Below, piece after piece: positions 1 through 64,000 of a stretch of DNA of 64,000 nucleotides (its first letter is position 1; every line of letters begins with the position of its first letter). A program made the translations under genes and the position numbers. The stretch is from contig NC_015675.1 of assembly GCF_000176035.2 (NCBI RefSeq), forward strand, positions 6,080,001-6,144,000. Reading direction: 5' to 3'. Origin of the DNA: Mesorhizobium opportunistum WSM2075 (GTDB lineage Bacteria > Pseudomonadota > Alphaproteobacteria > Rhizobiales > Rhizobiaceae). The notes under the pieces were generated by a model, which saw nothing but the letters and a program-made list of their open reading frames with translations, did no database searches and was not told the DNA's origin.

Positions 1-18
1 CCCGTTTCTGGTTGATTT

Positions 19-39
19 CGGGACGGCTTCACCGTCCCG
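19..39. other. Hairpin after the EhuA-like gene
   Basis: Perfect 8-bp inverted repeat (CGGGACGG / CCGTCCCG) with a 5-nt loop, 11 nt beyond the stop codon of the leftward ABC ATPase gene. No T-run follows it on the minus strand, so it is either a weak terminator or an intercistronic hairpin. Confidence 0.45.
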
Positions 40-49
40 GGCATAACGG

Positions 50-841
50 TCAGACGCGATGTCCGGCCGCGATGATCTTCTTCAGGAAGCCCTGCGTGCG
101 CTCCTGTTTGGGATGGCGGAAAATCTCATCGGGCTTGCCCTCCTCGACTATTCTGCCGCGATCGAAGAACAGCACCCGGTCGGCGAAATCGTGGGCGAAA
201 CCCATTTCGTGCGTAACCAGAAGCATCGTCATGTCGGTCTCGGCGCAGAGCCGCCACAGGACGTTGAGCACCTCCTCGACCAGTTCCGGATCAAGCGCCG
301 ACGTCACTTCGTCGAACAGCATGATCTTCGGCTGCAAAGCGAGCGCGCGGGCGATCGCCACACGCTGCTTCTGGCCGCCGGAGAGTTGTGCCGGCATGGC
401 CTTGGCCTTGTCGGCCATGCCGACCATGTCGAGCAGTTCCATCGCCCGCTTCTCGGCGGCGGCGCGCGGCGTGCCCTTGGTCAGCATCGGTGCCAGCGTC
501 ACATTGTCGATGACGCTCTTGTGCGGAAACAGGTTGAAGAGCTGGAAGACCATGCCGATCTTCTGGCGCATCCGGGTCAGATGCCGTTCGTCGGCGGGCA
601 GCAGCTGACCGTTGCGTTCCATGTGGTAGAGTTGTTCGCCCTCGATCTGGATGTGGCCGCCGTCGATGCGTTCCAGGGTCATCAGGATACGCAGGATCGT
701 CGTCTTGCCCGAGCCGGAGGGCCCGATCAGCGCCAGCTTCTCGCGCGGCATGACCTGCATCGACAGGCCGTCCAGCACCTTGAAGGTGCCGAAGCTCTTC
801 GAAATAGCATCGACCTTGATGATGGGTTTGGATGCGGACAA
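50..841 (-). CDS. ehuA: EhuA-like polar amino acid / ectoine ABC transporter ATPase
   Basis: Cytoplasmic nucleotide-binding subunit (263 aa) of a PAAT-type ABC importer. Walker A GPSGSGKTT is at residues 40-48, signature LSGGQ at 153-157 and Walker B IMLFDE at 173-178. Residues 74-88 (HMERNGQLLPADERH) form an insertion between Walker A and the Q-loop; from memory it closely resembles the HMEKNGKLVPADEAH segment of ectoine/hydroxyectoine EhuA proteins, hence the symbol. The other subunits (EhuB, C, D) are not visible; they would lie left of the window or elsewhere. The gene lies 181 bp downstream of a MocR regulator in the same direction and has its own repeat-rich promoter region. A generic glutamine/cystine-type ATPase is the alternative. 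Confidence 0.72.
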   Translation of the reverse strand: MSASKPIIKVDAISKSFGTFKVLDGLSMQVMPREKLALIGPSGSGKTTILRILMTLERIDGGHIQIEGEQLYHMERNGQLLPADERHLTRMRQKIGMVFQLFNLFPHKSVIDNVTLAPMLTKGTPRAAAEKRAMELLDMVGMADKAKAMPAQLSGGQKQRVAIARALALQPKIMLFDEVTSALDPELVEEVLNVLWRLCAETDMTMLLVTHEMGFAHDFADRVLFFDRGRIVEEGKPDEIFRHPKQERTQGFLKKIIAAGHRV

Positions 842-896
842 ATGAATTTCCCCGTGTTGGAGAAGCCTGTGCCCTTAACGATGCGGAACACGCCAA

Positions 897-941
897 ATCA
901 TGTCAATCGGGAAAATAATATCATGACAATTATTCCGATTG
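897..941 (-). promoter_or_regulatory. Repeat-rich control region of the EhuA-like gene
   Basis: Contains direct repeats ATCATGTCAAT (897-907) and ATCATGACAAT (920-930), 23 bp apart. It also holds an inverted pair of CAATCGG boxes: CAATCGGGAAAATAAT on the plus strand at 904-919 and CAATCGGAATAAT on the minus strand at 941-929. The latter matches 12 of 13 bases of CAATCGAAATAAT at 2441-2453 in the MocR/AsnC gap, which suggests both regions bind the same regulator. Confidence 0.5.
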
Positions 942-1022
942 CGCATGTTTTCCGATCAGTCGCGGCTGATTTTTTGTGCACGTCATCATCCCAAAACGGC
1001 TCGCCCTTCTTGGGCGACGTGC

Positions 1023-2408
1023 TCAGATTGCAAGCAGCAGATGTTCCGGATCGCCAAGCAGCAGCTTTGTGACAACGCCGAGGCCGGCGCGCAGTTCCCC
1101 TTCCGTGGTCGAACCCAGTGAGATACGCACAGCCGGATGCCAGGGCGCATCCGAAATGCGGAAGGATGTACCCGGCGCAATCGCCACGCCTCGCAGCCGC
1201 GCCTGGGCGACAAAGCTTTCCTCGGCCCGATCGGCCGGCAACTCCAGCCAGATGTGCAGCCCGTCATGCCGGGCACGATATTCGACCCCGGCCAGCACTT
1301 CCGCCGCGATGTCCAGCCGCCGCCGCAACGCCGCACGCTGCCAGCGGACGAACTCCATCGCCGTGCCGTCGGCCACCCATTTGGTGGCGATCTCGGCCAC
1401 CAGCGGCGTCGCCATCCAGTTCGACACCAGATGCCGGTTGGCGACGGCGGCGACATAGCGGTCGGGCGCGGCGAGATAGCCGATGCGCAGGCCGGGCACC
1501 ACGATCTTGGTGAAGGACGTGACGTAGAGCGTGCGCTCCGGGGCGAAAGCAGCGACCGGCGGCGGCCGATCCTCGACCAGGGGACCCAGCACATCGTTCT
1601 CGATGATGGCGATGTCGTGCTTGCGGGCGACCGCCGCGATCTCTTCGCGCCGCCGCGCGTCCATCAGGGTCGCCGTCGGGTTGATCACCGAGGGCTGCAC
1701 GAACACCGCGCGGATGTCGGAGAGCCGACAGGCTTCGTCCAGCGCTTCGGGAATCAGGCCATTGCCGTCGATGGGCAGGCCTTCGAGGTTGAAGCCGAGA
1801 TACCGGGCCAGCGGCACCAGTGTGTGGTGGCCGATCGCCTCCGTGGCAACCGTCGAGCCCGGCGGCGCAACGCTCATCAGCGCCACGGTCATGCCGGCGG
1901 TGGCGCCATTGGTCAGGCTGATGTTCTGCGGCGAGACATCGAGGCCGCATAGCTTCAGCCATTCGACCGCCACCGCACGGTGACGTGGAAACACCATGTT
2001 GGGCCGGAACGACAGTGCCGAACTCGACGGCAGGTTCTCGGCCAGCCAGCCCAGTGCCTGCTTCAGCCGTTCCAGATGCATCGGCTCGCAGACCGGCTTC
2101 AGGATCGAGAGGTCGATGACCTCGCCGAGGCGTTCGGGCAGATAGGGCGGCTCCGGCTCGCGGCGTTGCGTCTGGACGAAACTGCCGCGGCCGATCTCGC
2201 CCGAAATCAGGCCGCGCCGGATCAATTCCTCATAGGCGCGGCTGACCGTCTGCACCGAGAGTTTCAGATCGTCGGCGAGCCGGCGATGAGTCGGCAGACG
2301 GGCGCCATTGGCCAGGCGCCCGTCATGAATGGCGCGCGCGAACTGGTCGGCCAGCGACTGATAGGCCGGCCGCCGGATGAGAGCGGGATCGGGTTGCCAC
2401 AATGTCAT
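1023..2408 (-). CDS. MocR/GabR-type PLP-dependent transcriptional regulator (EnuR-like)
   Basis: A 461-aa chimera of an N-terminal GntR winged helix (about residues 10-78, LPTHRRLADDLKLSVQTVSR) and a fold-type I aminotransferase domain (about 110-461). The PLP lysine is probably K301 in SFTKIVVPGLRIG; the ectoine regulator EnuR uses Lys302 at the equivalent place. MocR proteins use the aminotransferase domain as an effector sensor. The gene diverges from an AsnC regulator and sits upstream of the EhuA-like gene, the same regulator pair found around ectoine-utilisation genes. An 8-bp direct repeat 22 bp apart lies just before its start codon. Other MocR targets (GABA, taurine, PLP) cannot be excluded. 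Confidence 0.8.
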   Translation of the reverse strand: MTLWQPDPALIRRPAYQSLADQFARAIHDGRLANGARLPTHRRLADDLKLSVQTVSRAYEELIRRGLISGEIGRGSFVQTQRREPEPPYLPERLGEVIDLSILKPVCEPMHLERLKQALGWLAENLPSSSALSFRPNMVFPRHRAVAVEWLKLCGLDVSPQNISLTNGATAGMTVALMSVAPPGSTVATEAIGHHTLVPLARYLGFNLEGLPIDGNGLIPEALDEACRLSDIRAVFVQPSVINPTATLMDARRREEIAAVARKHDIAIIENDVLGPLVEDRPPPVAAFAPERTLYVTSFTKIVVPGLRIGYLAAPDRYVAAVANRHLVSNWMATPLVAEIATKWVADGTAMEFVRWQRAALRRRLDIAAEVLAGVEYRARHDGLHIWLELPADRAEESFVAQARLRGVAIAPGTSFRISDAPWHPAVRISLGSTTEGELRAGLGVVTKLLLGDPEHLLLAI

Positions 2409-2420
2409 GACTTATTAGAG

Positions 2421-2453
2421 ATCGAAATCAGTGCAATTGACAATCGAAATAAT
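2421..2453. promoter_or_regulatory. Direct-repeat operator in the MocR/AsnC gap
   Basis: ATCGAAAT occurs at 2421-2428 and again at 2443-2450, 22 bp apart (two helical turns). Direct repeats are the usual operator form for MocR/GabR proteins. The second copy is part of CAATCGAAATAAT (2441-2453), also found near the EhuA-like promoter. A TTGACA hexamer at 2437-2442, reading toward the AsnC gene, overlaps it. Confidence 0.5.
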
Positions 2454-2491
2454 GCGCCGGCATGGTACTGGCGACCAAAAAGTGGGCCGTG

Positions 2492-2983
2492 ATGACTGCT
2501 GCGAAACTCGACGCGATCGATCTCAAAATCCTCGACGCCATCCAGCGCGACGGCCGTATCACCAAGCTGGCGCTGGCCGAGCAGGTCGGCCTGTCGCCCA
2601 CGCCATGCTGGATGCGGTTGCGCAAGCTGGAGAAGGCGGGCATCGTCTCCGGTTACCATGCCCGGATCGCCATGCGTGTCGTGGCGCCAGTCGCGACCGT
2701 GCTGATGGAGGTGACGCTGGCCAGCCATCGCCAGGCCGATTTCGACCGCTTCGAACGCGTCGTCCGTGACATCCCCGAGATCGTTGCCTGCTGGTCGGTG
2801 GGCGGCGGTGTCGACTACGTGCTGAAGGTGATGGCGCGCGACATCGACGCCTATCAGCGGCTGGTCGATGGCCTGCTCGATCGCGAGATCGGCATCGACC
2901 GCTACTTCACCTACATTGTCATCAAGACGGTGAAGGACGAGATAGCGCTTCCGATAGCCGACCTTTTGCCGGCATCGCCGTAG
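2492..2983 (+). CDS. Lrp/AsnC family transcriptional regulator
   Basis: 163-aa regulator with an N-terminal helix-turn-helix (LDAIDLKILDAIQRDGRITK through SPTPCWMRLRKLE, about residues 5-50) and a C-terminal RAM/ligand-binding domain (about 70-150). I chose the ATG at 2492 (MTAAKLDAID) because family members start just before this helix; an in-frame ATG at 2462 would add ten residues. It diverges from the MocR gene and precedes the dehydrogenase/aminotransferase genes it probably controls, as asnC does in ectoine-degradation loci. A palindrome at 3014-3032 lies between it and the next gene. Confidence 0.88.
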   Translation: MTAAKLDAIDLKILDAIQRDGRITKLALAEQVGLSPTPCWMRLRKLEKAGIVSGYHARIAMRVVAPVATVLMEVTLASHRQADFDRFERVVRDIPEIVACWSVGGGVDYVLKVMARDIDAYQRLVDGLLDREIGIDRYFTYIVIKTVKDEIALPIADLLPASP

Positions 2984-3013
2984 CGCGGAGAGATCGTCTG
3001 CCTGACCGCCGCA

Positions 3014-3032
3014 ATAGAGAGACTCTCTCTAT
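3014..3032. promoter_or_regulatory. Perfect 9-bp-arm palindrome before the semialdehyde dehydrogenase gene
   Basis: ATAGAGAGACTCTCTCTAT has 9-bp arms around a single C and lies 81 bp upstream of the dehydrogenase start. It is too compact to fold well as RNA, which favours a protein-binding site, possibly for the adjacent AsnC or MocR regulator. Confidence 0.5.
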
Positions 3033-3112
3033 CAGCGTGCATCCAAACAGCCTCTCTGTCTGGCCGCGATGGATAATCTCCCCGCATCAGACCGAACCGG
3101 GAGGCTTCGACC

Positions 3113-4606
3113 ATGTCCGCGCATTTTGCCCGCTCGCATCGCCATGAAGCGCTCGACCGCCTTGCCGATCGCCGGCTGCTGCGCGAGCTCGCCTATGTCG
3201 ACGGCCACTGGACGGCAAGCGAGGCCGCTGAAAGCTTTGAAGTCACCGATCCGGCCACCGGCGCCACCGTCGCCTTCGTGGCCGCGCTCGACGCGCGCCA
3301 GACGACAAAAGCGATCGATGCCGCGGCGCGCGTCTTTCCGGCCTGGCGGTCGCTGCTGCCGCAAGAGCGCTCGAAAATCCTGCGGAAATGGTTCGAGCTG
3401 ATCATCGCCGCGAAAGACGATCTTGCCCTGCTGATGACGCTGGAACAGGGCAAGCCGCTGCGGGAGTCGATTGGTGAAATCGACTATGCCGCCTCCTTCG
3501 TCGAGTGGTACGCCGAGGAAGCAAAACGCCTCAACGCGGAAAGCGTCACCAGCCATCTGCCGAACGCGGAAATGATGGTGCGGCGCGAACCGCTTGGCGT
3601 CGTCGGTGTCGTCACGCCGTGGAATTTTCCATCGGCCATGCTGACCCGCAAGGCGGCGGCGGCACTGGCCGCCGGCTGCACAATCGTTGCGCATCCGTCC
3701 TCGGAGACGCCGCTGTCGGCGCTGGGGCTGGCGGAACTCGGCGAGCGCGCCGGTCTGCCTGCCGGCGTCTTCAACATCATCACCGGCAAGGCCGCGACGA
3801 TTGTCGGCCGCATGTGCGAGGATCCGCGCGTTCGCGCCATGAGCTTCACCGGTTCGACCGAAATCGGCAGGCTGATCGCCGCGCAGAGTGCGCCGACGAT
3901 GAAGCGGCTGGTGATGGAGCTTGGCGGCCACGCACCGCTGATCGTCTTTGCCGATGCCGATCTGGACAAGGCGGTGAGCATCGCCATCGACGCCAAATTC
4001 GCCACTTCGGGCCAGGATTGCCTGGCCGCCAACCGCATCTATGTCCAGCGCCCGATCCATGATCGCTTCTGCGCCGCCTTCGCCAGCCGCATCGAAGCAT
4101 TGCGGACCGGTAACGGCCTTATGCAGGAAACCGACATCGGGCCGCTGATGCATGAGCGCGCCGTCACCAAGGTCGAGGAGCAGGTCGCCGATGCCATCGC
4201 CCACGGCGCGCGCTGCCTCGTCGGCGGCAAGCGGCATCAGGCCGGGCCGCTGTTCTACCAGCCGACATTGCTGGCCGATGTGCCCGACGAGGCGCTGATC
4301 ATGCGCGAGGAAACCTTTGGCCCGGTTGCCGCAATCACACCTTTCGACAGCGAGGGCGAGGTGATCGCCCGCGCCAATGCCACCGAGTACGGTCTCGTCG
4401 CCTATGTCGTGACCGAGAACGGCGCCCGCCAGCAGCGTCTCGGCCGTGCCCTCGACTACGGCATGGTCGCCGTCAACCGCGTCAAGATTACCGGCGCGCC
4501 GATCCCGTTCGGCGGCGTCAAGCAGTCCGGTATCGGCCGCGAAGGCTCGCGCCATGGCCTCGAAGCTTTCACCGATCTCAAATATCTCTGCCTCGATGTA
4601 GCCTAA
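3113..4606 (+). CDS. NAD(P)-dependent semialdehyde dehydrogenase (SSADH-like, Ssd-like)
   Basis: 497-aa aldehyde dehydrogenase. The NAD-binding region has PWNFPSAMLTRK and FTGSTEIGR; the general base lies in MELGGHAP and the catalytic cysteine in TSGQDCLAANR. It most resembles succinate-semialdehyde dehydrogenase (GabD) and would oxidise a C4 or similar semialdehyde to the acid. GGGAGG lies 8 nt before the ATG. The next gene, 39 nt on, is an omega-aminotransferase that could supply its aldehyde. In ectoine catabolism the matching Ssd oxidises aspartate semialdehyde; the sequence does not separate these substrates. Confidence 0.85.
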   Translation: MSAHFARSHRHEALDRLADRRLLRELAYVDGHWTASEAAESFEVTDPATGATVAFVAALDARQTTKAIDAAARVFPAWRSLLPQERSKILRKWFELIIAAKDDLALLMTLEQGKPLRESIGEIDYAASFVEWYAEEAKRLNAESVTSHLPNAEMMVRREPLGVVGVVTPWNFPSAMLTRKAAAALAAGCTIVAHPSSETPLSALGLAELGERAGLPAGVFNIITGKAATIVGRMCEDPRVRAMSFTGSTEIGRLIAAQSAPTMKRLVMELGGHAPLIVFADADLDKAVSIAIDAKFATSGQDCLAANRIYVQRPIHDRFCAAFASRIEALRTGNGLMQETDIGPLMHERAVTKVEEQVADAIAHGARCLVGGKRHQAGPLFYQPTLLADVPDEALIMREETFGPVAAITPFDSEGEVIARANATEYGLVAYVVTENGARQQRLGRALDYGMVAVNRVKITGAPIPFGGVKQSGIGREGSRHGLEAFTDLKYLCLDVA

Positions 4607-4645
4607 GCTGCATCGGAATCGCCCTTTTCGTCAGGAGTCAAAAAA

Positions 4646-6025
4646 ATGCTCGACCAGTCCAACGAACTCGCCGCCTGGGATCGCGACCACTTCTTCCATC
4701 CCTCGACGCATATGGGCACGCACGCGCGGGGCGAGAGCCCGACCCGCATCATGGCCGGCGGTGAAGGCGTTACCGTCTGGGACAACAATGGCAGGAAGAG
4801 CATCGACGCCTTCGCCGGTCTCTATTGCGTCAATGTCGGCTATGGCCGGCAGAAGATCGCCGACGCCATCGCCACTCAGGCGAAGAACCTTGCCTATTAC
4901 CACGCCTATGTCGGGCACGGCACCGAGGCTTCGATCACATTGGCCAAGATGATCATCGACCGCGCGCCGAAGGGCATGTCGAGGGTCTATTTCGGCCTCT
5001 CCGGTTCGGATGCCAACGAAACCAACATCAAGCTGATCTGGTACTACAACAACGTGCTCGGGCGCCCCGAAAAGAAGAAGATCATCTCGCGCTGGCGTGG
5101 CTATCACGGCTCGGGCGTGATGACCGGATCGCTGACCGGGCTCGATCTCTTCCACAACGCCTTCGACCTGCCACGCGCGCCGATCCTGCACACCGAGGCG
5201 CCCTATTACTTCCGCCGCGCCGACCGCTCGATGAGCGAGGAGCAGTTCTCGCAACATTGCGCCGACAAGCTCGAGGAGATGATCCTGGCCGAAGGCCCCG
5301 AGACCGTCGCCGCCTTCATCGGCGAGCCGATCCTCGGCACCGGCGGCATCGTGCCGCCGCCCGCCGGCTATTGGGAAAAGATCCAGGCGGTGCTGAAGAA
5401 GTACGACGTGCTTCTGGTCGCCGATGAAGTGGTGACGGGCTTCGGCCGGCTGGGCAGCATGTTCGGCTCCGACCATTACGGCATCAAGCCCGACCTGATC
5501 ACCATCGCCAAGGGCCTGACCTCGGCGTATGCGCCGCTGTCGGGCGTCATCGTCGCCGACAAGATGTGGCAGGTGCTGGTGCAGGGTTCCGACAAGCTCG
5601 GCTCGCTCGGCCATGGCTGGACCTATTCGGCGCATCCGATCTGCGTTGCCGCCGGCGTCGCCAATCTCGAACTGATCGACGAAATGGATCTGGTGACGAA
5701 TGCCCGCGAGACCGGTGCCTATTTCCGTGCCGAACTGGCGAAGGCCGTCGGCGGCCACAAAAATGTCGGCGACGTGCGCGGCGACGGCATGCTGGCGGCG
5801 GTCGAGTTCGTCGCCGACAAGGACGATCGGGTGTTCTTCGACGCCTCGCAGAAGATCGGTCCGCAGGTGGCAACGGCACTTGCCGCCAGCGGTGTTATCG
5901 GCCGTGCGATGCCACAAGGCGATATTCTCGGCTTCGCGCCGCCGCTCTGCCTGACCCGCGAAGAAGCCGACATCGTCGTCTCCAGGACCGCCGATGCGGT
6001 GAACAGCGTCTTTGCCAATCTCTGA
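4646..6025 (+). CDS. Class III omega-aminotransferase (Atf-like)
   Basis: 459-aa PLP enzyme of the class III family. SGSDANETNIKL contacts the cofactor phosphate, the PLP-contacting Asp lies in LLVADEVVTGFGRLG, and the probable Schiff-base lysine is in ITIAKGLTSAYAPLS. Such enzymes move the terminal amino group of diamines or omega-amino acids to pyruvate or 2-oxoglutarate. Placed directly after a semialdehyde dehydrogenase, it probably makes that enzyme's substrate. Ectoine loci carry a comparable aminotransferase for 2,4-diaminobutyrate; polyamine or beta-alanine/GABA substrates are the alternatives. AGGAG lies 7 nt upstream of the start. Confidence 0.85.
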   Translation: MLDQSNELAAWDRDHFFHPSTHMGTHARGESPTRIMAGGEGVTVWDNNGRKSIDAFAGLYCVNVGYGRQKIADAIATQAKNLAYYHAYVGHGTEASITLAKMIIDRAPKGMSRVYFGLSGSDANETNIKLIWYYNNVLGRPEKKKIISRWRGYHGSGVMTGSLTGLDLFHNAFDLPRAPILHTEAPYYFRRADRSMSEEQFSQHCADKLEEMILAEGPETVAAFIGEPILGTGGIVPPPAGYWEKIQAVLKKYDVLLVADEVVTGFGRLGSMFGSDHYGIKPDLITIAKGLTSAYAPLSGVIVADKMWQVLVQGSDKLGSLGHGWTYSAHPICVAAGVANLELIDEMDLVTNARETGAYFRAELAKAVGGHKNVGDVRGDGMLAAVEFVADKDDRVFFDASQKIGPQVATALAASGVIGRAMPQGDILGFAPPLCLTREEADIVVSRTADAVNSVFANL

Positions 6026-6033
6026 AATCGACC

Positions 6034-7137
6034 ATGAATGCCATGACCAGAACCCTTCCCGCCACCATGGCCGCCGTGCTGCTCACCGGGCACGGCGGAC
6101 CGGAAAAGCTCGTCTACCGCACCGATGTGAAAGTGCCCGCGCCCGCCCCCGGCGAAGTGCTGGTGAAAGTCAGCGCTTGCGGGATGAACAACACCGATGT
6201 GTGGGGGCGCCAGGGCGCCTATGGCACCGAAGAGGACGCCGCCGCCGTGTCGACCTGGCGGCGCCAGGGCAACACGCTGACCTTTCCGCGCGTCCAGGGC
6301 ACCGACACGGTGGGCATCATCGCCGCCGTCGGCGAAGGCGTCTCGCCGGATCGTATCGGCGAACGGGTGATGGTCGATTTCTCCATCTACAACCGCGACG
6401 ACGATTCGCTGGCCGACATCGACTATATGGGGCACGGTCGCGATGGCGGTTACGCCGAGTACCAGACCGTGCCGGCCGAAAATGCGCATGTCGTCGATAC
6501 GGAGATGAGCGATGTCGAACTCGCCACCTTCTGCTGCGCCTATCTCACCGGCGAACAGATGCTGGAACGCGCCGACCTGAAAGCCGGCGAGCGCGTGCTG
6601 GTCACGGGCGCCTCGGGCGGCGTCGGCTCCGGCATCGTGCAGTTGGCACGGGCGCGCGGCGCCATCCCCTATGCCGTCGTCGGCAAAGGCAAGGAGCAGG
6701 CGGTGCGCGACATCGGCGCCGAGGCTGTCATCACCCGTGGCATTGCCGACCTGCCGCAAGCCGTGTACGCGGCAACCGGCGGCAAGCCGATCGACGTGGT
6801 CGCCGACCTCGTCGGCGGCGCGATCTTCAACGACCTGCTGCGCATCCTGAGGCCCGAGGGCCGCTACACCACCGCGGGCGCGATCGCCGGTCCGGTCGTG
6901 CAGCTCGATCTCAGGACCATGTACCTCAAGCAGCTGCAACTGCACGGCTCGAGCCAGGGCACGCGCGCCGATTTTCGCCGCATCGTCGGATATATCGAGG
7001 CGAAAAAAATCCGGCCGCTGGTCGGCGGCGTCTACAGGCTGTCGGATTTCCATCGCGCGCAGGCCGATTTCATCGCCAAGGATTTCGTCGGCAAGCTGGT
7101 GGTGGTGCCCGATGCAGTCGTGGAGCGATCGGCGTAG
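6034..7137 (+). CDS. Medium-chain zinc-independent reductase (quinone oxidoreductase-like)
   Basis: 367-aa MDR-superfamily oxidoreductase with a GroES-like N-terminal half and a Rossmann domain marked by VTGASGGVGSGIVQLA. The zinc-ligand pattern of alcohol dehydrogenases is not evident, so it is likely an NADPH-dependent quinone/enoyl reductase type. It starts 8 nt after the aminotransferase stop and is probably cotranscribed with it. In-frame ATGs at 6043 and 6067 are alternative starts. Its role in the pathway is not evident. Confidence 0.75.
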   Translation: MNAMTRTLPATMAAVLLTGHGGPEKLVYRTDVKVPAPAPGEVLVKVSACGMNNTDVWGRQGAYGTEEDAAAVSTWRRQGNTLTFPRVQGTDTVGIIAAVGEGVSPDRIGERVMVDFSIYNRDDDSLADIDYMGHGRDGGYAEYQTVPAENAHVVDTEMSDVELATFCCAYLTGEQMLERADLKAGERVLVTGASGGVGSGIVQLARARGAIPYAVVGKGKEQAVRDIGAEAVITRGIADLPQAVYAATGGKPIDVVADLVGGAIFNDLLRILRPEGRYTTAGAIAGPVVQLDLRTMYLKQLQLHGSSQGTRADFRRIVGYIEAKKIRPLVGGVYRLSDFHRAQADFIAKDFVGKLVVVPDAVVERSA

Positions 7138-7284
7138 TTCCGGAAATCCAGGCATCCTCGCTTCTGCCGTCCTCCCACCGCTGCCATAGCGGGAACGGCT
7201 TGCAGTCCAGCCTGCAAGCCGTCACAAACAGTGACGCCCGCCGCGCCGCTGGTCCGGGCCTCCGGTCACAGGATACAGGCGAGA

Positions 7285-8781
7285 ATGACAGCCCGAATGA
7301 TAATGCTCGACGCCAAGCCGCTCGGCGTCGCGGATGTCGCCGAGATCGCACGCCGCAACGCCCGGCTCATGCTGGGCGACGAGGCGATGCGCCGCATCCG
7401 GGCGAGCCGTTCCCTCATCGAGCATCTGACGCAGCTCGGCAAGCCGATGTACGGCGTCACCACGGGCCTGGGCGCCTGTGTCGACACACCACTCGCGCAG
7501 GCCGACCTGATCGCCTTCCAGCACAGCGTGCCGCTCAGCCACAGCATGGGCATCGGACCCGCCCTGCCGACCGAGGCGGTACGGGCGATGATCACCGCGC
7601 GCATCGCAGGCATGGCGGCCGGCGGCACCGGCACCTCCGAACGCGTGGTGATGGGCCTTGTGGCGGCGCTTAACGCCGGCGTCCATCCGGTGATTCCCAC
7701 CTGGGGATCGATCGGGGCGGCGGACCTTGCCCATCTCGGCCATATGGCAAGGGCGCTGGGCGGCGACGGCGAAGCGGAATTCCGCGGCAGGATCATGCCG
7801 TCCGCCGAAGCGCTGGCGCTGGCCGGGCTCGAGCCGCTCGACCTGCGCGAGAAGGACGGCCACGCCATCATCGTCGCCAACAGCCTGTCGACCGGAACGG
7901 CCTGCCTGTGCCTCGAGGACGTCGCGCATCTCATCGACTGGGCGCTGGCAGCGGTGGCCCTCAACTATGAGGCGTTCCGTTCTTCCCTCACCGCGATCGA
8001 CGAGCATGCGCTGGCCGCGCGGCCGGCCTTCGGCCAGCGCGAGATCGGTGCCCGGCTGCGCAAGGAACTGGCGGGAAGCGGCCTGTGGAAGGACAAGGCG
8101 GCACGGCGCCTCCAGGATCCGCTCAGCTATCGCTGCGTGCCCCAGGTCTGGGGTGGCCTGCTCCACGCGTTCGAGCAGGCGCGGCTGGCGACGGAGATCG
8201 AACTGACCCACTCAGGCGACAATCCTGTGATCCTGGCCGAGGGCGAGCGGGTGATCTCGAACGGCAATTTCGATCTCACGGCGATGACGCTGGCCTGGGA
8301 ACAGCTTGGCCAGGCGCTGGCGCATTGCGCGGTCGGCATCGCCAACCGCGGCATGAAGCTGATGTCGCCGATAGCTGCCGAACTGCCGCGCTTCCTGTCA
8401 GCCAGGGGCGGCAGCCGCCAGGGCTATGCCGAACTGCAAAAGCCGCTGGCCGCGCTGGAAGCCGAGATCCGCCATCTGGCCAATCCGATGTCGCTCAGCC
8501 CGCTTGCCGTTTCGGATGGTATCGAGGACCAGTCGTCGATGGCGCCGCGGGTGGTGGCCAAGACCGCCGAGATCGTCGAGCGCATGCGCTATCTGGTTGC
8601 GATGGAACTGATCTTCGCGGCGACGGGCGTGGAGTTGCGCGGCGTCATCGGCAGTATGGGCGAAGGGCCGCAGCGGACCTTTGCCGCGGTGCGCGCGCTC
8701 GTCAGCCCGCTCGACGACGACCGCGAGATGAGCGCCGACATGACGCGGGTCGCGCGGATGGTGGCCGGTCCCCGGTACTGA
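7285..8781 (+). CDS. HAL/PAL-family lyase lacking the MIO-forming Ala-Ser-Gly (ergothionase-like?)
   Basis: 498-aa member of the aromatic amino acid ammonia-lyase superfamily, recognised from MYGVTTGLG, QDPLSYRCVPQVWGGL, SGDNPVI and IEDQSSMAP. Where canonical enzymes have GSxGASGDLAPL and cyclise Ala-Ser-Gly to the MIO cofactor, this protein reads GSIGAADLAHLGH (from residue 141; codons from 7705): the Ser and one position are missing, so MIO cannot form. The family Tyr (YG) and Gln (QDP) remain, but the usual Asn of YGxNTG is Thr and the Tyr of QDPYS is Leu. Ergothionase, which eliminates trimethylamine from ergothioneine, is a known MIO-free member, so a betaine lyase is plausible. I chose ATG 7285; ATGs at 7297 and 7303 are also in frame. 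Confidence 0.7.
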   Translation: MTARMIMLDAKPLGVADVAEIARRNARLMLGDEAMRRIRASRSLIEHLTQLGKPMYGVTTGLGACVDTPLAQADLIAFQHSVPLSHSMGIGPALPTEAVRAMITARIAGMAAGGTGTSERVVMGLVAALNAGVHPVIPTWGSIGAADLAHLGHMARALGGDGEAEFRGRIMPSAEALALAGLEPLDLREKDGHAIIVANSLSTGTACLCLEDVAHLIDWALAAVALNYEAFRSSLTAIDEHALAARPAFGQREIGARLRKELAGSGLWKDKAARRLQDPLSYRCVPQVWGGLLHAFEQARLATEIELTHSGDNPVILAEGERVISNGNFDLTAMTLAWEQLGQALAHCAVGIANRGMKLMSPIAAELPRFLSARGGSRQGYAELQKPLAALEAEIRHLANPMSLSPLAVSDGIEDQSSMAPRVVAKTAEIVERMRYLVAMELIFAATGVELRGVIGSMGEGPQRTFAAVRALVSPLDDDREMSADMTRVARMVAGPRY

Positions 8782-8917
8782 GCGGCGCTCCATCAGCCTG
8801 CCACTTTTCCGGACTCGCTGTCCGGGTATCATTTCCTCGCACAGGACATCACCCGTGTGTCGCGGTATGGAGGCCGCGACACAGGCCAAATTTTCCAAAC
8901 TTCCTGTGAAAATCGAT

Positions 8918-8935
8918 TTGCAAATGCATTCACAA
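8918..8935. promoter_or_regulatory. Candidate LacI-family operator
   Basis: TTGCAAATGCATTCACAA is an imperfect inverted repeat centred on AATGCATT (14 of 18 positions symmetric). It ends 19 bp before the start codon of the LacI-type regulator. The size and central GC step fit LacI-family operators, and the position suggests autoregulation. Confidence 0.5.
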
Positions 8936-8954
8936 GGCATAATAGTGCCTTTCC

Positions 8955-9959
8955 ATGAGCACGATCTCCAAGGTTGCCGAGCGGGCAGGCGTATCGCGGA
9001 CGACCGTTTCGCACGTGATCAACCACGCCGACCGCGTGTCTAAATCACTGCGCGAGCGGGTGGAGAAGGCGATCGCGGAGCTTGGCTATTCACCCAACCC
9101 GCAGGCCCAGAGCCTGCGCACCGGGCGCACCAACACAGTCGCCATGCTCATTCCCGATATCCGCAACCCGTTCTATCCGGAGCTGGTCAAGACCGCGCAG
9201 TCCGAGTTCGAGGCCGTCGGCCTCGACATGCTGATCTTCAACACCGACGTGCCCGGCGGCCACAGCCAGGAGCACGGCCATGAGTATCTGCGCCAAATCC
9301 GGCACCGCCGGGTCGATGCGCTGATCGTCGGCGACTTCGCGCTGCATGGCATGCATGACACGCTGATCGGCATCGACATCCCTACCGTCTTCATCGGCGA
9401 CCTGCCCAACCGCGCCGTCGACAACGTCAAACTGGACGACCATGGCGGCGGCTACCTGATGGGCGAGTATCTGGCGCGCAAAGGCCATCGGCGCGTCGCC
9501 TACGTCACCGGGCCGACCTCGTTCCGGGAGGCGATGGAACGCGCCGAAGGTTTTGAGAAAGGGCTTGCCGACAATGGCGCGCCGCCCCTGGCCGACCTGC
9601 GTTTCACCGGCAGCTATCTGCCGCCCTCCGGTGTCGAGGCGGTCGCCTGGCTGCTGGAACGGCACAGCGATCCGCTGCCGAGCGCCATCTTCTTTGCCAA
9701 CTATTTGATGGCGGCGGGCGCGCTGGCGACGTTCCACGACCTCGGCATCGTCGTGCCCCGCGACATCGCCGTCGCGGTTTTCGAGGATCTGCCGCAGCTC
9801 GAATATGTGCGACCGCGCCTCACGCGTGTCGGCAACAGCCCGGCCGGCCTCGCGCGGGAGGCAACGCGGATGCTGCTCGAAAGGCTCTCGGGCGCCTATG
9901 CCGGCGAACCGCGCACCGTAGTGGTGCCGTCCTTCCTCCACCCCTTCGACACGGCGTGA
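8955..9959 (+). CDS. LacI family transcriptional regulator
   Basis: 334-aa regulator. The N-terminal LacI helix-turn-helix (STISKVAERAGVSRTTVSHV, residues 2-21) and hinge (NPQAQSLRTGRTN) lead into a periplasmic-binding-protein-like sensor domain that binds a sugar. It is followed after 71 bp by a carbohydrate ABC importer and a GH172-like protein, so it probably controls their use. A palindrome at 8918-8935 is its likely operator. Confidence 0.9.
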   Translation: MSTISKVAERAGVSRTTVSHVINHADRVSKSLRERVEKAIAELGYSPNPQAQSLRTGRTNTVAMLIPDIRNPFYPELVKTAQSEFEAVGLDMLIFNTDVPGGHSQEHGHEYLRQIRHRRVDALIVGDFALHGMHDTLIGIDIPTVFIGDLPNRAVDNVKLDDHGGGYLMGEYLARKGHRRVAYVTGPTSFREAMERAEGFEKGLADNGAPPLADLRFTGSYLPPSGVEAVAWLLERHSDPLPSAIFFANYLMAAGALATFHDLGIVVPRDIAVAVFEDLPQLEYVRPRLTRVGNSPAGLAREATRMLLERLSGAYAGEPRTVVVPSFLHPFDTA

Positions 9960-10030
9960 GGAGTTTGAAAGCCAGCGGGAGACCACTCGGCCCGAAAAGT
10001 TCACCAGAGACGATCAACAGGGAGGAAACC

Positions 10031-11377
10031 GTGACTGATCGACCAACTTCGCCAATCGTATCCGGCCTGACACGCCGCCGCATCCTGCAGCAAGGTGCTG
10101 CCCTCGCCGGCGGCATCGCCGGCTTGCCTTTCATCAACCGCATCGCCCGCGCCGAGGGCGCGGCACTGAAGTTCTGGCAGTTCTATGCGCCGGGCGGCGA
10201 CGTGAAGCCGCAGGTGAAATGGTTCGAGGATATGGTTGCCGGCTGGAACGCCGGCCATGACGTCAAGGTCGAGCTCGAATATGTGACCAATAGCGAGTAC
10301 ATGAACGGCTCGAAGCTCTCCACGGCCTTTGCGTCGGGAGAAGGGCCGGACATCTTCATCATCAGCCCCGGCGACTTCCTGCGCTACTACAATGGCGGCG
10401 TGCTGGCCGACCTGACACCTTACATCGACGCTGCGGTCAGAGCCGATTTCCCGGAAAGCGTGATCGCCAACCGCATGGTCGACGGCAAGATCTACGGCGT
10501 ACCCATGGAGGTCGAGCCGATGGCCTTCTACTATTCGGTCAAGGTCTTCGAGGACGCGGGCCTCAACGAGAACGACGTGCCCAAGAGCTGGGACGAGCTG
10601 CTTGAAACCGCCAAGAAGCTAACGACGCCCAACCGCTACGGCGTTCTGTTCGAGACGACGCCGGGCTACTATCAGAATTTCACCTGGTATCCCTTCCTGT
10701 GGCAGGGCGGCGGCGAATTCCAGGGCAAGGACGGCAAGAGTGCCTTCGATTCCCCGGCCACGGTCCAGGCGCTGAAGCTCTGGCAGGACGCCATCAAATC
10801 GGGCGCCGCACCACGCCAGGTATTGAGCGGCGGCTTCGATGTGGTCGCCAATCTCGGCTCCGGCTATTGCGCAATGCAGAATGTCGGCATCTGGGGCATC
10901 TCGGCCATGGACAACAACGCCAAGAACACGCCCTACGGTATCTTCAAGCTACCAACGCCGGCCAACGGCAAATATGTGACGGTCGGCGGCGGCTGGGCCT
11001 TCGTCGCCAACGCCAAGGGCAAGAACCCGGAAGCGGCCGCGCAGTTCTGCGCCTGGGCACTCGCCTCGATGGACAAGGGCTCGGTCCAACGCGTCGTCGA
11101 CTGGTGCACGGTGGCCAAAAGCGACATGCCGCCGCGCAACAGCGCGCTCGCTGCCGGCGGTGCCGCTTTCACCAACGGCAAGATGGGCGTCTTCTCCAAG
11201 GACATCCATCCGGGCACCCGGGCCGAGCCCCGCGTGCCGCCCGAGGTCTACAAGATCATCTCCGACGCCATCCAGGCCGCACAGCTCGGCGGCGCCGATC
11301 CCCAGCAGACCGCGACATCAGCCAGCCAGCAGCTAGACGCCTTCCTGGCCGGCTACTCGGGAGCGCCTATTCTTTAG
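10031..11377 (+). CDS. Carbohydrate ABC transporter substrate-binding protein, Tat-type signal
   Basis: 448-aa family-1 (CUT1) extracellular solute-binding protein. GGAGG sits 5 nt before a GTG start. The leader has a twin-arginine motif (LTRRRILQQG) before a hydrophobic stretch, so export as a folded protein by Tat is likely. It would deliver an oligosaccharide to the two permeases that follow. A strong hairpin (11400-11432) separates it from the permease gene, an arrangement that commonly raises binding-protein output relative to membrane subunits. No ATPase gene is present in the operon. Confidence 0.88.
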   Translation: MTDRPTSPIVSGLTRRRILQQGAALAGGIAGLPFINRIARAEGAALKFWQFYAPGGDVKPQVKWFEDMVAGWNAGHDVKVELEYVTNSEYMNGSKLSTAFASGEGPDIFIISPGDFLRYYNGGVLADLTPYIDAAVRADFPESVIANRMVDGKIYGVPMEVEPMAFYYSVKVFEDAGLNENDVPKSWDELLETAKKLTTPNRYGVLFETTPGYYQNFTWYPFLWQGGGEFQGKDGKSAFDSPATVQALKLWQDAIKSGAAPRQVLSGGFDVVANLGSGYCAMQNVGIWGISAMDNNAKNTPYGIFKLPTPANGKYVTVGGGWAFVANAKGKNPEAAAQFCAWALASMDKGSVQRVVDWCTVAKSDMPPRNSALAAGGAAFTNGKMGVFSKDIHPGTRAEPRVPPEVYKIISDAIQAAQLGGADPQQTATSASQQLDAFLAGYSGAPIL

Positions 11378-11399
11378 CCTTCAGGAGAATTCGCATCGA

Positions 11400-11432
11400 A
11401 ACCCTCTCTTGCGCTCCAGGCAAGAGAGGGTT
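11400..11432 (+). other. Intercistronic hairpin after the binding-protein gene
   Basis: Perfect 13-bp stem (AACCCTCTCTTGC paired with GCAAGAGAGGGTT) and a 7-nt loop, starting 22 nt after the binding-protein stop. It lacks a following U-tract, so it is probably a partial attenuator or mRNA 3'-end stabiliser rather than a full terminator. Confidence 0.7.
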
Positions 11433-11503
11433 CGCCAACGGGCCGACCCGACATGACCTATCCCTCTACCGCCTTGACCTCCACGACCGAGGAAGACCGC
11501 CCC

Positions 11504-12397
11504 ATGGTCTCGCGCAAGAACCGCCGCGACTGGCTGGCCGGTTATCTCTTCGTGCTGCCGGACGCGCTGGGGCTGCTCGTCTTCGTCGGCCTGCCGATGC
11601 TGCTCGCGCTCGGCATCGGCTTCTTCGAGGTCGACGGTTTCGGCACGTACAAATTCGTCGCCTTCAAGAATTACGCGCGCATGTGGAACGATCCGCTGTT
11701 CTGGACAGCACTGCGCGTCACCGTGCTTTACGCCGTCATGCTGGTGCCGGCGCTCTATGTCTCGGGTCTCGGCCTGGCGCTGCTCGTACAGCGTGGCGGC
11801 CGCTTCGAGACGGTCATCCGAGCGATGTTCTTCGCACCGCAGATGGTCAGCCTCGTCGTGGTGGCGCTGGTCTGGCAGATCCTGCTGGTCGAGAAGGTCG
11901 GCATTATCGGCCGCCTCGCCGCCTCGCTCGGCTGGGGTGCCGTCTCCTTCCTCGGCGACCCGAACCTTGCGCTGATCACCCTGGTGGTCGTCAGCGTCTG
12001 GTTCTTGATGGGCTTCTATATGCTGATCTTCCTCGGCGGCCTGCAGGACATTCCGGGCGAATATTACGAGGCGGCCAAGATCGACGGCGCAGGGCCGGTC
12101 GTCAGCTTCTGGTACATCACGCTGCCCTTGCTCAAACCGACCAGCTTCTTCGTGCTGCTCGTCTCCATCGTCATGGCCGCGGCTGGCGGCCAGGTCTTCG
12201 ACCTGATCTACGTCATGACCAATGGCGGTCCGGTCAACGCCACCGCCGCACTGATCGTCTACATCTACAAGCAGGCCTTCCAGCTCGGCGCTTTCGGCTA
12301 TGCCTCGGCAATGGCTTCGCTGCTGGTGGTGCTGCTGATGCTGGTCACGCTGCTGCTGTTCGCGCTCACCCGCGGCGGGCGGTTCGACCATGACTGA
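11504..12397 (+). CDS. Carbohydrate ABC transporter permease (MalF type)
   Basis: 297-aa inner-membrane permease with six probable transmembrane segments and the EAA loop EYYEAAKIDGAGPVVSFWYITLPLL, the contact with the ATPase. I chose ATG 11504 because GAGGAAG lies about 8 nt upstream; an in-frame ATG at 11453 would add 17 hydrophilic residues. Its end overlaps the second permease by 8 nt. It forms the channel with that protein for the sugar bound by the upstream binding protein. Confidence 0.87.
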   Translation: MVSRKNRRDWLAGYLFVLPDALGLLVFVGLPMLLALGIGFFEVDGFGTYKFVAFKNYARMWNDPLFWTALRVTVLYAVMLVPALYVSGLGLALLVQRGGRFETVIRAMFFAPQMVSLVVVALVWQILLVEKVGIIGRLAASLGWGAVSFLGDPNLALITLVVVSVWFLMGFYMLIFLGGLQDIPGEYYEAAKIDGAGPVVSFWYITLPLLKPTSFFVLLVSIVMAAAGGQVFDLIYVMTNGGPVNATAALIVYIYKQAFQLGAFGYASAMASLLVVLLMLVTLLLFALTRGGRFDHD

Positions 12398-13238
12398 TGC
12401 CGCCATAAGGGACAAGCGCGCCGCCGGCTCCACGCACATCCTGCGTTTCCTCTGGATGCTGATATCGGCCATCCTGGCGCTGATGACCATCTTCCCGCTG
12501 GTCTGGATGCTCGTCATCGCCTTCAAGCCGGCGCCGGAGGTGTTCTCGCCGAACTTCCTGCCGGTCTCGCCCACAACAGGCAATTTCCTCTACGTGCTGA
12601 CCGAAGTCCCCTTCCTGCGCTATCTCGCCAATTCCTTCTTCATGTCGGCGACCGTCACCATCGTGGCGCTGTTCTTCCACTCGATGGCCGGCTACGCGCT
12701 GGCGCGGCTCAATTTCCCCGGCCGCGACTTCATCTTCCTCGCCATGTTCTCGACCTTCCTGGTGTCGCTGCCGGTGATCATCGTGCCGTTGTTCATCCTG
12801 GTGAAGGCGCTCGGCCTCATCAACACCTATGCCGGCCTGATCGTGCCCTCGATCTTCAATGCCTTCGGCATCTTCCTGCTGCGGCAATACTATCTCTCGC
12901 TGCCGCGTGAACTGGAGGAGGCCGCCGTCATGGACGGCGCCAGCCGCTGGCGCATCTACTGGTCGATCGTGCTGCCGCTCAGCCGGCCGATCCTGGCCGC
13001 GCTGGCAATCCTGTTCTTCCTCGCCAACTGGAACGCGTTCCTGTGGCCGCTCACCGTCGCCTCCGACACCAGGCTGTGGGTCGTCCAGGTGGCGATCACC
13101 AACTTCAAGAGCCAGTACGCCGGCGCCTGGAACTATGTCATGGCCGCCTCGACCATCGTGGCGCTGCCGATGCTCGTGCTGTTCGTGATCTTCCAGCGGC
13201 AGATCACCGAATCCATCAAGACCAGCGGCCTCAAGTGA
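12390..13238 (+). CDS. Carbohydrate ABC transporter permease (MalG type)
   Basis: 282-aa second CUT1 permease, with about six transmembrane segments and the EAA loop ELEEAAVMDGASRWRIYWSI. It overlaps the first permease and is followed 22 nt later by the DUF2961 gene. No msmK/ugpC-type ATPase is encoded nearby, so the importer must borrow one from elsewhere in the genome, as several CUT1 systems do. Confidence 0.88.
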   Translation: MTDAAIRDKRAAGSTHILRFLWMLISAILALMTIFPLVWMLVIAFKPAPEVFSPNFLPVSPTTGNFLYVLTEVPFLRYLANSFFMSATVTIVALFFHSMAGYALARLNFPGRDFIFLAMFSTFLVSLPVIIVPLFILVKALGLINTYAGLIVPSIFNAFGIFLLRQYYLSLPRELEEAAVMDGASRWRIYWSIVLPLSRPILAALAILFFLANWNAFLWPLTVASDTRLWVVQVAITNFKSQYAGAWNYVMAASTIVALPMLVLFVIFQRQITESIKTSGLK

Positions 13239-13260
13239 GTAACAAGCATAGGAACGACCG

Positions 13261-14466
13261 ATGACCCAAGCCGGACTTTCACCGCTGCGCGGCCTCGCCA
13301 AGCTGCGCGATGCGAGCACGCGCCGCTTCTCCAGCTACGACCGCACGGGCGGCAATGACGACCGCCTGCACATCGAGCCGGGCAAGACCGTGACAATCGC
13401 CGAATACGACGGCGCCGGCATCGTCACCCATATCTGGGCGACGCTTGCCTGCAAGAGCGAAAGTTTTTTGCGCAAGATCGTGCTGCGCGCCTACTGGGAC
13501 GGCGAGGACCAGCCCAGCGTCGAGACCCCCGTCGGCGACTTCTTTGGCATGGGCCATGCCCGCACGAAGAACTTCGCCAGCCTGCCGGTGCAGGCAAGCC
13601 CCGAGGACGGCAAGGCTTTCAATTGCTATTTCCCAATGCCTTTCGCGGCCGGAATGAAGATGACGATCACCAACGAGGCCGAGGACGATCTCCTGTTCTA
13701 CTATTATGTCGACCTCGAGCTGCATGAGCGGCTGGAGGACGATCTCGGCCGCTTTCATGCGCAATACCGCCAGGCGCGGCCTCAGGGCATGGCGGAGACC
13801 GGCCTCACCAACGAGCAGTTCCTGTTCGGGGGCGAGACCACGGACGGCAAGGACAATTACACGATCCTCGAGGCCGAAGGCCGCGGCCACTATGTCGGGG
13901 TGCTCTACAGCGTCTATTCGCGCCGCCGCTCCGAGCTCTGGGACTGGTATGGCGAGGGCGACGACATGATCTTCATCGACGGCGAGCCCGGCCTCTCGGT
14001 GCCCGATACGGTACGCAAGCCCGACCCGCGCATCGGCCCGAAGGCGGCACTCATCGAGCCGCGCGCGGAAAGCTCGGCAGGCGCCAACGATGCCTGGCCG
14101 CCGACACTGCACGGCACCGGCACGGAGGATTATTTCAACACTGCCTGGTGCCCGACGCAGGACTATTCCGCGCCCTATCACGGTATCATCGCCGCCGGCG
14201 GCCCGAACTGGACCGAGCCGGTCACGCTTTACCGCTGGCATATCGAGGATCCGGTGATCTTCCACAAACGCATCCGGGTCAGCATCGAGCACGGCCACGC
14301 CAACCGGCGCGCCGACGACATCTCGTCGGTCGCCTTCTGGTACCAGGCCGAGCCGCACAAGCCGTTTGCACCGCTGCCGTCGGCGGCCGAGCGCATTCCG
14401 ACTTTTCGCCGACCGAACGAGGGCTGGGACGCGGCAGTCGCCGCCGCGATGCGCGAGCGGCGCTGA
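13261..14466 (+). CDS. DUF2961 (GH172-type) protein
   Basis: 401-aa DUF2961 protein, recognised from the N-terminal RRFSSYDRTGGNDDR, the HGTGTEDYFNTAWC core and a C-terminal half rich in aromatic residues. Members of this family were reclassified as GH172, acting on fructose dianhydrides and furanosyl linkages such as D-arabinan. There is no signal peptide, so it would act in the cytoplasm on an imported oligosaccharide. It is the last gene of the LacI/CUT1 cluster and gives the best clue to the cargo: a furanose-containing disaccharide or oligosaccharide. The exact linkage cannot be read from sequence. Confidence 0.78.
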   Translation: MTQAGLSPLRGLAKLRDASTRRFSSYDRTGGNDDRLHIEPGKTVTIAEYDGAGIVTHIWATLACKSESFLRKIVLRAYWDGEDQPSVETPVGDFFGMGHARTKNFASLPVQASPEDGKAFNCYFPMPFAAGMKMTITNEAEDDLLFYYYVDLELHERLEDDLGRFHAQYRQARPQGMAETGLTNEQFLFGGETTDGKDNYTILEAEGRGHYVGVLYSVYSRRRSELWDWYGEGDDMIFIDGEPGLSVPDTVRKPDPRIGPKAALIEPRAESSAGANDAWPPTLHGTGTEDYFNTAWCPTQDYSAPYHGIIAAGGPNWTEPVTLYRWHIEDPVIFHKRIRVSIEHGHANRRADDISSVAFWYQAEPHKPFAPLPSAAERIPTFRRPNEGWDAAVAAAMRERR

Positions 14467-14523
14467 AATCACTCTGCCCAGCAGGCTGAGGGAGAAGGCG
14501 TCGGCCGCAGCGGCAGGCCGGTG

Positions 14524-15963
14524 TTATTGATAAGGGCCGCGGAGATTCAGTTTCTCGGCCAGCAGGCAAAACCGGTCGATCAGTCGGACAAGCTCTTTGC
14601 CTTGTTCGGCCACGACCCCTCCGCGCTCGGCAGCTGCCGCGTCTGAGAGAGCCTTCCACAACTGGCTTTGCCGGTCACAGACATCCGCCAGTTCGGAGCA
14701 TTCGCTGGAGGTGAGTTTCAAAATGTGATCCGCCGTTACCGGCCCGATGCCAGGAGGCTTTGTCGCTCCAAGGGAAAGATAGCCCGACGGCACGGTGCCT
14801 TTTGCGTTCGTCACCGATTTACGGCAGATGATATCGAACAGCTGGTCGACGGCCTGCTTGGCGCCGGCGACGCGCGAAGGATGGTCCGTATCGGCCGCCG
14901 CATGAGGCAGAAGTTCAAGCTTGCCGGCATGCTTCCCGACGAGATCGAGATAAGGCAGCATCGGACCGGAGAGTCTGCCGGTCGAGGCATCCCTGAAAAG
15001 GTCGGCATCGATCGCCGCGTGGCGCACCTGCCCCGTATTCAGGGCATCGGCAAGGGCCTCTACGTTGACCAGCTCGCCACGATCATAATTGACCAGCACC
15101 GCGCCGTTGTTCATGCGTGACAGGACGTCCGCACCGATGAGTCCGGCATTGGCGTAGCGGCCGGTTTGCGCGTCCTGCTTGCCCAGGCCGACATGGACGC
15201 TCAGCACATCGGCACCATCAGCCGCATCGATGAGATCCGGCGCAAAGACGAAGCCCTCGGCTTCCACCCAGTCGCGGTGCCGCGGCCGCGCGTGGATCAC
15301 CACGCGCATGCCGAAGGCGCGGGCGAGCTTAGCGACCTCGCGGCCGATATTGCCGTAACCGATGATCGCGATCGTCTTGCCTTCGATTTTTTCGGTCGGA
15401 AAATCGCGCAGTTCCCTGCCGGTGTCGAAGGCACCGCGCGCCACCCGCTCATGAAGCGTGTCGACCGGGAGGTCTGGCAGCACTTTCAGGATCGCCTTCA
15501 TCACCATCTGCGCCGTGGCACGGCTGTTGATGCCGGGCGTGTTCATCAGCACTGCCGTGCCGCCCTCGCCGCTGCCGCCGCCCCAGGAGCGCGAGCCCAT
15601 ATTGCCGGTGCCGGCACCGATCCTCACGCCGGCCAGCGGAAAAACGGTTTCCGCGGGAAGGAAAGTTGCGGCGGCGATGACGGCGTCATAGCCCCCGTCG
15701 CCGGCGACTTCGATCAGCTCCTCGCGGGTGCTGAGGTCCGGCTGGTAAAAGAAATGCACGCGGCCCTGTTCAAGCCCTGCCCTGTCGCCAAGCGCGCCTG
15801 CGTGGAAGCGACCGCCCTTGGCTTCGATGTGGGCGCGCACTTCGCTGGGGTCGGGCTTGCCGTCTGGGCCGAAGCGCAGACCGACCAGATCGCAGATCAG
15901 CACGGCGTAGGCGCGTTGCGGATCGATTGGGTTCGCGGCCTGTGTATTGGTGTTCGCGGTCAC
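14524..15963 (-). CDS. D-2-hydroxyacid dehydrogenase (SerA-like) with C-terminal extension
   Basis: 479-aa NAD-dependent dehydrogenase. The Rossmann core has IAIIGYGNIGREVAKLARAFG, the catalytic Arg is probably in NYDRGELVN and the catalytic His in LLPHAAAD. The usual Glu of the LDVFE-EP segment is not clearly present (IDADLFRDAST), so catalysis may differ. About 100 residues after the catalytic core have no resemblance to an ACT domain and look helical. The gene lies 124 bp downstream of a DadA-like oxidase on the same strand; the pair could convert an amino acid to a keto acid and then a hydroxyacid. Confidence 0.72.
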   Translation of the reverse strand: MTANTNTQAANPIDPQRAYAVLICDLVGLRFGPDGKPDPSEVRAHIEAKGGRFHAGALGDRAGLEQGRVHFFYQPDLSTREELIEVAGDGGYDAVIAAATFLPAETVFPLAGVRIGAGTGNMGSRSWGGGSGEGGTAVLMNTPGINSRATAQMVMKAILKVLPDLPVDTLHERVARGAFDTGRELRDFPTEKIEGKTIAIIGYGNIGREVAKLARAFGMRVVIHARPRHRDWVEAEGFVFAPDLIDAADGADVLSVHVGLGKQDAQTGRYANAGLIGADVLSRMNNGAVLVNYDRGELVNVEALADALNTGQVRHAAIDADLFRDASTGRLSGPMLPYLDLVGKHAGKLELLPHAAADTDHPSRVAGAKQAVDQLFDIICRKSVTNAKGTVPSGYLSLGATKPPGIGPVTADHILKLTSSECSELADVCDRQSQLWKALSDAAAAERGGVVAEQGKELVRLIDRFCLLAEKLNLRGPYQ

Positions 15964-16087
15964 GTCGTTTCCCCATGCAAGAACTGAAAGGCCTGCCGGT
16001 ACAGCACGCTCTCGATCAGAACCTATCTGCCTGGAAGGGCGTCAGATCGATCGCTGGCGGCAAACCCGCGGCTAGCTGCGACACGAT

Positions 16088-17434
16088 CTAGAGGCTGGGT
16101 CCCAGTTCGATCGGGCTGCCGTCGCCGAACCGGGATTGGCGGAACCTGTGAAGACTATGTCCTGTCTCGTTTCCCTGGACGAGGTCGGAAACGACGCGGC
16201 CCATTCCGGGTCCGATGCCGAAGCCGTGGCCACTCATCCCTGTGGCGATAACGAGACCGGGAATTTCGACGGCGCGATCAACGATGGGCACGACATCCGG
16301 CATCGCATCGATCATGCCCGCCCAGCTCGCCTTGAGCGGCACTGTCTTGAATTGCGGGAAAAGTGCGGTGAATTCGCGGTCGATATTGCGCAGCGCGGAG
16401 GCTTTGGGGGCGGGATTGAGGATACGCATCCGTTCGAACGGGCTTTCCTCGTCCGCGTTCCATTTGCGCGGGGTCGACCAGCTGTCCGGATAGCCTCGCG
16501 GCGCCGCCGGCAGGTAGCGGATACCAAAAGGATTGGCCAGCAGGGCGGGAACATATTTGCTCGCGTGACGAAACGCGTCAGGCCCGACATAGAGCTGACT
16601 GGAGCCTCCCGATGCCAGCGTGTAGCCGCCATCCTGCCTGCGCCGGAATGCGATATGCTCATCGGCGACGGCACCCGAATGGACTTCAGGCATGGGTTCG
16701 GTCGCGGCGACGGTTGCCCTGACACTGAGCTGCGGGATGGAAACGCCGTGCGCGCGCAGGAAGAGCGACGTCCACGCACCACTCGCGACGACGGCGTTCG
16801 AGGTGACGACACGACCCTGCTCGGTCCAGACACCGCTGATGCGTCCCGCCGAAATGTCGAGCATCCGCGCCGCACAATTCTCGATGATGGTGACGCCCTG
16901 CCGTGCGGCCAGGCGAGCAAGCGCTGGCACCGCCACCCAGGGCTCGGCCCGCATGTCCGATGGAGTGGTCATCGCGCCCTTGAAGGGACGCGACATGGCC
17001 GGGATCAGCTTGGCCGTCTCGCTTTGGTCAAGCAGACGCGTGTCTACGCCATGCATCTCGGCGATCTTCAGGAACTTGGCGAAGCCGGCCATCTCCTTGT
17101 CGGTTCGCGCAAGATAGGTAACGCCGGTCTGCTTCAACCCGATGTCTTCGCCGCATTCTTCGGCCAGTTGACGCCAGAGCCGTTGCGCTTCGATCACGAT
17201 CGGCAGTTCATCGGCATCCCGACCCTGCTGCCGGATCCAGCCCCAGTTCCGCGACGATTGCTCGCCGGCGATGCGCCCCTTTTCCAGCAATGTCACCGAA
17301 ATGTTCCGTCGCGCCAGGAACAAAGCCGTTGTCACGCCGATGATGCCGCCGCCAATGATCACAACCTCCGCGTCCTTCGGCAACGGCGCCTGAAACTGGA
17401 TCGGCATGGCTTCGGTGAAGGGAAAACGTGTCAA
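16088..17434 (-). CDS. FAD-dependent amino acid/amine oxidase (DadA/GlpD-like)
   Basis: 448-aa flavoprotein of the DAO family. The FAD-binding glycine motif VVIIGGGIIGVTTALFLARR is near the N-terminus and SSRNWGWIRQQGRD follows, as in DadA-type dehydrogenases. It would deaminate or demethylate an amino acid or secondary amine to the imine or keto acid. AGGAGG lies about 10 nt before a TTG codon at 17434, which I take as the start; ATG 17407 would give a protein nine residues shorter. It may be cotranscribed with the 2-hydroxyacid dehydrogenase downstream. Confidence 0.8.
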   Translation of the reverse strand: MTRFPFTEAMPIQFQAPLPKDAEVVIIGGGIIGVTTALFLARRNISVTLLEKGRIAGEQSSRNWGWIRQQGRDADELPIVIEAQRLWRQLAEECGEDIGLKQTGVTYLARTDKEMAGFAKFLKIAEMHGVDTRLLDQSETAKLIPAMSRPFKGAMTTPSDMRAEPWVAVPALARLAARQGVTIIENCAARMLDISAGRISGVWTEQGRVVTSNAVVASGAWTSLFLRAHGVSIPQLSVRATVAATEPMPEVHSGAVADEHIAFRRRQDGGYTLASGGSSQLYVGPDAFRHASKYVPALLANPFGIRYLPAAPRGYPDSWSTPRKWNADEESPFERMRILNPAPKASALRNIDREFTALFPQFKTVPLKASWAGMIDAMPDVVPIVDRAVEIPGLVIATGMSGHGFGIGPGMGRVVSDLVQGNETGHSLHRFRQSRFGDGSPIELGPSL

Positions 17435-17726
17435 AGAATATGATCCTCCTGGTATTCCACGTATTCTGCGGCGGTAGCTGGCCCTTGGCCGCCCTGGCCG
17501 CTTGCGTGGAATGTCGGTGATACCTGACCGAACTGATAGTCCGTCATGGCTGGGTCGAGCTGGAGAATCTGCTTGCCAATGCAATAAAGTTGTTGATGCA
17601 GATGGATGCCAATCGCGGCGCCGCTTCAGGCACAGTGCGATGCCGCCATTGGCCCCTTGAACGGTCAAGTCGGACACGCGTAACATCGCGTCATCAGAAC
17701 TGAGTCTGTCGTATTCGTCCGGGCTA
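17435..17726. other. 292-bp divergent intergenic region, no gene recognised
   Basis: Separates the leftward FAD oxidase from the rightward ABC exporter genes. It should hold both promoters, but I saw no convincing -35/-10 pair, operator or RNA gene. The minus-strand frame stays open here but resembles nothing I know. Confidence 0.5.
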
Positions 17727-19649
17727 ATGTCCGGATTGGACTGGATATTTTCCTTGCTTACGGATGCAACCAGCGGCGCAGCAAAGCGCGGCAAATCGTT
17801 TGCCCATGTCGCCGAAGCCTCCTGGGGCAAGGGCCTCAGCACGCTGCTGCGCATCGTGCGCATGACGCTGCGCCATCCCTGGCAAGTCGCCATCACCCTG
17901 GTCTCGACCTTCATCGCCGCGACGCTGCAGCTTTTCATTCCACGCCTCTTGGGACGGGCCATCGACCAGGCGCAAGGCGTGATGGCCGCGGGTGCCGGCA
18001 CCGCGGCCGAGCAGGCGCTGTGGAACACGGCGCTGACGCTGCTCGTGATCAGCATCCTGCGCGGTCTCTTCACCATGGCGCAGAACTACTATGGCGAGGC
18101 CGTCGGCCACCGGACCGGCTATGAATTGCGCCTGGCGTTCTACGAGAAGATTCAGCGCCTGAGCTTCTCCTTCCACGACAAGGTCCATACCGGCGATCTG
18201 ATCACGCTCGGCCTGCTCGATCTCGATGGCGTGCGCATGTTCTTTTCCACCGGCATCCTGCGCGTGGTGCTGCTCGGCGTGCTGATCGGCGTCGGCGCCT
18301 ATCTCTTGATCAGCACCGATCTCGTGCTCGGGCTGCTCAGCCTGAGCTTCGTGCCGTTCGTCGCCTGGCGCTCATCGGTGACTCAACTGGCGCTGCGCAG
18401 CACCTGGCTGACGCTGCAGGAGCGTCTGTCGGTGCTGAGCCGGGTGATGGACGAGAACCTCGGCGGCATCCGTGTCGTGCGTGCCTTTGCGGCGCAGCGG
18501 CACGAGCTCAAAAAATTCGACCGTGCCAAGCAGGATGCGCTGGACCTCGCCAATAAGCGCGTCGACATCCGCGTCAGCAATACCAGCGCCATGAACTTTT
18601 CCTTCCTGGCCGCCATGGGGTTGGTGCTGTGGTTCGGCGGCCAGAAGGTGATCGCAGGCCAGATCAGCGTCGGCACACTGGCGCAGTTCCTCACCTTCAT
18701 GACCATTTTGCAGATGCCGGTGCGCCAGCTCGGTCTGATGGTCAACTCATTCGCGCGCGCCTCGACCTGCGGCACGCGGCTGTTCGAACTGCTCGACACC
18801 GAACTCGACATCGAGGACGCGCCCGACGCCACGGATCTTGTCGTTACCGAGGGCGTGCTGCGCTTCGATGATGTCGGCTTCCGTTACGAGGGTTCAGGCG
18901 GCCGGCCGACACTGTCGGGCATTTCGTTCGAGGCCAGGTCCGGCGAAACCATCGGCATTGTCGGCCCTCCGGGCAGCGGCAAGTCGACCATCGCGCATCT
19001 GATCCCGCGCTTCTACGATGTGACATCGGGCGCGATCACCATCGACGGCCAGGATATCCGCAAGGTCACGCTGCAATCATTGCGCAAGGCGGTCGGCGTC
19101 GTGCAGCAGGACGCATTCCTGTTCACCACCTCGATCGAGAACAACATTGCCTATGGCAATCCGTGGGCGCGCGAGACCCGCATCGGGCAGGCAGCCGAAT
19201 ATGCCCAGTTGCACAACTACATCATTGGACTTCCCGCCGGCTACACCACGGTCGTCGGCGAGCGCGGCGCATCGCTTTCCGGCGGCCAGCGGCAGCGGCT
19301 GACCATCGCGCGCAGCCTGATGCTGCGGCCATCGGTGCTGGTCTTCGACGATTCGACCGCTGCCATCGATGCCGGCACCGAGCAGCGGATTCGGGCGGCG
19401 ATGAAGCGCTTCGCCAGGGATCGCGTGACGCTGATCATCTCGCACCGGCTGAGTTCGCTGATGCATGCCGACCAGATCCTGTTCGTGGAGGGCGGCCGCA
19501 TCGTCGAGCGCGGCACGCATGAGGAGCTGCTGGCGCTCGGCGGACGCTATCGCGCACTCTACGACCTGCAATTGCGGCCGGACGAGGACCGACCCGCGGG
19601 AGCAATTCCAGGAAAAGTGGAAACCGGTTTTCCCGGGAAAAGCGCGTAG
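17727..19649 (+). CDS. ABC exporter half-transporter, degenerate catalytic site
   Basis: 640-aa fusion of a six-helix type IV exporter domain (about residues 45-340) and an ATPase domain. Walker A GPPGSGKST starts at 413 and signature LSGGQ at 517. Walker B is VLVFDD, so residue 542 is Asp where the catalytic Glu is expected. The partner gene 45 bp downstream has the complementary defect, marking a heterodimeric exporter like TM287/288 or BmrCD. Substrate unknown: drug, lipid or peptide. No good ribosome site precedes ATG 17727, so the true start could be slightly downstream. The last ~17 codons fall inside a repeated palindromic element. Confidence 0.85.
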   Translation: MSGLDWIFSLLTDATSGAAKRGKSFAHVAEASWGKGLSTLLRIVRMTLRHPWQVAITLVSTFIAATLQLFIPRLLGRAIDQAQGVMAAGAGTAAEQALWNTALTLLVISILRGLFTMAQNYYGEAVGHRTGYELRLAFYEKIQRLSFSFHDKVHTGDLITLGLLDLDGVRMFFSTGILRVVLLGVLIGVGAYLLISTDLVLGLLSLSFVPFVAWRSSVTQLALRSTWLTLQERLSVLSRVMDENLGGIRVVRAFAAQRHELKKFDRAKQDALDLANKRVDIRVSNTSAMNFSFLAAMGLVLWFGGQKVIAGQISVGTLAQFLTFMTILQMPVRQLGLMVNSFARASTCGTRLFELLDTELDIEDAPDATDLVVTEGVLRFDDVGFRYEGSGGRPTLSGISFEARSGETIGIVGPPGSGKSTIAHLIPRFYDVTSGAITIDGQDIRKVTLQSLRKAVGVVQQDAFLFTTSIENNIAYGNPWARETRIGQAAEYAQLHNYIIGLPAGYTTVVGERGASLSGGQRQRLTIARSLMLRPSVLVFDDSTAAIDAGTEQRIRAAMKRFARDRVTLIISHRLSSLMHADQILFVEGGRIVERGTHEELLALGGRYRALYDLQLRPDEDRPAGAIPGKVETGFPGKSA

Positions 19650-19669
19650 CGCTTTCCCTTGGGAATTGC
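19602..19669. repeat. Rhizobial-type intergenic palindromic repeat
   Basis: Bounded by GCAATTCC (19602-19609) and GGAATTGC (19662-19669), with internal AGGAAAAGTGGAAACCGG and complementary TTTCCC blocks. It resembles the AATTCC-GGAAAAGTG palindromic elements I know to be widespread between genes of Rhizobium, Sinorhizobium and Mesorhizobium. It overlaps the last codons of the exporter gene before it. Confidence 0.6.
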
Positions 19670-19694
19670 GTCAAAACTAAAGAGATAGAGCCGC

Positions 19695-21590
19695 GTGATG
19701 TCGAAACACATCGACGATGAGAAGGAAGACACCAGCGGGCGGCCGACCAAGGCCGTCGTCGGGTCGCATCGCGACGAGGAAGAGGTTTTCGGCAAGGCTT
19801 ACGATCCTCGCATCATCAGGCGCATCTGGAGCTTCGTCAGGCCGTATCGGGGCCGGATTTTCATCTCGGTCGCCGCTGTGCTGGTGTTCACGCTGACGCA
19901 GCTCGCGATCCCGCTGGTCATCCGCTACGCCATCGATCATGGCATGGCCGCGGGCAGGCTAGACCACTCGGTGATGATCTCGGCGACCGGTGTCTTCGCG
20001 GTGATCATCCTCATCAACTATGCCGCCAGCCATGTGCAGGAAAGCGTCGTCGGCAAGGTGGCCGAGAACGTGCTGTCCGATTTGCGCCGCGCCATGTTCA
20101 GCCACCTGCAGCGCGTCTCGCTGAGCTTCATGGACAAGACCGAGGTCGGCCGCCTGATGTCGCGCCTGCAGGGCGACGTCAATTCGATGCAGGAGTTCCT
20201 CGAAACATCCGTGATGTCGGTGGGCGACATCGTGCTCTTGTTCGGTATCGTCTGCGTGCTTTTGTGGCTCGACTTCCGGCTCGGGCTCTTGACGCTATCG
20301 ACCATGCCGGTGCTGTTCATCGTGCGCCTGTTCTGGCTGCCGCGCGCCAAGGTCGCCTTCATGGCGGCGCACGAGACCAACTCGATCGCCAACGGGGCGC
20401 TCGCAGAAGGCATCCATGGCGTGCGCACCGTGCAGAGCCTCGAGCGCCAGCATGTCAATTTCGACCTCTACGACGAGAAGGTGCTGGCCAATCTCAATGC
20501 CCACCTGCGGTCGGCCAAATACGCGCAGGTGATGGTGCCGATCGTCGATACGCTGACCGGCATCGCCATGGCGACGGTCATCGTCGTCGGCGGTTCGATG
20601 GTGCTGTCGCACAGCCTCGATGTCGGCGTCATGGTGGCGTTCCTGTTCTACATCCAGCGTTTCTTCGACCCGATCCGCTCGCTCACCATGCAGTACAGCG
20701 TCATGCAGCGCGCCATGGCTTCGGGCCAGCGCATCTCCGAAGTGCTAGACGTACCGGTGGATGTCAGCGACAAGGAGAATGCCGTGACTCTGTCGCGCGA
20801 CATGGACGGCTCGGTCGAGTTCAGGAACGTCACCTTCGGCTACAGGCAAAACCAGCCGGTGCTGAAGAACATCTCTTTCCGCGTCAATCCGGGTGAGACC
20901 GTCGCCCTTGTCGGCCCGACCGGGTCGGGCAAGTCGAGTTCCATGGCGCTGGTGCACCGTTTCTACGATGTCTGGTCGGGTGAGGTCCTGGTCGGCGGCC
21001 ATGATGTGCGCGACCTGACGCAGGATTCGCTCGGAGACCAGGTGGCCATGGTGCTGCAGGAGCCGTTCCTGTTTTCCGGCACGGTGCTGGAGAACATCCG
21101 CTATCACAAGACCGGCGCGACCCGCGAGGAAGTGGTGCGCGCGGCACAAGCCGTGGGCGCGCACGACTTCATCGAGCACCTGCCCAATGGCTACGACACC
21201 GAGCTCGAGCAGCGCGGCGGCAATCTCTCGCTCGGCCAGCGCCAGCTGATCAGTTTTGCACGCGCGCTGGTGGCCGACGCCAAGATCCTGGTGCTCGACG
21301 AGGCCACGGCCAGCATCGATTCCTACACCGAGATGCTGATCCAGAAGGCGTTGATCAAATTGCTGGAGGGCCGCACCGGGCTGGTCATCGCCCACCGTCT
21401 GGCCACCATACGCGGCGCCGACCGCATCATCGTCCTGCAGAATGGCGAGATCGTCGAAAGCGGCAACCACGAACAGCTGATGCGGAAGAAAGGCCTCTAC
21501 GCCCGCCTTTACAACATGAACTACGCTTCGTTCGACGACATTTCCGAGGAGGAAATGAGAATGGACGCGGCTGTCGGCAAAGCGACGTGA
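19695..21590 (+). CDS. ABC exporter half-transporter, catalytic partner
   Basis: 631-aa exporter subunit (GTG 19695 or ATG 19698) with a charged N-terminal tail of about 45 residues, six transmembrane helices and an ATPase domain. Walker A is GPTGSGKSS and Walker B ILVLDEATASID with the catalytic Glu intact, but the signature is LSLGQ (511-515) in place of LSGGQ. Paired with the upstream subunit (LSGGQ, Asp for Glu), one composite ATP site is canonical and one degenerate, the hallmark of asymmetric heterodimers. Confidence 0.87.
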   Translation: MMSKHIDDEKEDTSGRPTKAVVGSHRDEEEVFGKAYDPRIIRRIWSFVRPYRGRIFISVAAVLVFTLTQLAIPLVIRYAIDHGMAAGRLDHSVMISATGVFAVIILINYAASHVQESVVGKVAENVLSDLRRAMFSHLQRVSLSFMDKTEVGRLMSRLQGDVNSMQEFLETSVMSVGDIVLLFGIVCVLLWLDFRLGLLTLSTMPVLFIVRLFWLPRAKVAFMAAHETNSIANGALAEGIHGVRTVQSLERQHVNFDLYDEKVLANLNAHLRSAKYAQVMVPIVDTLTGIAMATVIVVGGSMVLSHSLDVGVMVAFLFYIQRFFDPIRSLTMQYSVMQRAMASGQRISEVLDVPVDVSDKENAVTLSRDMDGSVEFRNVTFGYRQNQPVLKNISFRVNPGETVALVGPTGSGKSSSMALVHRFYDVWSGEVLVGGHDVRDLTQDSLGDQVAMVLQEPFLFSGTVLENIRYHKTGATREEVVRAAQAVGAHDFIEHLPNGYDTELEQRGGNLSLGQRQLISFARALVADAKILVLDEATASIDSYTEMLIQKALIKLLEGRTGLVIAHRLATIRGADRIIVLQNGEIVESGNHEQLMRKKGLYARLYNMNYASFDDISEEEMRMDAAVGKAT

Positions 21591-21762
21591 GGGTTGCGGC
21601 AGAACCGGACAGGAATGGAGAGCAGCGGGATGATCGCTGTCAGCGGTTGCCCAGGGACACAATGCATCCGGCGAATCCCTGTCCCGATTTTGTGAAGGAA
21701 CGCATCGGGTGCGGAGGCCGTTTTCTGGTCATGCATGTCTCGCATGAACAGGAGGCATCCTC

Positions 21763-22092
21763 ATGAAACGGCAGATGATGTCCACCGGTGTCATCATATT
21801 GGCGGCCGCGAGCGCGATTTCATTCAGTTCCATCGCCGATGCCGCGGTCAGGCACCATGCGGTCAGGCACCATTTTGTCCACACCACAACTCATCATGGT
21901 GACAGGTATCGGCATGCCGTTCACCACGAATATGTGGTGGTTGGCGACGGTTTGACTGGCGACAACTCGGCCGGCGTCAATGGCGGGATGGACAGCTACT
22001 ACAATGGCTACGGCAGCTATCGTGGGTATGTCGGCGGCTTCTGCGGAACCATTGCATGGACGCTCGGCATATGCAGTCCCCATGGTCCTTGA
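21763..22092 (+). CDS. Small His-rich secreted protein
   Basis: 109-aa protein with a Sec signal peptide (MKRQMMSTGVIILAAASAIS, probable cleavage after ADA). The mature part begins with a His-rich stretch (VRHHAVRHHFVHTTTHHGDR), then a Gly/Tyr-rich segment, and has two cysteines near the C-terminus. AGGAGG lies 8 nt upstream of the ATG, so expression is credible. I recognise no family; metal binding by the His cluster is a guess. It stands alone between the exporter pair and the importer operon on the other strand. Confidence 0.65.
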   Translation: MKRQMMSTGVIILAAASAISFSSIADAAVRHHAVRHHFVHTTTHHGDRYRHAVHHEYVVVGDGLTGDNSAGVNGGMDSYYNGYGSYRGYVGGFCGTIAWTLGICSPHGP

Positions 22093-22136
22093 GTCCTGAC
22101 CGCTGAGCGGATCGGCAAAGTGTGAGCGCGCGGATG

Positions 22137-22919
22137 CTACGCCATTTCGGGACGTCTTGACGCCTCGCGGATCGCCTTGTGCACGCCGCGCTGCAAATCC
22201 ATGAAAGCCGGAGTTTCCATCACCTCTTCCCGGCGCGGACGCTCGATGTCGACGTTGAAGGTCTGCATGATGCGTCCCGGGCCGATCCCCATGACGACGA
22301 TGCGGTCCGACAGATAGACGGCCTCCTCGACGTCATGCGTGACGAAGAGCACGGTGAGCCGATGCTCCTCCCATATCTGGGTCAGCAGTTCCTGCATCTG
22401 GTGCCGGGTCAAGGCGTCCAACGCGCCAAAGGGCTCGTCCATCAAAAGCATCTTGGGCCGATAGGAAAGCGCGCGCGCAATGGCGACGCGCTGCTTCATG
22501 CCGCCCGAGAGCTCCGATGGATAACGCTCGGCGCTGTCCGACAGCTTGACCAGATTGAGATGCTCGAGCGCGATCTCGCGGCAGGCCGCGCGATCATAAC
22601 CGGCGGCCTTGAGGGCAAACTCGATGTTCTGCCGCGCCGTCAGCCACGGAAGCAGCGTGTAGGACTGGAAGACGACGCCACGATCGAGACCCGGCTGCAG
22701 GATCGGTGCGCCATCGATACTGAGATCACCGGCGTCGAAGTCCTGCAGTCCGGCCACGATCGACAGCAGTGTGCTCTTGCCGCAGCCCGATGTGCCGACG
22801 AGAGAAACGAATTCGTTGTCGGCAAGATCGAGGTTGATGTCGCGCAGCACCTCGGTGCGCCGCTCTCCCGTGCCGAAGCTCTTGTGGAGACCCGCGATGC
22901 GCAATTTGGGAGGGTTCAT
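22137..22919 (-). CDS. NitT/TauT-type ABC transporter ATPase (SsuB/TauB-like)
   Basis: 260-aa ATPase with Walker A GTSGCGKST, signature LSGGMKQR and Walker B LLMDEPFGALD, the LSGGMKQR form being typical of nitrate/sulfonate/taurine importers. ATG 22919 is preferred because GAGG lies 8 nt upstream; the reading frame is open further to 22946. It is the third gene of a binding protein-permease-ATPase operon, 10 nt after the permease stop. It energises uptake of an unknown small anion such as a sulfonate. Confidence 0.87.
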   Translation of the reverse strand: MNPPKLRIAGLHKSFGTGERRTEVLRDINLDLADNEFVSLVGTSGCGKSTLLSIVAGLQDFDAGDLSIDGAPILQPGLDRGVVFQSYTLLPWLTARQNIEFALKAAGYDRAACREIALEHLNLVKLSDSAERYPSELSGGMKQRVAIARALSYRPKMLLMDEPFGALDALTRHQMQELLTQIWEEHRLTVLFVTHDVEEAVYLSDRIVVMGIGPGRIMQTFNVDIERPRREEVMETPAFMDLQRGVHKAIREASRRPEMA

Positions 22920-22929
22920 CGGCCGTTCC

Positions 22930-23805
22930 TCATTGCGAGTGGCCATCCTGCCTGAACAGCACCTTTTCCAGTGCCTTCATGACCTGGTCGGTGATGAGGC
23001 CGAGCACGCCGAGCAGCAGGATGTAGCCGATGATGGTGTTTGTCTGGAAATAGCGCTGCGACACGGTGATGCGATAGCCGAGGCCAGATGTCGCCGCGAC
23101 GAGTTCGGCCAGCACCAGCCAGGTCCATGCCCAGCCCAGGCTGATGCGCAGCGTATCCCAGATACCGGGCAAGGCACTGGGAACGACGATGCGCGTCAGG
23201 ATCTTGCGGTCCGGCAGGCCGAGCGTGCGACCGAGGCCTATGAAATCGGCTGGCACCCGTTTCACATTGTCCATGATCATCAGCACCTGCTGGAAGAAGG
23301 TGCCGATGAAGATGATCAGGAATTTCTGCGTATCGCCGGTGCCCGCCCACAGGATGGAGAGGGGTACGAAAGCGACGACCGGCATGTAGCGGATGAAATC
23401 CACCAGCGGCTCGATGGCCGCTTCCCATGAGCGGAAGCTGCCGATCAGCACGCCGATCGGTATGGACAGCGCCGAGGCGATGAGGAAACCGATGGAAATG
23501 CGGTACATCGAAGCCCTGAGGTCCAGCCACAACGTACCCTCGGTCGCGAGCTTGACGATCTGGGTCGCGACACTGCCCGGCGACGGCAGGAAGATGGGCT
23601 TTACCCATCCCAGGCCGGTCGCCGCCCACCAGGCGAGACCAAGCCCGACAAAGACGGCCACCGCGATCATCAGGAAACGCGACCTGGCGATCGGCACCCC
23701 GATCCCTGAGGATCGACGGCGCCTTGCCTGTTTCGTGACCGATCCCGGTGCGGAGCGAGCCGGGGCCGTTTTCGCGGAGGGCTCTGCGGACATCTGCGTC
23801 ACCAC
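22930..23805 (-). CDS. NitT/TauT-type ABC transporter permease (SsuC/TauC-like)
   Basis: 291-aa permease with a basic cytoplasmic N-terminus (TKQARRRRSS) and about six membrane segments. The EAA-type loop is near FIGLGRTLGLPDRKILTRIV. It starts 16 nt after the binding-protein stop. The family imports sulfonates, taurine, nitrate, or pyrimidine precursors of thiamine. Starts at 23805 (GTG) or 23793 (ATG) are both possible. Confidence 0.87.
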   Translation of the reverse strand: MVTQMSAEPSAKTAPARSAPGSVTKQARRRRSSGIGVPIARSRFLMIAVAVFVGLGLAWWAATGLGWVKPIFLPSPGSVATQIVKLATEGTLWLDLRASMYRISIGFLIASALSIPIGVLIGSFRSWEAAIEPLVDFIRYMPVVAFVPLSILWAGTGDTQKFLIIFIGTFFQQVLMIMDNVKRVPADFIGLGRTLGLPDRKILTRIVVPSALPGIWDTLRISLGWAWTWLVLAELVAATSGLGYRITVSQRYFQTNTIIGYILLLGVLGLITDQVMKALEKVLFRQDGHSQ

Positions 23806-23821
23806 CGCGATCCGGCCATCG

Positions 23822-24829
23822 TCATTCCGCCGCCTTGACGAAGGACGGGTCGATCATCTGCTCCGGCGTCACGTCGGCCTGCAGCAGCTTGGCGTTCTTG
23901 GCCGCCGCTTCGACATCCGCGAATGTCTTGGTGGTGAAGTCGCCGGTGAGCGCCGTCTTGTTTTCGGCGAGCGAATAGTAACGCACGCCATCAAAGGCGG
24001 TGTTGAGATCCTTGACGTCCGAACCGACGGCCTTGGCGATGATGGCGCGGCCACCCGACGTGTCGGCCTTGTAGTCCTTCAGCGCCGCATCCCAGGTTTT
24101 GATCATGGCCAGCACCTGGCCGGGCCGTGACTTGATCACCTCGTCGCGCACCACCAGCACGTCGCTGATCAGGCCGGGATCCTCGCCTGCGGTGAACAGC
24201 AGCTTGACGTCCTTGTTCTGCGCCATGGCGACAGTGAGATACGGCTCGTAGGTGACCGCGACCGGTACCTGGCCCGCGATCAAGGCACCACCGGCATCGG
24301 CGGCGGGCATTGGAACCGGCTGGATATCGGCGACCGACATGCCGTTCCTGGAGAGCGCGTACTTGAGCAGGATGTCGCTCGTCGTGCCTTCCTCGAAAGC
24401 GACCTGCTTGCCTTTGAGGTCCGCGATGGAGGTGACGTCCTTGCCGGCGATGATGGCGTCGGCCGTCATGGAGACATCGAGCAGCAAAACGATCTTCACC
24501 GGCAGGCCGGCGGCAACCATGCCCATCGCCGTGTGGGTGGCGATGTTGGCGGCGTCGAGCTGGCCGCTGGCGAGCGCGGCGTTGATGTCCTTGTCCTCGG
24601 CGAAGTTGACGATCTGGACGTCCGACAGTCCGTTTGCCTTGAACAGGCCCTTAGCGTCGGCGACGTGCCACTGGCCGTAGCCGAGCCAAGGCTCGATGCC
24701 GATCTTGAACGATCCGGCTTCGGGCGTCGTGGGAATGGCCGCATCGGCCGCGTGGGCTGCCGGGGCGGCAGCGAGCCCGATGGCGGCGGCCATCACGAGC
24801 GCGCGAAATTGTCCTGCTAACTTATGCAT
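23822..24829 (-). CDS. NitT/TauT-type ABC transporter substrate-binding protein
   Basis: 335-aa periplasmic protein with a Sec signal (AAAIGLAAAPAAHA) and an SsuA/TauA-like fold, recognised from GIEPWLGYGQWHVADAKGLFK and FEEGTTSDILLKYAL. The ligand is not determined; sulfonates are the most common cargo of this shape. First gene of its operon. Its promoter region holds one of the three TATACAA operators linked to the HutC-like regulator (25000-25017), which ties the transporter to the dehydrogenase cluster further right. Confidence 0.86.
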   Translation of the reverse strand: MHKLAGQFRALVMAAAIGLAAAPAAHAADAAIPTTPEAGSFKIGIEPWLGYGQWHVADAKGLFKANGLSDVQIVNFAEDKDINAALASGQLDAANIATHTAMGMVAAGLPVKIVLLLDVSMTADAIIAGKDVTSIADLKGKQVAFEEGTTSDILLKYALSRNGMSVADIQPVPMPAADAGGALIAGQVPVAVTYEPYLTVAMAQNKDVKLLFTAGEDPGLISDVLVVRDEVIKSRPGQVLAMIKTWDAALKDYKADTSGGRAIIAKAVGSDVKDLNTAFDGVRYYSLAENKTALTGDFTTKTFADVEAAAKNAKLLQADVTPEQMIDPSFVKAAE

Positions 24830-24999
24830 CGTCTCTAGTTCCCCTTGATGATCAGACCGCTCTTTTACCCAGGCGTCCGGTCTGGTGAGACTGCGGGGTC
24901 TGCTCTTGCGGCACTGTGCCTCGGCGTCTTGCCCGCCACTTCATGGTGAAGTGCGAGGATATTTCAGCGTCAGCGGCGGCGGATGTCAAGGCTAAAATA

Positions 25000-25017
25000 C
25001 ATACATGCATATACAAG
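25000..25017. promoter_or_regulatory. HutC-type operator 1 (importer promoter)
   Basis: CATACATGCATATACAAG, an imperfect dyad centred on ATGCAT. It carries CATATACAAG, also present at 30519-30528, and resembles the TTGTATATACAA consensus of HutC-subfamily GntR proteins. It lies about 170 bp upstream of the importer operon start. Confidence 0.55.
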
Positions 25018-25079
25018 TTGGAATGAGTCAATTTTCCACCATGGGCAAGCCTTCCGCCCGCATCCCCCGCAGCCATCAA

Positions 25080-26372
25080 TCATGCTCTTTCTGGATCGAT
25101 CCGGTCGAGGAAATCGCTCACCCGATCGGCTCCGCCATCAGGCTCGCTGCCGACCATGACCGCAACCGAAAAGGCAATGAGGGAGGAGACCGGCGTGTGA
25201 CTGCGCGCACCGGCCCGCAGGTTCATGACCAGGGTTGGCGACAGGAAGAGCCCTGAGCGCAGCACCGATCGCCAATCCGCAGGGAGCATGCCGCGCCGCT
25301 CGAGCTCCAGTAGCAATGGCCGCCACAGCGCGGTCGCCTTGACCTCCAGCAAGTCGCGGCGGACGGGGCTCAGGTCCCAGTCCGTGTCGACATGGAGCAG
25401 GTTCCCGTCCAGCCGCGCCTGCGCGCGAAAAGCCTCGGTCGCGATGGCCGGATCGTAGAGCCAGAACGGATGGGCGAAGATGTTGTGGAACGTCGCTTTC
25501 ACCTCCGCCAGCAGCGTCGGGATATGCGAGCCGGCAAAGGCGGGATCGAAGAAGGACAGTGCAGCCCTCCCCGCGTTCTCGGTGTACCAGACATTGGCGT
25601 TGTGGGCGTCGCCATGCGCGACCACGCCGCCGGCATCGGCAAGCCGATCCGGCCGCAAGCGCGCGGTCGCGACATCGAAAAGCTCACCGATGCCCTTGGT
25701 GTAAAGCTGGCCGTTGATGACGAACTTCAGCCGCGAAAACCGGTCCCAGTCGAGTTCCGCGCCGGGAAAGGCAAACGACTTGCCGACATAGAAATCGGCC
25801 AGCCGGCCGCCTGGCGATGCGCGTGTATCCGGATCGATCAGCCGCTCATAAAACAGCCGATGGATCGGCTCCGCCGCCACCTCCGCAACGGTCACAGGAT
25901 GCAGCGTCTCAAGATAGACCTCGAGCAACCTTGCGGACAGGTCGCGCTCGGCAAGGGCCGCCTGTCGCCTTTTCTCGGGATCATCTTCGGCATCCAGCGC
26001 GAACAGCACGTCCGAAAATCTCGGATCCATGCGGCGGCGATAGACAAGGATCTGTTCGCCCGGCTGGGCCGACATATGGACGGGCTGGTCGACCGGCAGG
26101 CCGGCGCGCGACAGGATCTCGGCCCGGTAGTACTCACCGGTCATGCCTTCCTCCCGCTCCTCCTGATGGAACTTGAAGAAATAGGCCTCGCCGTCGCTAT
26201 CGAAGAAACCGTTCAAAGAATTGAGGCTGTATTTGTCCACGTTTATGCGGACATTGCCGGGGTTCATCCCGAACAGATCGCCCAGCAATGCCGAAAGCGC
26301 TTGCTGCGCCGCCGCGACATCATGCTGCGCGAGAGCCCGGATTCGCGCCGTGCGGCTCCGTGGCTGCGTCAT
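25080..26372 (-). CDS. APH/choline-kinase-fold phosphotransferase
   Basis: 430-aa protein of the aminoglycoside-phosphotransferase/protein-kinase-like fold. The catalytic loop VAHGDAHNANVWY fits HGDxHxxN, with D as base and N as metal ligand, and SFFDPAFAG supplies the second metal-binding Asp. Small-molecule kinases of this fold phosphorylate sugars, amino alcohols, homoserine or methylthioribose. It is monocistronic, with a HutC-type operator 58 bp upstream, so it belongs to the same regulon as the neighbouring dehydrogenases and may trap their substrate by phosphorylation. At 430 aa it is longer than typical APH proteins (about 270-360), with about 45 extra N-terminal residues. Confidence 0.75.
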   Translation of the reverse strand: MTQPRSRTARIRALAQHDVAAAQQALSALLGDLFGMNPGNVRINVDKYSLNSLNGFFDSDGEAYFFKFHQEEREEGMTGEYYRAEILSRAGLPVDQPVHMSAQPGEQILVYRRRMDPRFSDVLFALDAEDDPEKRRQAALAERDLSARLLEVYLETLHPVTVAEVAAEPIHRLFYERLIDPDTRASPGGRLADFYVGKSFAFPGAELDWDRFSRLKFVINGQLYTKGIGELFDVATARLRPDRLADAGGVVAHGDAHNANVWYTENAGRAALSFFDPAFAGSHIPTLLAEVKATFHNIFAHPFWLYDPAIATEAFRAQARLDGNLLHVDTDWDLSPVRRDLLEVKATALWRPLLLELERRGMLPADWRSVLRSGLFLSPTLVMNLRAGARSHTPVSSLIAFSVAVMVGSEPDGGADRVSDFLDRIDPERA

Positions 26373-26429
26373 CTGCCGTCCCTTCCAGCCAAGCCGTCCA
26401 GCAGAGGCAAAGCCACCTTCCCCAGTACA

Positions 26430-26441
26430 TGTATATACATT
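26430..26441. promoter_or_regulatory. HutC-type operator 2 (kinase promoter)
   Basis: ATGTATATACAT, a perfect 12-bp palindrome containing the TGTATATACA core expected for HutC-subfamily GntR regulators. It sits 58 bp upstream of the kinase start, just past the end of the regulator gene itself. Confidence 0.65.
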
Positions 26442-26480
26442 TACAGCGAACGCTCCACGGCTTGTGCTTTCTCGTCGACG

Positions 26481-27212
26481 TCAATTGGTTCTGGAGGGGG
26501 AATAGCGACTGCCGAGCGAATAGCGGCTGCCGGCGTAGGTGAGCTTGCTGATCGTGGCGACGACCGCGCCCGTCCACGTGCGGCGGTGCAGGAGAAGGCA
26601 ACAGCTGCCGACATCGATGCCCAGATGCCGCGCCGTCTCCTTGTCGGCCGGAATCGCGGAGATGATGTGCTCGACCTCGGTCACCGGGGTCTTCTGCATG
26701 AGGTAGTCATAGGTCGCCGTCTTGGTGAAATCCTGTTTGTCGTAGTCTGGGATCAGGCTCGGATTGACGAAGCGCTCTTCCAATTGAACCGGCAGGTCGT
26801 TCTCGAAATTGACGACCACCGAATGATAGATCGAGACCCGCTTTGGAAACTCGAACGACAGCGCGAGCTCCTTCGACGGCATGATCGTTTCGAGGACGAG
26901 AACCTCGGAGCGATGCCTGTTGCCGCGCTCGACGATCTCTGCCGCGATGTTGTTGATCTCGATCAGCGTCGACTGGGGCCGAGGCGGCGCGATAAACGTG
27001 CCGACACCTTGCAATCGGATCAGGAATCCCGCCGCGGTCAGTTCCCGCAGGGCGCGGTGAACCGTCATTCGCGACACACCAAGCGAAACCACCAACTCAT
27101 TCTCGGACGGCAGCTTGCGATCCTTGCCCCACCGGCCCGTTCCGATGTTGGTCAGGATATAATCCTTCACCTTCTCGTAGAGCGGGCTCGCCGTATCGGG
27201 CAAATCGATCAT
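26481..27212 (-). CDS. GntR family regulator, HutC subfamily
   Basis: 243-aa regulator with an N-terminal winged helix (PLYEKVKDYILTNIGTGRW, LPSENELVVSLGVSRMTVHR, LQGVGTFIA) and a C-terminal UTRA effector domain. It is strikingly close in layout to HutC, the urocanate-responsive repressor of histidine use, though no hut genes are nearby. Its ATG overlaps the stop of the zinc dehydrogenase gene, so it is cotranscribed with the SDR-HisD-like-ADH operon. Three TATACAA-type operators around it suggest it represses four transcription units. The C-terminus repeats a GSRYSLGSRYSP motif. Confidence 0.88.
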   Translation of the reverse strand: MIDLPDTASPLYEKVKDYILTNIGTGRWGKDRKLPSENELVVSLGVSRMTVHRALRELTAAGFLIRLQGVGTFIAPPRPQSTLIEINNIAAEIVERGNRHRSEVLVLETIMPSKELALSFEFPKRVSIYHSVVVNFENDLPVQLEERFVNPSLIPDYDKQDFTKTATYDYLMQKTPVTEVEHIISAIPADKETARHLGIDVGSCCLLLHRRTWTGAVVATISKLTYAGSRYSLGSRYSPSRTN

Positions 27213-28270
27213 GTCAAAATCCTTTCCGCCAATTTGTCGAAAATCAAAGCGGGCTCAACAGGTTGCCGCATGCGGATGATTGTTTTCAAGCCATCGCTGC
27301 GCCCCGCCAACAGCCGTTCATAAGCAGCCGGAACCTCGTCCAGGCCGATCTCGCGATCGATCAGGGCGAGCAGCGGTTCGCTGAGTTCACCCAGCATCCG
27401 CACCGCGTCGGGCAGTTCGTCGGCGAAGGCATGGCATCCCAGCAAAGCGATCTCGCGTTCGACCAGAAGGTTGGGATCGATGTCGAGGCGACCATGGAAG
27501 ATGCCGACCATCGCCACCGCGCTGCCGGAATCGAGCACGCCGAGCAACTGGTTGAATGCGGCGATGCTGCCCGTCGCCTCGACGGCCGCCAGCAGCGGGG
27601 CGTTGGCGGTTGCCGCAGCAATGGCATCGCGGTCGAGATCGACAATCGTGGCTCCAGTCACCTGGGCCACACGGGCGCAGCGGGCCTGGTTGCGGTCGGC
27701 GACCAGCACCGTGCCGGCGAAGGTTTGCGACAGCAGCAGCGCGGCAAGACCGCCAATCGGCCCGCAGCCGACAACAAGCACCGAGCCCGTCGTCTTTGGC
27801 AGGCGCCGCACCGCGTGCAGCGCCACCGCAAGCGGCTCGGCCATCGCCGCGACCCGCTCGTCAAGGTCGGCATCGATGACATGCAGCAGACGTGCGGGCA
27901 ACATGGCCTGTTCGGCAAAGGCGCCGTCGCAGATTTCTCCGACGAAACCCAGCGACCCGCAGAGATGCCGCCTGCCGGCGCGGCATTGCGCGCAGTCCCC
28001 GCACCAGAACCGGGAATCGGCAACCACCCTGTCGCCGACGGAGACGGTATCGACGCCCTCGCCGATGGCGATCACCGTGCCGGTCAGCTCATGGCCGGCC
28101 GTCGATGGCGAGCGGCTTATCCACTGCCCGGTGCGGAAATTGTGCAGGTCCGAACCGCAGATGCCGGCGGCATCGACCCTGAGCTTCACCCAGCCCACAT
28201 CCGGAATCCCTGGCGTGGCTATATCTTCGACGCGCAGATCACCGGGGCCATAAAGTCGTGCCGCCTTCAT
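27209..28270 (-). CDS. Zinc-dependent medium-chain alcohol dehydrogenase
   Basis: 353-aa MDR-family dehydrogenase. The catalytic-zinc region GICGSDLHNF and TAGHELTG and the structural-zinc cysteines in CGDCAQCRAGRRHLC are intact, and VLVVGCGPIGGLAALL binds NAD. It resembles sorbitol/threonine dehydrogenases acting on polyols or 2-hydroxy compounds. It lies 15 nt after the HisD-like gene, in the order SDR, HisD-like, ADH, regulator. In dihydroxypropanesulfonate degraders an MDR, an SDR and a HisD homologue (HpsN) work together, a possible parallel. Confidence 0.87.
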   Translation of the reverse strand: MKAARLYGPGDLRVEDIATPGIPDVGWVKLRVDAAGICGSDLHNFRTGQWISRSPSTAGHELTGTVIAIGEGVDTVSVGDRVVADSRFWCGDCAQCRAGRRHLCGSLGFVGEICDGAFAEQAMLPARLLHVIDADLDERVAAMAEPLAVALHAVRRLPKTTGSVLVVGCGPIGGLAALLLSQTFAGTVLVADRNQARCARVAQVTGATIVDLDRDAIAAATANAPLLAAVEATGSIAAFNQLLGVLDSGSAVAMVGIFHGRLDIDPNLLVEREIALLGCHAFADELPDAVRMLGELSEPLLALIDREIGLDEVPAAYERLLAGRSDGLKTIIRMRQPVEPALIFDKLAERILT

Positions 28271-28285
28271 CGCGATCGCCTCCGT

Positions 28286-29608
28286 TCAGCCGGCAAGGTA
28301 GCGGTCGCGGATCTCCGAGACCGCGTTTTCATGCGAGCTGAAACCCTCGTAACGGGCGAGTCTGCGGGCGTGCCGCGCCAGTTCCGGATAGGCGGCCGAG
28401 GTGACATAGCCAACCGACGAGCGCTTGACGAAATCCGTCACCGAGAGCGGCCCATAGGTTCGCGCCCAGCGGCTGGTCGGCAGCACCGCGTTCGGCCCGA
28501 GGACGAAATTGGCAAGCGTCACCGGCGTATGCGGTCCCATGAGGATTTCGGCCGCCTCGGTGATGTGCCCGAGATGCGCGAACGGCTCCTTCGACAAGAT
28601 TTCCAGATGTTCGGGCGCATAGTCGTTGATGAAACGGTAGCTGTCTTCCAGCGACGCGGTCAGCACGATGCCGCCACGCTTTCCGGTCAGCACCGCGCGC
28701 GAGAATTCGACGCGCTGTTCGGTCATCCGCGACCAATGTTCAGGAAGTGCCGCAAGCGCTGCCTCGGCGACCTTGCGGCTGTGGGTCACCAGATAGGCCG
28801 AGGAATCCGGGCCATGCTCGGCCTCGATCAAAAGATCGAGCGCGGCAAGGCCACCGTCGACGCTGTCGTCGGCAAAGATGATCGCTTCCGACGGGCCGGC
28901 GGGCAGGCCGGTGTTGATGATCGAGGACAGCACGCTCTTGGCCGCCACCACCCAGGGGCTGCCGGGGCCGACGATCTTGAGTGCCGGCTGCACGGTCTCG
29001 GTGCCGTAGGCGACGGCGGCGACCGCTTGCGCGCCGCCGCATTTGTAGACGGTACTCACCCCGGCGAGGCGAGCGGCGACCAAGGTCGCAGCGTCCACCG
29101 AACCATCCGATGTCGGCGGCGTCACGATCGCGATCCGCGGCACGCCGGCGATGACAGCCGGTACCGATGTCATCATCGTCACCGAGGGAAATGCACCCTT
29201 GCCGCGCGGCACGTAAAGCGCCACGGAGGCGATCGGCGTGTACCGGTCGCCGGCATAGGCGCCCGGCCGGACTTCCTTGAGCCACATCGTTTCCGGCTTC
29301 TGCTCTTCATGGAAGCGCCTGATGTTGTCGATGCCGAAGCCGATGCTTTCCACGACATCCTTCTCGACCTTGTCGAATGCCGCGTCGAACTCGGCCTCCG
29401 ACACCTTCAGTCCGCCTTCGGCCACATCGGCCTTGTCGAGTTCCCTGGCGAAGCGGATCAAAGCGGCGTCGCCCTCGTCCTTGACGGCCTGGATGATCGG
29501 GCGGACCTTTTCGACGAAGACCGACAGATCGCCCTCGGCGCGTTTCAGAAGGCCGGCCCGCTGGGTGGCATCGAGCGATGACAGATCGTGGAAGCTGACG
29601 TCGGACAT
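28286..29608 (-). CDS. Histidinol dehydrogenase homologue with altered zinc ligands (HpsN-like?)
   Basis: 440-aa HisD-family protein, start at ATG 29608 after AAGGAAA. The catalytic Glu-His pair is kept (E333-H334 in YAPEHLEI), as are the first and last metal-site histidines (H265 in EAEHGPDS, H426 near the C-terminus). Of the four E. coli zinc ligands, Gln259 corresponds to Glu262 and Asp360 to Asn367, and the His of GTNHVLPT is Ala374. It is therefore probably not a biosynthetic HisD but a catabolic paralogue performing a four-electron alcohol-to-acid oxidation on another substrate. HpsN, oxidising 2,3-dihydroxypropane-1-sulfonate, is the known precedent and fits the TauT-type importer. Confidence 0.8.
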   Translation of the reverse strand: MSDVSFHDLSSLDATQRAGLLKRAEGDLSVFVEKVRPIIQAVKDEGDAALIRFARELDKADVAEGGLKVSEAEFDAAFDKVEKDVVESIGFGIDNIRRFHEEQKPETMWLKEVRPGAYAGDRYTPIASVALYVPRGKGAFPSVTMMTSVPAVIAGVPRIAIVTPPTSDGSVDAATLVAARLAGVSTVYKCGGAQAVAAVAYGTETVQPALKIVGPGSPWVVAAKSVLSSIINTGLPAGPSEAIIFADDSVDGGLAALDLLIEAEHGPDSSAYLVTHSRKVAEAALAALPEHWSRMTEQRVEFSRAVLTGKRGGIVLTASLEDSYRFINDYAPEHLEILSKEPFAHLGHITEAAEILMGPHTPVTLANFVLGPNAVLPTSRWARTYGPLSVTDFVKRSSVGYVTSAAYPELARHARRLARYEGFSSHENAVSEIRDRYLAG

Positions 29609-29690
29609 GGAAATTTCCTTCTGTTGGAACGCAACGTACCGGCCGGTCACATTGCGGAAAACTTTGATTTCGAACCTATAGCGGGCTGCC

Positions 29691-30464
29691 TCAGATCGAT
29701 GCCAGGAAGCCGCCATCCACCGGAATGGATTGGCCGGTGATGTAGGCTGCAGCATCCGAGGCAAGGAACACGGCTACGCCGTGCAGGTCGCGCAGATCGC
29801 CGAAACGATGCTGCGGGATCTTGGCCAACATCGACTGCTGCCACGCCTCGCTGCTGTAGAACACGTCCGTCATCGCCGTCCTGAAGTAGCCCGGGGCAAT
29901 GGCATTGACCCTGATGCCCAGATCCGCCCACTCCGCTGCCAGCGCCCGCGTCATGCCGAGCAGGCCCGACTTGGACGAGCCGTACGGGACCGCGGTCGGA
30001 ATGCCGACTTCGGATGTCAGCGAGCATAGATTGATGATGACGCCGGGCCGTCCGGCGTCGCGCATCTGCCGCGCCGCTGCCTGGGCGCAGAAGAAGGCTC
30101 CTTTGAGATTGGTGTCGACGATCCGGTCCCAGAGCGCCTCGTCGACATCGAGCGAAGGCCGCACTTCTTCCATCCCGGCATTGTTGACGAGGATGTCGAG
30201 ACCGCCCAGCAGGCTAGCAGCCTCGGCGGTGGCCGCCCGGCAACGGCCGACATCGGTGACGTCGAGGGCGACGGCATGCGCAACTCCGCCGGCCGCGCGG
30301 ATGGCCGCTATCGTCTCATCGAGGGAGGCCAGGCTGCGCGCCGTGACCGCAACGTCGGCGCCGGCCGCGCTCAGCGCCTCGGCGATGCTGCGCCCGATGC
30401 CGCGGCTGGCACCGGTGACAAGCGCTTTCCTGCCGGAGAGGTCGAAGAGAGAAGCATTGCGCAT
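29691..30464 (-). CDS. Short-chain dehydrogenase/reductase
   Basis: 257-aa classical SDR with TGASRGIG cofactor motif, NNAG, catalytic Ser in INLCSLTSE, YGSSK catalytic pair and a C-terminal PVDGGF. It is an NAD(P)-dependent oxidoreductase for a secondary alcohol or ketone. It is the first gene of the leftward operon that continues with the HisD-like and zinc dehydrogenases and ends with the HutC-like regulator. The gap to its divergent neighbour holds the third HutC-type operator. Confidence 0.88.
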   Translation of the reverse strand: MRNASLFDLSGRKALVTGASRGIGRSIAEALSAAGADVAVTARSLASLDETIAAIRAAGGVAHAVALDVTDVGRCRAATAEAASLLGGLDILVNNAGMEEVRPSLDVDEALWDRIVDTNLKGAFFCAQAAARQMRDAGRPGVIINLCSLTSEVGIPTAVPYGSSKSGLLGMTRALAAEWADLGIRVNAIAPGYFRTAMTDVFYSSEAWQQSMLAKIPQHRFGDLRDLHGVAVFLASDAAAYITGQSIPVDGGFLASI

Positions 30465-30518
30465 GTGATCTCCTGGGCAGCTTCGGCGCCAAGTCCAAGA
30501 CTAACGAACCTTAGGTTC

Positions 30519-30538
30519 CATATACAAGCATATACAAA
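30519..30538. promoter_or_regulatory. HutC-type operator 3 (divergent promoter)
   Basis: Tandem CATATACAAG and CATATACAAA, two 10-bp half-sites, 55 bp upstream of the SDR start and 167 bp before the aminotransferase. The first copy is identical to part of operator 1 at 25008-25017. One protein here could control both divergent units. Confidence 0.6.
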
Positions 30539-30704
30539 CCATTTCGGCTAGGCTATTTGTGACGTCGTCCACCAGTGCACCCTGCAGGCGACCGGCTTGC
30601 CCCCGGGAGGATGCAGCGAAATCCGGTGTTTGAGAACCCGGCCGATGACGGGAGTCTGTCGGCTGCCGAAGAGGAGCCCGCGCCCCGTGTCGAAATCCTC
30701 GCAT

Positions 30705-31790
30705 ATGGTCAGAACCGAAGTCACGCATCTGTCGCCTTACAATTCAGGGCTGACAATCGACGAGGTCATGGCGCGATACGCGCCCGCCAGGATCGCCAAG
30801 CTAGGTTCGAACGAAAACCCGCTTGGGCCGAGCCCGACCCTGGCGACGATAATGGAGGCCGGCTCCGAGATGTTCCGGCTCTATCCGGACCCCGCAGGGC
30901 GCAAGCTCCGCCAGGCGATCGGCGACAAATACACCGTCGCCGGGGATCAGGTCATCCTTGGCAACGGCTCCGAAGACCTTCTCTCCGTCATAAGCCGCGC
31001 CGTCTTGCGGCCGGGCGACGCCGTCGTCACACTCTATCCGTCGTTCCCGCTGCACGAAGACTACGCCACGTTGATGGGCGCGACCGTCAGGCGCGTTGCC
31101 GTCAACGACGACCTCACGATCAACGTCGATGCGCTGACCGAGGCGGTGCGCGAGCGTCCCCGCATGCTGGTGTTTTCGAACCCGATGAACCCGGTCGGCA
31201 GTTGGCTGTCGGGCAGCGATCTGTCGAGGGTGCTGGATGCAGTCGGCGACGAGACGCTGATCGTCGTCGACGAGGCCTATGCCGAATATGCCGTGGGCGA
31301 CGACTATGTTTCCTCCCTGCCCTGTCTCGCCAAACGTGACCGGTCCTGGATCGTATTGCGGACATTTTCGAAGGCATTTGGCCTAGCGGGCCTGCGCATC
31401 GGCTTCGGCATCGTCGGCGACCCGGAGCTGCGTGCGCTGTTTGATCGTGTCCGCACACCGTTCAACGTCAACGCCATGGCCCAGGCCGCAGCACTCGCGG
31501 CGCTCGCCGATGAGGAACACCTCGCCAAGGTGGTCGCGCTGGCCAAGGCGGAGAGAGCACGCGTCGAGAGTTTCCTCATCAGCAAGGGCGTCGAGGTCGC
31601 GCCTTCCAGAGGCAACTTCCTGTTCTTCAACTGCCGGCAAAATGCCAGCGCATTCGTCGAGGGCTTGCTGCGCGAAGGCGTCATCGTCAAACCCTGGAGA
31701 CAGGAAGGCTACGACACGTATGTGCGTGTCAGCATGGGCTCACCGTTGGAAAACGATCACTTTATGGCCGCGCTCTCGCAACTGTTGTGA
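30705..31790 (+). CDS. HisC-like class I/II aminotransferase
   Basis: 361-aa fold-type I PLP enzyme of the histidinol-phosphate aminotransferase group: LGSNENPLGPSP, YPDPAGRKLRQAI, NPMNPVGSW, VVDEAYAEYA and the Schiff-base lysine in LRTFSKAFGLAGLR. I chose ATG 30705 (MVRTEVTHLSPY), where HisC-type proteins begin; the frame is open upstream to 30597. It is divergent from the SDR operon across operator 3 and followed by an amine oxidase, so a catabolic transaminase seems more likely than a second histidine-biosynthesis enzyme. Confidence 0.82.
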   Translation: MVRTEVTHLSPYNSGLTIDEVMARYAPARIAKLGSNENPLGPSPTLATIMEAGSEMFRLYPDPAGRKLRQAIGDKYTVAGDQVILGNGSEDLLSVISRAVLRPGDAVVTLYPSFPLHEDYATLMGATVRRVAVNDDLTINVDALTEAVRERPRMLVFSNPMNPVGSWLSGSDLSRVLDAVGDETLIVVDEAYAEYAVGDDYVSSLPCLAKRDRSWIVLRTFSKAFGLAGLRIGFGIVGDPELRALFDRVRTPFNVNAMAQAAALAALADEEHLAKVVALAKAERARVESFLISKGVEVAPSRGNFLFFNCRQNASAFVEGLLREGVIVKPWRQEGYDTYVRVSMGSPLENDHFMAALSQLL

Positions 31791-31898
31791 TTTCCCGAAA
31801 GCCATGCTGAATTGCCGCGCGCCCGGCTCGATATTCGCGGGTCTGCCATTTCTCGCGGGCGCAGTCACGCCACCACCAAGCCTATAAGAGCCCGCAAT

Positions 31899-33182
31899 AT
31901 GTCCGAGAGCAGCCTGCCCAGGAGCCTCTACCGCGAAACGGCAGGCGGCACCGGTAGTTATCCCACGCTCGCCGGCGCGCAGCGGGCAAGGATCGCCATT
32001 GTCGGCGGCGGCTTCACAGGCCTTTCGACCGCCTTGCATCTGGCGGAAGCCGGCGACGACGTTGCCGTGCTCGAGGCTCAGCAGCCGGGTTGGGGCGCTT
32101 CGGGCAGAAATGGCGGCCAGGCCAATCCCGGTCTCAAATACGACCCCGACACGATCGAGGCAATGTTCGGCCCAGAGCTGGGGCTGCGGATGATCGATTT
32201 CTCCTATGGCGCGCCGGATTTCACCTTCGGCCTCATCAAGCGCCTGTCGATCGCCTGCGAGGCGCGGCAGAACGGTACCATACGCGCGGCCATCCGGCCG
32301 AAGCCGGAAGCCGCCGTTCGGGCCACGGCCGCCCAATGCGCGCGGCGAGGCATGCCGGTCGACATGCTGGACGCAAAGGCGATGGCGGCACGAACCGGAA
32401 CCGACAGATATACATCCGGCATGTTCGATGCCCGCGGCGGCGACCTCCATCCCTTGAAATACAGCCTTGGCCTGGCTGCCGCCGCGCAGAGCGCCGGCGC
32501 GCGGATTTTTGGCGGCAGCGAAGTCTTCGCGCTGAAGAGGAGGGCTGGACGGTGGGTGCTCAAAACCACCGGCGGCACCGTCAGCGCCGAGAAGGTGCTT
32601 ATCGCGACCAACGGCTATACAGGCGCCCTATGGCCAGGGCTTGAGCAGTCCCTTGTTCCTGTGTTCAGCGCGATTGCGGCGACCGAACCGCTTACACCGG
32701 CGATCGCGGCCGCAATCCTGCCCGAAAGGCCCGTCGTCTACGAAGCCGGCAACATCACCGTGTACTACCGCATCGATGCCGAGAGGCGCCTTCTCATGGG
32801 CGGCCGGGGACCGATGAGCCCGATCGAAAATGCCTCCGCCATTCGCTATCTCACCGACTATGCACTGCGGCTTTGGCCGGCGCTTGCGGGGGTACGGTGG
32901 ACACATGGCTGGAATGGCCGGGTCGCAATCACCAAGGACCATCTCCTGCACGTTCACGAGCCGGAAGATGGCGTGCTGATCTGCCTTGGCTATAACGGCC
33001 GTGGCGTCGCCATGGCCTCGGCGATGGGCGCCGCCCTGGCGCAGCGCCTGCGCGGTGATGAGACGTCGCCGTTTCCCATGCCGATATCGCCGCTCAAGCC
33101 AATCCGGTTTCACCGCTTCTGGCCGCTCGGCGTGAAGGCAGCGATCCTTTCGGGGCGACTGAAGGACCGGTTCGGCCTCTGA
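31899..33182 (+). CDS. FAD-dependent amine oxidoreductase (PuuB/OrdL-like)
   Basis: 427-aa DAO-family flavoprotein with FAD motif IAIVGGGFTGLSTALHLAEAG and the GWGASGRNGGQANPG segment typical of gamma-glutamylputrescine oxidase-like enzymes. It would oxidise a primary or secondary amine to an aldehyde or imine. It follows the HisC-like aminotransferase by 108 bp on the same strand. No glutamate-polyamine ligase (PuuA) is present, so a classic Puu pathway is not supported. Confidence 0.83.
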   Translation: MSESSLPRSLYRETAGGTGSYPTLAGAQRARIAIVGGGFTGLSTALHLAEAGDDVAVLEAQQPGWGASGRNGGQANPGLKYDPDTIEAMFGPELGLRMIDFSYGAPDFTFGLIKRLSIACEARQNGTIRAAIRPKPEAAVRATAAQCARRGMPVDMLDAKAMAARTGTDRYTSGMFDARGGDLHPLKYSLGLAAAAQSAGARIFGGSEVFALKRRAGRWVLKTTGGTVSAEKVLIATNGYTGALWPGLEQSLVPVFSAIAATEPLTPAIAAAILPERPVVYEAGNITVYYRIDAERRLLMGGRGPMSPIENASAIRYLTDYALRLWPALAGVRWTHGWNGRVAITKDHLLHVHEPEDGVLICLGYNGRGVAMASAMGAALAQRLRGDETSPFPMPISPLKPIRFHRFWPLGVKAAILSGRLKDRFGL

Positions 33183-33329
33183 CGCGAAGAGTTCGCCCGG
33201 CCTGACGGCCCTGGGACCTGTCACGGGCTGCCGGCGGTTTTGGCGCGCGCCCTTTTCATATTCGAACGCGAAGCCAGCCATTTTCGCTCGGTAGCGCTAC
33301 CGCGTGGCCGACCAAATTATAGGCATACT

Positions 33330-33382
33330 TGCCGATTGACAAAAATCATAACAGGGGACCAAGATCATATGACCATCAACGA
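33330..33382 (+). promoter_or_regulatory. Promoter with shared element (copy A), sugar ABC operon
   Basis: TTGACA at 33336-33341, an 18-bp spacer and CAAGAT at 33360-33365, then TCATATGACCATCAACGA (33365-33382) across the likely start site. The 18-mer is identical to 44442-44459, and TGCCGATTGACA (33330-33341) is identical to 44408-44419. The binding-protein start codon is 48 bp downstream. Confidence 0.7.
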
Positions 33383-33392
33383 TCTTGGTCCC
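33355..33392 (+). other. 12-bp-stem hairpin enclosing element A
   Basis: GGGACCAAGATC (33355-33366) pairs perfectly with GATCTTGGTCCC (33381-33392) around a 14-nt loop that carries most of the shared TATGACCATCAA element. It could act as an extended operator or as a leader-RNA hairpin. The other copies of the element lack such arms. Confidence 0.6.
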
Positions 33393-33429
33393 GAGGTTGC
33401 CCCTCGGCATTGGCGAAAAGGAGAGCCAG

Positions 33430-34782
33430 ATGCCCGTTCAGCAGAGAGTGACCCATCGTTCAAAACAAAGCCCCGCCAACCCCATCCTTGCCACCGCCCT
33501 GCTAAGCCTCAGCCTGATCACAATGCCCGGCATAGGCCATGCCGATGGGATCACACTCAAGGTTTTCGGCGGCTCGGCGCTTGACGAACTCGCGCCGCGC
33601 CAACCGCCGGACGAGCAGAAGAAGATCCAGCAGCAGGTCATCGATGGGTTCCTCAGGGCCAACCCCGAGGTGACCGCTGTCGAATGGGACGCGCAGGGGC
33701 CACAGACCGATTCGATCCAGCGCCTGATGACCGCCAAGCTTGCAAACCAGGAAATGGACCTGATCGCCTGCCCGGCCTTCTACACCAACGGCGCCTACGT
33801 CCGGCGCAAGCTGGTCATGCCCATCACCGACAAGATTAAGCCGTTCCAGGACCGGATCGACGCCGCGGCACTTGGCGCCTTCACCATCAGCGGCCAGGTC
33901 TACGGCGTGCCGATCTCGACGCTCTCGACGTCGACGATCTTCTACAATGTCGACCTCTTCCAGAAACTCGCCATCCCGGTGCCGCCGACCTATGACGACC
34001 TGAAGGCGGCGGTGCCGAAATTCAAGGCCGACGGCGTGATCCCGCTTCTGCATCAGGGCTCGAACACCGTGATGTGGCCGATGTGGTATTTCGAAACCTT
34101 CTCGCAGGCCTCGGGCGATGCCGTCGCCAAGACCCAGAAGAACCTCGAGGGCACGGCGAAGTTCACCGATGCGCCCGATGTCGAAGGGTTCAAGCTGATC
34201 AAGCAGTGGGTCGATGACGGCATCCTTTCCAAGGATTCGCTCTCGGTCGACCAGGACGGCATGCGTGCGGCCTTCGCCGCCGGCAAGAGCGCCATGTATT
34301 ATGGCGGAACCTGGGAAGTCCCCTCGCTCCAGACCAGCGTCAAGAACTTCAAATGGGGCGTCTTTGCCTTTCCTAAAATGGACGGAACGCCGGGGGCGCC
34401 GGGCCATGGCGGCGGTGCCGACAACGGCATGTGCGTTTCCTCGTCGATCCCGCCCGAGAAGCTCGATGCCGCCGTCAAGTTCATCGAATATCTGACTAAG
34501 CCGGAGGTGGCGACGCTCTATCTTGCACCGGAGCAGCCGATCGCGGCCTCGATCAAGGGGGTGCCGCAGGTCGACGATGCCTATGCCGTCGAACTGCGCA
34601 AGCAAGCCTTCCCGAGCACGATCAAGTTCCTCGACTGGATCTGGCCGTCGGAAGTCGCGACGGCCACGGCTTCGGCCATCGCCGGCATCGTCGGCGGCAC
34701 GACGACGCCCGAGGATGCCGCCACCTCGATCCAAACCACCTTCGACGACCTCAAGGCCCAGGGCAATTGGCCGCCGAAGTAA
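33430..34782 (+). CDS. Carbohydrate ABC transporter substrate-binding protein
   Basis: 450-aa CUT1 binding protein. ATG 33430 is preceded by AAGGAGAG; the leader (NPILATALLSLSLITMPGIGHA) is a Sec signal after a basic start. The mature protein resembles sugar-binding proteins of family 1 (FYNVDLFQKLAIPVPPTYDDL). First gene of an operon with an isomerase, two permeases and a Gfo/Idh dehydrogenase, so it likely brings in a sugar or polyol that these enzymes isomerise and oxidise. Driven by the promoter with shared element A. Confidence 0.87.
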   Translation: MPVQQRVTHRSKQSPANPILATALLSLSLITMPGIGHADGITLKVFGGSALDELAPRQPPDEQKKIQQQVIDGFLRANPEVTAVEWDAQGPQTDSIQRLMTAKLANQEMDLIACPAFYTNGAYVRRKLVMPITDKIKPFQDRIDAAALGAFTISGQVYGVPISTLSTSTIFYNVDLFQKLAIPVPPTYDDLKAAVPKFKADGVIPLLHQGSNTVMWPMWYFETFSQASGDAVAKTQKNLEGTAKFTDAPDVEGFKLIKQWVDDGILSKDSLSVDQDGMRAAFAAGKSAMYYGGTWEVPSLQTSVKNFKWGVFAFPKMDGTPGAPGHGGGADNGMCVSSSIPPEKLDAAVKFIEYLTKPEVATLYLAPEQPIAASIKGVPQVDDAYAVELRKQAFPSTIKFLDWIWPSEVATATASAIAGIVGGTTTPEDAATSIQTTFDDLKAQGNWPPK

Positions 34783-34840
34783 GCGCCGATCTTGGGCGGA
34801 CGCGCATTCAGCCGAGTGATGCGCCAAGCATGAAAACAGG

Positions 34841-34862
34841 GGCCGCCCGCTTCGGGGCAGCC
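34841..34862 (+). other. Hairpin after the binding-protein gene
   Basis: GGCCGCCC and GGGGCAGCC form a stem of seven pairs with one mismatch, 58 nt after the binding-protein stop and just before the isomerase ribosome site. It is weaker than the hairpins at the same relative position in three other importer operons of the window. Confidence 0.4.
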
Positions 34863-34882
34863 TCATCAATCGGAGAGAACAC

Positions 34883-35821
34883 ATGACGCAGACTCGCGCC
34901 GAGCGGCAGCGCTTCTCGATCGGCTATCACCTGAACAGCTGGGACCTGACCGGCCTTCCGCTCGGGCCGGCCATCAAATTCCTGGCCGAACAGGGTTTCG
35001 GCTGGTTCGAGATCCTCGCCTTCACCAGCCTTTCGGACCAGTACGCCCGCAAATACATGCAGCTCGGCAATCAGGCGCCAATGGGGGTGACCACCGACAC
35101 CGACATCCTGCGGCGCTATGCACTGCTCTCGGAAGGCCAGAGCGAGCATGGCATCAAGCTCTCCTCCTTCTACGTCAATGCGATCTTCACCAACCCTGTC
35201 GCCTGGCCTTACGAACGCGACGTGCTGGTGGCGCTGACCAGGATGCTCAGGGGTTTTGGGTCACCGGTGCTGGTTCTCGGTGGCGGTCCCTCGGAAGCCA
35301 TCGCCGGCGCCCACACGGCCGACGACTACCGCGCCTTTTGCCGGGCCCTGGAGGATGTCGGCAGGCGGACAAAGGACCTCGGCATTGAGACGGTCTATCA
35401 CCCGCATCTCGATACCTTTATCGAGCGCCGCGACCAGCTCGATCGTATGATGGATGAGCTCGATACCGATCTTGCCGGCCTGTGCATCGATCCGGCCCAT
35501 CTTGCCCACACCAATTCCGATCCTGTGGACGCGGTCAGGACCTACATTTCGGCCGTGCGCTACATGCATTTCAAGGATACCAGGGTGGACCCGGGCCTGA
35601 AGGGCTATGACCGCTATGGCGCCTTTTGCGAACTCGGCGCCGGCGTCGTCGATCTCGCCGGCATCGTCGACGTGTTGCTGGAGGCCAATTACGACGGTCT
35701 CGCCATCATCGAGCTGGATGCGTCGAAGAAGACGGCGGAGCAAAGCGCGCTGGAAAGCATCGCCTATACCAGGGACACGCTCGGGCTGGTGCTGACGCCG
35801 CAAAGCGCGAAGGCCGCATGA
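34883..35821 (+). CDS. Sugar phosphate isomerase/epimerase (AP endonuclease 2 TIM barrel)
   Basis: 312-aa TIM-barrel protein of the xylose-isomerase-like family. Probable metal ligands lie in TVYHPHLDTF, LCIDPAHLAH, MHFKDTR and AIIELD. IolE-type dehydratases, hydroxypyruvate isomerases and 3-ketosugar epimerases share this fold. It lies between the binding protein and permease genes and overlaps the first permease start (ATGA). With the Gfo/Idh gene later in the operon, a 3-keto-sugar or inositol-like route is plausible. Confidence 0.8.
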   Translation: MTQTRAERQRFSIGYHLNSWDLTGLPLGPAIKFLAEQGFGWFEILAFTSLSDQYARKYMQLGNQAPMGVTTDTDILRRYALLSEGQSEHGIKLSSFYVNAIFTNPVAWPYERDVLVALTRMLRGFGSPVLVLGGGPSEAIAGAHTADDYRAFCRALEDVGRRTKDLGIETVYHPHLDTFIERRDQLDRMMDELDTDLAGLCIDPAHLAHTNSDPVDAVRTYISAVRYMHFKDTRVDPGLKGYDRYGAFCELGAGVVDLAGIVDVLLEANYDGLAIIELDASKKTAEQSALESIAYTRDTLGLVLTPQSAKAA

Positions 35822-36753
35822 TCACGCGGCCACAAGAAGTCGCTCCTGCTCCGGGTCGTTCCGGCGCTTGGCGCTTCGGTGCCGGGGACGGTGCCGTCGC
35901 CTTCTTGATGATCCTGCCCGCCGCGATCCTGTTTTGCCTCTTCTACCTTTGGCCGTTCATCAACGGTTTCTGGCTCAGCCTGCACAATTGGGACGGGTTT
36001 TCGGACCCGACCTGGGCAGGCTTTTCCAACTATCAACGCCTCCTGCACGACCGCATCTTCCTCGGCGCGCTGCGCAACAATTTGATCTTCGTCGTTGCCG
36101 TCGTCATCTTGAAGAACGTGCTCGGCCTCGGGCTGGCGCTGCTGCTAAACCGGGCGCTGGTCGGCCGCGCTTTCTTTCGTGCAGCCGCATTCGTTCCGGT
36201 GACGATGTCCTTCGTCGCCGTCGGACTGCTCTGGTCCTGGATCTACAATCCGGTCTTCGGCCTGCTCAACGGCGCGCTCGACCTGTTCGGCCTCGGCGCG
36301 CTGAAACAATCATGGCTGGGCGACGCCGACATCGCGCTCTATTCGATCATCGTCGTCGACGTCTGGAAATGGCTCGGCTTCCATGCCGTCATCTACCTCG
36401 CGGGGTTGCAGACGATCCCGTCGGAACTCTATGAATCGGCCAAGATGGACGGCGCCGGCCCGCTGCAGCGCTTTCGGCACGTCACCGTGCCGATGATGAT
36501 GCCGATCGTGTTCATCAACACCATCCTCGGCCTTTCCGGCGCCTTCGTGCGCAACTTCGACATCGTCTATGTCTTGACCAAGGGCGGTCCGAACCATGCC
36601 ACCGAAGTCGTACTCACCTACATGATGAGCAAGGCTTTCCAGGACGGCGCCATGAGCTATGCCGCGGCCATCGGCTATGTGCTGTTCCTGATCGTCGGGC
36701 TGGCCAGCGTCGGCCTGCTCGCCCTGATGCGGCGACAAAGGCTGGACGTATGA
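35818..36753 (+). CDS. Carbohydrate ABC transporter permease (MalF type)
   Basis: 311-aa permease with six probable membrane helices and EAA loop ELYESAKMDGAGPLQRFRHV. Its ATG overlaps the isomerase stop and its own stop overlaps the next permease, indicating translational coupling. It forms half of the CUT1 channel. Confidence 0.88.
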   Translation: MITRPQEVAPAPGRSGAWRFGAGDGAVAFLMILPAAILFCLFYLWPFINGFWLSLHNWDGFSDPTWAGFSNYQRLLHDRIFLGALRNNLIFVVAVVILKNVLGLGLALLLNRALVGRAFFRAAAFVPVTMSFVAVGLLWSWIYNPVFGLLNGALDLFGLGALKQSWLGDADIALYSIIVVDVWKWLGFHAVIYLAGLQTIPSELYESAKMDGAGPLQRFRHVTVPMMMPIVFINTILGLSGAFVRNFDIVYVLTKGGPNHATEVVLTYMMSKAFQDGAMSYAAAIGYVLFLIVGLASVGLLALMRRQRLDV

Positions 36754-37646
36754 TGAACGGCGCGGCCGACCCTTTGCCCACCCTCGATGATGGCGCGGCC
36801 TACAGCCGCCGTCGCCTTGGCACGCGCGACCTGCTCGAAGTCGCGGGTATCTACGCGGCGCTCGCTTTGGTGCTCATCGAGACGCTCTATCCCTTGCTTT
36901 GGGTGCTGTTCGGCTCGCTCAAGACCAAAGAGGAGATGCTGAGCAACATCTGGGGCCCGCCATCGAGCCTGGTGCTGCAGAACTATGTCGATGCCTGGCG
37001 CATCGCCGGCATGGGATCGCGTATCGTCAGCAGCATTCTCGTCACCGGTTCGGCCCTGATCATCCTGGTCGTCGTGGCAACGCCCTGCGCCTATGCATTG
37101 GCGCGCCTGCGGTTTCCTGGACGCGGCCTCGTGGTGGCGGTGGCAGTGGCGGCCATGCTGGTGCCCCCGCAGGTGATGGCCATTCCGCTGTTCATGGTGG
37201 CGCGCGATCTCGGCCTGATCAACAACCGGCTCGGGATTGCCTTCGTCTATGCGGCGACGTCGCTGCCGCTGTCGGTCTTCATCCTGCGCAGCTTCTTCGT
37301 CACGCTGCCCGCCGATCTCGAGGACGCAGCGCGCGTCGACGGCGCGAGCCGCCTCGAGATCCTGATCCACATCATGCTGCCGCTGGTCCGGCCGGGCGTC
37401 GCGCTGATCACGATCTTCGGCTTCATCGAGATCTGGAACGATTTCTTCCTCGCCTTCCTGCTGCTGCGCGACCCCTCCGTACAGACCATCCCGCTCGGCC
37501 TGGTCAGCTTCTTCCAGCAGTATGATTCGCTCTGGACGCTCTATTTCGCCGCGTTGACGATCACGACACTGCCGGTGATCGTCGTCTTCGTTGCCATGCA
37601 ACGGCAGTTCATCGCCGGCCTGACAGCCGGCGCCGTGAAGGGTTGA
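36750..37646 (+). CDS. Carbohydrate ABC transporter permease (MalG type)
   Basis: 298-aa permease with EAA loop DLEDAARVDGASRLEILIHI and six membrane segments. It overlaps the preceding permease by 4 nt. As in the 10-13 kb operon, no ATPase gene accompanies it, so a shared MsmK/UgpC-type ATPase elsewhere is required. Confidence 0.88.
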   Translation: MMNGAADPLPTLDDGAAYSRRRLGTRDLLEVAGIYAALALVLIETLYPLLWVLFGSLKTKEEMLSNIWGPPSSLVLQNYVDAWRIAGMGSRIVSSILVTGSALIILVVVATPCAYALARLRFPGRGLVVAVAVAAMLVPPQVMAIPLFMVARDLGLINNRLGIAFVYAATSLPLSVFILRSFFVTLPADLEDAARVDGASRLEILIHIMLPLVRPGVALITIFGFIEIWNDFFLAFLLLRDPSVQTIPLGLVSFFQQYDSLWTLYFAALTITTLPVIVVFVAMQRQFIAGLTAGAVKG

Positions 37647-37647
37647 T

Positions 37648-38718
37648 ATGCAGGATCGCGTCATTGGCGTTGGCGTCATCGGTTGCGGCGAAATCGCTCA
37701 GCTGATGCATTTGCCGTATCTCATGGAATTGCCGGCGTTTCGCATCGCCGCTCTCTGCGACATCTCGCGGGGGACGGTCGACAAGGTCGGGGAGCACTAT
37801 GGCGTCGCGGGAAGGTATACCGATCATCGCGCCCTGCTCGCCGACCCGAATGTCGATGCGGTGGTGATCTGCACTTACGATCATGGCGAGATGGTCGCCG
37901 ACGCGATCCGCGCCGGCAAGCACCTGATCGTCGAGAAACCGCTCGCCTTCACGCCGCAAGAGGCACGTCCGCTGGTCGAACAGGCCGAGCGGAGCGGCCT
38001 CGTCGCCCTTGTTGGCTACATGAAATTCTACGATCCCGGCTATGAGACCGGATTGGAGCGCATAGCCGCCATCGGCCGGCCGAAGTCGATCCATATCCAC
38101 GATTTCGCGGGCCGCTTCGACCGCTATGGCAAGCTCTACACGCAGACCCGGATCACCGACGTGCCGGCCGATGTGTTGACGGCGGGACGCGGTGCGGTCG
38201 CCCGGCGCGTCGAGGCGGCGCTCGGTGTGGACCATGCCGGCTATCGCGATCTCTATCTTGTACTGCTCAGCCTCGCCAGCCACGACCTTGCCGTCATGCG
38301 CGGTGCGTTCGGCACGCCCGACCGTGTCGTCCATGCGCAACAGACCGGTCCGAACCAGTTGCTGGCGGTCCTCGACTATGATGACGTTCCTTGCCTCTTC
38401 GACATGGCACTTGCCCAGTATGAATGGTGGGACGAGTGGATCCATGTGCATGGCGAGCGCGACGAGGTGCGGATCGAATTCCAGAACCCCTATTTCCGCA
38501 ATGCCTCGGCAACCGTGCGCCTGCGCGAGGCAACAGGCGAAACCGCGTCCGAGCGCACCATACCGGGTTTCCCGGACACCTCGTTCCGTCGGGAATGGCA
38601 GCATTTCGCCGATTGCATCCTGTCCGGGGCAACGCCGCGCACCCCACTTTCAGGCGGGCTTACCGATCTCGATCTTGCGGTCCGGATGATCCAGGCAATG
38701 CCGCCAAAACGGCTCTGA
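37648..38718 (+). CDS. Gfo/Idh/MocA family dehydrogenase
   Basis: 356-aa NAD(P)-dependent sugar/inositol dehydrogenase. N-terminal Rossmann fold with VGVIGCGEIAQ, then the EKPLA motif with the catalytic Lys, and a C-terminal alpha/beta domain. It follows the permease by one nucleotide and ends the operon. Members oxidise a ring hydroxyl of sugars, sugar acids or inositols; in tandem with the TIM-barrel isomerase it suggests oxidation then epimerisation or dehydration of the imported sugar. Confidence 0.87.
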   Translation: MQDRVIGVGVIGCGEIAQLMHLPYLMELPAFRIAALCDISRGTVDKVGEHYGVAGRYTDHRALLADPNVDAVVICTYDHGEMVADAIRAGKHLIVEKPLAFTPQEARPLVEQAERSGLVALVGYMKFYDPGYETGLERIAAIGRPKSIHIHDFAGRFDRYGKLYTQTRITDVPADVLTAGRGAVARRVEAALGVDHAGYRDLYLVLLSLASHDLAVMRGAFGTPDRVVHAQQTGPNQLLAVLDYDDVPCLFDMALAQYEWWDEWIHVHGERDEVRIEFQNPYFRNASATVRLREATGETASERTIPGFPDTSFRREWQHFADCILSGATPRTPLSGGLTDLDLAVRMIQAMPPKRL

Positions 38719-38750
38719 CGGTACATCCACCCGGGAATTTGCGGCGACCC

Positions 38751-39557
38751 CTAGCGATATTTTGGAAACGCGCCGCCGGCCGGCGCGTTGGCCCAGCTCT
38801 GCAAGGTCTGACCGCCGTCGATCAACCAGTCGACGCCGGTCACATGCCTTGCCTCGTCCGAAGCGAGGAAGGCCACCGCGGCAGCGACATCCTCCGGCTG
38901 GCCAATGCGGCGCAGGGGGATCCGGTCGGCGAAATGCTGGACGCTGCTTTTGAAATCGCCGTCGCCTGCAGCCGGCACGCCGAGCGTCGTCTCGATCACG
39001 CCGGGGCAGATGGCGTTGACGCGTATGCCGTAGGGGGCGGCATCGAGCGCGGCGACGCGCGTCAGCCCGACGACGCCATGTTTCGAAGCGACATAACCGG
39101 CGCCGCCCGAAAGCACGTCCCAGCCGGCCATGGACGAACCCATGTTGACGATCGAGCCGCCGGCTCCGGCCTTGATCATGGCCTGGAGCGAGGCCTGCAG
39201 GACGAGGAAGATGCCGCGCAAATTGATGCGGATGATGGTGTCCCAGTCCTCGACCGGCAAATCATGCACGGGAGCGACGGCGCCCGAAATCCCGGCATTG
39301 TTGAATACGACGTCCAGGCCGCCAAATGCCTCGACGGTCGTTTCGACGGCGTTGCGCACATTCTGCTCATCGGTGACGTCGGCTTCGATGGCGACCGTGT
39401 CTTCGCCGAGAGAGCTGGCCAGTTGCCGGGCCGCCGCGCCGTTGCGGTCGACAATGGCAACCCGCGCGCCTTCGTCGCGGAAACGCCGGACCGCGGCACT
39501 GCCAATGGCGCCGGCGCCGCCGGTGACGAGGACCGTCTTCTGGTCGAACCGTTTCAT
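38751..39557 (-). CDS. Short-chain dehydrogenase/reductase
   Basis: 268-aa classical SDR: TGGAGAIGSA, NNAG, NMGSSMAG with the catalytic Ser, YVASK, and the C-terminal DGGQT. ATG 39557 overlaps the stop of the epimerase gene, so the two form one operon. It converges on the Gfo/Idh gene with a 32-bp gap. It probably acts on the same sugar or sugar acid; its operon shares the common promoter element (copy B). Confidence 0.85.
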   Translation of the reverse strand: MKRFDQKTVLVTGGAGAIGSAAVRRFRDEGARVAIVDRNGAAARQLASSLGEDTVAIEADVTDEQNVRNAVETTVEAFGGLDVVFNNAGISGAVAPVHDLPVEDWDTIIRINLRGIFLVLQASLQAMIKAGAGGSIVNMGSSMAGWDVLSGGAGYVASKHGVVGLTRVAALDAAPYGIRVNAICPGVIETTLGVPAAGDGDFKSSVQHFADRIPLRRIGQPEDVAAAVAFLASDEARHVTGVDWLIDGGQTLQSWANAPAGGAFPKYR

Positions 39558-40414
39558 CCCTGGGTCTCCGGCTTTGGATAGGAACGCCATGAGTGCTCCG
39601 GCGCGAAGCCGATCGTCGCGCGCGCGTGGGCCGTATCGAGCACGGCGCCGAAACCGGCGATTGGCCGCGACAGGGCGACCCCCGGATAGACCCGGCGGAC
39701 CAGCGCTTCGGTTTCCTCTTCCATGAAGGTGTCGGCGGCACTGAGCAGGACCCGCAGATGGCCGCCGCCTTGCCATTCGAGCGCCCGCAGGAAGCCCTGC
39801 CCGGCATCACGCGCATCGAGATAGCTCCACAGGTCGCGGGCACTGTCGGCGGTGGCGCGGCGCGGGCCGACGCCGGCGAAAAAGGATTGCGGGGTCTGGA
39901 TCCACGGCATGCGGATGCTGACCGCCGAAAAAGCGCCGCGGCGCACCGCCGCGTCGACGATTTCCTCACCCAGCCACTTCGACAAGCCGTAAGGATCCTG
40001 CGCACCGACCGGATGGTTCATGTCGACCGGCAGATAGGGCGGAATGACCGCCTTCTCGAAGAAGGGATAACCGAAGACGCTGAAGGAGGAGGCATAGACG
40101 AAGCGCCCGATGCCAGCCAGGGCCGCAGCTTCGACGACATTGTAGGCGGTCGCGACGTTGGTCCTGAACACCTCGCCGCCGGCCCGACCGGTCGGCCGCG
40201 GAATGGCCGCGACATGCACGACGGCATCGCAGTCGCGCACCAGTTGAAGCGCCGATCCCAGGTCCGTCAGGTCGGCGGTGGCATGACGCCATGCGCTCCC
40301 GACCGGCGCCACCGCATCGATGCCCAGCACATCATGGCCGGCGGCAATCAGTGCCTCGGCCACATGACGGCCGAGCAGGCCACTGGCTCCGGTGACAATC
40401 GTCTTCATAATCAC
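39554..40414 (-). CDS. NAD-dependent epimerase/dehydratase (extended SDR)
   Basis: 286-aa extended SDR with TGASGLLGRHVAEAL at the N-terminus, VVHVAAIPRP in mid-domain and YGLSKWLGEE containing the Tyr-Lys pair. Uronate dehydrogenases and sugar epimerases look like this. It starts 34 bp downstream of element copy B and is first in the two-gene operon. ATG 40408 is an alternative start. With the SDR after it, it fits oxidation of an aldose or uronate. Confidence 0.84.
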   Translation of the reverse strand: MIMKTIVTGASGLLGRHVAEALIAAGHDVLGIDAVAPVGSAWRHATADLTDLGSALQLVRDCDAVVHVAAIPRPTGRAGGEVFRTNVATAYNVVEAAALAGIGRFVYASSFSVFGYPFFEKAVIPPYLPVDMNHPVGAQDPYGLSKWLGEEIVDAAVRRGAFSAVSIRMPWIQTPQSFFAGVGPRRATADSARDLWSYLDARDAGQGFLRALEWQGGGHLRVLLSAADTFMEEETEALVRRVYPGVALSRPIAGFGAVLDTAHARATIGFAPEHSWRSYPKPETQG

Positions 40415-40447
40415 GGCCCTCGGCTCGCACGCTCAATGGCTTGAATA

Positions 40448-40495
40448 TCATTGATGGTCATACAAATCGAGCGCAAGATTGCATACCCTTGTCAA
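40448..40495 (-). promoter_or_regulatory. Promoter with shared element (copy B), epimerase/SDR operon
   Basis: On the minus strand, TTGACA (40495-40490) is followed 33 bp later by TATGACCATCAATGA (40462-40448), a 14/15 match to copies A and C. The element begins at nearly the same distance from the -35 hexamer as in A (32 bp) and C (31 bp). Confidence 0.62.
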
Positions 40496-40581
40496 GGCCA
40501 TATCGCACTGGACAAATAGCGCATACGCTTATCGGAGCGGCGTGCGCAAGGCCGGAGAGCACAGCTTTGCGTCGAACGGGA

Positions 40582-40624
40582 TTGACTTGGCATCCGCCAA
40601 GGTTTTTTGTATGAGCATCAACGA
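40582..40624 (+). promoter_or_regulatory. Promoter with shared element (copy D), isochorismatase-MarR-enamidase operon
   Basis: TTGACT at 40582-40587 and TTTTGT at 40605-40610 with a 17-bp spacer, then TATGAGCATCAACGA (40610-40624), a 14/15 match to copies A and C. The ribosome site AAAGGAG and ATG 40644 follow. Confidence 0.6.
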
Positions 40625-40643
40625 TCGACCAAAGGAGATCGCC

Positions 40644-41288
40644 ATGGCCGTGGACGTTTTTTCCTCGCATCGGCACGATGATGCGGTGCGCCTCGATCCG
40701 CAACGCGCAGCCATTGTCGTCATCGACATGGTCAATGAATTCTGCAAGCCCGGCGGGGCCATGGTCCTGCCTGGATACGAGACGCTGGTCGCGCCGCAAC
40801 TGGCCGTCATCGAGGCTGCGCGCGCCGCCGGTGTGCCGGTGATCTGGGTTCACGATGCCCACCGGCCCGGCATGCGCCGCGAGCGTGAATGGGTAAAGCG
40901 CACACCGCATTGCGTGGAGGGAAGCTGGGGACCGGAAATCATCGAGGATCTCGGTGCGCGCGACGACGAGATCCACGTCATCAAGCGGCGCTACTCGGCC
41001 TTCTTCCAGACCGACCTCGACCTGACCCTCAAGGACATGCAGGTCGACCAGTTGATCATCTTCGGCGTGGTCACCAATATCTGCGTGAGATCGACCGTCC
41101 ACGACGCTTTTTTCCAGGGTTATGAAGTGGTGGTGCCGAGCGATTGCTGCGCGGCGACCGGACCGCGCGAGCAGGAAAGCTCGCTCTACGACATAGCGAC
41201 GCATTTCGGCGTGGTCAGCGATTCGGCTGATGTCGTCGCGGCATTGCGCGACGGGACGTCGCTGCAGCCGGCGAGCGTCGCGGCGTGA
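40644..41288 (+). CDS. Isochorismatase-like cysteine hydrolase (amidase type)
   Basis: 214-aa isochorismatase-fold hydrolase with the D-K-C triad in VVIDMVNEFC, VIKRRYSAF and GVVTNICVRST. This fold includes nicotinamidase, N-carbamoylsarcosine and biuret hydrolase, maleamate amidase and RutB, all cleaving C-N bonds. ATG 40644 follows AAAGGAG by 6 nt; an in-frame ATG at 40611 lies inside the promoter element. It is first in an operon with a MarR regulator and an enamidase, a context pointing to an amide released from an opened N-heterocycle. Confidence 0.84.
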   Translation: MAVDVFSSHRHDDAVRLDPQRAAIVVIDMVNEFCKPGGAMVLPGYETLVAPQLAVIEAARAAGVPVIWVHDAHRPGMRREREWVKRTPHCVEGSWGPEIIEDLGARDDEIHVIKRRYSAFFQTDLDLTLKDMQVDQLIIFGVVTNICVRSTVHDAFFQGYEVVVPSDCCAATGPREQESSLYDIATHFGVVSDSADVVAALRDGTSLQPASVAA

Positions 41289-41334
41289 GCCTTTTAGAGC
41301 CAGCGGCATCCAAGACATGCGATAGGAGTCCGGT

Positions 41335-41883
41335 TTGACGACCGAAAAGAAATCCGGGAAAGATGAGACGCCGAGGCGGCAACGCGGCAGCGCGGTGCCG
41401 CTGAGCCGCGAGCAGATGCTGGAGCGATACGCCGAGACCGGATACGAGTTGGACCGCCACCCGGCGCACGTCATCCGCAAGGCGCATCAGCGCGCGACAC
41501 TGCGCTTCCAGCAGGTCATGGCTGGCGAAGACCTTTCGCCAACCCAGTTCGCGGCGCTTGCCACGATCCTCAAACATGGCGAAGTCTCGCAGAACCATCT
41601 CGGCCGGCTGACGGCGATGGACCCGTCGACCATCAGCATCGTCATGCGCAAGCTGCTCAAGCACGGGCTGATCACGCGCAGCGCTTCCGACACCGATCAG
41701 CGCCTGTCGATGATCGCGCTGACCGAGAAAGGTACCGAATATACGCTCGAGCGGCTCGAACGCAGTGTCGAGGTCGGACGGCGGTTCCTGTCGCCTCTGT
41801 CAGCCACCGAGCAAGCGACGTTGCTGCGGCTGCTCCAGCGCATCAATGACGACGATCCATCGAATGGGGACAACGGCAAATAA
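41335..41883 (+). CDS. MarR family transcriptional regulator
   Basis: 182-aa regulator starting at TTG 41335 (AGGAG 6 nt upstream), with a ~35-residue basic tail before the MarR winged helix (FAALATILKHGEVSQNHLGR, AMDPSTISIVMRKLLKHGLI, SDTDQRLSMIALTEKG). It lies between the isochorismatase and enamidase genes. NicR, the nicotinate-pathway repressor, is also MarR-type. It is the only regulator inside the group of operons that share the TATGACCATCAA element, so it is my first candidate for the protein that binds it. Confidence 0.88.
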   Translation: MTTEKKSGKDETPRRQRGSAVPLSREQMLERYAETGYELDRHPAHVIRKAHQRATLRFQQVMAGEDLSPTQFAALATILKHGEVSQNHLGRLTAMDPSTISIVMRKLLKHGLITRSASDTDQRLSMIALTEKGTEYTLERLERSVEVGRRFLSPLSATEQATLLRLLQRINDDDPSNGDNGK

Positions 41884-41926
41884 GGCGCGCCCAGGCCCTT
41901 TTCCATACCAGCAGAAATGAGAACCG

Positions 41927-43120
41927 ATGTCGTCCGACCCCAAGTCGTCTGCCAACACGCTCGTCGTCCGCAACATCGGCCTGATGCTGAGCGGCGACCT
42001 CAGCCATCCCATCATCGACGCCGACACCATTGTCGTGGCCGACGGGCGCATAACCGGTATTGGCAAGGCCGATGACGTCGACAGCGGCAATGCGGCGACT
42101 ATCATCGATGCGATGGGCTGCGCGGTGGCGCCGGGGCTTATCGACAACCATGCCCATCCCGTGGCTGGCGACTGGACGCCCCGGCAGAACCAGATCGGCT
42201 GGATGGATTCGACCGTGCATGGCGGCGTCACCACGATCATTTCGGCGGGCGAGGTCCACACGCCCGGCCGCCCACGCGACCTGATCGGGCTGAAGGCGCT
42301 GGCGATCGCGGCGCAGCGGACCTTCTCCAACTTCCGTCCCAACGGGATGAAGATCCTGGCCGGCGCGCCCATCCTTGAGCCCGGCCTCACAGAGGACGAT
42401 TTCCGCACCTTGGCCGAAGCTGGTGTGACGCTCGTCGGCGAGGTTGGACTAGGCGGCGTCAAGGACGGTCCGACCGGCAGGCAGATGATCGCCTGGGCGC
42501 GCAAATACGGCATGACCTCAATGACCCATACGGGCGGTCCGTCCCTGCCCGGCTCCGGCCGCATCGGCGCCGACGTCGTGCTGGAGGTCGACGCCGATAT
42601 CGTTGCCCACGTCAATGGCGGGCCGACGGCTCTGCCCGAAAGCGAGATCCGGCAGATTTGCGAAAACGGCTCTCGGGCGCTTGAAATTGTCCACAACGGC
42701 AATCTGCGCACCGGCCTGTTCGTGCTCGACCTGGCAAGGCAGCGCGGCGAGCTTTCGCGCATCGTCCTCGGCACGGACAGCCCTGCCGGATCGGGCGTGC
42801 AGCCGCTCGGCATCCTGCGGATCCTGACCATGCTGGCTTCGCTGGGTGGTATTGCGCCGGAAGTGGCGTTCTGCCTCGCCAGCGGCAACACGGCGCGGGT
42901 CCGCGGGCTGGCTGACCGGGGCATCATCGAAGTTGGCCGCGCCGCCGACCTTATCTTCATCGATCAGGCGATGGGCGGCGCCGGCGACGGGCTGCTCGAC
43001 AGCGTGGCGTTGGGCAATCTGCCGGGCATCGGCATGGTCGTCATCGATGGCGAGGTGCGTACCGGCCGCAGCCGCAACACCCCGCCGGCAATGCGGGTGC
43101 CGGAAGTCAGAGCGGCCTAG
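41927..43120 (+). CDS. Enamidase-like amidohydrolase
   Basis: 397-aa amidohydrolase with the binuclear-metal motif LIDNHAHP, further ligands in MTHTGG and HVNGG, and the catalytic Asp in GTDSPAGSG. It resembles, from memory, enamidase of the Eubacterium barkeri nicotinate pathway across its length, e.g. ISAGEVHTPGRPRD, GGPTALPESEI, PLGILRILTMLAS and the SRNTPPAMR tail. Enamidase hydrolyses the cyclic enamide of 6-oxotetrahydronicotinate to a ring-opened formyl acid and ammonia. A related cyclic enamide is the probable substrate. Its stop codon overlaps that of the convergent AA_synth gene in a single CTAG. Confidence 0.82.
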   Translation: MSSDPKSSANTLVVRNIGLMLSGDLSHPIIDADTIVVADGRITGIGKADDVDSGNAATIIDAMGCAVAPGLIDNHAHPVAGDWTPRQNQIGWMDSTVHGGVTTIISAGEVHTPGRPRDLIGLKALAIAAQRTFSNFRPNGMKILAGAPILEPGLTEDDFRTLAEAGVTLVGEVGLGGVKDGPTGRQMIAWARKYGMTSMTHTGGPSLPGSGRIGADVVLEVDADIVAHVNGGPTALPESEIRQICENGSRALEIVHNGNLRTGLFVLDLARQRGELSRIVLGTDSPAGSGVQPLGILRILTMLASLGGIAPEVAFCLASGNTARVRGLADRGIIEVGRAADLIFIDQAMGGAGDGLLDSVALGNLPGIGMVVIDGEVRTGRSRNTPPAMRVPEVRAA

Positions 43121-43701
43121 CTGACGCCGTCCTTGCCGATAATCTTGTCCTTGGTCAGCCCGCCGACGCGGGGGTGCGGCCTGCCGGAATCGGTGACGGC
43201 GATGGCGACGACGATCTCGTCGGCGCGCGGTGCGTCGGGAACGCGAACCTCCATGCCGTCGAAATGACTGCGCACCCGTGCCGCATCCTTGTGGCCAAGC
43301 GGAATGTCGAGCGGCACGCCAAGGCCGCCACGCTTTTTCGATGAGGGAATGAGCGCGGCGCCCTTGCCGAGCACATCGCGAAACGGGGCGCCGAGCTTTG
43401 GATGAAGGATGGCGGCGGCATGTTCGAGCTCGCCGTCGGCGCCGACGGCGGCTGCCTTGCCGAAGCTTTCGACCTGGTCGCCGGCGATGCCGAGGGCAGC
43501 GACGGCACGCCTGGGCAATATATCGCCCAGCGCCTCGCCAATGGCGCTCAACGCCGACAGATCCTCGACAAAGGTCCCGGCATATGGGTTACGGATCACG
43601 GCGATGGAAGCGGCGCGCCGCGTCGGCGGGTCGACAGGGCGCCCGCCTTCGATCCGGGTTTCCTCGACGATGGTGATGATGCGGCGGATTTCCATGCTCA
43701 T
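43117..43701 (-). CDS. AA_synth (DUF1185) family protein, copy 1
   Basis: 194-aa protein of Pfam AA_synth (PF06684). The conserved core reads FGKAAAVGADGELEHAAAIL, followed by IPSSKKRGGLGVPLDIPLGH. A Bordetella member has a chorismate-mutase-like fold; the reaction is not known to me. ATG 43701 overlaps the stop of copy 2, so the two are a coupled pair, possibly a hetero-oligomer. It converges exactly on the enamidase gene. Confidence 0.8.
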   Translation of the reverse strand: MSMEIRRIITIVEETRIEGGRPVDPPTRRAASIAVIRNPYAGTFVEDLSALSAIGEALGDILPRRAVAALGIAGDQVESFGKAAAVGADGELEHAAAILHPKLGAPFRDVLGKGAALIPSSKKRGGLGVPLDIPLGHKDAARVRSHFDGMEVRVPDAPRADEIVVAIAVTDSGRPHPRVGGLTKDKIIGKDGVS

Positions 43702-44282
43702 CGCAATCCGTCCTCGCCCTTGATGTCGGCTGCAGCCAGGCCGCCGACCCGCGCATGAACGCGCGCACCGGTGGTCATCGCCAGGATGACCGCCATCTCG
43801 TCGCTGCGCGGTGCATCGCCAACGCCGATCTCGATCGCGTCGAAATGGCTGCGCACGTAAGAGGCGTTGATGTGGGTGATCGGAATGTCGATGCGCGTTC
43901 CGGGGCCGCCGACCTTTTTGGTCGATGGCACGATGGCCTTGGCGTCGCCGAGAAGTTCGCGCATCGCGTAGCCGCCCGGATTGTGCCACAGTGCGCCATG
44001 TTCAAGCTCGCCGGCGGCGCCGACGATGGCACCCTTGCCATAGCCTTCGACAGCAGCGACGCCATCACCCATGGCATCGATCAGCCGCCGTGCCATTTCG
44101 AGGCCGAGCGGCCTCAGATCCTCCATGAAGCCGGTGATCTCTTCGACGTAGCGTCCAGCAAAAGGGTTGGCGATGACGGCGACAATCGCGCCGCGCTTGG
44201 GCGGGCGTGCCGCGGGCGGCCCGCCCTCATGGAAGATCTCCTCGACCTGGACCAGAAATTTTCTGACCACCACAGCTGGCAT
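43698..44282 (-). CDS. AA_synth (DUF1185) family protein, copy 2
   Basis: Second AA_synth paralogue, with EGYGKGAIVGAAGELEHGAL and VPSTKKVGGPGTRIDIPITH. Choosing ATG 44282 (AAGGA upstream) gives 194 aa, the same length as copy 1; GTG 44306 would add eight residues. It is first in the two-gene operon. A TTGACA on the minus strand (44358-44353) and a weak 10/15 match to the shared element (44320-44334) lie upstream. Confidence 0.8.
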   Translation of the reverse strand: MPAVVVRKFLVQVEEIFHEGGPPAARPPKRGAIVAVIANPFAGRYVEEITGFMEDLRPLGLEMARRLIDAMGDGVAAVEGYGKGAIVGAAGELEHGALWHNPGGYAMRELLGDAKAIVPSTKKVGGPGTRIDIPITHINASYVRSHFDAIEIGVGDAPRSDEMAVILAMTTGARVHARVGGLAAADIKGEDGLR

Positions 44283-44407
44283 TGCGCGTATCCTTCGTCC
44301 CGTCACTCATGAAAACTCGTTAGAGTATCAACAATTATCCATCGTCGATGTTTGTCAAGCGTCGACGTCGAGCAAGCGAATGGAGCGGCCAGGAAAACTG
44401 CAATGGA

Positions 44408-44459
44408 TGCCGATTGACAGCCTGTCGGGCCGCTCATAAACTCATATGACCATCAACGA
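44408..44459 (+). promoter_or_regulatory. Promoter with shared element (copy C), nucleoside importer operon
   Basis: TTGACA at 44414-44419, a 17-bp spacer and TAAACT at 44437-44442, a good promoter, with TCATATGACCATCAACGA (44442-44459) over the expected start site. This 18-mer and TGCCGATTGACA (44408-44419) are identical to blocks at 33330-33382. Confidence 0.75.
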
Positions 44460-44537
44460 ACTCGCCGTTGTCCCGGCGATACGTGGGGGATGGTCAAGGC
44501 ATGGCTTTAAAGCTGAAAAAAGCTGAAGGGGAATGAC

Positions 44538-45542
44538 ATGAAAAGGGCGCTCAAGAGTTTATTCCTGGCAGGCACGATGCTTGCCGTTTCGTTGGGTTCG
44601 GCTGCCGCACAGACCAAGGTCTCCGTGGCCGCCATCTCGGGCTATTTTGCCCAGGGCTTCGGCGTTTCGATCGTCAACGGCCTCAACAAGGCCAAGACCG
44701 ACTTCGGCATCGACCTCAAGCTGGTCGATACCGGCAACCGGGCCCTCGACTACGAGGAGCAGTTCGAGAACCTCGCCAAGGCCAAGCAGTACGACCTGAT
44801 CTTCGTGATGGGCTGGGAACTGGTGGATTCGCTGCAGAAGGTCAGCAAGGAGTATCCCGACCAGCGCTTCGTCTTCATCGACGGCGTGCTCGACAACCCC
44901 AAGATGATCTACGCCAACTTCGCCGAGGAACAAGGCTCCTTCGTCGCCGGCGCGCTGGCCGGCATGATCGAGGCCAAGGGCAGCGAATTTCCCAAGATCG
45001 GCGACGGCAAGGCAATCGGCTTCGTCGGCGGCCGCGACATCCCGGTGATCCGCAACTTCCTCGGCGGCTACGAACAGGGCGCCAAATACGCCGCGCCCGA
45101 CGTGAAGGTGAATTCCGTGTTCGCCGGCACTTTCGACGATCCGGCCAAGGGCAGCGAGCTTGCCCAGGCGCTTTACGGCCAGGGCTCCGACATCGTCTAC
45201 AACGTTGCCGGCCCGACAGGCGAAGGCGTGATGCAGGCAAGTGCCGCGGTCGACAAATATTCGATCGGCGTCGACATCGACATGTGCGGCTCGGCGCCCG
45301 GGAACGTACTCGCAAGCATGTTGAAGCGCGGCGATATCGCCGTCTACACGCTGATCAAGGACGAGGTCGAGGGCCGCAAGGTCACCGCGGGCACCCGCAC
45401 GTTTGACCTCGCCTCGGGCGGCGTCGAGGTCAAGGTCTGCGACGACATCGCCCCCAAGATCCCGGCTGACGTGACCACCAAGCTGGACGAGATCAAGAAG
45501 GGCATCCTCGACGGCAAGATCGTGATCGCCAAGGCGAAGTAA
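44538..45542 (+). CDS. BMP family (PnrA-like) nucleoside-binding lipoprotein-type protein
   Basis: 334-aa basic membrane protein family binding protein with a Sec signal (SLFLAGTMLAVSLGSAAA) and no lipobox cysteine, recognised from DLIFVMGWELVDSLQKVSKE, FVAGALAGMIEAKGSEFPKIG and IGVDIDMCGSAPG. BMP proteins bind nucleosides or related purine compounds. First gene of an operon with a double ATPase, two permeases and two nucleoside hydrolases. A strong hairpin and three short tandem repeats separate it from the ATPase gene. Confidence 0.88.
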   Translation: MKRALKSLFLAGTMLAVSLGSAAAQTKVSVAAISGYFAQGFGVSIVNGLNKAKTDFGIDLKLVDTGNRALDYEEQFENLAKAKQYDLIFVMGWELVDSLQKVSKEYPDQRFVFIDGVLDNPKMIYANFAEEQGSFVAGALAGMIEAKGSEFPKIGDGKAIGFVGGRDIPVIRNFLGGYEQGAKYAAPDVKVNSVFAGTFDDPAKGSELAQALYGQGSDIVYNVAGPTGEGVMQASAAVDKYSIGVDIDMCGSAPGNVLASMLKRGDIAVYTLIKDEVEGRKVTAGTRTFDLASGGVEVKVCDDIAPKIPADVTTKLDEIKKGILDGKIVIAKAK

Positions 45543-45578
45543 GCCAGCAGCAGCGCATTCCTCCCAAGAAAGCGCTAC

Positions 45579-45612
45579 GCTGATCCGCCGCGGCTTGCCG
45601 TGGCGGATCAGC
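45579..45612 (+). other. Strong hairpin after the BMP gene
   Basis: GCTGATCCGCC (45579-45589) pairs with GGCGGATCAGC (45602-45612), and CGGC/GCCG extends the stem to the loop through a G-T pair. No U-run follows, so partial termination or stabilisation of the upstream message is likely. Confidence 0.7.
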
Positions 45613-45614
45613 GT

Positions 45615-45665
45615 CCAATCTGCCAGAGCTCCCAATCTGCGAGAGCCCCAAATCTACGAGAGCCA
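45615..45665 (+). repeat. Three tandem 17-bp repeats
   Basis: Three imperfect copies of CCAATCTGCGAGAGCCC in direct succession at 45615, 45632 and 45649, the third matching the second at 14 of 17 positions. They fill the gap up to the ATPase start at 45668, where they could vary in number by slippage and alter spacing or translation. Confidence 0.65.
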
Positions 45666-45667
45666 TA

Positions 45668-47230
45668 GTGTCGAACGCGCCGGGGTCACCGACCCTCCAC
45701 AGCACTGCCGCAATGGCCGTCGAGTTGACTGCTATCACCAAGCGGTTTGGTGCGTTCGTTGCCAATGACGGTATCGACCTTGCCGTGCGCCGGGGTGAAA
45801 TCCACGCCATCATCGGCGAGAATGGCGCCGGCAAGACGACGCTGATGAACATCCTGTTCGGTCTGCTCCAGCCCGACGAAGGGTCGATCCGGCTGAATGG
45901 CGAGGCCACGGTGGTGGCCGACCCGGCCGTCGCCATCAAGGCTGGGCTCGGCATGGTGCACCAACATTTCAAGCTGGTGCCTTCGCTGTCGGTCGCCGAC
46001 AACGTCTTTCTCGGCATGGAAATCCGCCGGCATGGGCTGATCGACCATGCCGCGCAGATTTTGCGCACGCGCGACCTGTCGAAGCGCTTCGGACTGCATG
46101 TCGATCCAACCGAGCGCGTCCGGCTGCTCTCGGTCGGCATCGAGCAGCGCATCGAAATCCTGAAAGTCCTGGTGCGCGGCGCCCGCACCATCATCCTCGA
46201 CGAGCCGACCGCCGTGCTGACGCCGCAAGAGAGCCGCGAACTGTTCCAGACGCTGCGCAGCTTCGTCGCCGAGGGCATGACCGTGATCTTCATCTCGCAC
46301 CATCTGGAAGAGGTGATGGAGGTGTCCGACACGGTGACCGTACTGCGCAACGGCAAGAAGGTGGCGACCCGTCCGACGTCGGAACTCAGCAAGGACGAGC
46401 TGGTGCGCATGATGGTCGGCCGCGAGGTCAGTTTCGACCGGCGGCCGCGCGCGGCGCTGCATGGCGACGTGGTCCTCGACGTCAAGGATCTGTGGGCGCG
46501 CGACGATCGCCGGCTGCCGGCTGTTCGTGGTGCAAGCTTTGCTGTCCGTTCCGGCGAGGTTGTGGGCATAGCCGGCGTCGCCGGCAACGGGCAGACGGAA
46601 CTGGCCGAGGTGCTTTCGGGCCTGCGGCCGGCAAGCCATGGCGGAGCCTGGTTGAAGGGCCAGGATCTCACCACGCTCTCCACCGCCGCAATTCGCGAGG
46701 CCGGCCTTGCCCATGTTCCGGGCGACCGCATGGTGCGCGGCGTCGATCGCAATGCGTCGATCGCGGCAAACACGCTGATGGGCCGCCAGCATCGTGCGCC
46801 GTGGTCCAACAAGGGCGTGCTCAACTGGAAGGCTATCGGCCAGGGTGCCAACGCCCTGATCAAGAGCTTCGACATTCGTGCGCAGGGATCGGGAGACGCG
46901 GTCAAGCGGCTTTCGGGCGGCAACATCCAGAAAGTAGTGCTGGCGCGCGAATTCACCAATGGCGCCGACTTCCTGCTGATCGACCAGCCGACGCGCGGCG
47001 TCGACATCGGCGCCCAGGAGGCCATCCACGACGAGATCATGCGCCAGCGCGCGGCCGGCCGTGCCATCCTGCTGATCTCCGTGCAGCTTGACGAACTGGC
47101 CGCCCTCGCCGACCGCATCCTGGTGATGTTCAACGGGCGCATCATGGGCGAAGTTGCCGGCGACGATGCCGACGAAGACAGGATCGGCATGATGATGGCG
47201 GGTGTCTCGCCGCAGATGGAGCCCGCATAA
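45668..47230 (+). CDS. Nucleoside ABC transporter ATPase (double domain)
   Basis: 520-aa tandem ATPase of the BMP/ribose-type importers. Domain 1 has Walker A GENGAGKTT and Walker B TIILDEPTAVLT. Domain 2 has a degenerate Walker A (GVAGNGQTEL), signature LSGGNIQKVVLARE and LLIDQPTRGVD with Gln in place of the catalytic Glu, normal for this class. Start is GTG 45668 right after the tandem repeats, or ATG 45713. Its TAA overlaps the ATG of the first permease. Confidence 0.9.
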   Translation: MSNAPGSPTLHSTAAMAVELTAITKRFGAFVANDGIDLAVRRGEIHAIIGENGAGKTTLMNILFGLLQPDEGSIRLNGEATVVADPAVAIKAGLGMVHQHFKLVPSLSVADNVFLGMEIRRHGLIDHAAQILRTRDLSKRFGLHVDPTERVRLLSVGIEQRIEILKVLVRGARTIILDEPTAVLTPQESRELFQTLRSFVAEGMTVIFISHHLEEVMEVSDTVTVLRNGKKVATRPTSELSKDELVRMMVGREVSFDRRPRAALHGDVVLDVKDLWARDDRRLPAVRGASFAVRSGEVVGIAGVAGNGQTELAEVLSGLRPASHGGAWLKGQDLTTLSTAAIREAGLAHVPGDRMVRGVDRNASIAANTLMGRQHRAPWSNKGVLNWKAIGQGANALIKSFDIRAQGSGDAVKRLSGGNIQKVVLAREFTNGADFLLIDQPTRGVDIGAQEAIHDEIMRQRAAGRAILLISVQLDELAALADRILVMFNGRIMGEVAGDDADEDRIGMMMAGVSPQMEPA

Positions 47231-48270
47231 TGACTGACCGTTTGCGCGCTTTTTCCGGCCAGATCATCGCCATAGGCGTGGCCCTGCTGATGGGCGCGGT
47301 CATCATCCTCATGGTCGGCGAGAGCCCGGTCCGTGTCTTCATGACGCTGTTGCGTGGCGCCTTCGGCGACCAGGAAAAGATCGCCGGCACGTTGCTGCAG
47401 ACGACGCCGATCCTGATTTGCGGTGTCGCAGCCTGCGTCGGGCTGCGCGGCGGCATGTTCAACGTCGGCATAGAGGGGCAGTTGTTCCTTGGCGGATTTG
47501 CCGCCGCCTGGGTCGGTTTCTCCTTTTCCCTGCCCGCGGGCATTCACACGCTGGCGGCCCTGGGGCTTGCTGTCGTCGCGGGCGCGGCCTGGGTCGCCAT
47601 CCCCGCCTATTTCCGGGCCCGCTACAACACCAACGAAGTCGTTTCGACGATCCTGTCGAACTATATCGCGGTCCTGCTGACTTCCTACTTCACCATCTTC
47701 CTGTTCAAACGGCCCGGCGGCTGGTCCGAGACGCCACCGATCCTGGCAACGGCCTATCTGCCGGAGATCTTTTCATTTTCGCGGCTGAACTGGGGGCTGG
47801 TCATCGGCCTGCTGCTGGCGCTCGGTGTCGCGCTCGTGTTCCGCTACACCAGCTGGGGCTACGGCGTGACGATGGTCGGCTCGGCGCCGAAGTTCGCCGA
47901 ATATGGCGGCATCAACGTGAAACGGCAGGGCTTCGTGGTGCTGCTGCTTTCAGGCGCAGTCGGCGGACTGGCCGGGGGCATCGAGACCCTTGGCGTGCAT
48001 CACCGGTTCATGGAGGGCTTTGCTCCGGGTTTCGGTTTCGACGGGCTGATCGCGGCGTTGCTCGCCAACGGCTCGCCGGTCGCCACCATCGTCACGGCGC
48101 TGTTCTTTGGCGCGCTTCGCAGCGGGTCGCTGCTGCTCGAGGTCGACACCACAGCGTCGCGCGAAATCATCACCGTGATCCAGGCGCTGATCATCCTCAG
48201 CGTGTCGGCGCAGGTTCTGGTCAGACGCCGCGGCGACAGCCAGGCGGGGGAGCGGCGATGGAAATTCTAG
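47230..48270 (+). CDS. Nucleoside ABC transporter permease 1
   Basis: 346-aa BPD_transp_2 type permease with about eight to ten membrane helices. GLRGGMFNVGIEGQLFLGGF is the conserved motif of this class, and the C-terminus is cytoplasmic and basic. It is translationally coupled to the ATPase (TAATG) and overlaps permease 2 by 13 nt. Confidence 0.89.
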   Translation: MTDRLRAFSGQIIAIGVALLMGAVIILMVGESPVRVFMTLLRGAFGDQEKIAGTLLQTTPILICGVAACVGLRGGMFNVGIEGQLFLGGFAAAWVGFSFSLPAGIHTLAALGLAVVAGAAWVAIPAYFRARYNTNEVVSTILSNYIAVLLTSYFTIFLFKRPGGWSETPPILATAYLPEIFSFSRLNWGLVIGLLLALGVALVFRYTSWGYGVTMVGSAPKFAEYGGINVKRQGFVVLLLSGAVGGLAGGIETLGVHHRFMEGFAPGFGFDGLIAALLANGSPVATIVTALFFGALRSGSLLLEVDTTASREIITVIQALIILSVSAQVLVRRRGDSQAGERRWKF

Positions 48271-49244
48271 ACAAGCTCGTCAACGTCGCGCTGATAGCGG
48301 CGACGCTGCGCACCACCGCGCCCATTCTCCTGGTCGCGCTTGGCGGGTCGTTCACCACCAAGGCCGGCATCTTCAACATCGGCCTCGAGGGGCAGATGCT
48401 GGCAGGCGCCTTCTTCGCCGTCATCGGCTCGATCTGGACAGGCTCGGCATTCGTAGGCGTGGCCTGCGGCGTTGCCGCCGCACTTGCCTTCGCGCTCGCC
48501 TTTGCCGTGCTGGTGGTAACGTTCCGGGCCAATGAGGTGGTCGTTGGGTTGGCCCTCAACATCCTCGCCGGCGGCATGACGATCTCGCTGATGAAGGCGA
48601 TCTTCGGCACGCGCGGATCGATCGTCGGCCATGGCATTGTCGGCCTGCCCAAGGTACAGATACCTGGCGCCCAGGCGCTGCTCGGCTCGTGGGCGCCACT
48701 GATCTCGGGTTTCACGCCGATCGTCTATGTCGCGTTCATCGCGGTGCCTCTGCTTGTGCTGTTCTACAGCCGCACCCGGCTCGGGCTCTATATCCGCGTC
48801 ATCGGTGAAAAACCCGAAGCCGCCGAGGCGCTCGGCATCTCGATCACACGCGTCCGGTACATCGCCTCGCTGCTGTGTGGGTTGCTCGCGGGGCTCGCGG
48901 GCGCGCATCTGTCGCTCGGCTACATCACCATGTTCACCGAGAACATGTCCTCGGGACGCGGCTTCATGGCGGTAGCGATCCTCATCTTCTCCAATGGCGA
49001 TCCGCTGAAGGTGCTGGCCGGTTGCCTTTTGTTCGGCTTCGCCGACGCCTTCTCGCTGCGCCTGCAGACGTTCGGGTTTCCGTCCTATCTGGTACTTACC
49101 GTGCCCTACGTCGTCGCGCTGACGGCGCTGTTCGCGCTGTCCTACCGGGCGCGGCCAAGGATCATCAAGGAGACGCTGGCATCGATTCAGAAACTTCTGT
49201 CGGTGGACAGGAACAGCGCTCCGGTCGACAAAAATCCCCAATGA
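48258..49244 (+). CDS. Nucleoside ABC transporter permease 2
   Basis: 328-aa BPD_transp_2 permease with the matching motif TTKAGIFNIGLEGQMLAGAF. ATG 48258 lies inside the end of permease 1. It ends 10 nt before the first nucleoside hydrolase, so uptake and cleavage of the nucleoside are encoded in one message. Confidence 0.89.
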   Translation: MEILDKLVNVALIAATLRTTAPILLVALGGSFTTKAGIFNIGLEGQMLAGAFFAVIGSIWTGSAFVGVACGVAAALAFALAFAVLVVTFRANEVVVGLALNILAGGMTISLMKAIFGTRGSIVGHGIVGLPKVQIPGAQALLGSWAPLISGFTPIVYVAFIAVPLLVLFYSRTRLGLYIRVIGEKPEAAEALGISITRVRYIASLLCGLLAGLAGAHLSLGYITMFTENMSSGRGFMAVAILIFSNGDPLKVLAGCLLFGFADAFSLRLQTFGFPSYLVLTVPYVVALTALFALSYRARPRIIKETLASIQKLLSVDRNSAPVDKNPQ

Positions 49245-49254
49245 AGGAACTTTC

Positions 49255-50268
49255 ATGGAACGCATAATCCTCGACGTGGATTCTGCCGGCGACGACATCC
49301 TCGCCGTGCTGTTTGCCGCGGCGAACCCGAATGTCCGGCTCGAAGGCGTCACCACCGTGACCGGTGCGGCCGGCCCCATCGAACAGGTCACCAATGTCGT
49401 CCTCAACACGCTGACGCTTGCCGGGCGCGACGACATCCCGGTCCACGCCGGCGCGTGGCGGCCGATCGTCGGCAATGCCAAGGCCGACATGGAGGCGCCG
49501 GTTCATTTCGAAAAGCGGCTCGTTGCCCGCTTCGGCGACCGGCTGAAGAAATTCAATCCGCCGGCACCGCCTCCATCCCGCTCGGCAACGCCAGGGCACG
49601 CTGTCGATTTCATCATCGAGACCGTCATGGCCAATCCCGGCGAGATCACGCTGGTGACGACGGGGCCGCTAACCAATGCGGCAATGGCGCTGCTGCAGGA
49701 GCCGCGCCTGACGGGCGCGCTCAAGCGGCTGCTGGTGCTGGGCGGCAACTTCCAGACGCCCGGCAACATCACGCCGCTGTCGGAGTACAACATCTGGGCC
49801 GATCCGGAAGCTTCACGCATTGTGCTCAACGCCGACGTCGACAAGATCCTGGTGCCGCTCGACATCTGCGAGGACAACCGCGTCGCCGCCTCGATGCTGA
49901 CGCGCGACGACATCGCCGACATGCGGGCAATTGCCCGCAAGAACGCGGTCTTCGAGATGATCGCCGACAGTTTCCCGATCTATATCGACATCTGGCGCGA
50001 GTTCTTCGACCTTGTCGGCTTCCCGATGGACGACGTCATCACCGTCGCGCTGGCCTTTGATCCTGGCCTTGCCACCATGACCGAGCCGCTCTTCGTCGAT
50101 GTCGTGCTGGACGGGCGCCTCGCGCGTGGACAGACCGTTGCCCATCGCGGCCGGCAGTTGCTGCCCGGCGGCGGACCGAAGACCACGCGGATCTGCACCG
50201 ATCTCGACGGCCGCCGCTTCCTCAACCTCTTCAAGCAAACCATCGCGCGCTACGAACAAGCCGCGTGA
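49255..50268 (+). CDS. Inosine-uridine preferring nucleoside hydrolase family protein, copy 1
   Basis: 337-aa IUNH-family N-ribohydrolase. The calcium-binding DxDxxxDD signature is DVDSAGDD at residues 7-14, and TTGPLTNAAMAL and EYNIWADPEA are conserved. It hydrolyses the N-glycosidic bond of a nucleoside to base plus ribose in the cytoplasm. Encoded directly behind the BMP importer, with a second paralogue immediately downstream, which suggests two substrates or two anomers/bases. Confidence 0.88.
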   Translation: MERIILDVDSAGDDILAVLFAAANPNVRLEGVTTVTGAAGPIEQVTNVVLNTLTLAGRDDIPVHAGAWRPIVGNAKADMEAPVHFEKRLVARFGDRLKKFNPPAPPPSRSATPGHAVDFIIETVMANPGEITLVTTGPLTNAAMALLQEPRLTGALKRLLVLGGNFQTPGNITPLSEYNIWADPEASRIVLNADVDKILVPLDICEDNRVAASMLTRDDIADMRAIARKNAVFEMIADSFPIYIDIWREFFDLVGFPMDDVITVALAFDPGLATMTEPLFVDVVLDGRLARGQTVAHRGRQLLPGGGPKTTRICTDLDGRRFLNLFKQTIARYEQAA

Positions 50269-50279
50269 GGACCGAAAAT

Positions 50280-51212
50280 ATGACCACTGCAACTCCCATC
50301 CTGTTCGACTGCGATCCTGGCCACGACGACGCCATCGCGCTGGTCATGGCGCATCGTTCGCCGGCCATCGAGCTACTCGGCGTCACCACGACCTGTGGCA
50401 ACGCCGAGGTCGAGAAGACGACGGCCAACGCGCTGCGCATCCTCGAGTATATCGGTGCCGGCGATGTGCCGGTGGCGCAGGGCTGTCACCGTCCGCTGGC
50501 GCGGCCGCTGGTGCTTGGCACCGCCGATGGCCCAAGCGGCCTCGAGGGCTCGCCCTATTTGCCGCAGGCCACGATCAAGCCGATCGACCAGCACGCCGTC
50601 GATTTCCTGGCTGACAAGCTCCGCACAGCGCCCGAGCCGATCCTGGTCGTCGCCACCGGCCCGCTGACCAATATCGGCCTGATGATCCTCAAGCACCGCG
50701 ATGTGCTGCCGAAGATCAAGGAGTTGATCTGGATGGGCGGTGTCTTCTACCGCAAGAGCGAGATCATCACGCCGACCGAGTTCAATGCCTTCTGCGACCC
50801 GGAAGCACTGAAGATCGTGCTGGACAGCGGCGTGCCGATCCTGATGGTCGGCCTCGACGTCACCATGCAGGTGCTGATCGAGGCGCCGCAATATGCCGAA
50901 CTCGCCACGATCGACACGCCGCTCGGCAAGCTCGTCAACGACTGGCTGCTGTTCTACGAGAAACTGCACCGCAACTCGATGGGCGTCGGCGGCGCCATGC
51001 ATGATCCGCTGGCCCTGGCGCTCGCCATCGACCCGACACTGGTGCGCACACGTCCCGCCCATATCGGCGTCGATTTGTCCGGGACCTATGCTTTCGGCGC
51101 GACGGTCGCCGATTTCTGGGGCGAGCGCGGCGAGAAGGACAATGCGCGGATCGCCCACGAGGTCGATGCGGGCCGTTTCTTCAAGCTGATGTTCGACCTG
51201 CTACGGGATTAG
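50280..51212 (+). CDS. Inosine-uridine preferring nucleoside hydrolase family protein, copy 2
   Basis: 310-aa IUNH hydrolase with DCDPGHDD near the N-terminus, the canonical metal motif, plus ATGPLTNIGLMI and EFNAFCDPEA. It is closer to classical RihA/B-type enzymes than copy 1. ATG 50280 is preferred (GAGGA upstream); GTG 50265 overlapping copy 1 would add five residues. Last gene of the nucleoside operon. Confidence 0.9.
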   Translation: MTTATPILFDCDPGHDDAIALVMAHRSPAIELLGVTTTCGNAEVEKTTANALRILEYIGAGDVPVAQGCHRPLARPLVLGTADGPSGLEGSPYLPQATIKPIDQHAVDFLADKLRTAPEPILVVATGPLTNIGLMILKHRDVLPKIKELIWMGGVFYRKSEIITPTEFNAFCDPEALKIVLDSGVPILMVGLDVTMQVLIEAPQYAELATIDTPLGKLVNDWLLFYEKLHRNSMGVGGAMHDPLALALAIDPTLVRTRPAHIGVDLSGTYAFGATVADFWGERGEKDNARIAHEVDAGRFFKLMFDLLRD

Positions 51213-51266
51213 ACCCGCTCGGGGTTATTCCTTGGTTCAGCGTGCCCGGTGCCAAGAGGCTAGCCA

Positions 51267-51302
51267 GACAATCTCGGGGATAATCTCTAGGACAATCTCT
51301 GG
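51267..51302. repeat. Three tandem 12-bp repeats at the fghA 3' end
   Basis: GACAATCTCGGG, GATAATCTCTAG and GACAATCTCTGG follow each other with exact 12-bp period. On the minus strand they read as QRLS, then stop-RLS, then PRLS: the fghA stop codon TAG occupies the place of CAG in the second unit. Confidence 0.65.
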
Positions 51303-52132
51303 GCATGCCATCTCAGATGGTCTTCCATGAATGTCGAGATGAAGAAATACGAGTGATCGTAGCCGTCCTGCATCCGCAAGGTCAGCGCAATGCCGGCCTT
51401 GGCGCAGGCCGCTTCCAGCAGCCAGGGCTTCAGCCCGTCATTGAGAAATCCGTCCGAGGTGCCCTGATCGACGAAAAACTCCAGGAAGCGGTGGCCATCC
51501 TCGATGAGCGAGGTGGCATCGTAGCCACGCCATGATGTCTCGTCCGCGCCAAGATACTTCTCGAAGGCCGGGCGCGACCAGCCGGCGGTGCTCGGCTGCA
51601 CGATCGGCGCGAAGGCCGAGCAGCTTTTGAAGCGCCCGGGATTCTTGAGCGCTATCGTCAGTGCGCCATGCCCGCCCATGGAATGGCCAAAGATCGCCTG
51701 GCGCGCCATGTCGGCCGGAAATTCCCGCGCGATCAACGCCGGCAATTCCTCGGTCACATAGGAATACATGCGGTAGTTCGTGGCGTAGGGCGCTTGCGTC
51801 GCGTCGACGTAGAAGCCAGCACCGCTGCCAAACTGCCAATTGTCCTTCTCGTCGGGAACATCGGCGCCACGCGGACTGGTGTCGGGACAGACAACGATCA
51901 AGCCAAGCTCGGCGGCCATCCGCCTGTATTCCCCCTTGTCCATGACATTGGCATGCGTACAGGTGAGGCCGGAGAGGTACCATACGACGGGGCAAGGCTT
52001 TTCACGGGCCTGGGGCGGCACGAAGACGGCAAAAATCATGTCGCAGGAGCAGGCATCCGAGGCGTGGGAATAGACGCCCTGCACACCGCCGTGCGACTTG
52101 GCAACGGAGATGGTCTTCATCTGGTCCGACAT
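51287..52132 (-). CDS. fghA: S-formylglutathione hydrolase
   Basis: 281-aa esterase-D family enzyme with nucleophile Ser in GHSMGGHGAL, LSGLTCTHANVMDKGEYRRM near the N-terminus and catalytic His in DGYDHSYFFI. It hydrolyses S-formylglutathione to formate and glutathione in formaldehyde detoxification. GGAG lies 9 nt before ATG 52132 (MSDQMKT). No glutathione-dependent formaldehyde dehydrogenase is in the window. Formaldehyde could come from demethylation by the TMADH-like or DAO-type oxidases nearby, though that link is only inferred. Confidence 0.92.
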   Translation of the reverse strand: MSDQMKTISVAKSHGGVQGVYSHASDACSCDMIFAVFVPPQAREKPCPVVWYLSGLTCTHANVMDKGEYRRMAAELGLIVVCPDTSPRGADVPDEKDNWQFGSGAGFYVDATQAPYATNYRMYSYVTEELPALIAREFPADMARQAIFGHSMGGHGALTIALKNPGRFKSCSAFAPIVQPSTAGWSRPAFEKYLGADETSWRGYDATSLIEDGHRFLEFFVDQGTSDGFLNDGLKPWLLEAACAKAGIALTLRMQDGYDHSYFFISTFMEDHLRWHAQRLS

Positions 52133-52374
52133 GTGTTTCTTCTCCACCATTGGAAAACGTCGTTGCGGCCGCCTGTCTACGGCATCGGTCGGGATCACGG
52201 CAACCTTGATGGATTGGATCATGCTTTGGCACCATTCCGCTCCAAGGAACCGAAGCCCCCATGCGGTGGCGGCGCATGCATGCCGCTCCCAAGCACCGAG
52301 ACTGACGGATCGCGCGGCGTCCACAGGCTAGGTTGTCGACAAATTATCGCATGGTCCTCATGACAGACGGCTGA

Positions 52375-53046
52375 TCATCTCGAGCGCAGCAATTTCTGCG
52401 CGATGGACCAAGCCTGTTCGACATGATGCCGGGCGGCGGCCTCGGCCTTGTCGGGGTCGCGCGACTTGATGGCGTCCACGATCGCAGTCATTTCGGCTAT
52501 CGCCGGTTCCCGGCGATCGGTCGAACTTATGGTCATCGAGCGCAGTTGATTGATGCGAACATTCAATCCCTGCACGATCTCCCAGGCGATGCGCTTTCCA
52601 GCAGCGTCGAAGAACTTCTCATAGAAGTTCGCCGTAGCCCGCATCACCTCGACCGGCTCCCCTGACGCCCAGGCTTCAAGAAGTTTCACAAAGGCGCCGT
52701 CGAGCAGGGCGATCTGCTCCTCGGTCGCGGAGGTCGCGCAAGCCCGCGCCGCGATGCCTTCCAGCAGTGCCCGCAATTCATAGATCTCGTCGGTTCGGCC
52801 AAGATCCGGCTTGGCCACGGCGGGCCCATGGCCTGGTATCATCTGCACCAGGCCTTCCGCCTCCAGTTGCCGCAAGACCTCGCGCACAACGGAACGGCTG
52901 ACCCCGAGCTGATCGCAAAGCGGCCGTTCGACCAGCCTTTCTCCAGGCTGGAAATGGAAGCCCATGATTGCCTCGCGCATGCGCTCCAGCGCCAGCGTCC
53001 GCAATGTCTTGGCAGAGCGGTCGATCCGCAGCGTATCGTCTGACAT
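52375..53046 (-). CDS. GntR family regulator, FCD (FadR) subfamily
   Basis: 223-aa regulator. The GntR helix-turn-helix (LALERMREAIMGFHFQPGER, LCDQLGVSRSVVREVLRQLE) is followed by an FCD ligand domain with the metal-type His near ARHHVEQAW. ATG 53046 has GGAGG upstream. It is divergent from the AA_synth-led operon, with a perfect TGGTATACCA palindrome over that operon's promoter, so it very likely represses it until a pathway acid is bound. Confidence 0.9.
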   Translation of the reverse strand: MSDDTLRIDRSAKTLRTLALERMREAIMGFHFQPGERLVERPLCDQLGVSRSVVREVLRQLEAEGLVQMIPGHGPAVAKPDLGRTDEIYELRALLEGIAARACATSATEEQIALLDGAFVKLLEAWASGEPVEVMRATANFYEKFFDAAGKRIAWEIVQGLNVRINQLRSMTISSTDRREPAIAEMTAIVDAIKSRDPDKAEAAARHHVEQAWSIAQKLLRSR

Positions 53047-53092
53047 TTCTCTCTGCCTCCTCGCGCAGCCACAAAACAGATTCCATAGGCGA

Positions 53093-53131
53093 TTGACAAG
53101 GTTCTTGGCGCTCCATAGCATGGTATACCAT
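53093..53131 (+). promoter_or_regulatory. Promoter and FCD-GntR operator
   Basis: TTGACA (53093-53098), a 17-bp spacer and TAGCAT (53116-53121), overlapped by the perfect palindrome ATGGTATACCAT (53120-53131). TGGTATACCA fits the binding sites of FCD-type GntR proteins. Repressor bound there would block initiation of the 53.2-62.0 kb operon. Confidence 0.75.
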
Positions 53132-53185
53132 AAGACGATACAGTGATGACGGCGCGGCAAGGCGCCATCCGACCAAGGACTTCTG

Positions 53186-53773
53186 ATGAAACCGGCCATT
53201 CGCAAGACCGTCACCTACATCGAGAACACGCTGATCGAGGGCGGCAAGACGGTACCCAAGCCGTTGCGCCTTATCGGCGTCGCCGCGGTGCTGACGAACC
53301 CCTGGGCCGGCCGGGGCTTCACCGACGACCTGTCGCCGGAGATCCGCGCCTTTGCCCCCGTCCTCGGCGAAATGCTGACCCGCGAGATCATCGCCGTCGC
53401 CGGTTCGGGCGAGGCTATCGAAGGCTATGGCAAGGCCGCCATCTGCGGAACGGCGGGCGAGATCGAGCACGCATCCGCGTTGATCCACACGCTGCATTTC
53501 GGCAATCACTACCGCCGTGCCGTCGGCGCCAAGACCTATCTCGCCTTCACCAATCTACGCGGCGGGCCGAACACGCCGATCATGATCCCGCTGATGGACA
53601 AGAACGACGAAGGCCGCCGTTCGCACTATCTGACCGTGCATTTCCAGATCGGCGATGCGCCCGCCCCCGATGAACTGGTGGTGGCGCTCGGCGCGTCGAT
53701 CGGCGGGCGCCCGCACCACCGCATCGGCGACCGCTATCAGGACCTCAGGGAAGTCGGGGACCTGCATGGCTGA
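53186..53773 (+). CDS. AA_synth (DUF1185) family protein, copy 3
   Basis: 195-aa third AA_synth paralogue with EGYGKAAICGTAGEIEHASA. Where copies 1 and 2 have PSxKKxGG, it reads FTNLRGGPNTPIMIPLMDKN, so the paired lysines are absent and it forms a separate subgroup. First gene of the FCD-GntR-controlled operon. Its stop overlaps the start of the hydrolase/flavin-reductase fusion, a tight coupling that implies a catalytic step in the same pathway. Confidence 0.82.
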   Translation: MKPAIRKTVTYIENTLIEGGKTVPKPLRLIGVAAVLTNPWAGRGFTDDLSPEIRAFAPVLGEMLTREIIAVAGSGEAIEGYGKAAICGTAGEIEHASALIHTLHFGNHYRRAVGAKTYLAFTNLRGGPNTPIMIPLMDKNDEGRRSHYLTVHFQIGDAPAPDELVVALGASIGGRPHHRIGDRYQDLREVGDLHG

Positions 53774-55559
53774 GCTCGCCGCCACCGCATGGGTCCGGCA
53801 AACGGCGCCGGACGGCACCGGCTTCATCCGTGCCGGCTCCGGCGCGCCGGTGCTGCTCATCCACGGCGTCGGCATGAACGCGACGATCTGGCACGATCAG
53901 ATCGCGTCGATGCAAGACAATCACGATCTGATCGCCATCGACATGCTCGGCCATGGCGGTTCGCCGCTGCCGCCTGAAGATGCTGGCCTCACAGACTTCG
54001 CCGATCAGGCACTGCGCCTGATCGACCATCTTGGTCTGGCTTCGGTGTCGATCGTCGGTCATTCGATGGGGGCTCTGGTCGCCCTGGAAATCGCCCTTCA
54101 CGCACCGTTGCGCGTCCGTTCCCTCGTCTGCCTCAACGCGGTGTTCCGCCGCCCGGCCACCCTTGCGCAGGCGGTGCGCGAGCGTGCGGCGGTGCTTGGC
54201 TCGCACGGCGATGCCTCCGCCATTGCGGCAACATTGGCCCGTTGGTTCGGCGATCCGCTGCCGGAGAGCCTGGCCGGTGCGTCCGCGACGGCACGTGCTG
54301 CCCTTGAAGGCGTCGACCCCGAGGGCTACGCGCGCACCTATCGCCTGTTTGCCCGCGCCGATGCCGAGCACGCCGACACCTTGGCCAGGCTTGCCGCACC
54401 AGCCCTGTTCATGACCGGGTCGCAAGACAGCAATTCGACCCCGGCGATGTCGGCGGCGATGGCGAGGCTCGCGCCGCATGGTCAATGCCTGGTGCTGAGC
54501 GGAGAAAGGCACATGATGGCGATCGCCTCGCCCGAAAGGGTGACCCGGCACATCAATGCCTTCCTCGACACCGGGCAAGCCGCGAAGCCGCAGGCCGACG
54601 GCGCCTTCGACAGCAGCGAATTCCGGCGTGCGCTCGGCTCCTTCCTGACCGGCGTCACCATCGTCACCACGATCGGGGCAGAGGGCGAGCCGCGCGGCTT
54701 CACCGCCAACTCCTTCACCTCGGTCTCGCTAGAACCGCCGCTGGTGCTTGTCTGCATCGCCAAGAAAGCGCTGGGTCACAGCGCTTTCTCGACATCGAGG
54801 GGTTTTGCCATCAACATCCTGTCTGAGAGCCAAAAGGCCCAGTCCGGCATCTTTGCCTCCAAGGCCGCGGACAAGTTCGCGAGCGTCGGCTGGCAGGCCG
54901 GCCAGACCGGCAATCCCCTGATCGACGGTTCCGTGGCGGTGTTCGATTGCGCCATGGAGCAGTTGGTCGACGCCGGCGATCATTCGATCCTCATCGGCCG
55001 CGTTCGCGATTTCAGCCACAATGGAGCGCAGCCGCTGGGCTATTGCCGGGGCACCTATGTGACGCCCGGCCTCAGCCAGGAGGCGCTGGCGGCCGTGCCG
55101 CCCGACACGGAAGTCGGCGCCATTCTGGAAAATGAGGGCCGTGTGCTGTTCTTCGAGACATCCGACGGGTTTCACGAATTGCCGGCCGGACGTGGGCTCG
55201 GCACGTCGAAAGATCCGCGCAGCCTCAAGGGATGTCTTGCCGCCAGGGCTGTCGAGGCGCAGCTCGGCTTCCTGTTCGCCGTGTGGGACGATGCAGCCAA
55301 CCCCTCGCGCACGCATGTCTATTATCGCGGTACGGTCGAGGGCCCTTACACGGATGACCGCCGTGTCAGGCTTGTCGACATCGAACAGATCGCCGCGTTG
55401 AAAATCGCCGACCCGGCAGTGCGTTCGATGCTTGCCCGCTATGCGCGCGAACGTACGCAAGATGCGTTCGGCGTCTATGTCGGCAACGAGGTCGAAGGTG
55501 AAGTCCAGCCACTCGCCTGGCCCTCGCCTTCCGCAATTCTTCAGTCCGGTCGCAGGTGA
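53766..55559 (+). CDS. Alpha/beta hydrolase - flavin reductase fusion with Nudix-like C-terminal domain
   Basis: 597-aa protein with three parts. Residues 1 to about 265 are an alpha/beta hydrolase (oxyanion region LLIHGVGMNATIW, nucleophile S100 in GHSMGAL, His in SGERHMMAI). Residues 283 to about 440 are a RutF/DIM6-type FMN reductase domain (EFRRALGSFLTGVTIVTTIG, FTANSFTSVSLEPPLVLVCI). From about 450 to 597 is a Nudix-like region with a degenerate box (ARAVEAQLGF). In the Rut pathway hydrolase RutD and reductase RutF are separate proteins serving monooxygenase RutA; here they are joined and followed directly by a luciferase-like monooxygenase, to which the reductase should supply FMNH2. 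Confidence 0.85.
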   Translation: MAELAATAWVRQTAPDGTGFIRAGSGAPVLLIHGVGMNATIWHDQIASMQDNHDLIAIDMLGHGGSPLPPEDAGLTDFADQALRLIDHLGLASVSIVGHSMGALVALEIALHAPLRVRSLVCLNAVFRRPATLAQAVRERAAVLGSHGDASAIAATLARWFGDPLPESLAGASATARAALEGVDPEGYARTYRLFARADAEHADTLARLAAPALFMTGSQDSNSTPAMSAAMARLAPHGQCLVLSGERHMMAIASPERVTRHINAFLDTGQAAKPQADGAFDSSEFRRALGSFLTGVTIVTTIGAEGEPRGFTANSFTSVSLEPPLVLVCIAKKALGHSAFSTSRGFAINILSESQKAQSGIFASKAADKFASVGWQAGQTGNPLIDGSVAVFDCAMEQLVDAGDHSILIGRVRDFSHNGAQPLGYCRGTYVTPGLSQEALAAVPPDTEVGAILENEGRVLFFETSDGFHELPAGRGLGTSKDPRSLKGCLAARAVEAQLGFLFAVWDDAANPSRTHVYYRGTVEGPYTDDRRVRLVDIEQIAALKIADPAVRSMLARYARERTQDAFGVYVGNEVEGEVQPLAWPSPSAILQSGRR

Positions 55560-55564
55560 AGCCG

Positions 55565-56614
55565 ATGAAATTCTCGCTTTTTGTCCACATGGAGCGCTCG
55601 GATCTGGCAAAGCCGCATTCCGAGCTTGTCGGCGAGCTGGAAGAGCTGGTTCTGCAGGCCGAGGCGGCAGGCTTCGAGACCGCCTGGATCGGCGAGCACC
55701 ATGGCATGGAATTCACCATCTCGCCGAACCCGTTCATCAACATCGCCTGGCTCGCAGCCAGGACAAAGCGCATTCGGCTCGGCACCGGTACCATCGTCGC
55801 GCCGTTCTGGCATCCGATCAAGCTCGCCGGCGAAGCCGCGATGGCCGACGTCATTGCCGGCGGCCGGCTCGATATCGGCATAGCGCGCGGCGCCTACGCC
55901 TACGAATACCAGCGGCTGTTCCCCGGCCTGGAAGCATGGGGCGCGGGCCAGCGCATGCGCGAAATGGTGCCTGCAATCCGTGGCCTGTGGGATGGCGATT
56001 TCGAACTCTCCGGCGAGTTCTGGTCGTTCCCCTCGACCACCTCGTCGCCCAAGCCGCTGCAAAAGCCCTATCCGCCGATCTGGGTTGCGGCGCGCGACCC
56101 CAACTCGCACGACTTCGCTGTCGCCAGCAAATGCAATGTGCAGGTGACGCCGCTGGCCTCCGGCGATGGCGAAGTGGTGAGCCTTATGGAGCGCTTCAAC
56201 GCTGCCTGTGCTGCCCACCCCGACATAGCGCGGCCTGACATCATGCTGCTGATGCACACATTCGTTGCCGAGGACGCCGCCGATGCCGAGCAGCTGACGA
56301 AGGATCTGTCGCTATTCTACTGCCAGTTCGGCGCCTGGTTCCAGAACAAGAAGCCGGTGCGCCAGGGCATATTGGAGCCGCTGACCGAAGCCGAAATCGC
56401 GGCCATGCCGCAATATGCGCCGGACAAGATCAGGCAGAACCTGGTCATCGGCGAAGCCGACGAGGTGATCGCCAGGCTGAAGGCCTACGAGGCGCTCGGC
56501 TACGACCAGTATTCGATCTGGATCGACAGCGGCCTCTCCCACCAGCGCAAGAAGAAGTCGCTGCAGCTCTTCATCGACAAAGTGATGCCGGCCTTCGAAG
56601 GATCGCACGCGTGA
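55565..56614 (+). CDS. LLM class flavin-dependent monooxygenase
   Basis: 349-aa bacterial-luciferase-like TIM-barrel enzyme (FETAWIGEHHGMEFTISPNP, RIRLGTGTIVAPFWHPIKLA, GRLDIGIARGAYAYEYQ). Such enzymes use reduced FMN and oxygen to hydroxylate or cleave C-N, C-S or ring bonds. The reductase partner is the fused domain encoded 5 nt upstream. Its TGA overlaps the ATG of the aldehyde dehydrogenase, which would process the aldehyde it releases. The substrate is unknown; the operon importer and hydrolase domain suggest a nitrogen-containing organic molecule. Confidence 0.87.
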   Translation: MKFSLFVHMERSDLAKPHSELVGELEELVLQAEAAGFETAWIGEHHGMEFTISPNPFINIAWLAARTKRIRLGTGTIVAPFWHPIKLAGEAAMADVIAGGRLDIGIARGAYAYEYQRLFPGLEAWGAGQRMREMVPAIRGLWDGDFELSGEFWSFPSTTSSPKPLQKPYPPIWVAARDPNSHDFAVASKCNVQVTPLASGDGEVVSLMERFNAACAAHPDIARPDIMLLMHTFVAEDAADAEQLTKDLSLFYCQFGAWFQNKKPVRQGILEPLTEAEIAAMPQYAPDKIRQNLVIGEADEVIARLKAYEALGYDQYSIWIDSGLSHQRKKKSLQLFIDKVMPAFEGSHA

Positions 56615-58092
56615 TGCGCACCGACGAATTCAGGAACTACATCGACGGAGGTTTCGCCGAAGCGGCGGCAACTTTCGACAGCATCGATCCTTCGACAGGA
56701 ACGCCATGGGCAAAGATGCCGGCGGCGACGACCGCCGATGTCGACCGCGCCGTCGAGGCAGCGTACCGGGCGTTGCGCTCCGGCCCGTGGGCATCGATGA
56801 CGGCGACGGCGCGCGGCAAGATTCTGGTGCGGCTCGGCGATCTCGTCGTCGCCAATGCCGATCGGCTGGCGCAACTCGAAACCCGCGACACCGGCAAGAT
56901 CATCCGCGAGACCCGCGCCCAGATCGCCTATGTCGGCGACTATTACCGCTATTATGGCGGGCTGGCCGACAAGCACGAAGGCTCGTTCGTCCCCATCGAC
57001 AAGGCGGACATGGAGGTGACGATCAGGCCCGAGCCGATCGGCGTCGTCGCCGCCCTGGTGCCATGGAATTCGCAGCTCTTCCTGTCCGCCGTCAAACTCG
57101 GGCCGGCGCTGGCGGCCGGCTGCACCGTCGTCCTCAAGGCCTCCGAGGACGGCCCTGCCCCGTTGCTCGCCTTTGCCGAGCTCGTCCATGAGGCAGGATT
57201 TCCGGCCGGGACCGTGAACATCCTGACCGGCTTCGGCCATGATTGCGGCCAGCGCCTGACCAGCCATCCGCTCGTCGCCCGCGTCGCCTTCACCGGCGGT
57301 CCGGCAACCGCCCGGCAGATCGTCAGGAACACGGCCGAGAACCTCGCCTACACGACGCTCGAACTGGGCGGCAAAAGCCCGGTCGTGGTGTTTGCCGATG
57401 CCGACCTGGACAGCGCCGCCAACGCGGTCGTCTCCGGCATCTTCGCCGCCACCGGCCAGAGCTGCGTCGCCGGCTCCCGGCTGCTGGTCGAGCGGTCGGC
57501 AAAGGACGAATTCCTGGCGAGGCTCAAGCGCAAGGCCGAGGCGATCCGGATAGGCGATCCGCAGGATCCGGCAACCGAGATGGGGCCGCTGGCCACGTCG
57601 CGGCAGCGCGAATGGATCGAGAACGTCGTCGCGGCAAGCCTTGCCGGAGGCGGGCGGCTGGTCACCGGCGGTGAAAGACCAGCCGGTCAGGCAGGCGGGC
57701 TCTATTACGCGCCGACGATCATCGATGCGCATGACAATACCGGGTTGCCCTGCGTGCGCGAGGAGCTGTTCGGTCCGGTGCTCAGCGTGATCGCCTTCGA
57801 CACGGAAGCCGAAGCCCTGACGCTGGCCAACGACACGCCGTTCGGCCTCGCCTCCGGCGTCTTCACCACCAATCTCGCCAAGGCGCACCGTATGGCGCGC
57901 GGCATCCATGCCGGCGTGGTCTGGGTCAACACCTATCGCGCCGTCTCGCCGCTGGTTCCGTTTGGCGGTTATGGCCAGTCAGGCCTCGGCCGCGAAGGCG
58001 GCATGGACGCGATCCGCGACTACACGCGTTCGAAATCGGTCTGGATACGCACCTCGGACGACCCCATTCCCGATCCTTTTGTCATGCGGTAG
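56614..58092 (+). CDS. Aldehyde dehydrogenase
   Basis: 492-aa NAD(P)-dependent ALDH. NAD region PEPIGVVAALVPWNSQLF and FTGGPATARQI, general base in LELGGKSP, catalytic Cys in TGQSCVAGSR. The usual KPSE motif is KASEDGPAP. It belongs with gamma-aminobutyraldehyde/betaine-aldehyde-like enzymes by general pattern. ATG 56614 (or GTG 56611) overlaps the LLM stop. It would oxidise the aldehyde product of the monooxygenase step. Confidence 0.88.
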   Translation: MRTDEFRNYIDGGFAEAAATFDSIDPSTGTPWAKMPAATTADVDRAVEAAYRALRSGPWASMTATARGKILVRLGDLVVANADRLAQLETRDTGKIIRETRAQIAYVGDYYRYYGGLADKHEGSFVPIDKADMEVTIRPEPIGVVAALVPWNSQLFLSAVKLGPALAAGCTVVLKASEDGPAPLLAFAELVHEAGFPAGTVNILTGFGHDCGQRLTSHPLVARVAFTGGPATARQIVRNTAENLAYTTLELGGKSPVVVFADADLDSAANAVVSGIFAATGQSCVAGSRLLVERSAKDEFLARLKRKAEAIRIGDPQDPATEMGPLATSRQREWIENVVAASLAGGGRLVTGGERPAGQAGGLYYAPTIIDAHDNTGLPCVREELFGPVLSVIAFDTEAEALTLANDTPFGLASGVFTTNLAKAHRMARGIHAGVVWVNTYRAVSPLVPFGGYGQSGLGREGGMDAIRDYTRSKSVWIRTSDDPIPDPFVMR

Positions 58093-58172
58093 CCGCCGCA
58101 TGCCGGGGAAACGCGATCAAGGCGAAAACGCCGGTCGCGGACAGCCAACGAAAACAAACAGAGGAGAACGAC

Positions 58173-59207
58173 ATGAAACTGATCATCACCGGCGCCCTAG
58201 CCCGCCTTCTTGCAACAACACTTCTCGCAACGACACTTCTGGCATCGACGGCCGCAAGGGCCGAGGACATGGTGTTCACCAGCTGGGGCGGGACGACCCA
58301 GGAAGCGCAGACCAAATCCTGGGCCGAACCGTTCAGCGCCGCATCCGGCATCAAGGTCATGCAGGACGGTCCGACCGACTACGGCAAGCTGAAGGCGATG
58401 GTCGACGCCGGCAGCGTCAATTGGGATGTCGTCGACGTCGAAATGGATTTCGCCATCAAGGCGGCCAAGGACGGCTTGCTGGAGCCGATCGACTTCGCCG
58501 CCGTGCCGAAGGCAGACCTTGATCCACGCTTCACCACCGATCACGCCGTGGGCAGCTTCTACTATTCCTTCGTGCTCGCCTGGAACAAGGGCTCCGTTTC
58601 GGGCGACCCGGCCGGCTGGGCCGACATGTTCGACACCAAGAAGTTCCCGGGCAAGCGGACCTTCTACAAATGGTCGGCGCCCGGCGTCATCGAGATCGCG
58701 CTGCTGGCCGACGGCGTTCCGGCCGACAAGCTTTATCCGCTCGACCTCGACCGCGCCTTCAAGAAGCTCGACACCATCAAATCGGATATCGTCTGGTGGG
58801 GCGGCGGGGCGGAGTCGCAGCAATTGATCGCATCCGGCGAAGCAACGTTCGGCCAGCTGTGGAACGGCCGCGTCTTCGCGCTGGATAAGGATGGCGCCGA
58901 TGTCGGCGTCTCCTGGAACCAGAACCTGACCGCCGCCGACGTGCTGGTGGTGCCGAAGGGCGCCAAGAACAAGGACGCCGCGATGAAGTTCCTCGCCGCG
59001 GCAAGCAGCCCGGCCGGCCAGGCGAAGTTCGCCGAAGCCAGCGGCTATGCGCCTGTCAACACCAAGGCCAAGGCCGAGATGCCGGCCGATGCGGTGAAGG
59101 CGCTGCCGGATACCCACGTCGACGGGCAGATCAACCTCGACATGAACTACTGGGCCGAGCACCGCGACGAGATCGCCACGCGCTGGTATGCCTGGCAGGC
59201 GAAGTAA
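58173..59207 (+). CDS. Polyamine-type ABC transporter substrate-binding protein (PotD-like)
   Basis: 344-aa periplasmic protein with a Sec signal containing a repeated LATTLLATTLLAST stretch and cleavage near ARA. The mature part is of the PotD/family-1 type (FTSWGGTTQEAQTKSWAEPF, VWWGGGAESQQLIASGE). It binds a polyamine, amino acid derivative or other cationic/zwitterionic solute. It follows the aldehyde dehydrogenase by 80 bp on the same strand and is probably part of the same operon. Confidence 0.88.
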   Translation: MKLIITGALARLLATTLLATTLLASTAARAEDMVFTSWGGTTQEAQTKSWAEPFSAASGIKVMQDGPTDYGKLKAMVDAGSVNWDVVDVEMDFAIKAAKDGLLEPIDFAAVPKADLDPRFTTDHAVGSFYYSFVLAWNKGSVSGDPAGWADMFDTKKFPGKRTFYKWSAPGVIEIALLADGVPADKLYPLDLDRAFKKLDTIKSDIVWWGGGAESQQLIASGEATFGQLWNGRVFALDKDGADVGVSWNQNLTAADVLVVPKGAKNKDAAMKFLAAASSPAGQAKFAEASGYAPVNTKAKAEMPADAVKALPDTHVDGQINLDMNYWAEHRDEIATRWYAWQAK

Positions 59208-59226
59208 GCCTGCCCTCGAACAGAAA

Positions 59227-59249
59227 GGGACGAGACGGCGTCTCGTCCC
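59227..59249 (+). other. Hairpin after the PotD-like gene
   Basis: GGGACGAGAC (59227-59236) pairs perfectly with GTCTCGTCCC (59240-59249) around a 3-nt loop, 20 nt after the binding-protein stop and 18 nt before the permease start. Same position as in two other importer operons of the window. Confidence 0.7.
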
Positions 59250-59267
59250 CACAGCCGGATCGCTGCC

Positions 59268-60128
59268 ATGTCGGTCGAAACACGCCAGAGCCTACCAACA
59301 TTTCGGATGCCGGCAGGCTTCGGTGGCCTTTTGCCGGCGCTGGTGCTGATCGCGCTGTTCTTCGTCGTGCCGGTGCTGGCCCTGCTTTTGCGCAGCATCA
59401 CCGAACCCGAGCCCGGCCTGCAGAACTACGCGACGCTGCTCGGTGACGGAACCTATGCGCGGGTGTTCTTCAACACCTTCCTGGTTGCCGCGGTGGTCAC
59501 CGCCGTCACCGTGCTGGTCGCCTTCCCGGTCGCCTGGATGCTGGCGATCATGCCATCGGGTCTGGCCTCGATCGTCTTCGGCATCATCATCCTGTCGATG
59601 TGGACCAATCTCCTGACCCGCACCTATGCCTGGATGGTGCTGCTGCAGCGCACCGGTGTCATCAACCGGGCGCTGCTCGCCATCGGCGTCATCGACCAGC
59701 CGCTGCCGCTCATCAACAACCTGACCGGCGTCACCATCGGCATGGTCTACATCATGCTGCCGTTCATGATCCTGCCGCTGGTCGGCACGCTGCGGGCGAT
59801 CGATCCGATGACGCTGCGGGCGGCGGCACTGTGCGGCGCAAGCTCCTTCCAGGCATTCCGCCGCATCCTGCTGCCGCTGTCGCTGCCCGGCATCGCGGCC
59901 GGCGGCCTGATGGTCTTCGTCATGTCGCTTGGCTACTTCGTCACCCCGGCACTGCTCGGCGGCACGTCGAACATGATGCTGGCCGAAATGATCGCGCAGA
60001 TGATCCAGTCGCTGCTCAATTGGGGGCTCGGCAGCGCCGCCGCCTTCATCCTGCTGGTCGTCACCATGGTGCTCTACGCGTTGCAGCTGCGCCTTGTCGG
60101 CGCCAGGCGCATGAGCGGAGGCATCTGA
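59268..60128 (+). CDS. Polyamine-type ABC transporter permease (PotB-like)
   Basis: 286-aa permease with six membrane segments and the EAA-type loop IDPMTLRAAALCGASSFQAFRR. It is separated from the second permease by a single nucleotide. Conserved NLLTRTYAWMVLLQRTGVIN is typical of PotB. Confidence 0.88.
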   Translation: MSVETRQSLPTFRMPAGFGGLLPALVLIALFFVVPVLALLLRSITEPEPGLQNYATLLGDGTYARVFFNTFLVAAVVTAVTVLVAFPVAWMLAIMPSGLASIVFGIIILSMWTNLLTRTYAWMVLLQRTGVINRALLAIGVIDQPLPLINNLTGVTIGMVYIMLPFMILPLVGTLRAIDPMTLRAAALCGASSFQAFRRILLPLSLPGIAAGGLMVFVMSLGYFVTPALLGGTSNMMLAEMIAQMIQSLLNWGLGSAAAFILLVVTMVLYALQLRLVGARRMSGGI

Positions 60129-60129
60129 G

Positions 60130-60930
60130 ATGCTGCTCGACTACGAGCGCCTGGGATGGCTGAAAATCGCCCTGCTCGGCTTCACCGCGCTGGTCGCCGG
60201 CTTTCTCCTGCTGCCGGTGGTCTTCATCGTGCTGCTCTCCTTCGGCTCGTCGCGCTGGCTTGCCTTTCCGCCGCCCGGCTGGACACTCAAATGGTATCAG
60301 GAGCTTTTTGCCGACCCGGCCTGGCTCGACGCGGCGCTGACCAGCGCCAAGATCGCCACCATGACGGCGATCCTGGCAGTGGTGATCGGCCTGCTCGCCT
60401 CCTTCGCCCTGGTTCGCGGCCAGTTCCACGGACGCGAGATCCTGCGCGGCCTGCTGCTGACGCCGATGGTGCTGCCGGTGGTCGTCTTCGCCATCGCCAT
60501 CTACGCCTTCTTCCTGCGCCTTGGCCTCGGCGGCACCACGATCGGCTTCGTCATCGCCCACACCGTGCTGGCCTTGCCTTTCGCCATCATCCCGATCGCC
60601 ACCGCGCTTGAGGGCTTCGACAAGTCGATCGAGGACGCGGCAATCGTCTGCGGCGCGAGTCCCTTCGAGGCCAAGCTTCGGATCACCTTGCCGTCCATTC
60701 GCATCGGAATCTTCTCCGCGGCGATCTTTGCCTTCCTCGCCTCGTGGGACGAAGTCGTTGTGGCGATCTTCATGGCCAGCCCCAGCCTGCAGACCTTGCC
60801 GGTCAAGATCTGGGGCAGCTTGCGGTCGGATTTGAGCCCGGTGATCGCCGCCGCCTCCAGCCTGCTTGTCGGCCTGACGCTCGCCCTGATGGTGGTGACG
60901 GCGTTGCTGCAGCGAAAGTTCCGGACATGA
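60130..60930 (+). CDS. Polyamine-type ABC transporter permease (PotC-like)
   Basis: 266-aa permease with EAA loop SIEDAAIVCGASPFEAKLRI. Its TGA overlaps the ATG of the ATPase gene. Together with the PotB-like subunit it forms the membrane channel. Confidence 0.88.
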   Translation: MLLDYERLGWLKIALLGFTALVAGFLLLPVVFIVLLSFGSSRWLAFPPPGWTLKWYQELFADPAWLDAALTSAKIATMTAILAVVIGLLASFALVRGQFHGREILRGLLLTPMVLPVVVFAIAIYAFFLRLGLGGTTIGFVIAHTVLALPFAIIPIATALEGFDKSIEDAAIVCGASPFEAKLRITLPSIRIGIFSAAIFAFLASWDEVVVAIFMASPSLQTLPVKIWGSLRSDLSPVIAAASSLLVGLTLALMVVTALLQRKFRT

Positions 60931-62003
60931 CCCAGCCCTTCCTTTCCATCCGCGGCCTGCGCAAGGCGTTCGGCGCGATCACCGCCGTGCATGACGTCAC
61001 GCTCGACATTCCAAAGGGCGAGTTCCTGACCTTCCTCGGCCCTTCGGGTTCGGGGAAGTCGACGACGCTCTATGCGATCGCCGGCTTCCAGGATCCGAGC
61101 TCCGGCGACGTCCGGCTGGAAGGCAAATCCTTGCTGGCGATACCCTCGCACAAGCGCAACATCGGCATGGTCTTCCAGCGCTACACGTTGTTTCCGCATC
61201 TGAGCGTGGCGGAGAACGTTGCCTTTCCGCTTCGCGTGCGCCGCCGGCCGGAGGCGGAGGTGAAAAAGAAGGTCGCCGACATGCTGGCCCTGGTGCGGCT
61301 GGAAAGTTTCGCTGCGCGCTTGCCCGGCGCGCTGTCGGGCGGCCAGCAGCAGCGCGTAGCACTGGCCCGGGCGCTGGCTTACGATCCGCCGATCCTTTTG
61401 ATGGACGAGCCCTTGTCGGCGCTCGACAAGAAGCTGCGCGAAGAAATCCAGGCCGAGATCCGCCGCATCCATCGCGAAACCGGCGTCACCATCCTTTATG
61501 TCACCCACGACCAGGAAGAGGCACTGCACCTGTCGGACCGGATCGCCCTGTTCAGGGACGGCCGCATCGAGCAGACAGGCACCGGCGAGGACCTCTATCT
61601 GAGACCCGCGACCGATTTCGTCGCCGGCTTCATCGGCAATTCGAATTTCCTTGCCGCCGAACATCTCGGCACCAGCAATGGCACGGCAACGATCCGGCTG
61701 GCGGACGGTTCGGTCGTTTCCGGGGTCAAGGTCAACGGTACTTTCGGCAAAGGCCAGAAGACCCGGCTGATGATCCGACCCGAAGCCTTTCGCATGGAGC
61801 GGAGCCCGACAAGTGCGGAACTCACCGTCGATGTGGTCGATACCGCTTTCTATGGCGAGCGCCGGCGCATCGTCGCGCAGACCGCCGACGGACAGAAGGT
61901 CGATATCAGACCGACCTCCGCCGCCATGCAATCGCGGGATGTGTCGCCATCGAGCCGACAGGTCTTTTTCGACCCGGAGGCCGCGTTCCTGTTTCCCGCC
62001 TGA
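60927..62003 (+). CDS. Polyamine-type ABC transporter ATPase (PotA-like)
   Basis: 358-aa ATPase with Walker A GPSGSGKST, signature LSGGQQQR, Walker B LLMDEPLSALD and a C-terminal TOBE domain (about residues 275-358). Last gene of the FCD-GntR operon, which therefore has its complete importer, unlike the two sugar systems in this window. Confidence 0.9.
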   Translation: MTQPFLSIRGLRKAFGAITAVHDVTLDIPKGEFLTFLGPSGSGKSTTLYAIAGFQDPSSGDVRLEGKSLLAIPSHKRNIGMVFQRYTLFPHLSVAENVAFPLRVRRRPEAEVKKKVADMLALVRLESFAARLPGALSGGQQQRVALARALAYDPPILLMDEPLSALDKKLREEIQAEIRRIHRETGVTILYVTHDQEEALHLSDRIALFRDGRIEQTGTGEDLYLRPATDFVAGFIGNSNFLAAEHLGTSNGTATIRLADGSVVSGVKVNGTFGKGQKTRLMIRPEAFRMERSPTSAELTVDVVDTAFYGERRRIVAQTADGQKVDIRPTSAAMQSRDVSPSSRQVFFDPEAAFLFPA

Positions 62004-62036
62004 GCTTTCCAAAAGTGGCTCGGGATAAACCCCAGG

Positions 62037-62138
62037 CTACGGCAACGCGTCCCGCAAGATTATTCTCGCCGCCTTCTCCGCGATCATGATGACCGGCGAA
62101 TTGGTATTGCCGGAGACGATAGCCGATCGGGATATCGA
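62037..62138 (-). pseudogene. C-terminal remnant of a GMC oxidoreductase
   Basis: The minus strand encodes 33 residues ending in a TAG, with the core SGNTNSPVIMIAEKAARIIL. This is the conserved C-terminal signature of GMC flavoproteins such as choline or alcohol dehydrogenases (typically GNTNAPTIMIAEK). A TGA (62141-62139) precedes it in frame and no body of the gene remains, so it is a deletion scar left between the importer operon and the TMADH-like gene. Confidence 0.68.
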
Positions 62139-62188
62139 TCAGCCGCCGGCAAAGGGTCGTTTGCGGAAACCCATATTTTCAGGTCGCC

Positions 62189-64000
62189 CTATTCCGCCGC
62201 GAGGGCCGTCACTTCCCGCCGGAATGGCAGCGCATCGCCAATATCGGCTTCATCCAGCTCGCGGGCGAAACGGTGGCCGGCGTAAGTTGCCCAGGCGATC
62301 GGACCCGGTGCCTCGGCATCGCCGATGACCTTGATCGATCGGATGCCGCTACGCGCCCACTCGTCGCGCCGTGTTTTCAGCTCGTGCCAGACCCCATCGT
62401 CTTGTTGGCGCGATGTCACCAGCACCGCCGCATCCGCGGCGATGTCGTGTCGGGAACCCGTATAGGCACAGGCGGTGACAACACCGCCCGATACAATGCG
62501 CGTCACGACCCGGTTCAGCACGATATCGACGCCAAGCTCGGCCAGCCGACGATGGATGGCGCCCTGCTCCAGCGTGTTGCGTGTCCAGTCGGACACATAG
62601 GCGGATGGCGTCACCAGCGTCACCTTCGCGCCCTGGCGCGCCATGAGCTCAGCCAGAACGCCCCCCATGTAATAGTGGTCGTCGTCGAACAGCACGATGG
62701 TGCCGGTCGGCACGGTGCCACCCATCAAATCGTCCGGCGTGTAGACCGGCATCGCCGGGTCCGCCGGCATCGGTATGACATGCGCACGCGCCACACCGTC
62801 GCGGCGCCATGTCGAGCCGGTGGCGATGGCGATGTTCTGAAAGCCGAAGGCCAGGATGTCCTCGGTGGACAACCGGCTCTCGAAATAGATGTCGACATTG
62901 GGCATCTGATTGAGCTGATACTGGCGATAGTCGCGCACACGCCCCCAGGCCGAGAGGCCAGGCAAGCGGCACTCGCGGGCGACACGGCCGCCAAGTTCGG
63001 TGCCGGCCTCGGCGATGGCGACCTGATAGCCGCGCTGGCCGAGCGCGCGAGCGGCCTCCAGCCCGGCGGGACCGGCGCCGACGATTAGCACGCTCTCGCT
63101 GTCGCCCTTGGCCTGCATGCGCTCGGGATGCCAGCCCTTGCGCCATTCCTCCATGAAGGTGGGGTTTTGCGTGCAGCGCGAGATCGACATGGTCATGTCG
63201 CCGGTGATGCAGATGTTGCAGCCGATGCATTCGCGGATGTCCTCGATGCGCCCCTCCTCCACCTTCTTCGGCAGAAAGGGATCGGCGATCGACGGGCGGG
63301 CGCAGCCGATGAAATCGAGCGTGCCGGACCTGATCATCCTGACCATGACATCCGGCGACGTGAAGCGGCCGACGCCCACGACCGGCTTCGAAGTCAGCTT
63401 CTTGATGCCGGACACCAGGCTTTCCTGCGCGGCCTCCTCCTTGAACCGCGACGGCCCCGAACAGTCCTCCCAGGCGCCATGGGCCAGGTCCCAGAGGTCG
63501 GGCAGGTCGGCGTGCATCTCGATCAGATCGCGCACCTCCGAATTGGCAAAGCCGAGCTCGCCGATCATCTCGTCCAGCGACAAACGCAGCGTCAGGCCGC
63601 AGGTGTCGCCAATGGCGTCGCGCCCTTCCTCGATCAGCTCGCGCATCAGCCGCGAGCGGTTTTCCAGCGAGCCGCCATATTCATCGTTGCGCTGGTTGGT
63701 GGCGGTGGACAGGAAGTGCTGGATGATGCCGAAGCCGTGCGCGCCGTAGAGGCACACCAGGTCGAAACCCGCCTGCCTGGCACGTCTGAAGGCATTGCGA
63801 TGCCAGCGGCGCAGGTCGCGTATATCCTGCCTGTCCATAGCGCGCGCCTGAACCGGATCGTTGGTGAAAGTCCGGATGGGCAAGGCCGACGGCCCGCGCG
63901 GCACCTCCTTGGTGTAGAGGTTCGGACCGTTGATGCCCGAATAGGCGAGCTGTATGCCTGCCAGCGCGCCATGCTGGTGCATGGCCTTGGCCATCTTGGC
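62189..64000 (-). CDS. Trimethylamine dehydrogenase-like NADH:flavin oxidoreductase (5' end outside the window)
   Basis: At least 600 residues of an Old Yellow Enzyme/TMADH-family protein. The visible part starts inside the FMN TIM barrel (FGIIQHFLSTATNQRNDEYG, GCARPSIADPF). It continues with a four-cysteine 4Fe-4S site (CIGCNICITG plus Cys in SRCTQN) and GWHPERM, then an ADP/FAD-binding half (VLIVGAGPAGLEAARALGQRG). Roughly 80-120 N-terminal residues lie beyond position 64000. Relatives demethylate tri- or dimethylamine, histamine or N-methylated amino acids such as stachydrine derivatives, producing formaldehyde or an aldehyde. Confidence 0.85.
   Translation of the reverse strand, partial: AKMAKAMHQHGALAGIQLAYSGINGPNLYTKEVPRGPSALPIRTFTNDPVQARAMDRQDIRDLRRWHRNAFRRARQAGFDLVCLYGAHGFGIIQHFLSTATNQRNDEYGGSLENRSRLMRELIEEGRDAIGDTCGLTLRLSLDEMIGELGFANSEVRDLIEMHADLPDLWDLAHGAWEDCSGPSRFKEEAAQESLVSGIKKLTSKPVVGVGRFTSPDVMVRMIRSGTLDFIGCARPSIADPFLPKKVEEGRIEDIRECIGCNICITGDMTMSISRCTQNPTFMEEWRKGWHPERMQAKGDSESVLIVGAGPAGLEAARALGQRGYQVAIAEAGTELGGRVARECRLPGLSAWGRVRDYRQYQLNQMPNVDIYFESRLSTEDILAFGFQNIAIATGSTWRRDGVARAHVIPMPADPAMPVYTPDDLMGGTVPTGTIVLFDDDHYYMGGVLAELMARQGAKVTLVTPSAYVSDWTRNTLEQGAIHRRLAELGVDIVLNRVVTRIVSGGVVTACAYTGSRHDIAADAAVLVTSRQQDDGVWHELKTRRDEWARSGIRSIKVIGDAEAPGPIAWATYAGHRFARELDEADIGDALPFRREVTALAAE

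Follow-up and report, generated by a model that had tools for sequence, protein, structure and literature searches.

A conserved element of about 19 bp, TTGTWTGANNAYCAAYRAT, lies on five neighbouring promoters in the 64,000-nt stretch of Mesorhizobium opportunistum WSM2075 DNA analysed here (hereinafter the window, whose positions are used as coordinates throughout) and tracks one MarR-family protein encoded at 41335-41883 (+), so the genes behind these promoters are very probably switched on together by one compound. Judging from sequence, we consider this MarR likely, with a probability of roughly 0.88, to act locally as the repressor of all five units and of its own gene, the autoregulation following from the position of marR within one of them (operon C). 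An earlier note on this DNA had placed four operons under the element and under a single regulator, this MarR; the four operons stand, a pair of PF06684 genes adds a fifth promoter, and the choice of regulator is supported, with binding still inferred, by the finding that the element is accompanied by the MarR and not by a nearby GntR-family candidate.

The 15-bp core of the element, TATGASCATCAAYGA, has four exact matches in the full genome of 6,884,444 bases, all of them in this cluster and with the coordinates and strands that the earlier note had listed, compared with none for the reversed-pattern control. Random scatter, which by the note's own criterion would refute its reading, is thus not what the genome displays. 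With up to two mismatches allowed, the genome contains 43 matches (7 for the control); 37 of these carry two mismatches, and the two single-mismatch matches (genome positions 5138874 and 1272311) have no TTGAC within the 60 preceding bases. A composite pattern combining TTGAC, spacing and a relaxed motif detects no genomic site beyond the four promoters. Within the window alone, up to three mismatches yield 6 matches where 2.47 are expected, a count that 4 of 100 shuffles also reach, so loose matching within the window is a weak test and the exact genome count a strong one.

The 15-mer is the core part of an imperfect dyad, 19 bp in length, that spans the predicted -10/+1 region, and conservation extends beyond the 15-mer and is less strict. 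The symmetry of the dyad comprises an inner TGA-N3-TCA and an outer TTGT...ACRA; most matching dyad positions are set by the search pattern, and their agreement is therefore no independent proof of symmetry, as also applies to the imperfect dyad on the predicted isochorismatase-marR promoter. Diverged relatives carry the variants TATGACCACCAACAA, TTTGACCATCAAYGA, TATGACAATCAATGA and TTTGATCATCAAYRA, and perfect 7-4-7 repeats (TTGTTTG-N4-CAAACAA) occur at the cluster sites of three loci (L096, L098 and L099).

The candidate operators lie at 33365-33383 (+; operator A), 40447-40465 (-; B), 40607-40625 (+; C), 44442-44460 (+; D) and 44317-44335 (+; E), with position weight matrix (PWM) scores of 32.8, 35.0, 32.6, 32.1 and 20.8 bits, respectively, and 8.6 for the next match in the window; since the matrix was built from relatives of sites A-D, only the score of site E is independent of the training pattern. 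The predicted -35 hexamers of operators A-D are TTGACA at 33336-33341 (+), TTGACA at 40490-40495 (-), TTGACT at 40582-40587 and TTGACA at 44414-44419, whose starts precede the motif starts by 32, 33, 28 and 31 bp, within the 28-33 bp noted earlier. Operator E had been recorded as a weaker match at 44320-44334 agreeing at 10 of 15 positions; the match exists, agrees at 11 of 15 and is a real fifth site. It belongs to the promoter of the PF06684 pair, which is transcribed on the minus strand, starts 17 bp past its TTGACA (44353-44358, -) in the opposite orientation, and is kept in front of the pair in relatives, as is operator A at its own promoter. The 18-bp identity reported between two copies, together with a shared TGCCGATTGACA, does exist between the copies at 33368 and 44445 (sites A and D), the label C given to the second being wrong if the copy at 40610 was meant. 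We rejected TGCCGATTGACA as a sign of promoter duplication, only CGATTGACA being common to both promoters in the relatives compared.

Gene assignments come from Pfam scans that took in part of the window's open reading frames (ORFs). Operon A (+) begins with a sugar-type ABC solute-binding protein (33430-34782, PF13416) and continues with a xylose-isomerase-like TIM barrel protein (34883-35821, PF01261), two ABC permeases (PF00528; 35626-36753, given as ORF limits with a start probably after 35821, and 36750-37646) and a Gfo/Idh/MocA oxidoreductase (37648-38718, PF01408). Operon B (-) comprises an NAD-dependent epimerase/dehydratase as first gene (39554-40414, PF01370) and an SDR oxidoreductase (38751-39776, PF13561; ORF limits, start probably near 39550). 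In operon C (+), an isochorismatase-family amidohydrolase (40644-41288, PF00857), whose nearest solved relative is RutB (PDB 8bkd, E 7.5e-30), is followed by marR as second gene (PF01047/PF12802) and by an enamidase-like amidohydrolase (41927-43120; PDB 2vun, E 1.2e-110). The minus-strand pair consists of two PF06684 proteins (AA_synth, former DUF1185), the first at 43698-44306, with a probable ATG start at 44282, and the second at 43117-43701. Operon D (+) encodes a BMP/PnrA-type binding protein of a nucleoside importer as its first product (44538-45542, PF02608), an ABC ATPase (45668-47230, PF00005 in two stretches), two ABC permeases (PF02653; 47230-48270 and 48267-49244, the latter the C-terminal part of ORF 47418-49244 with an approximate start) and two nucleoside hydrolases (PF01156; 49255-50268 and 50265-51212), the second of which has RihA as its best NCBIfam model, below cut-off.

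The element is conserved upstream of orthologous operons; lack of such conservation was the other observation that the earlier note had named as counting against it. Among 69 loci (1.32 Mb) fetched by MarR protein, several from the same genomes as the genus-level motif search described below, 150 of 152 motif matches fall upstream of genes orthologous to the four lead genes of operons A-D; because marR was the criterion for choosing the loci, these counts hold only given its presence. The reversed pattern gives no match in these loci, and 100 permuted patterns give a mean of 0.1 and a maximum of 7. A PWM site of at least 15 bits, on the same strand and close to the start, precedes 177 of 188 lead genes: 32/32 for the sugar-binding protein, 54/55 for the BMP protein, 43/45 for the epimerase and 48/56 for the isochorismatase, the 11 without a same-strand site being 8 isochorismatase, 2 epimerase and 1 BMP genes. 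TTGAC lies 26-33 bp upstream of all 150 pattern sites, at 26-28 bp for isochorismatase promoters and 30-33 bp for the others. Where gene order is rearranged in relatives, the element still accompanies its operons. A convincing site is absent from 4 of the 69 loci, namely L125, an 11.6-kb contig, and L129-L131, which hold MarR relatives of about 45% identity and lack the cluster.

Co-occurrence with marR extends over three taxonomic levels, the accompanying Fisher values ignoring relatedness of the genomes. Searching motif-first within the genus, we found the exact motif in 20/20 genomes whose MarR shows 86% identity or more versus 1/79 others; the single match among the latter lies in a stretch devoid of cluster genes and has no preceding TTGAC, and 6 of the 79 contain a MarR of 61-79% identity together with variant sites. 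At the family level the element is present in 17/26 marR genomes versus 16/368 others, and at the order level the composite pattern is present in 15/18 versus 4/379, 3 of the 18 order genomes with the MarR giving no match to it. Protein searches at these two levels scored at most 8 candidates per genome, and reversed-pattern controls produced 1 match in the genus search and 2 in the order search.

The element could instead be the operator of another regulator, either the GntR/FCD protein encoded at 52375-53214 or one encoded elsewhere, with MarR as a passenger. The GntR gene is 8 kb away from the last operator and was the sole alternative compared, and binding by MarR is itself something we infer. 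Yet the presence of the motif follows marR at the genus, family and order levels, and no GntR ortholog was found in 11 of the 26 marR genomes; orthologs (E up to 1e-50) are present in the other 15, where the 14 besides the window's own are either on a different contig or separated from the cluster by more than 40 kb, many of these genomes being drafts. We rejected the GntR protein on this absence and distance, and confinement of the exact motif to the cluster fits a distant global regulator poorly, leaving regulation by a protein other than MarR improbable.

Far less probable still are two readings in which the conserved letters are not an operator. They might be coding, ATG-ACC/AGC-ATC-AAY-GAN beginning short leader peptides (M-T/S-I-N-D/E) for attenuation, or leaderless genes: all four exact copies in the window contain ATG, the two variable positions fit codon variation (T/S and synonymous N), and one unrelated chance match in another genome (G097) resembles such a gene start. 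However, ATG is missing from TTTGACCATCAAYGA and TTTGATCATCAAYRA of relatives and from operator E, indels just downstream shift the frame at site A of L037 and at site D of L034, the bases on the 5' side of the ATG, TTG or TCA, are conserved too, and the isochorismatase gene starts from its own AAAGGAG and ATG at 40644. We reject the leader-peptide reading because relatives lose both ATG and frame. Nor is the element at all likely to be part of the promoter itself, as an unusual -10 or an alternative-sigma-factor motif whose recurrence marks a promoter class. TTGAC does stand at a near-constant distance, and TATGAG at site C could be the -10 itself, but the distance from TTGAC differs between promoter classes, site E is placed much closer to its hexamer and reversed, and a sigma-factor motif would not be restricted to a single cluster in 6.9 Mb of genome; variable spacing and confinement led us to reject this possibility.

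The favoured regulator, the MarR, has a winged-helix domain scoring 46.5 bits against PF01047 (cut-off 24.6) and 45.8 against PF12802 (cut-off 27), and at least 95% of 64 proteins retain its recognition region, SQN.LGR.T.MDPSTIS.V. A MarR dimer would bind the 19-bp dyad and, positioned across the predicted -10/+1 region of the five promoters, block transcription. The dimer may leave the DNA on binding a metabolite of the pathway, which is perhaps a carboxylate of aromatic or heteroaromatic type, whereupon the sugar ABC/Gfo-Idh, epimerase-SDR, isochorismatase-MarR-enamidase, PF06684 and nucleoside importer-hydrolase units would all be expressed.

Compared with solved MarR-family structures, the protein is closest to a probable transcriptional regulator (PDB 2nnn, E 9e-22), which contains QNxLGRLTAMD in its recognition region and whose record carries no function. 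The second-best relative is PcaV (PDB 4fht, E 2.6e-14), a MarR-family protein whose ligand is protocatechuate; the two have an HPxHxxR stretch in common and differ in ligand and target genes. BpsR of Bordetella (6pcp_A, E 4.3e-11), also of the MarR family, represses the nic genes for nicotinate, and thus genes handling an N-heterocycle, and senses 6-hydroxynicotinate through Tyr15, His23, Arg26 and His32 (PMC6837509). Three of these four contacts have counterparts in the window MarR (Tyr37, His45 and Arg48), whereas the His32 position is Ala54 here and alanine in 70/70 aligned sequences, so that the full BpsR-type sensor set is not kept; the controlled genes differ as well.

Gene content suggests that a nucleoside-like N-heterocycle is taken up and its ring opened: an imported nucleoside or similar N-glycoside would be hydrolysed and its base opened as a cyclic amide. 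The enamidase-like product is a nearly full-length relative (residues 12-393) of Enamidase, an enzyme of nicotinate fermentation acting on 6-oxotetrahydronicotinate, and no other nicotinate-pathway gene was noticed among the Pfam names of the ORFs scanned. RutB, the nearest solved relative of the isochorismatase, belongs to the Rut genes of pyrimidine degradation, and BMP-type import and RihA-like hydrolases fit pyrimidine nucleosides; however, the isochorismatase scores 119.2 bits against the NCBIfam RutB equivalog (ureidoacrylate amidohydrolase; cut-off 377.95), below the level for assignment to it, and the Pfam scans found no luciferase-type RutA in the regulon. We tentatively entertain, as a possibility with the odds against it, an undescribed Hyphomicrobiales pathway in which an N-glycoside of a cyclic-amide base, of pyridine, hydantoin or pyrimidine type, is imported, split and opened at the base, the MarR sensing a ring-carboxylate intermediate. 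Import would proceed through the BMP system and, in some strains, also through a sugar-type or branched-chain/amide-type importer behind the same operator; both nucleoside hydrolases would split the N-glycoside, the enamidase (in Microvirga perhaps a HyuA/HyuB pair) would open the base, and the RutB-like amidohydrolase and PF06684 pair would complete the breakdown. The earlier suggestion of a single compound served by all units is plausible but a weaker claim, the sugar-ABC operon being a presence/absence module that several fetched clusters lack while retaining the rest. No paper title on this regulon or motif appeared among the matches listed from a literature collection with few subscription journals, PMC10269826 contained none of the operator passages sought, and we found no account of the reaction of the PF06684 family.

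With these results, an uncharacterised 18-kb gene region becomes a defined regulon of five promoters for which a regulator and an operator are proposed, and the operator stays conserved through several changes in the arrangement of its operons. They place the PF06684 family in a bounded pathway alongside nucleoside hydrolases and ring-opening amidohydrolases, and they offer a direct route to the substrate, as whatever induces a single MarR reporter should be a metabolite of the pathway.

The earlier note had placed four copies of TATGASCATCAAYGA in the window, and their positions are borne out. They are the only exact matches in the 6,884,444 bases of the genome, a single contig, so the exact motif is confined to those four places rather than scattered at random, and the backward-read control gives none. 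A relaxed motif combined with TTGAC at 21-28 bases returns the same four sites and no others genome-wide. Allowing up to two mismatches yields 43 matches in the genome versus 7 with the backward pattern, while loose matching is unimpressive in the window alone, where the 6 matches with up to three mismatches are equalled by 4 of 100 shuffles.

The element is conserved with its operons. In 99 genus genomes, sampled evenly from a larger set, the exact motif occurs in 21, with 63 matches in total versus 1 for the reversed control. All but one lie within this cluster (62 of 63); the exception, in genome G097, resembles the start of an unrelated reading frame, with none of the cluster's genes found in its 20-kb stretch and no TTGAC ahead of it. 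A MarR-alignment scan of species genomes, some of them also in the genus sample, provided 69 loci (1.32 Mb) spanning Mesorhizobium, Aminobacter, Kaistia, Bosea, Rhizobium, Shinella, Xaviernesmea, Aureimonas and others. The relaxed motif TWTGANNAYCAAYRA matches 152 times there, at least once in 59 of the 69 loci, compared with none for the reversed pattern and a mean of 0.1 (maximum 7) for 100 permuted patterns. As expected for conservation upstream of orthologous operons, 150 of these matches precede the same four lead genes (isochorismatase 41, BMP protein 41, epimerase 39, sugar-binding protein 29), and TTGAC lies 26-33 bp upstream in 150 of 150 sites. The two matches outside the assignment rule lie near the PF06684 pair (L098) and between the epimerase and BMP genes (L111).

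A position weight matrix (PWM) built from 40 distinct sites of relatives adds six loci with sites (L096, L106, L107, L108, L126 and L127); neither pattern nor PWM finds a convincing site in L125 or L129-L131. Gene by gene, 177 of 188 lead genes carry a PWM site of at least 15 bits on the same strand within about 170 bp ahead of the start: 32/32 for the sugar-binding protein, 54/55 for BMP, 43/45 for the epimerase and 48/56 for isochorismatase (32, 54, 41 and 44 at 20 bits). The eight isochorismatase genes without a site at 15 bits belong to L095, L097, L098, L099, L103, L105, L126 and L128. The sugar operon is missing from several clusters, is divergent to isochorismatase in others (for example L101, L104 and L117) and adjoins the BMP operon in L102, L106, L107, L112, L120 and L121; isochorismatase-marR lies behind the nucleoside hydrolases in L102, L106, L107, L109, L111, L112, L120 and L121. 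Throughout these varied gene orders the sites keep to the front of the lead genes, save the 11 of 188 without one at 15 bits.

In the window, the PWM scores the predicted operators at 35.0 (epimerase-SDR, 40447), 32.8 (sugar ABC, 33365), 32.6 (isochorismatase-marR-enamidase, 40607), 32.1 (BMP importer-nucleoside hydrolases, 44442) and 20.8 (44317), with the next-best score at 8.6. Because the training sites resemble the first four copies, the fifth site alone is an independent find; it is the "weaker match" recorded earlier at 44320-44334. It lies 17 bp past a TTGACA, on the promoter of two adjacent minus-strand PF06684 genes. Among 60 regions from relatives, the top match to TWWGANNAYCAAYRA ahead of the PF06684 gene is 15/15 in 38 (36 once the adjoining operator-D variant in L088 and L091 is set aside), 14 in 8, 13 in 4, 12 in 8 and 11 in 2. 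Five regions lack a site at this promoter position (L095, L103, L105, L127 and L128); in all of them except L127, the PF06684 pair follows the enamidase gene.

The full element spans about 19 bp, TTGTWTGANNAYCAAYRAT, and reads as an imperfect dyad with inner TGA-N3-TCA and outer TTGT...ACRA. Dyad pair counts are no independent symmetry test, since the search pattern had set most matching positions; the pair T at -2 and A at 15, whose first side the pattern did not fix, is kept in 40/40. Better evidence is the perfect 7-4-7 repeat TTGTTTG-N4-CAAACAA in the PWM-found copies of L096, L098 and L099, a symmetry that a homodimeric winged-helix protein would need. Operator A also sits within a second inverted repeat, GGGACCAAGATC...GATCTTGGTCCC (33355-33392); among 11 compared promoters of this class, 9 keep the 10-bp core arms perfect. 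The repeat is more than a plain RNA hairpin, given that its left arm extends into the predicted -10. The sugar operon 5' leader GGTCCCGAGGTTGCCCCTCGGCATTGGCG (33387-33415) is identical in all 11.

The MarR protein (41335-41883), the regulator the earlier note had favoured, gains support at three taxonomic levels. The exact motif occurs in 20/20 genus genomes whose MarR ortholog is at least 86% identical, versus 1/79 others; six of these others have a MarR of 61-79% identity and, in place of the exact motif, variant sites. With at most eight protein candidates scored per genome, pattern TWTGACCATCAAYGA occurs in 17/26 MarR genomes of the family versus 16/368 others (one match each in those 16), and a composite pattern in 15/18 of the order versus 4/379 (reversed composite, 2 matches). 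Fisher values for genus, family and order, which ignore relatedness, are 5e-20, 1e-14 and 5e-21. The motif thus tracks marR, from which we infer binding. At least 95% of 64 proteins retain the recognition region SQN.LGR.T.MDPSTIS.V. L129-L131, whose MarR relatives are about 45% identical, lack both cluster genes and sites in the DNA covered. The neighbouring GntR/FCD protein (52375-53214) was also considered as regulator; it is found in 15/26 MarR genomes and, in the 14 besides the window's own, lies on a different contig or over 40 kb away from the cluster. The genome also encodes a MarR paralog, about 40% identical, at position 639401-639805, and similar paralogs (E up to 1e-20) occur in 69/99 genus genomes.

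Because the predicted operators overlie the predicted -10/+1 region, repression is favoured as the mode by which MarR would act, and with marR as the second gene behind predicted operator C the system would be autoregulated. In BpsR (PMC6837509), Tyr15, His23, Arg26 and His32 hold 6-hydroxynicotinate; the first three align with Tyr37, His45 and Arg48 of MarR, whereas the His32 position is Ala54. Among 70 aligned MarR proteins these residues are kept in 70, 66, 70 and 70, respectively. With the ligand contacts mostly retained, a carboxylate-bearing ring compound is a plausible ligand, 6-hydroxynicotinate itself less so.

The regulon genes in the window include a BMP importer, two nucleoside hydrolases, two PF06684 proteins and an enamidase homolog (versus 2vun, E 1.2e-110); the isochorismatase-family amidohydrolase is nearest to RutB, yet scores far under the RutB cut-off. 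The scanned ORFs of the sugar ABC operon (33430-38718) include a binding protein and two permeases but no ATPase; the ATPase is probably a shared one, with its gene at another locus. Adjacent genes at 52375-62003, with no PWM site of at least 8 bits, comprise their own GntR, a third PF06684 gene, a fused alpha/beta-hydrolase-flavin reductase, a luciferase-type monooxygenase, an aldehyde dehydrogenase and an ABC importer. Some relatives have a further regulon unit that the window lacks: a branched-chain/amide-type ABC importer with a Peripla_BP_6/Peripla_BP_5 binding protein. It carries two tandem sites in L091 (2617-6397) and L092 (2409-6080) and one in L096 (12045-16848), where no BMP gene was mapped. 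In Microvirga antarctica (L127:3789-7624), hydantoinase genes HyuA/HyuB adjoin the PF06684 pair and nucleoside hydrolases; the genes mapped in this locus include no enamidase. Together with the regulon genes, this pair and the importer of the three other loci suggest a pathway of N-glycoside (or its base) uptake and cyclic-amide hydrolysis. Neither regulon nor pathway was found in the open-licence literature among the matches listed; in function, the system belongs with the ordinary local catabolic switches of the MarR type, and its predicted operator is well supported.
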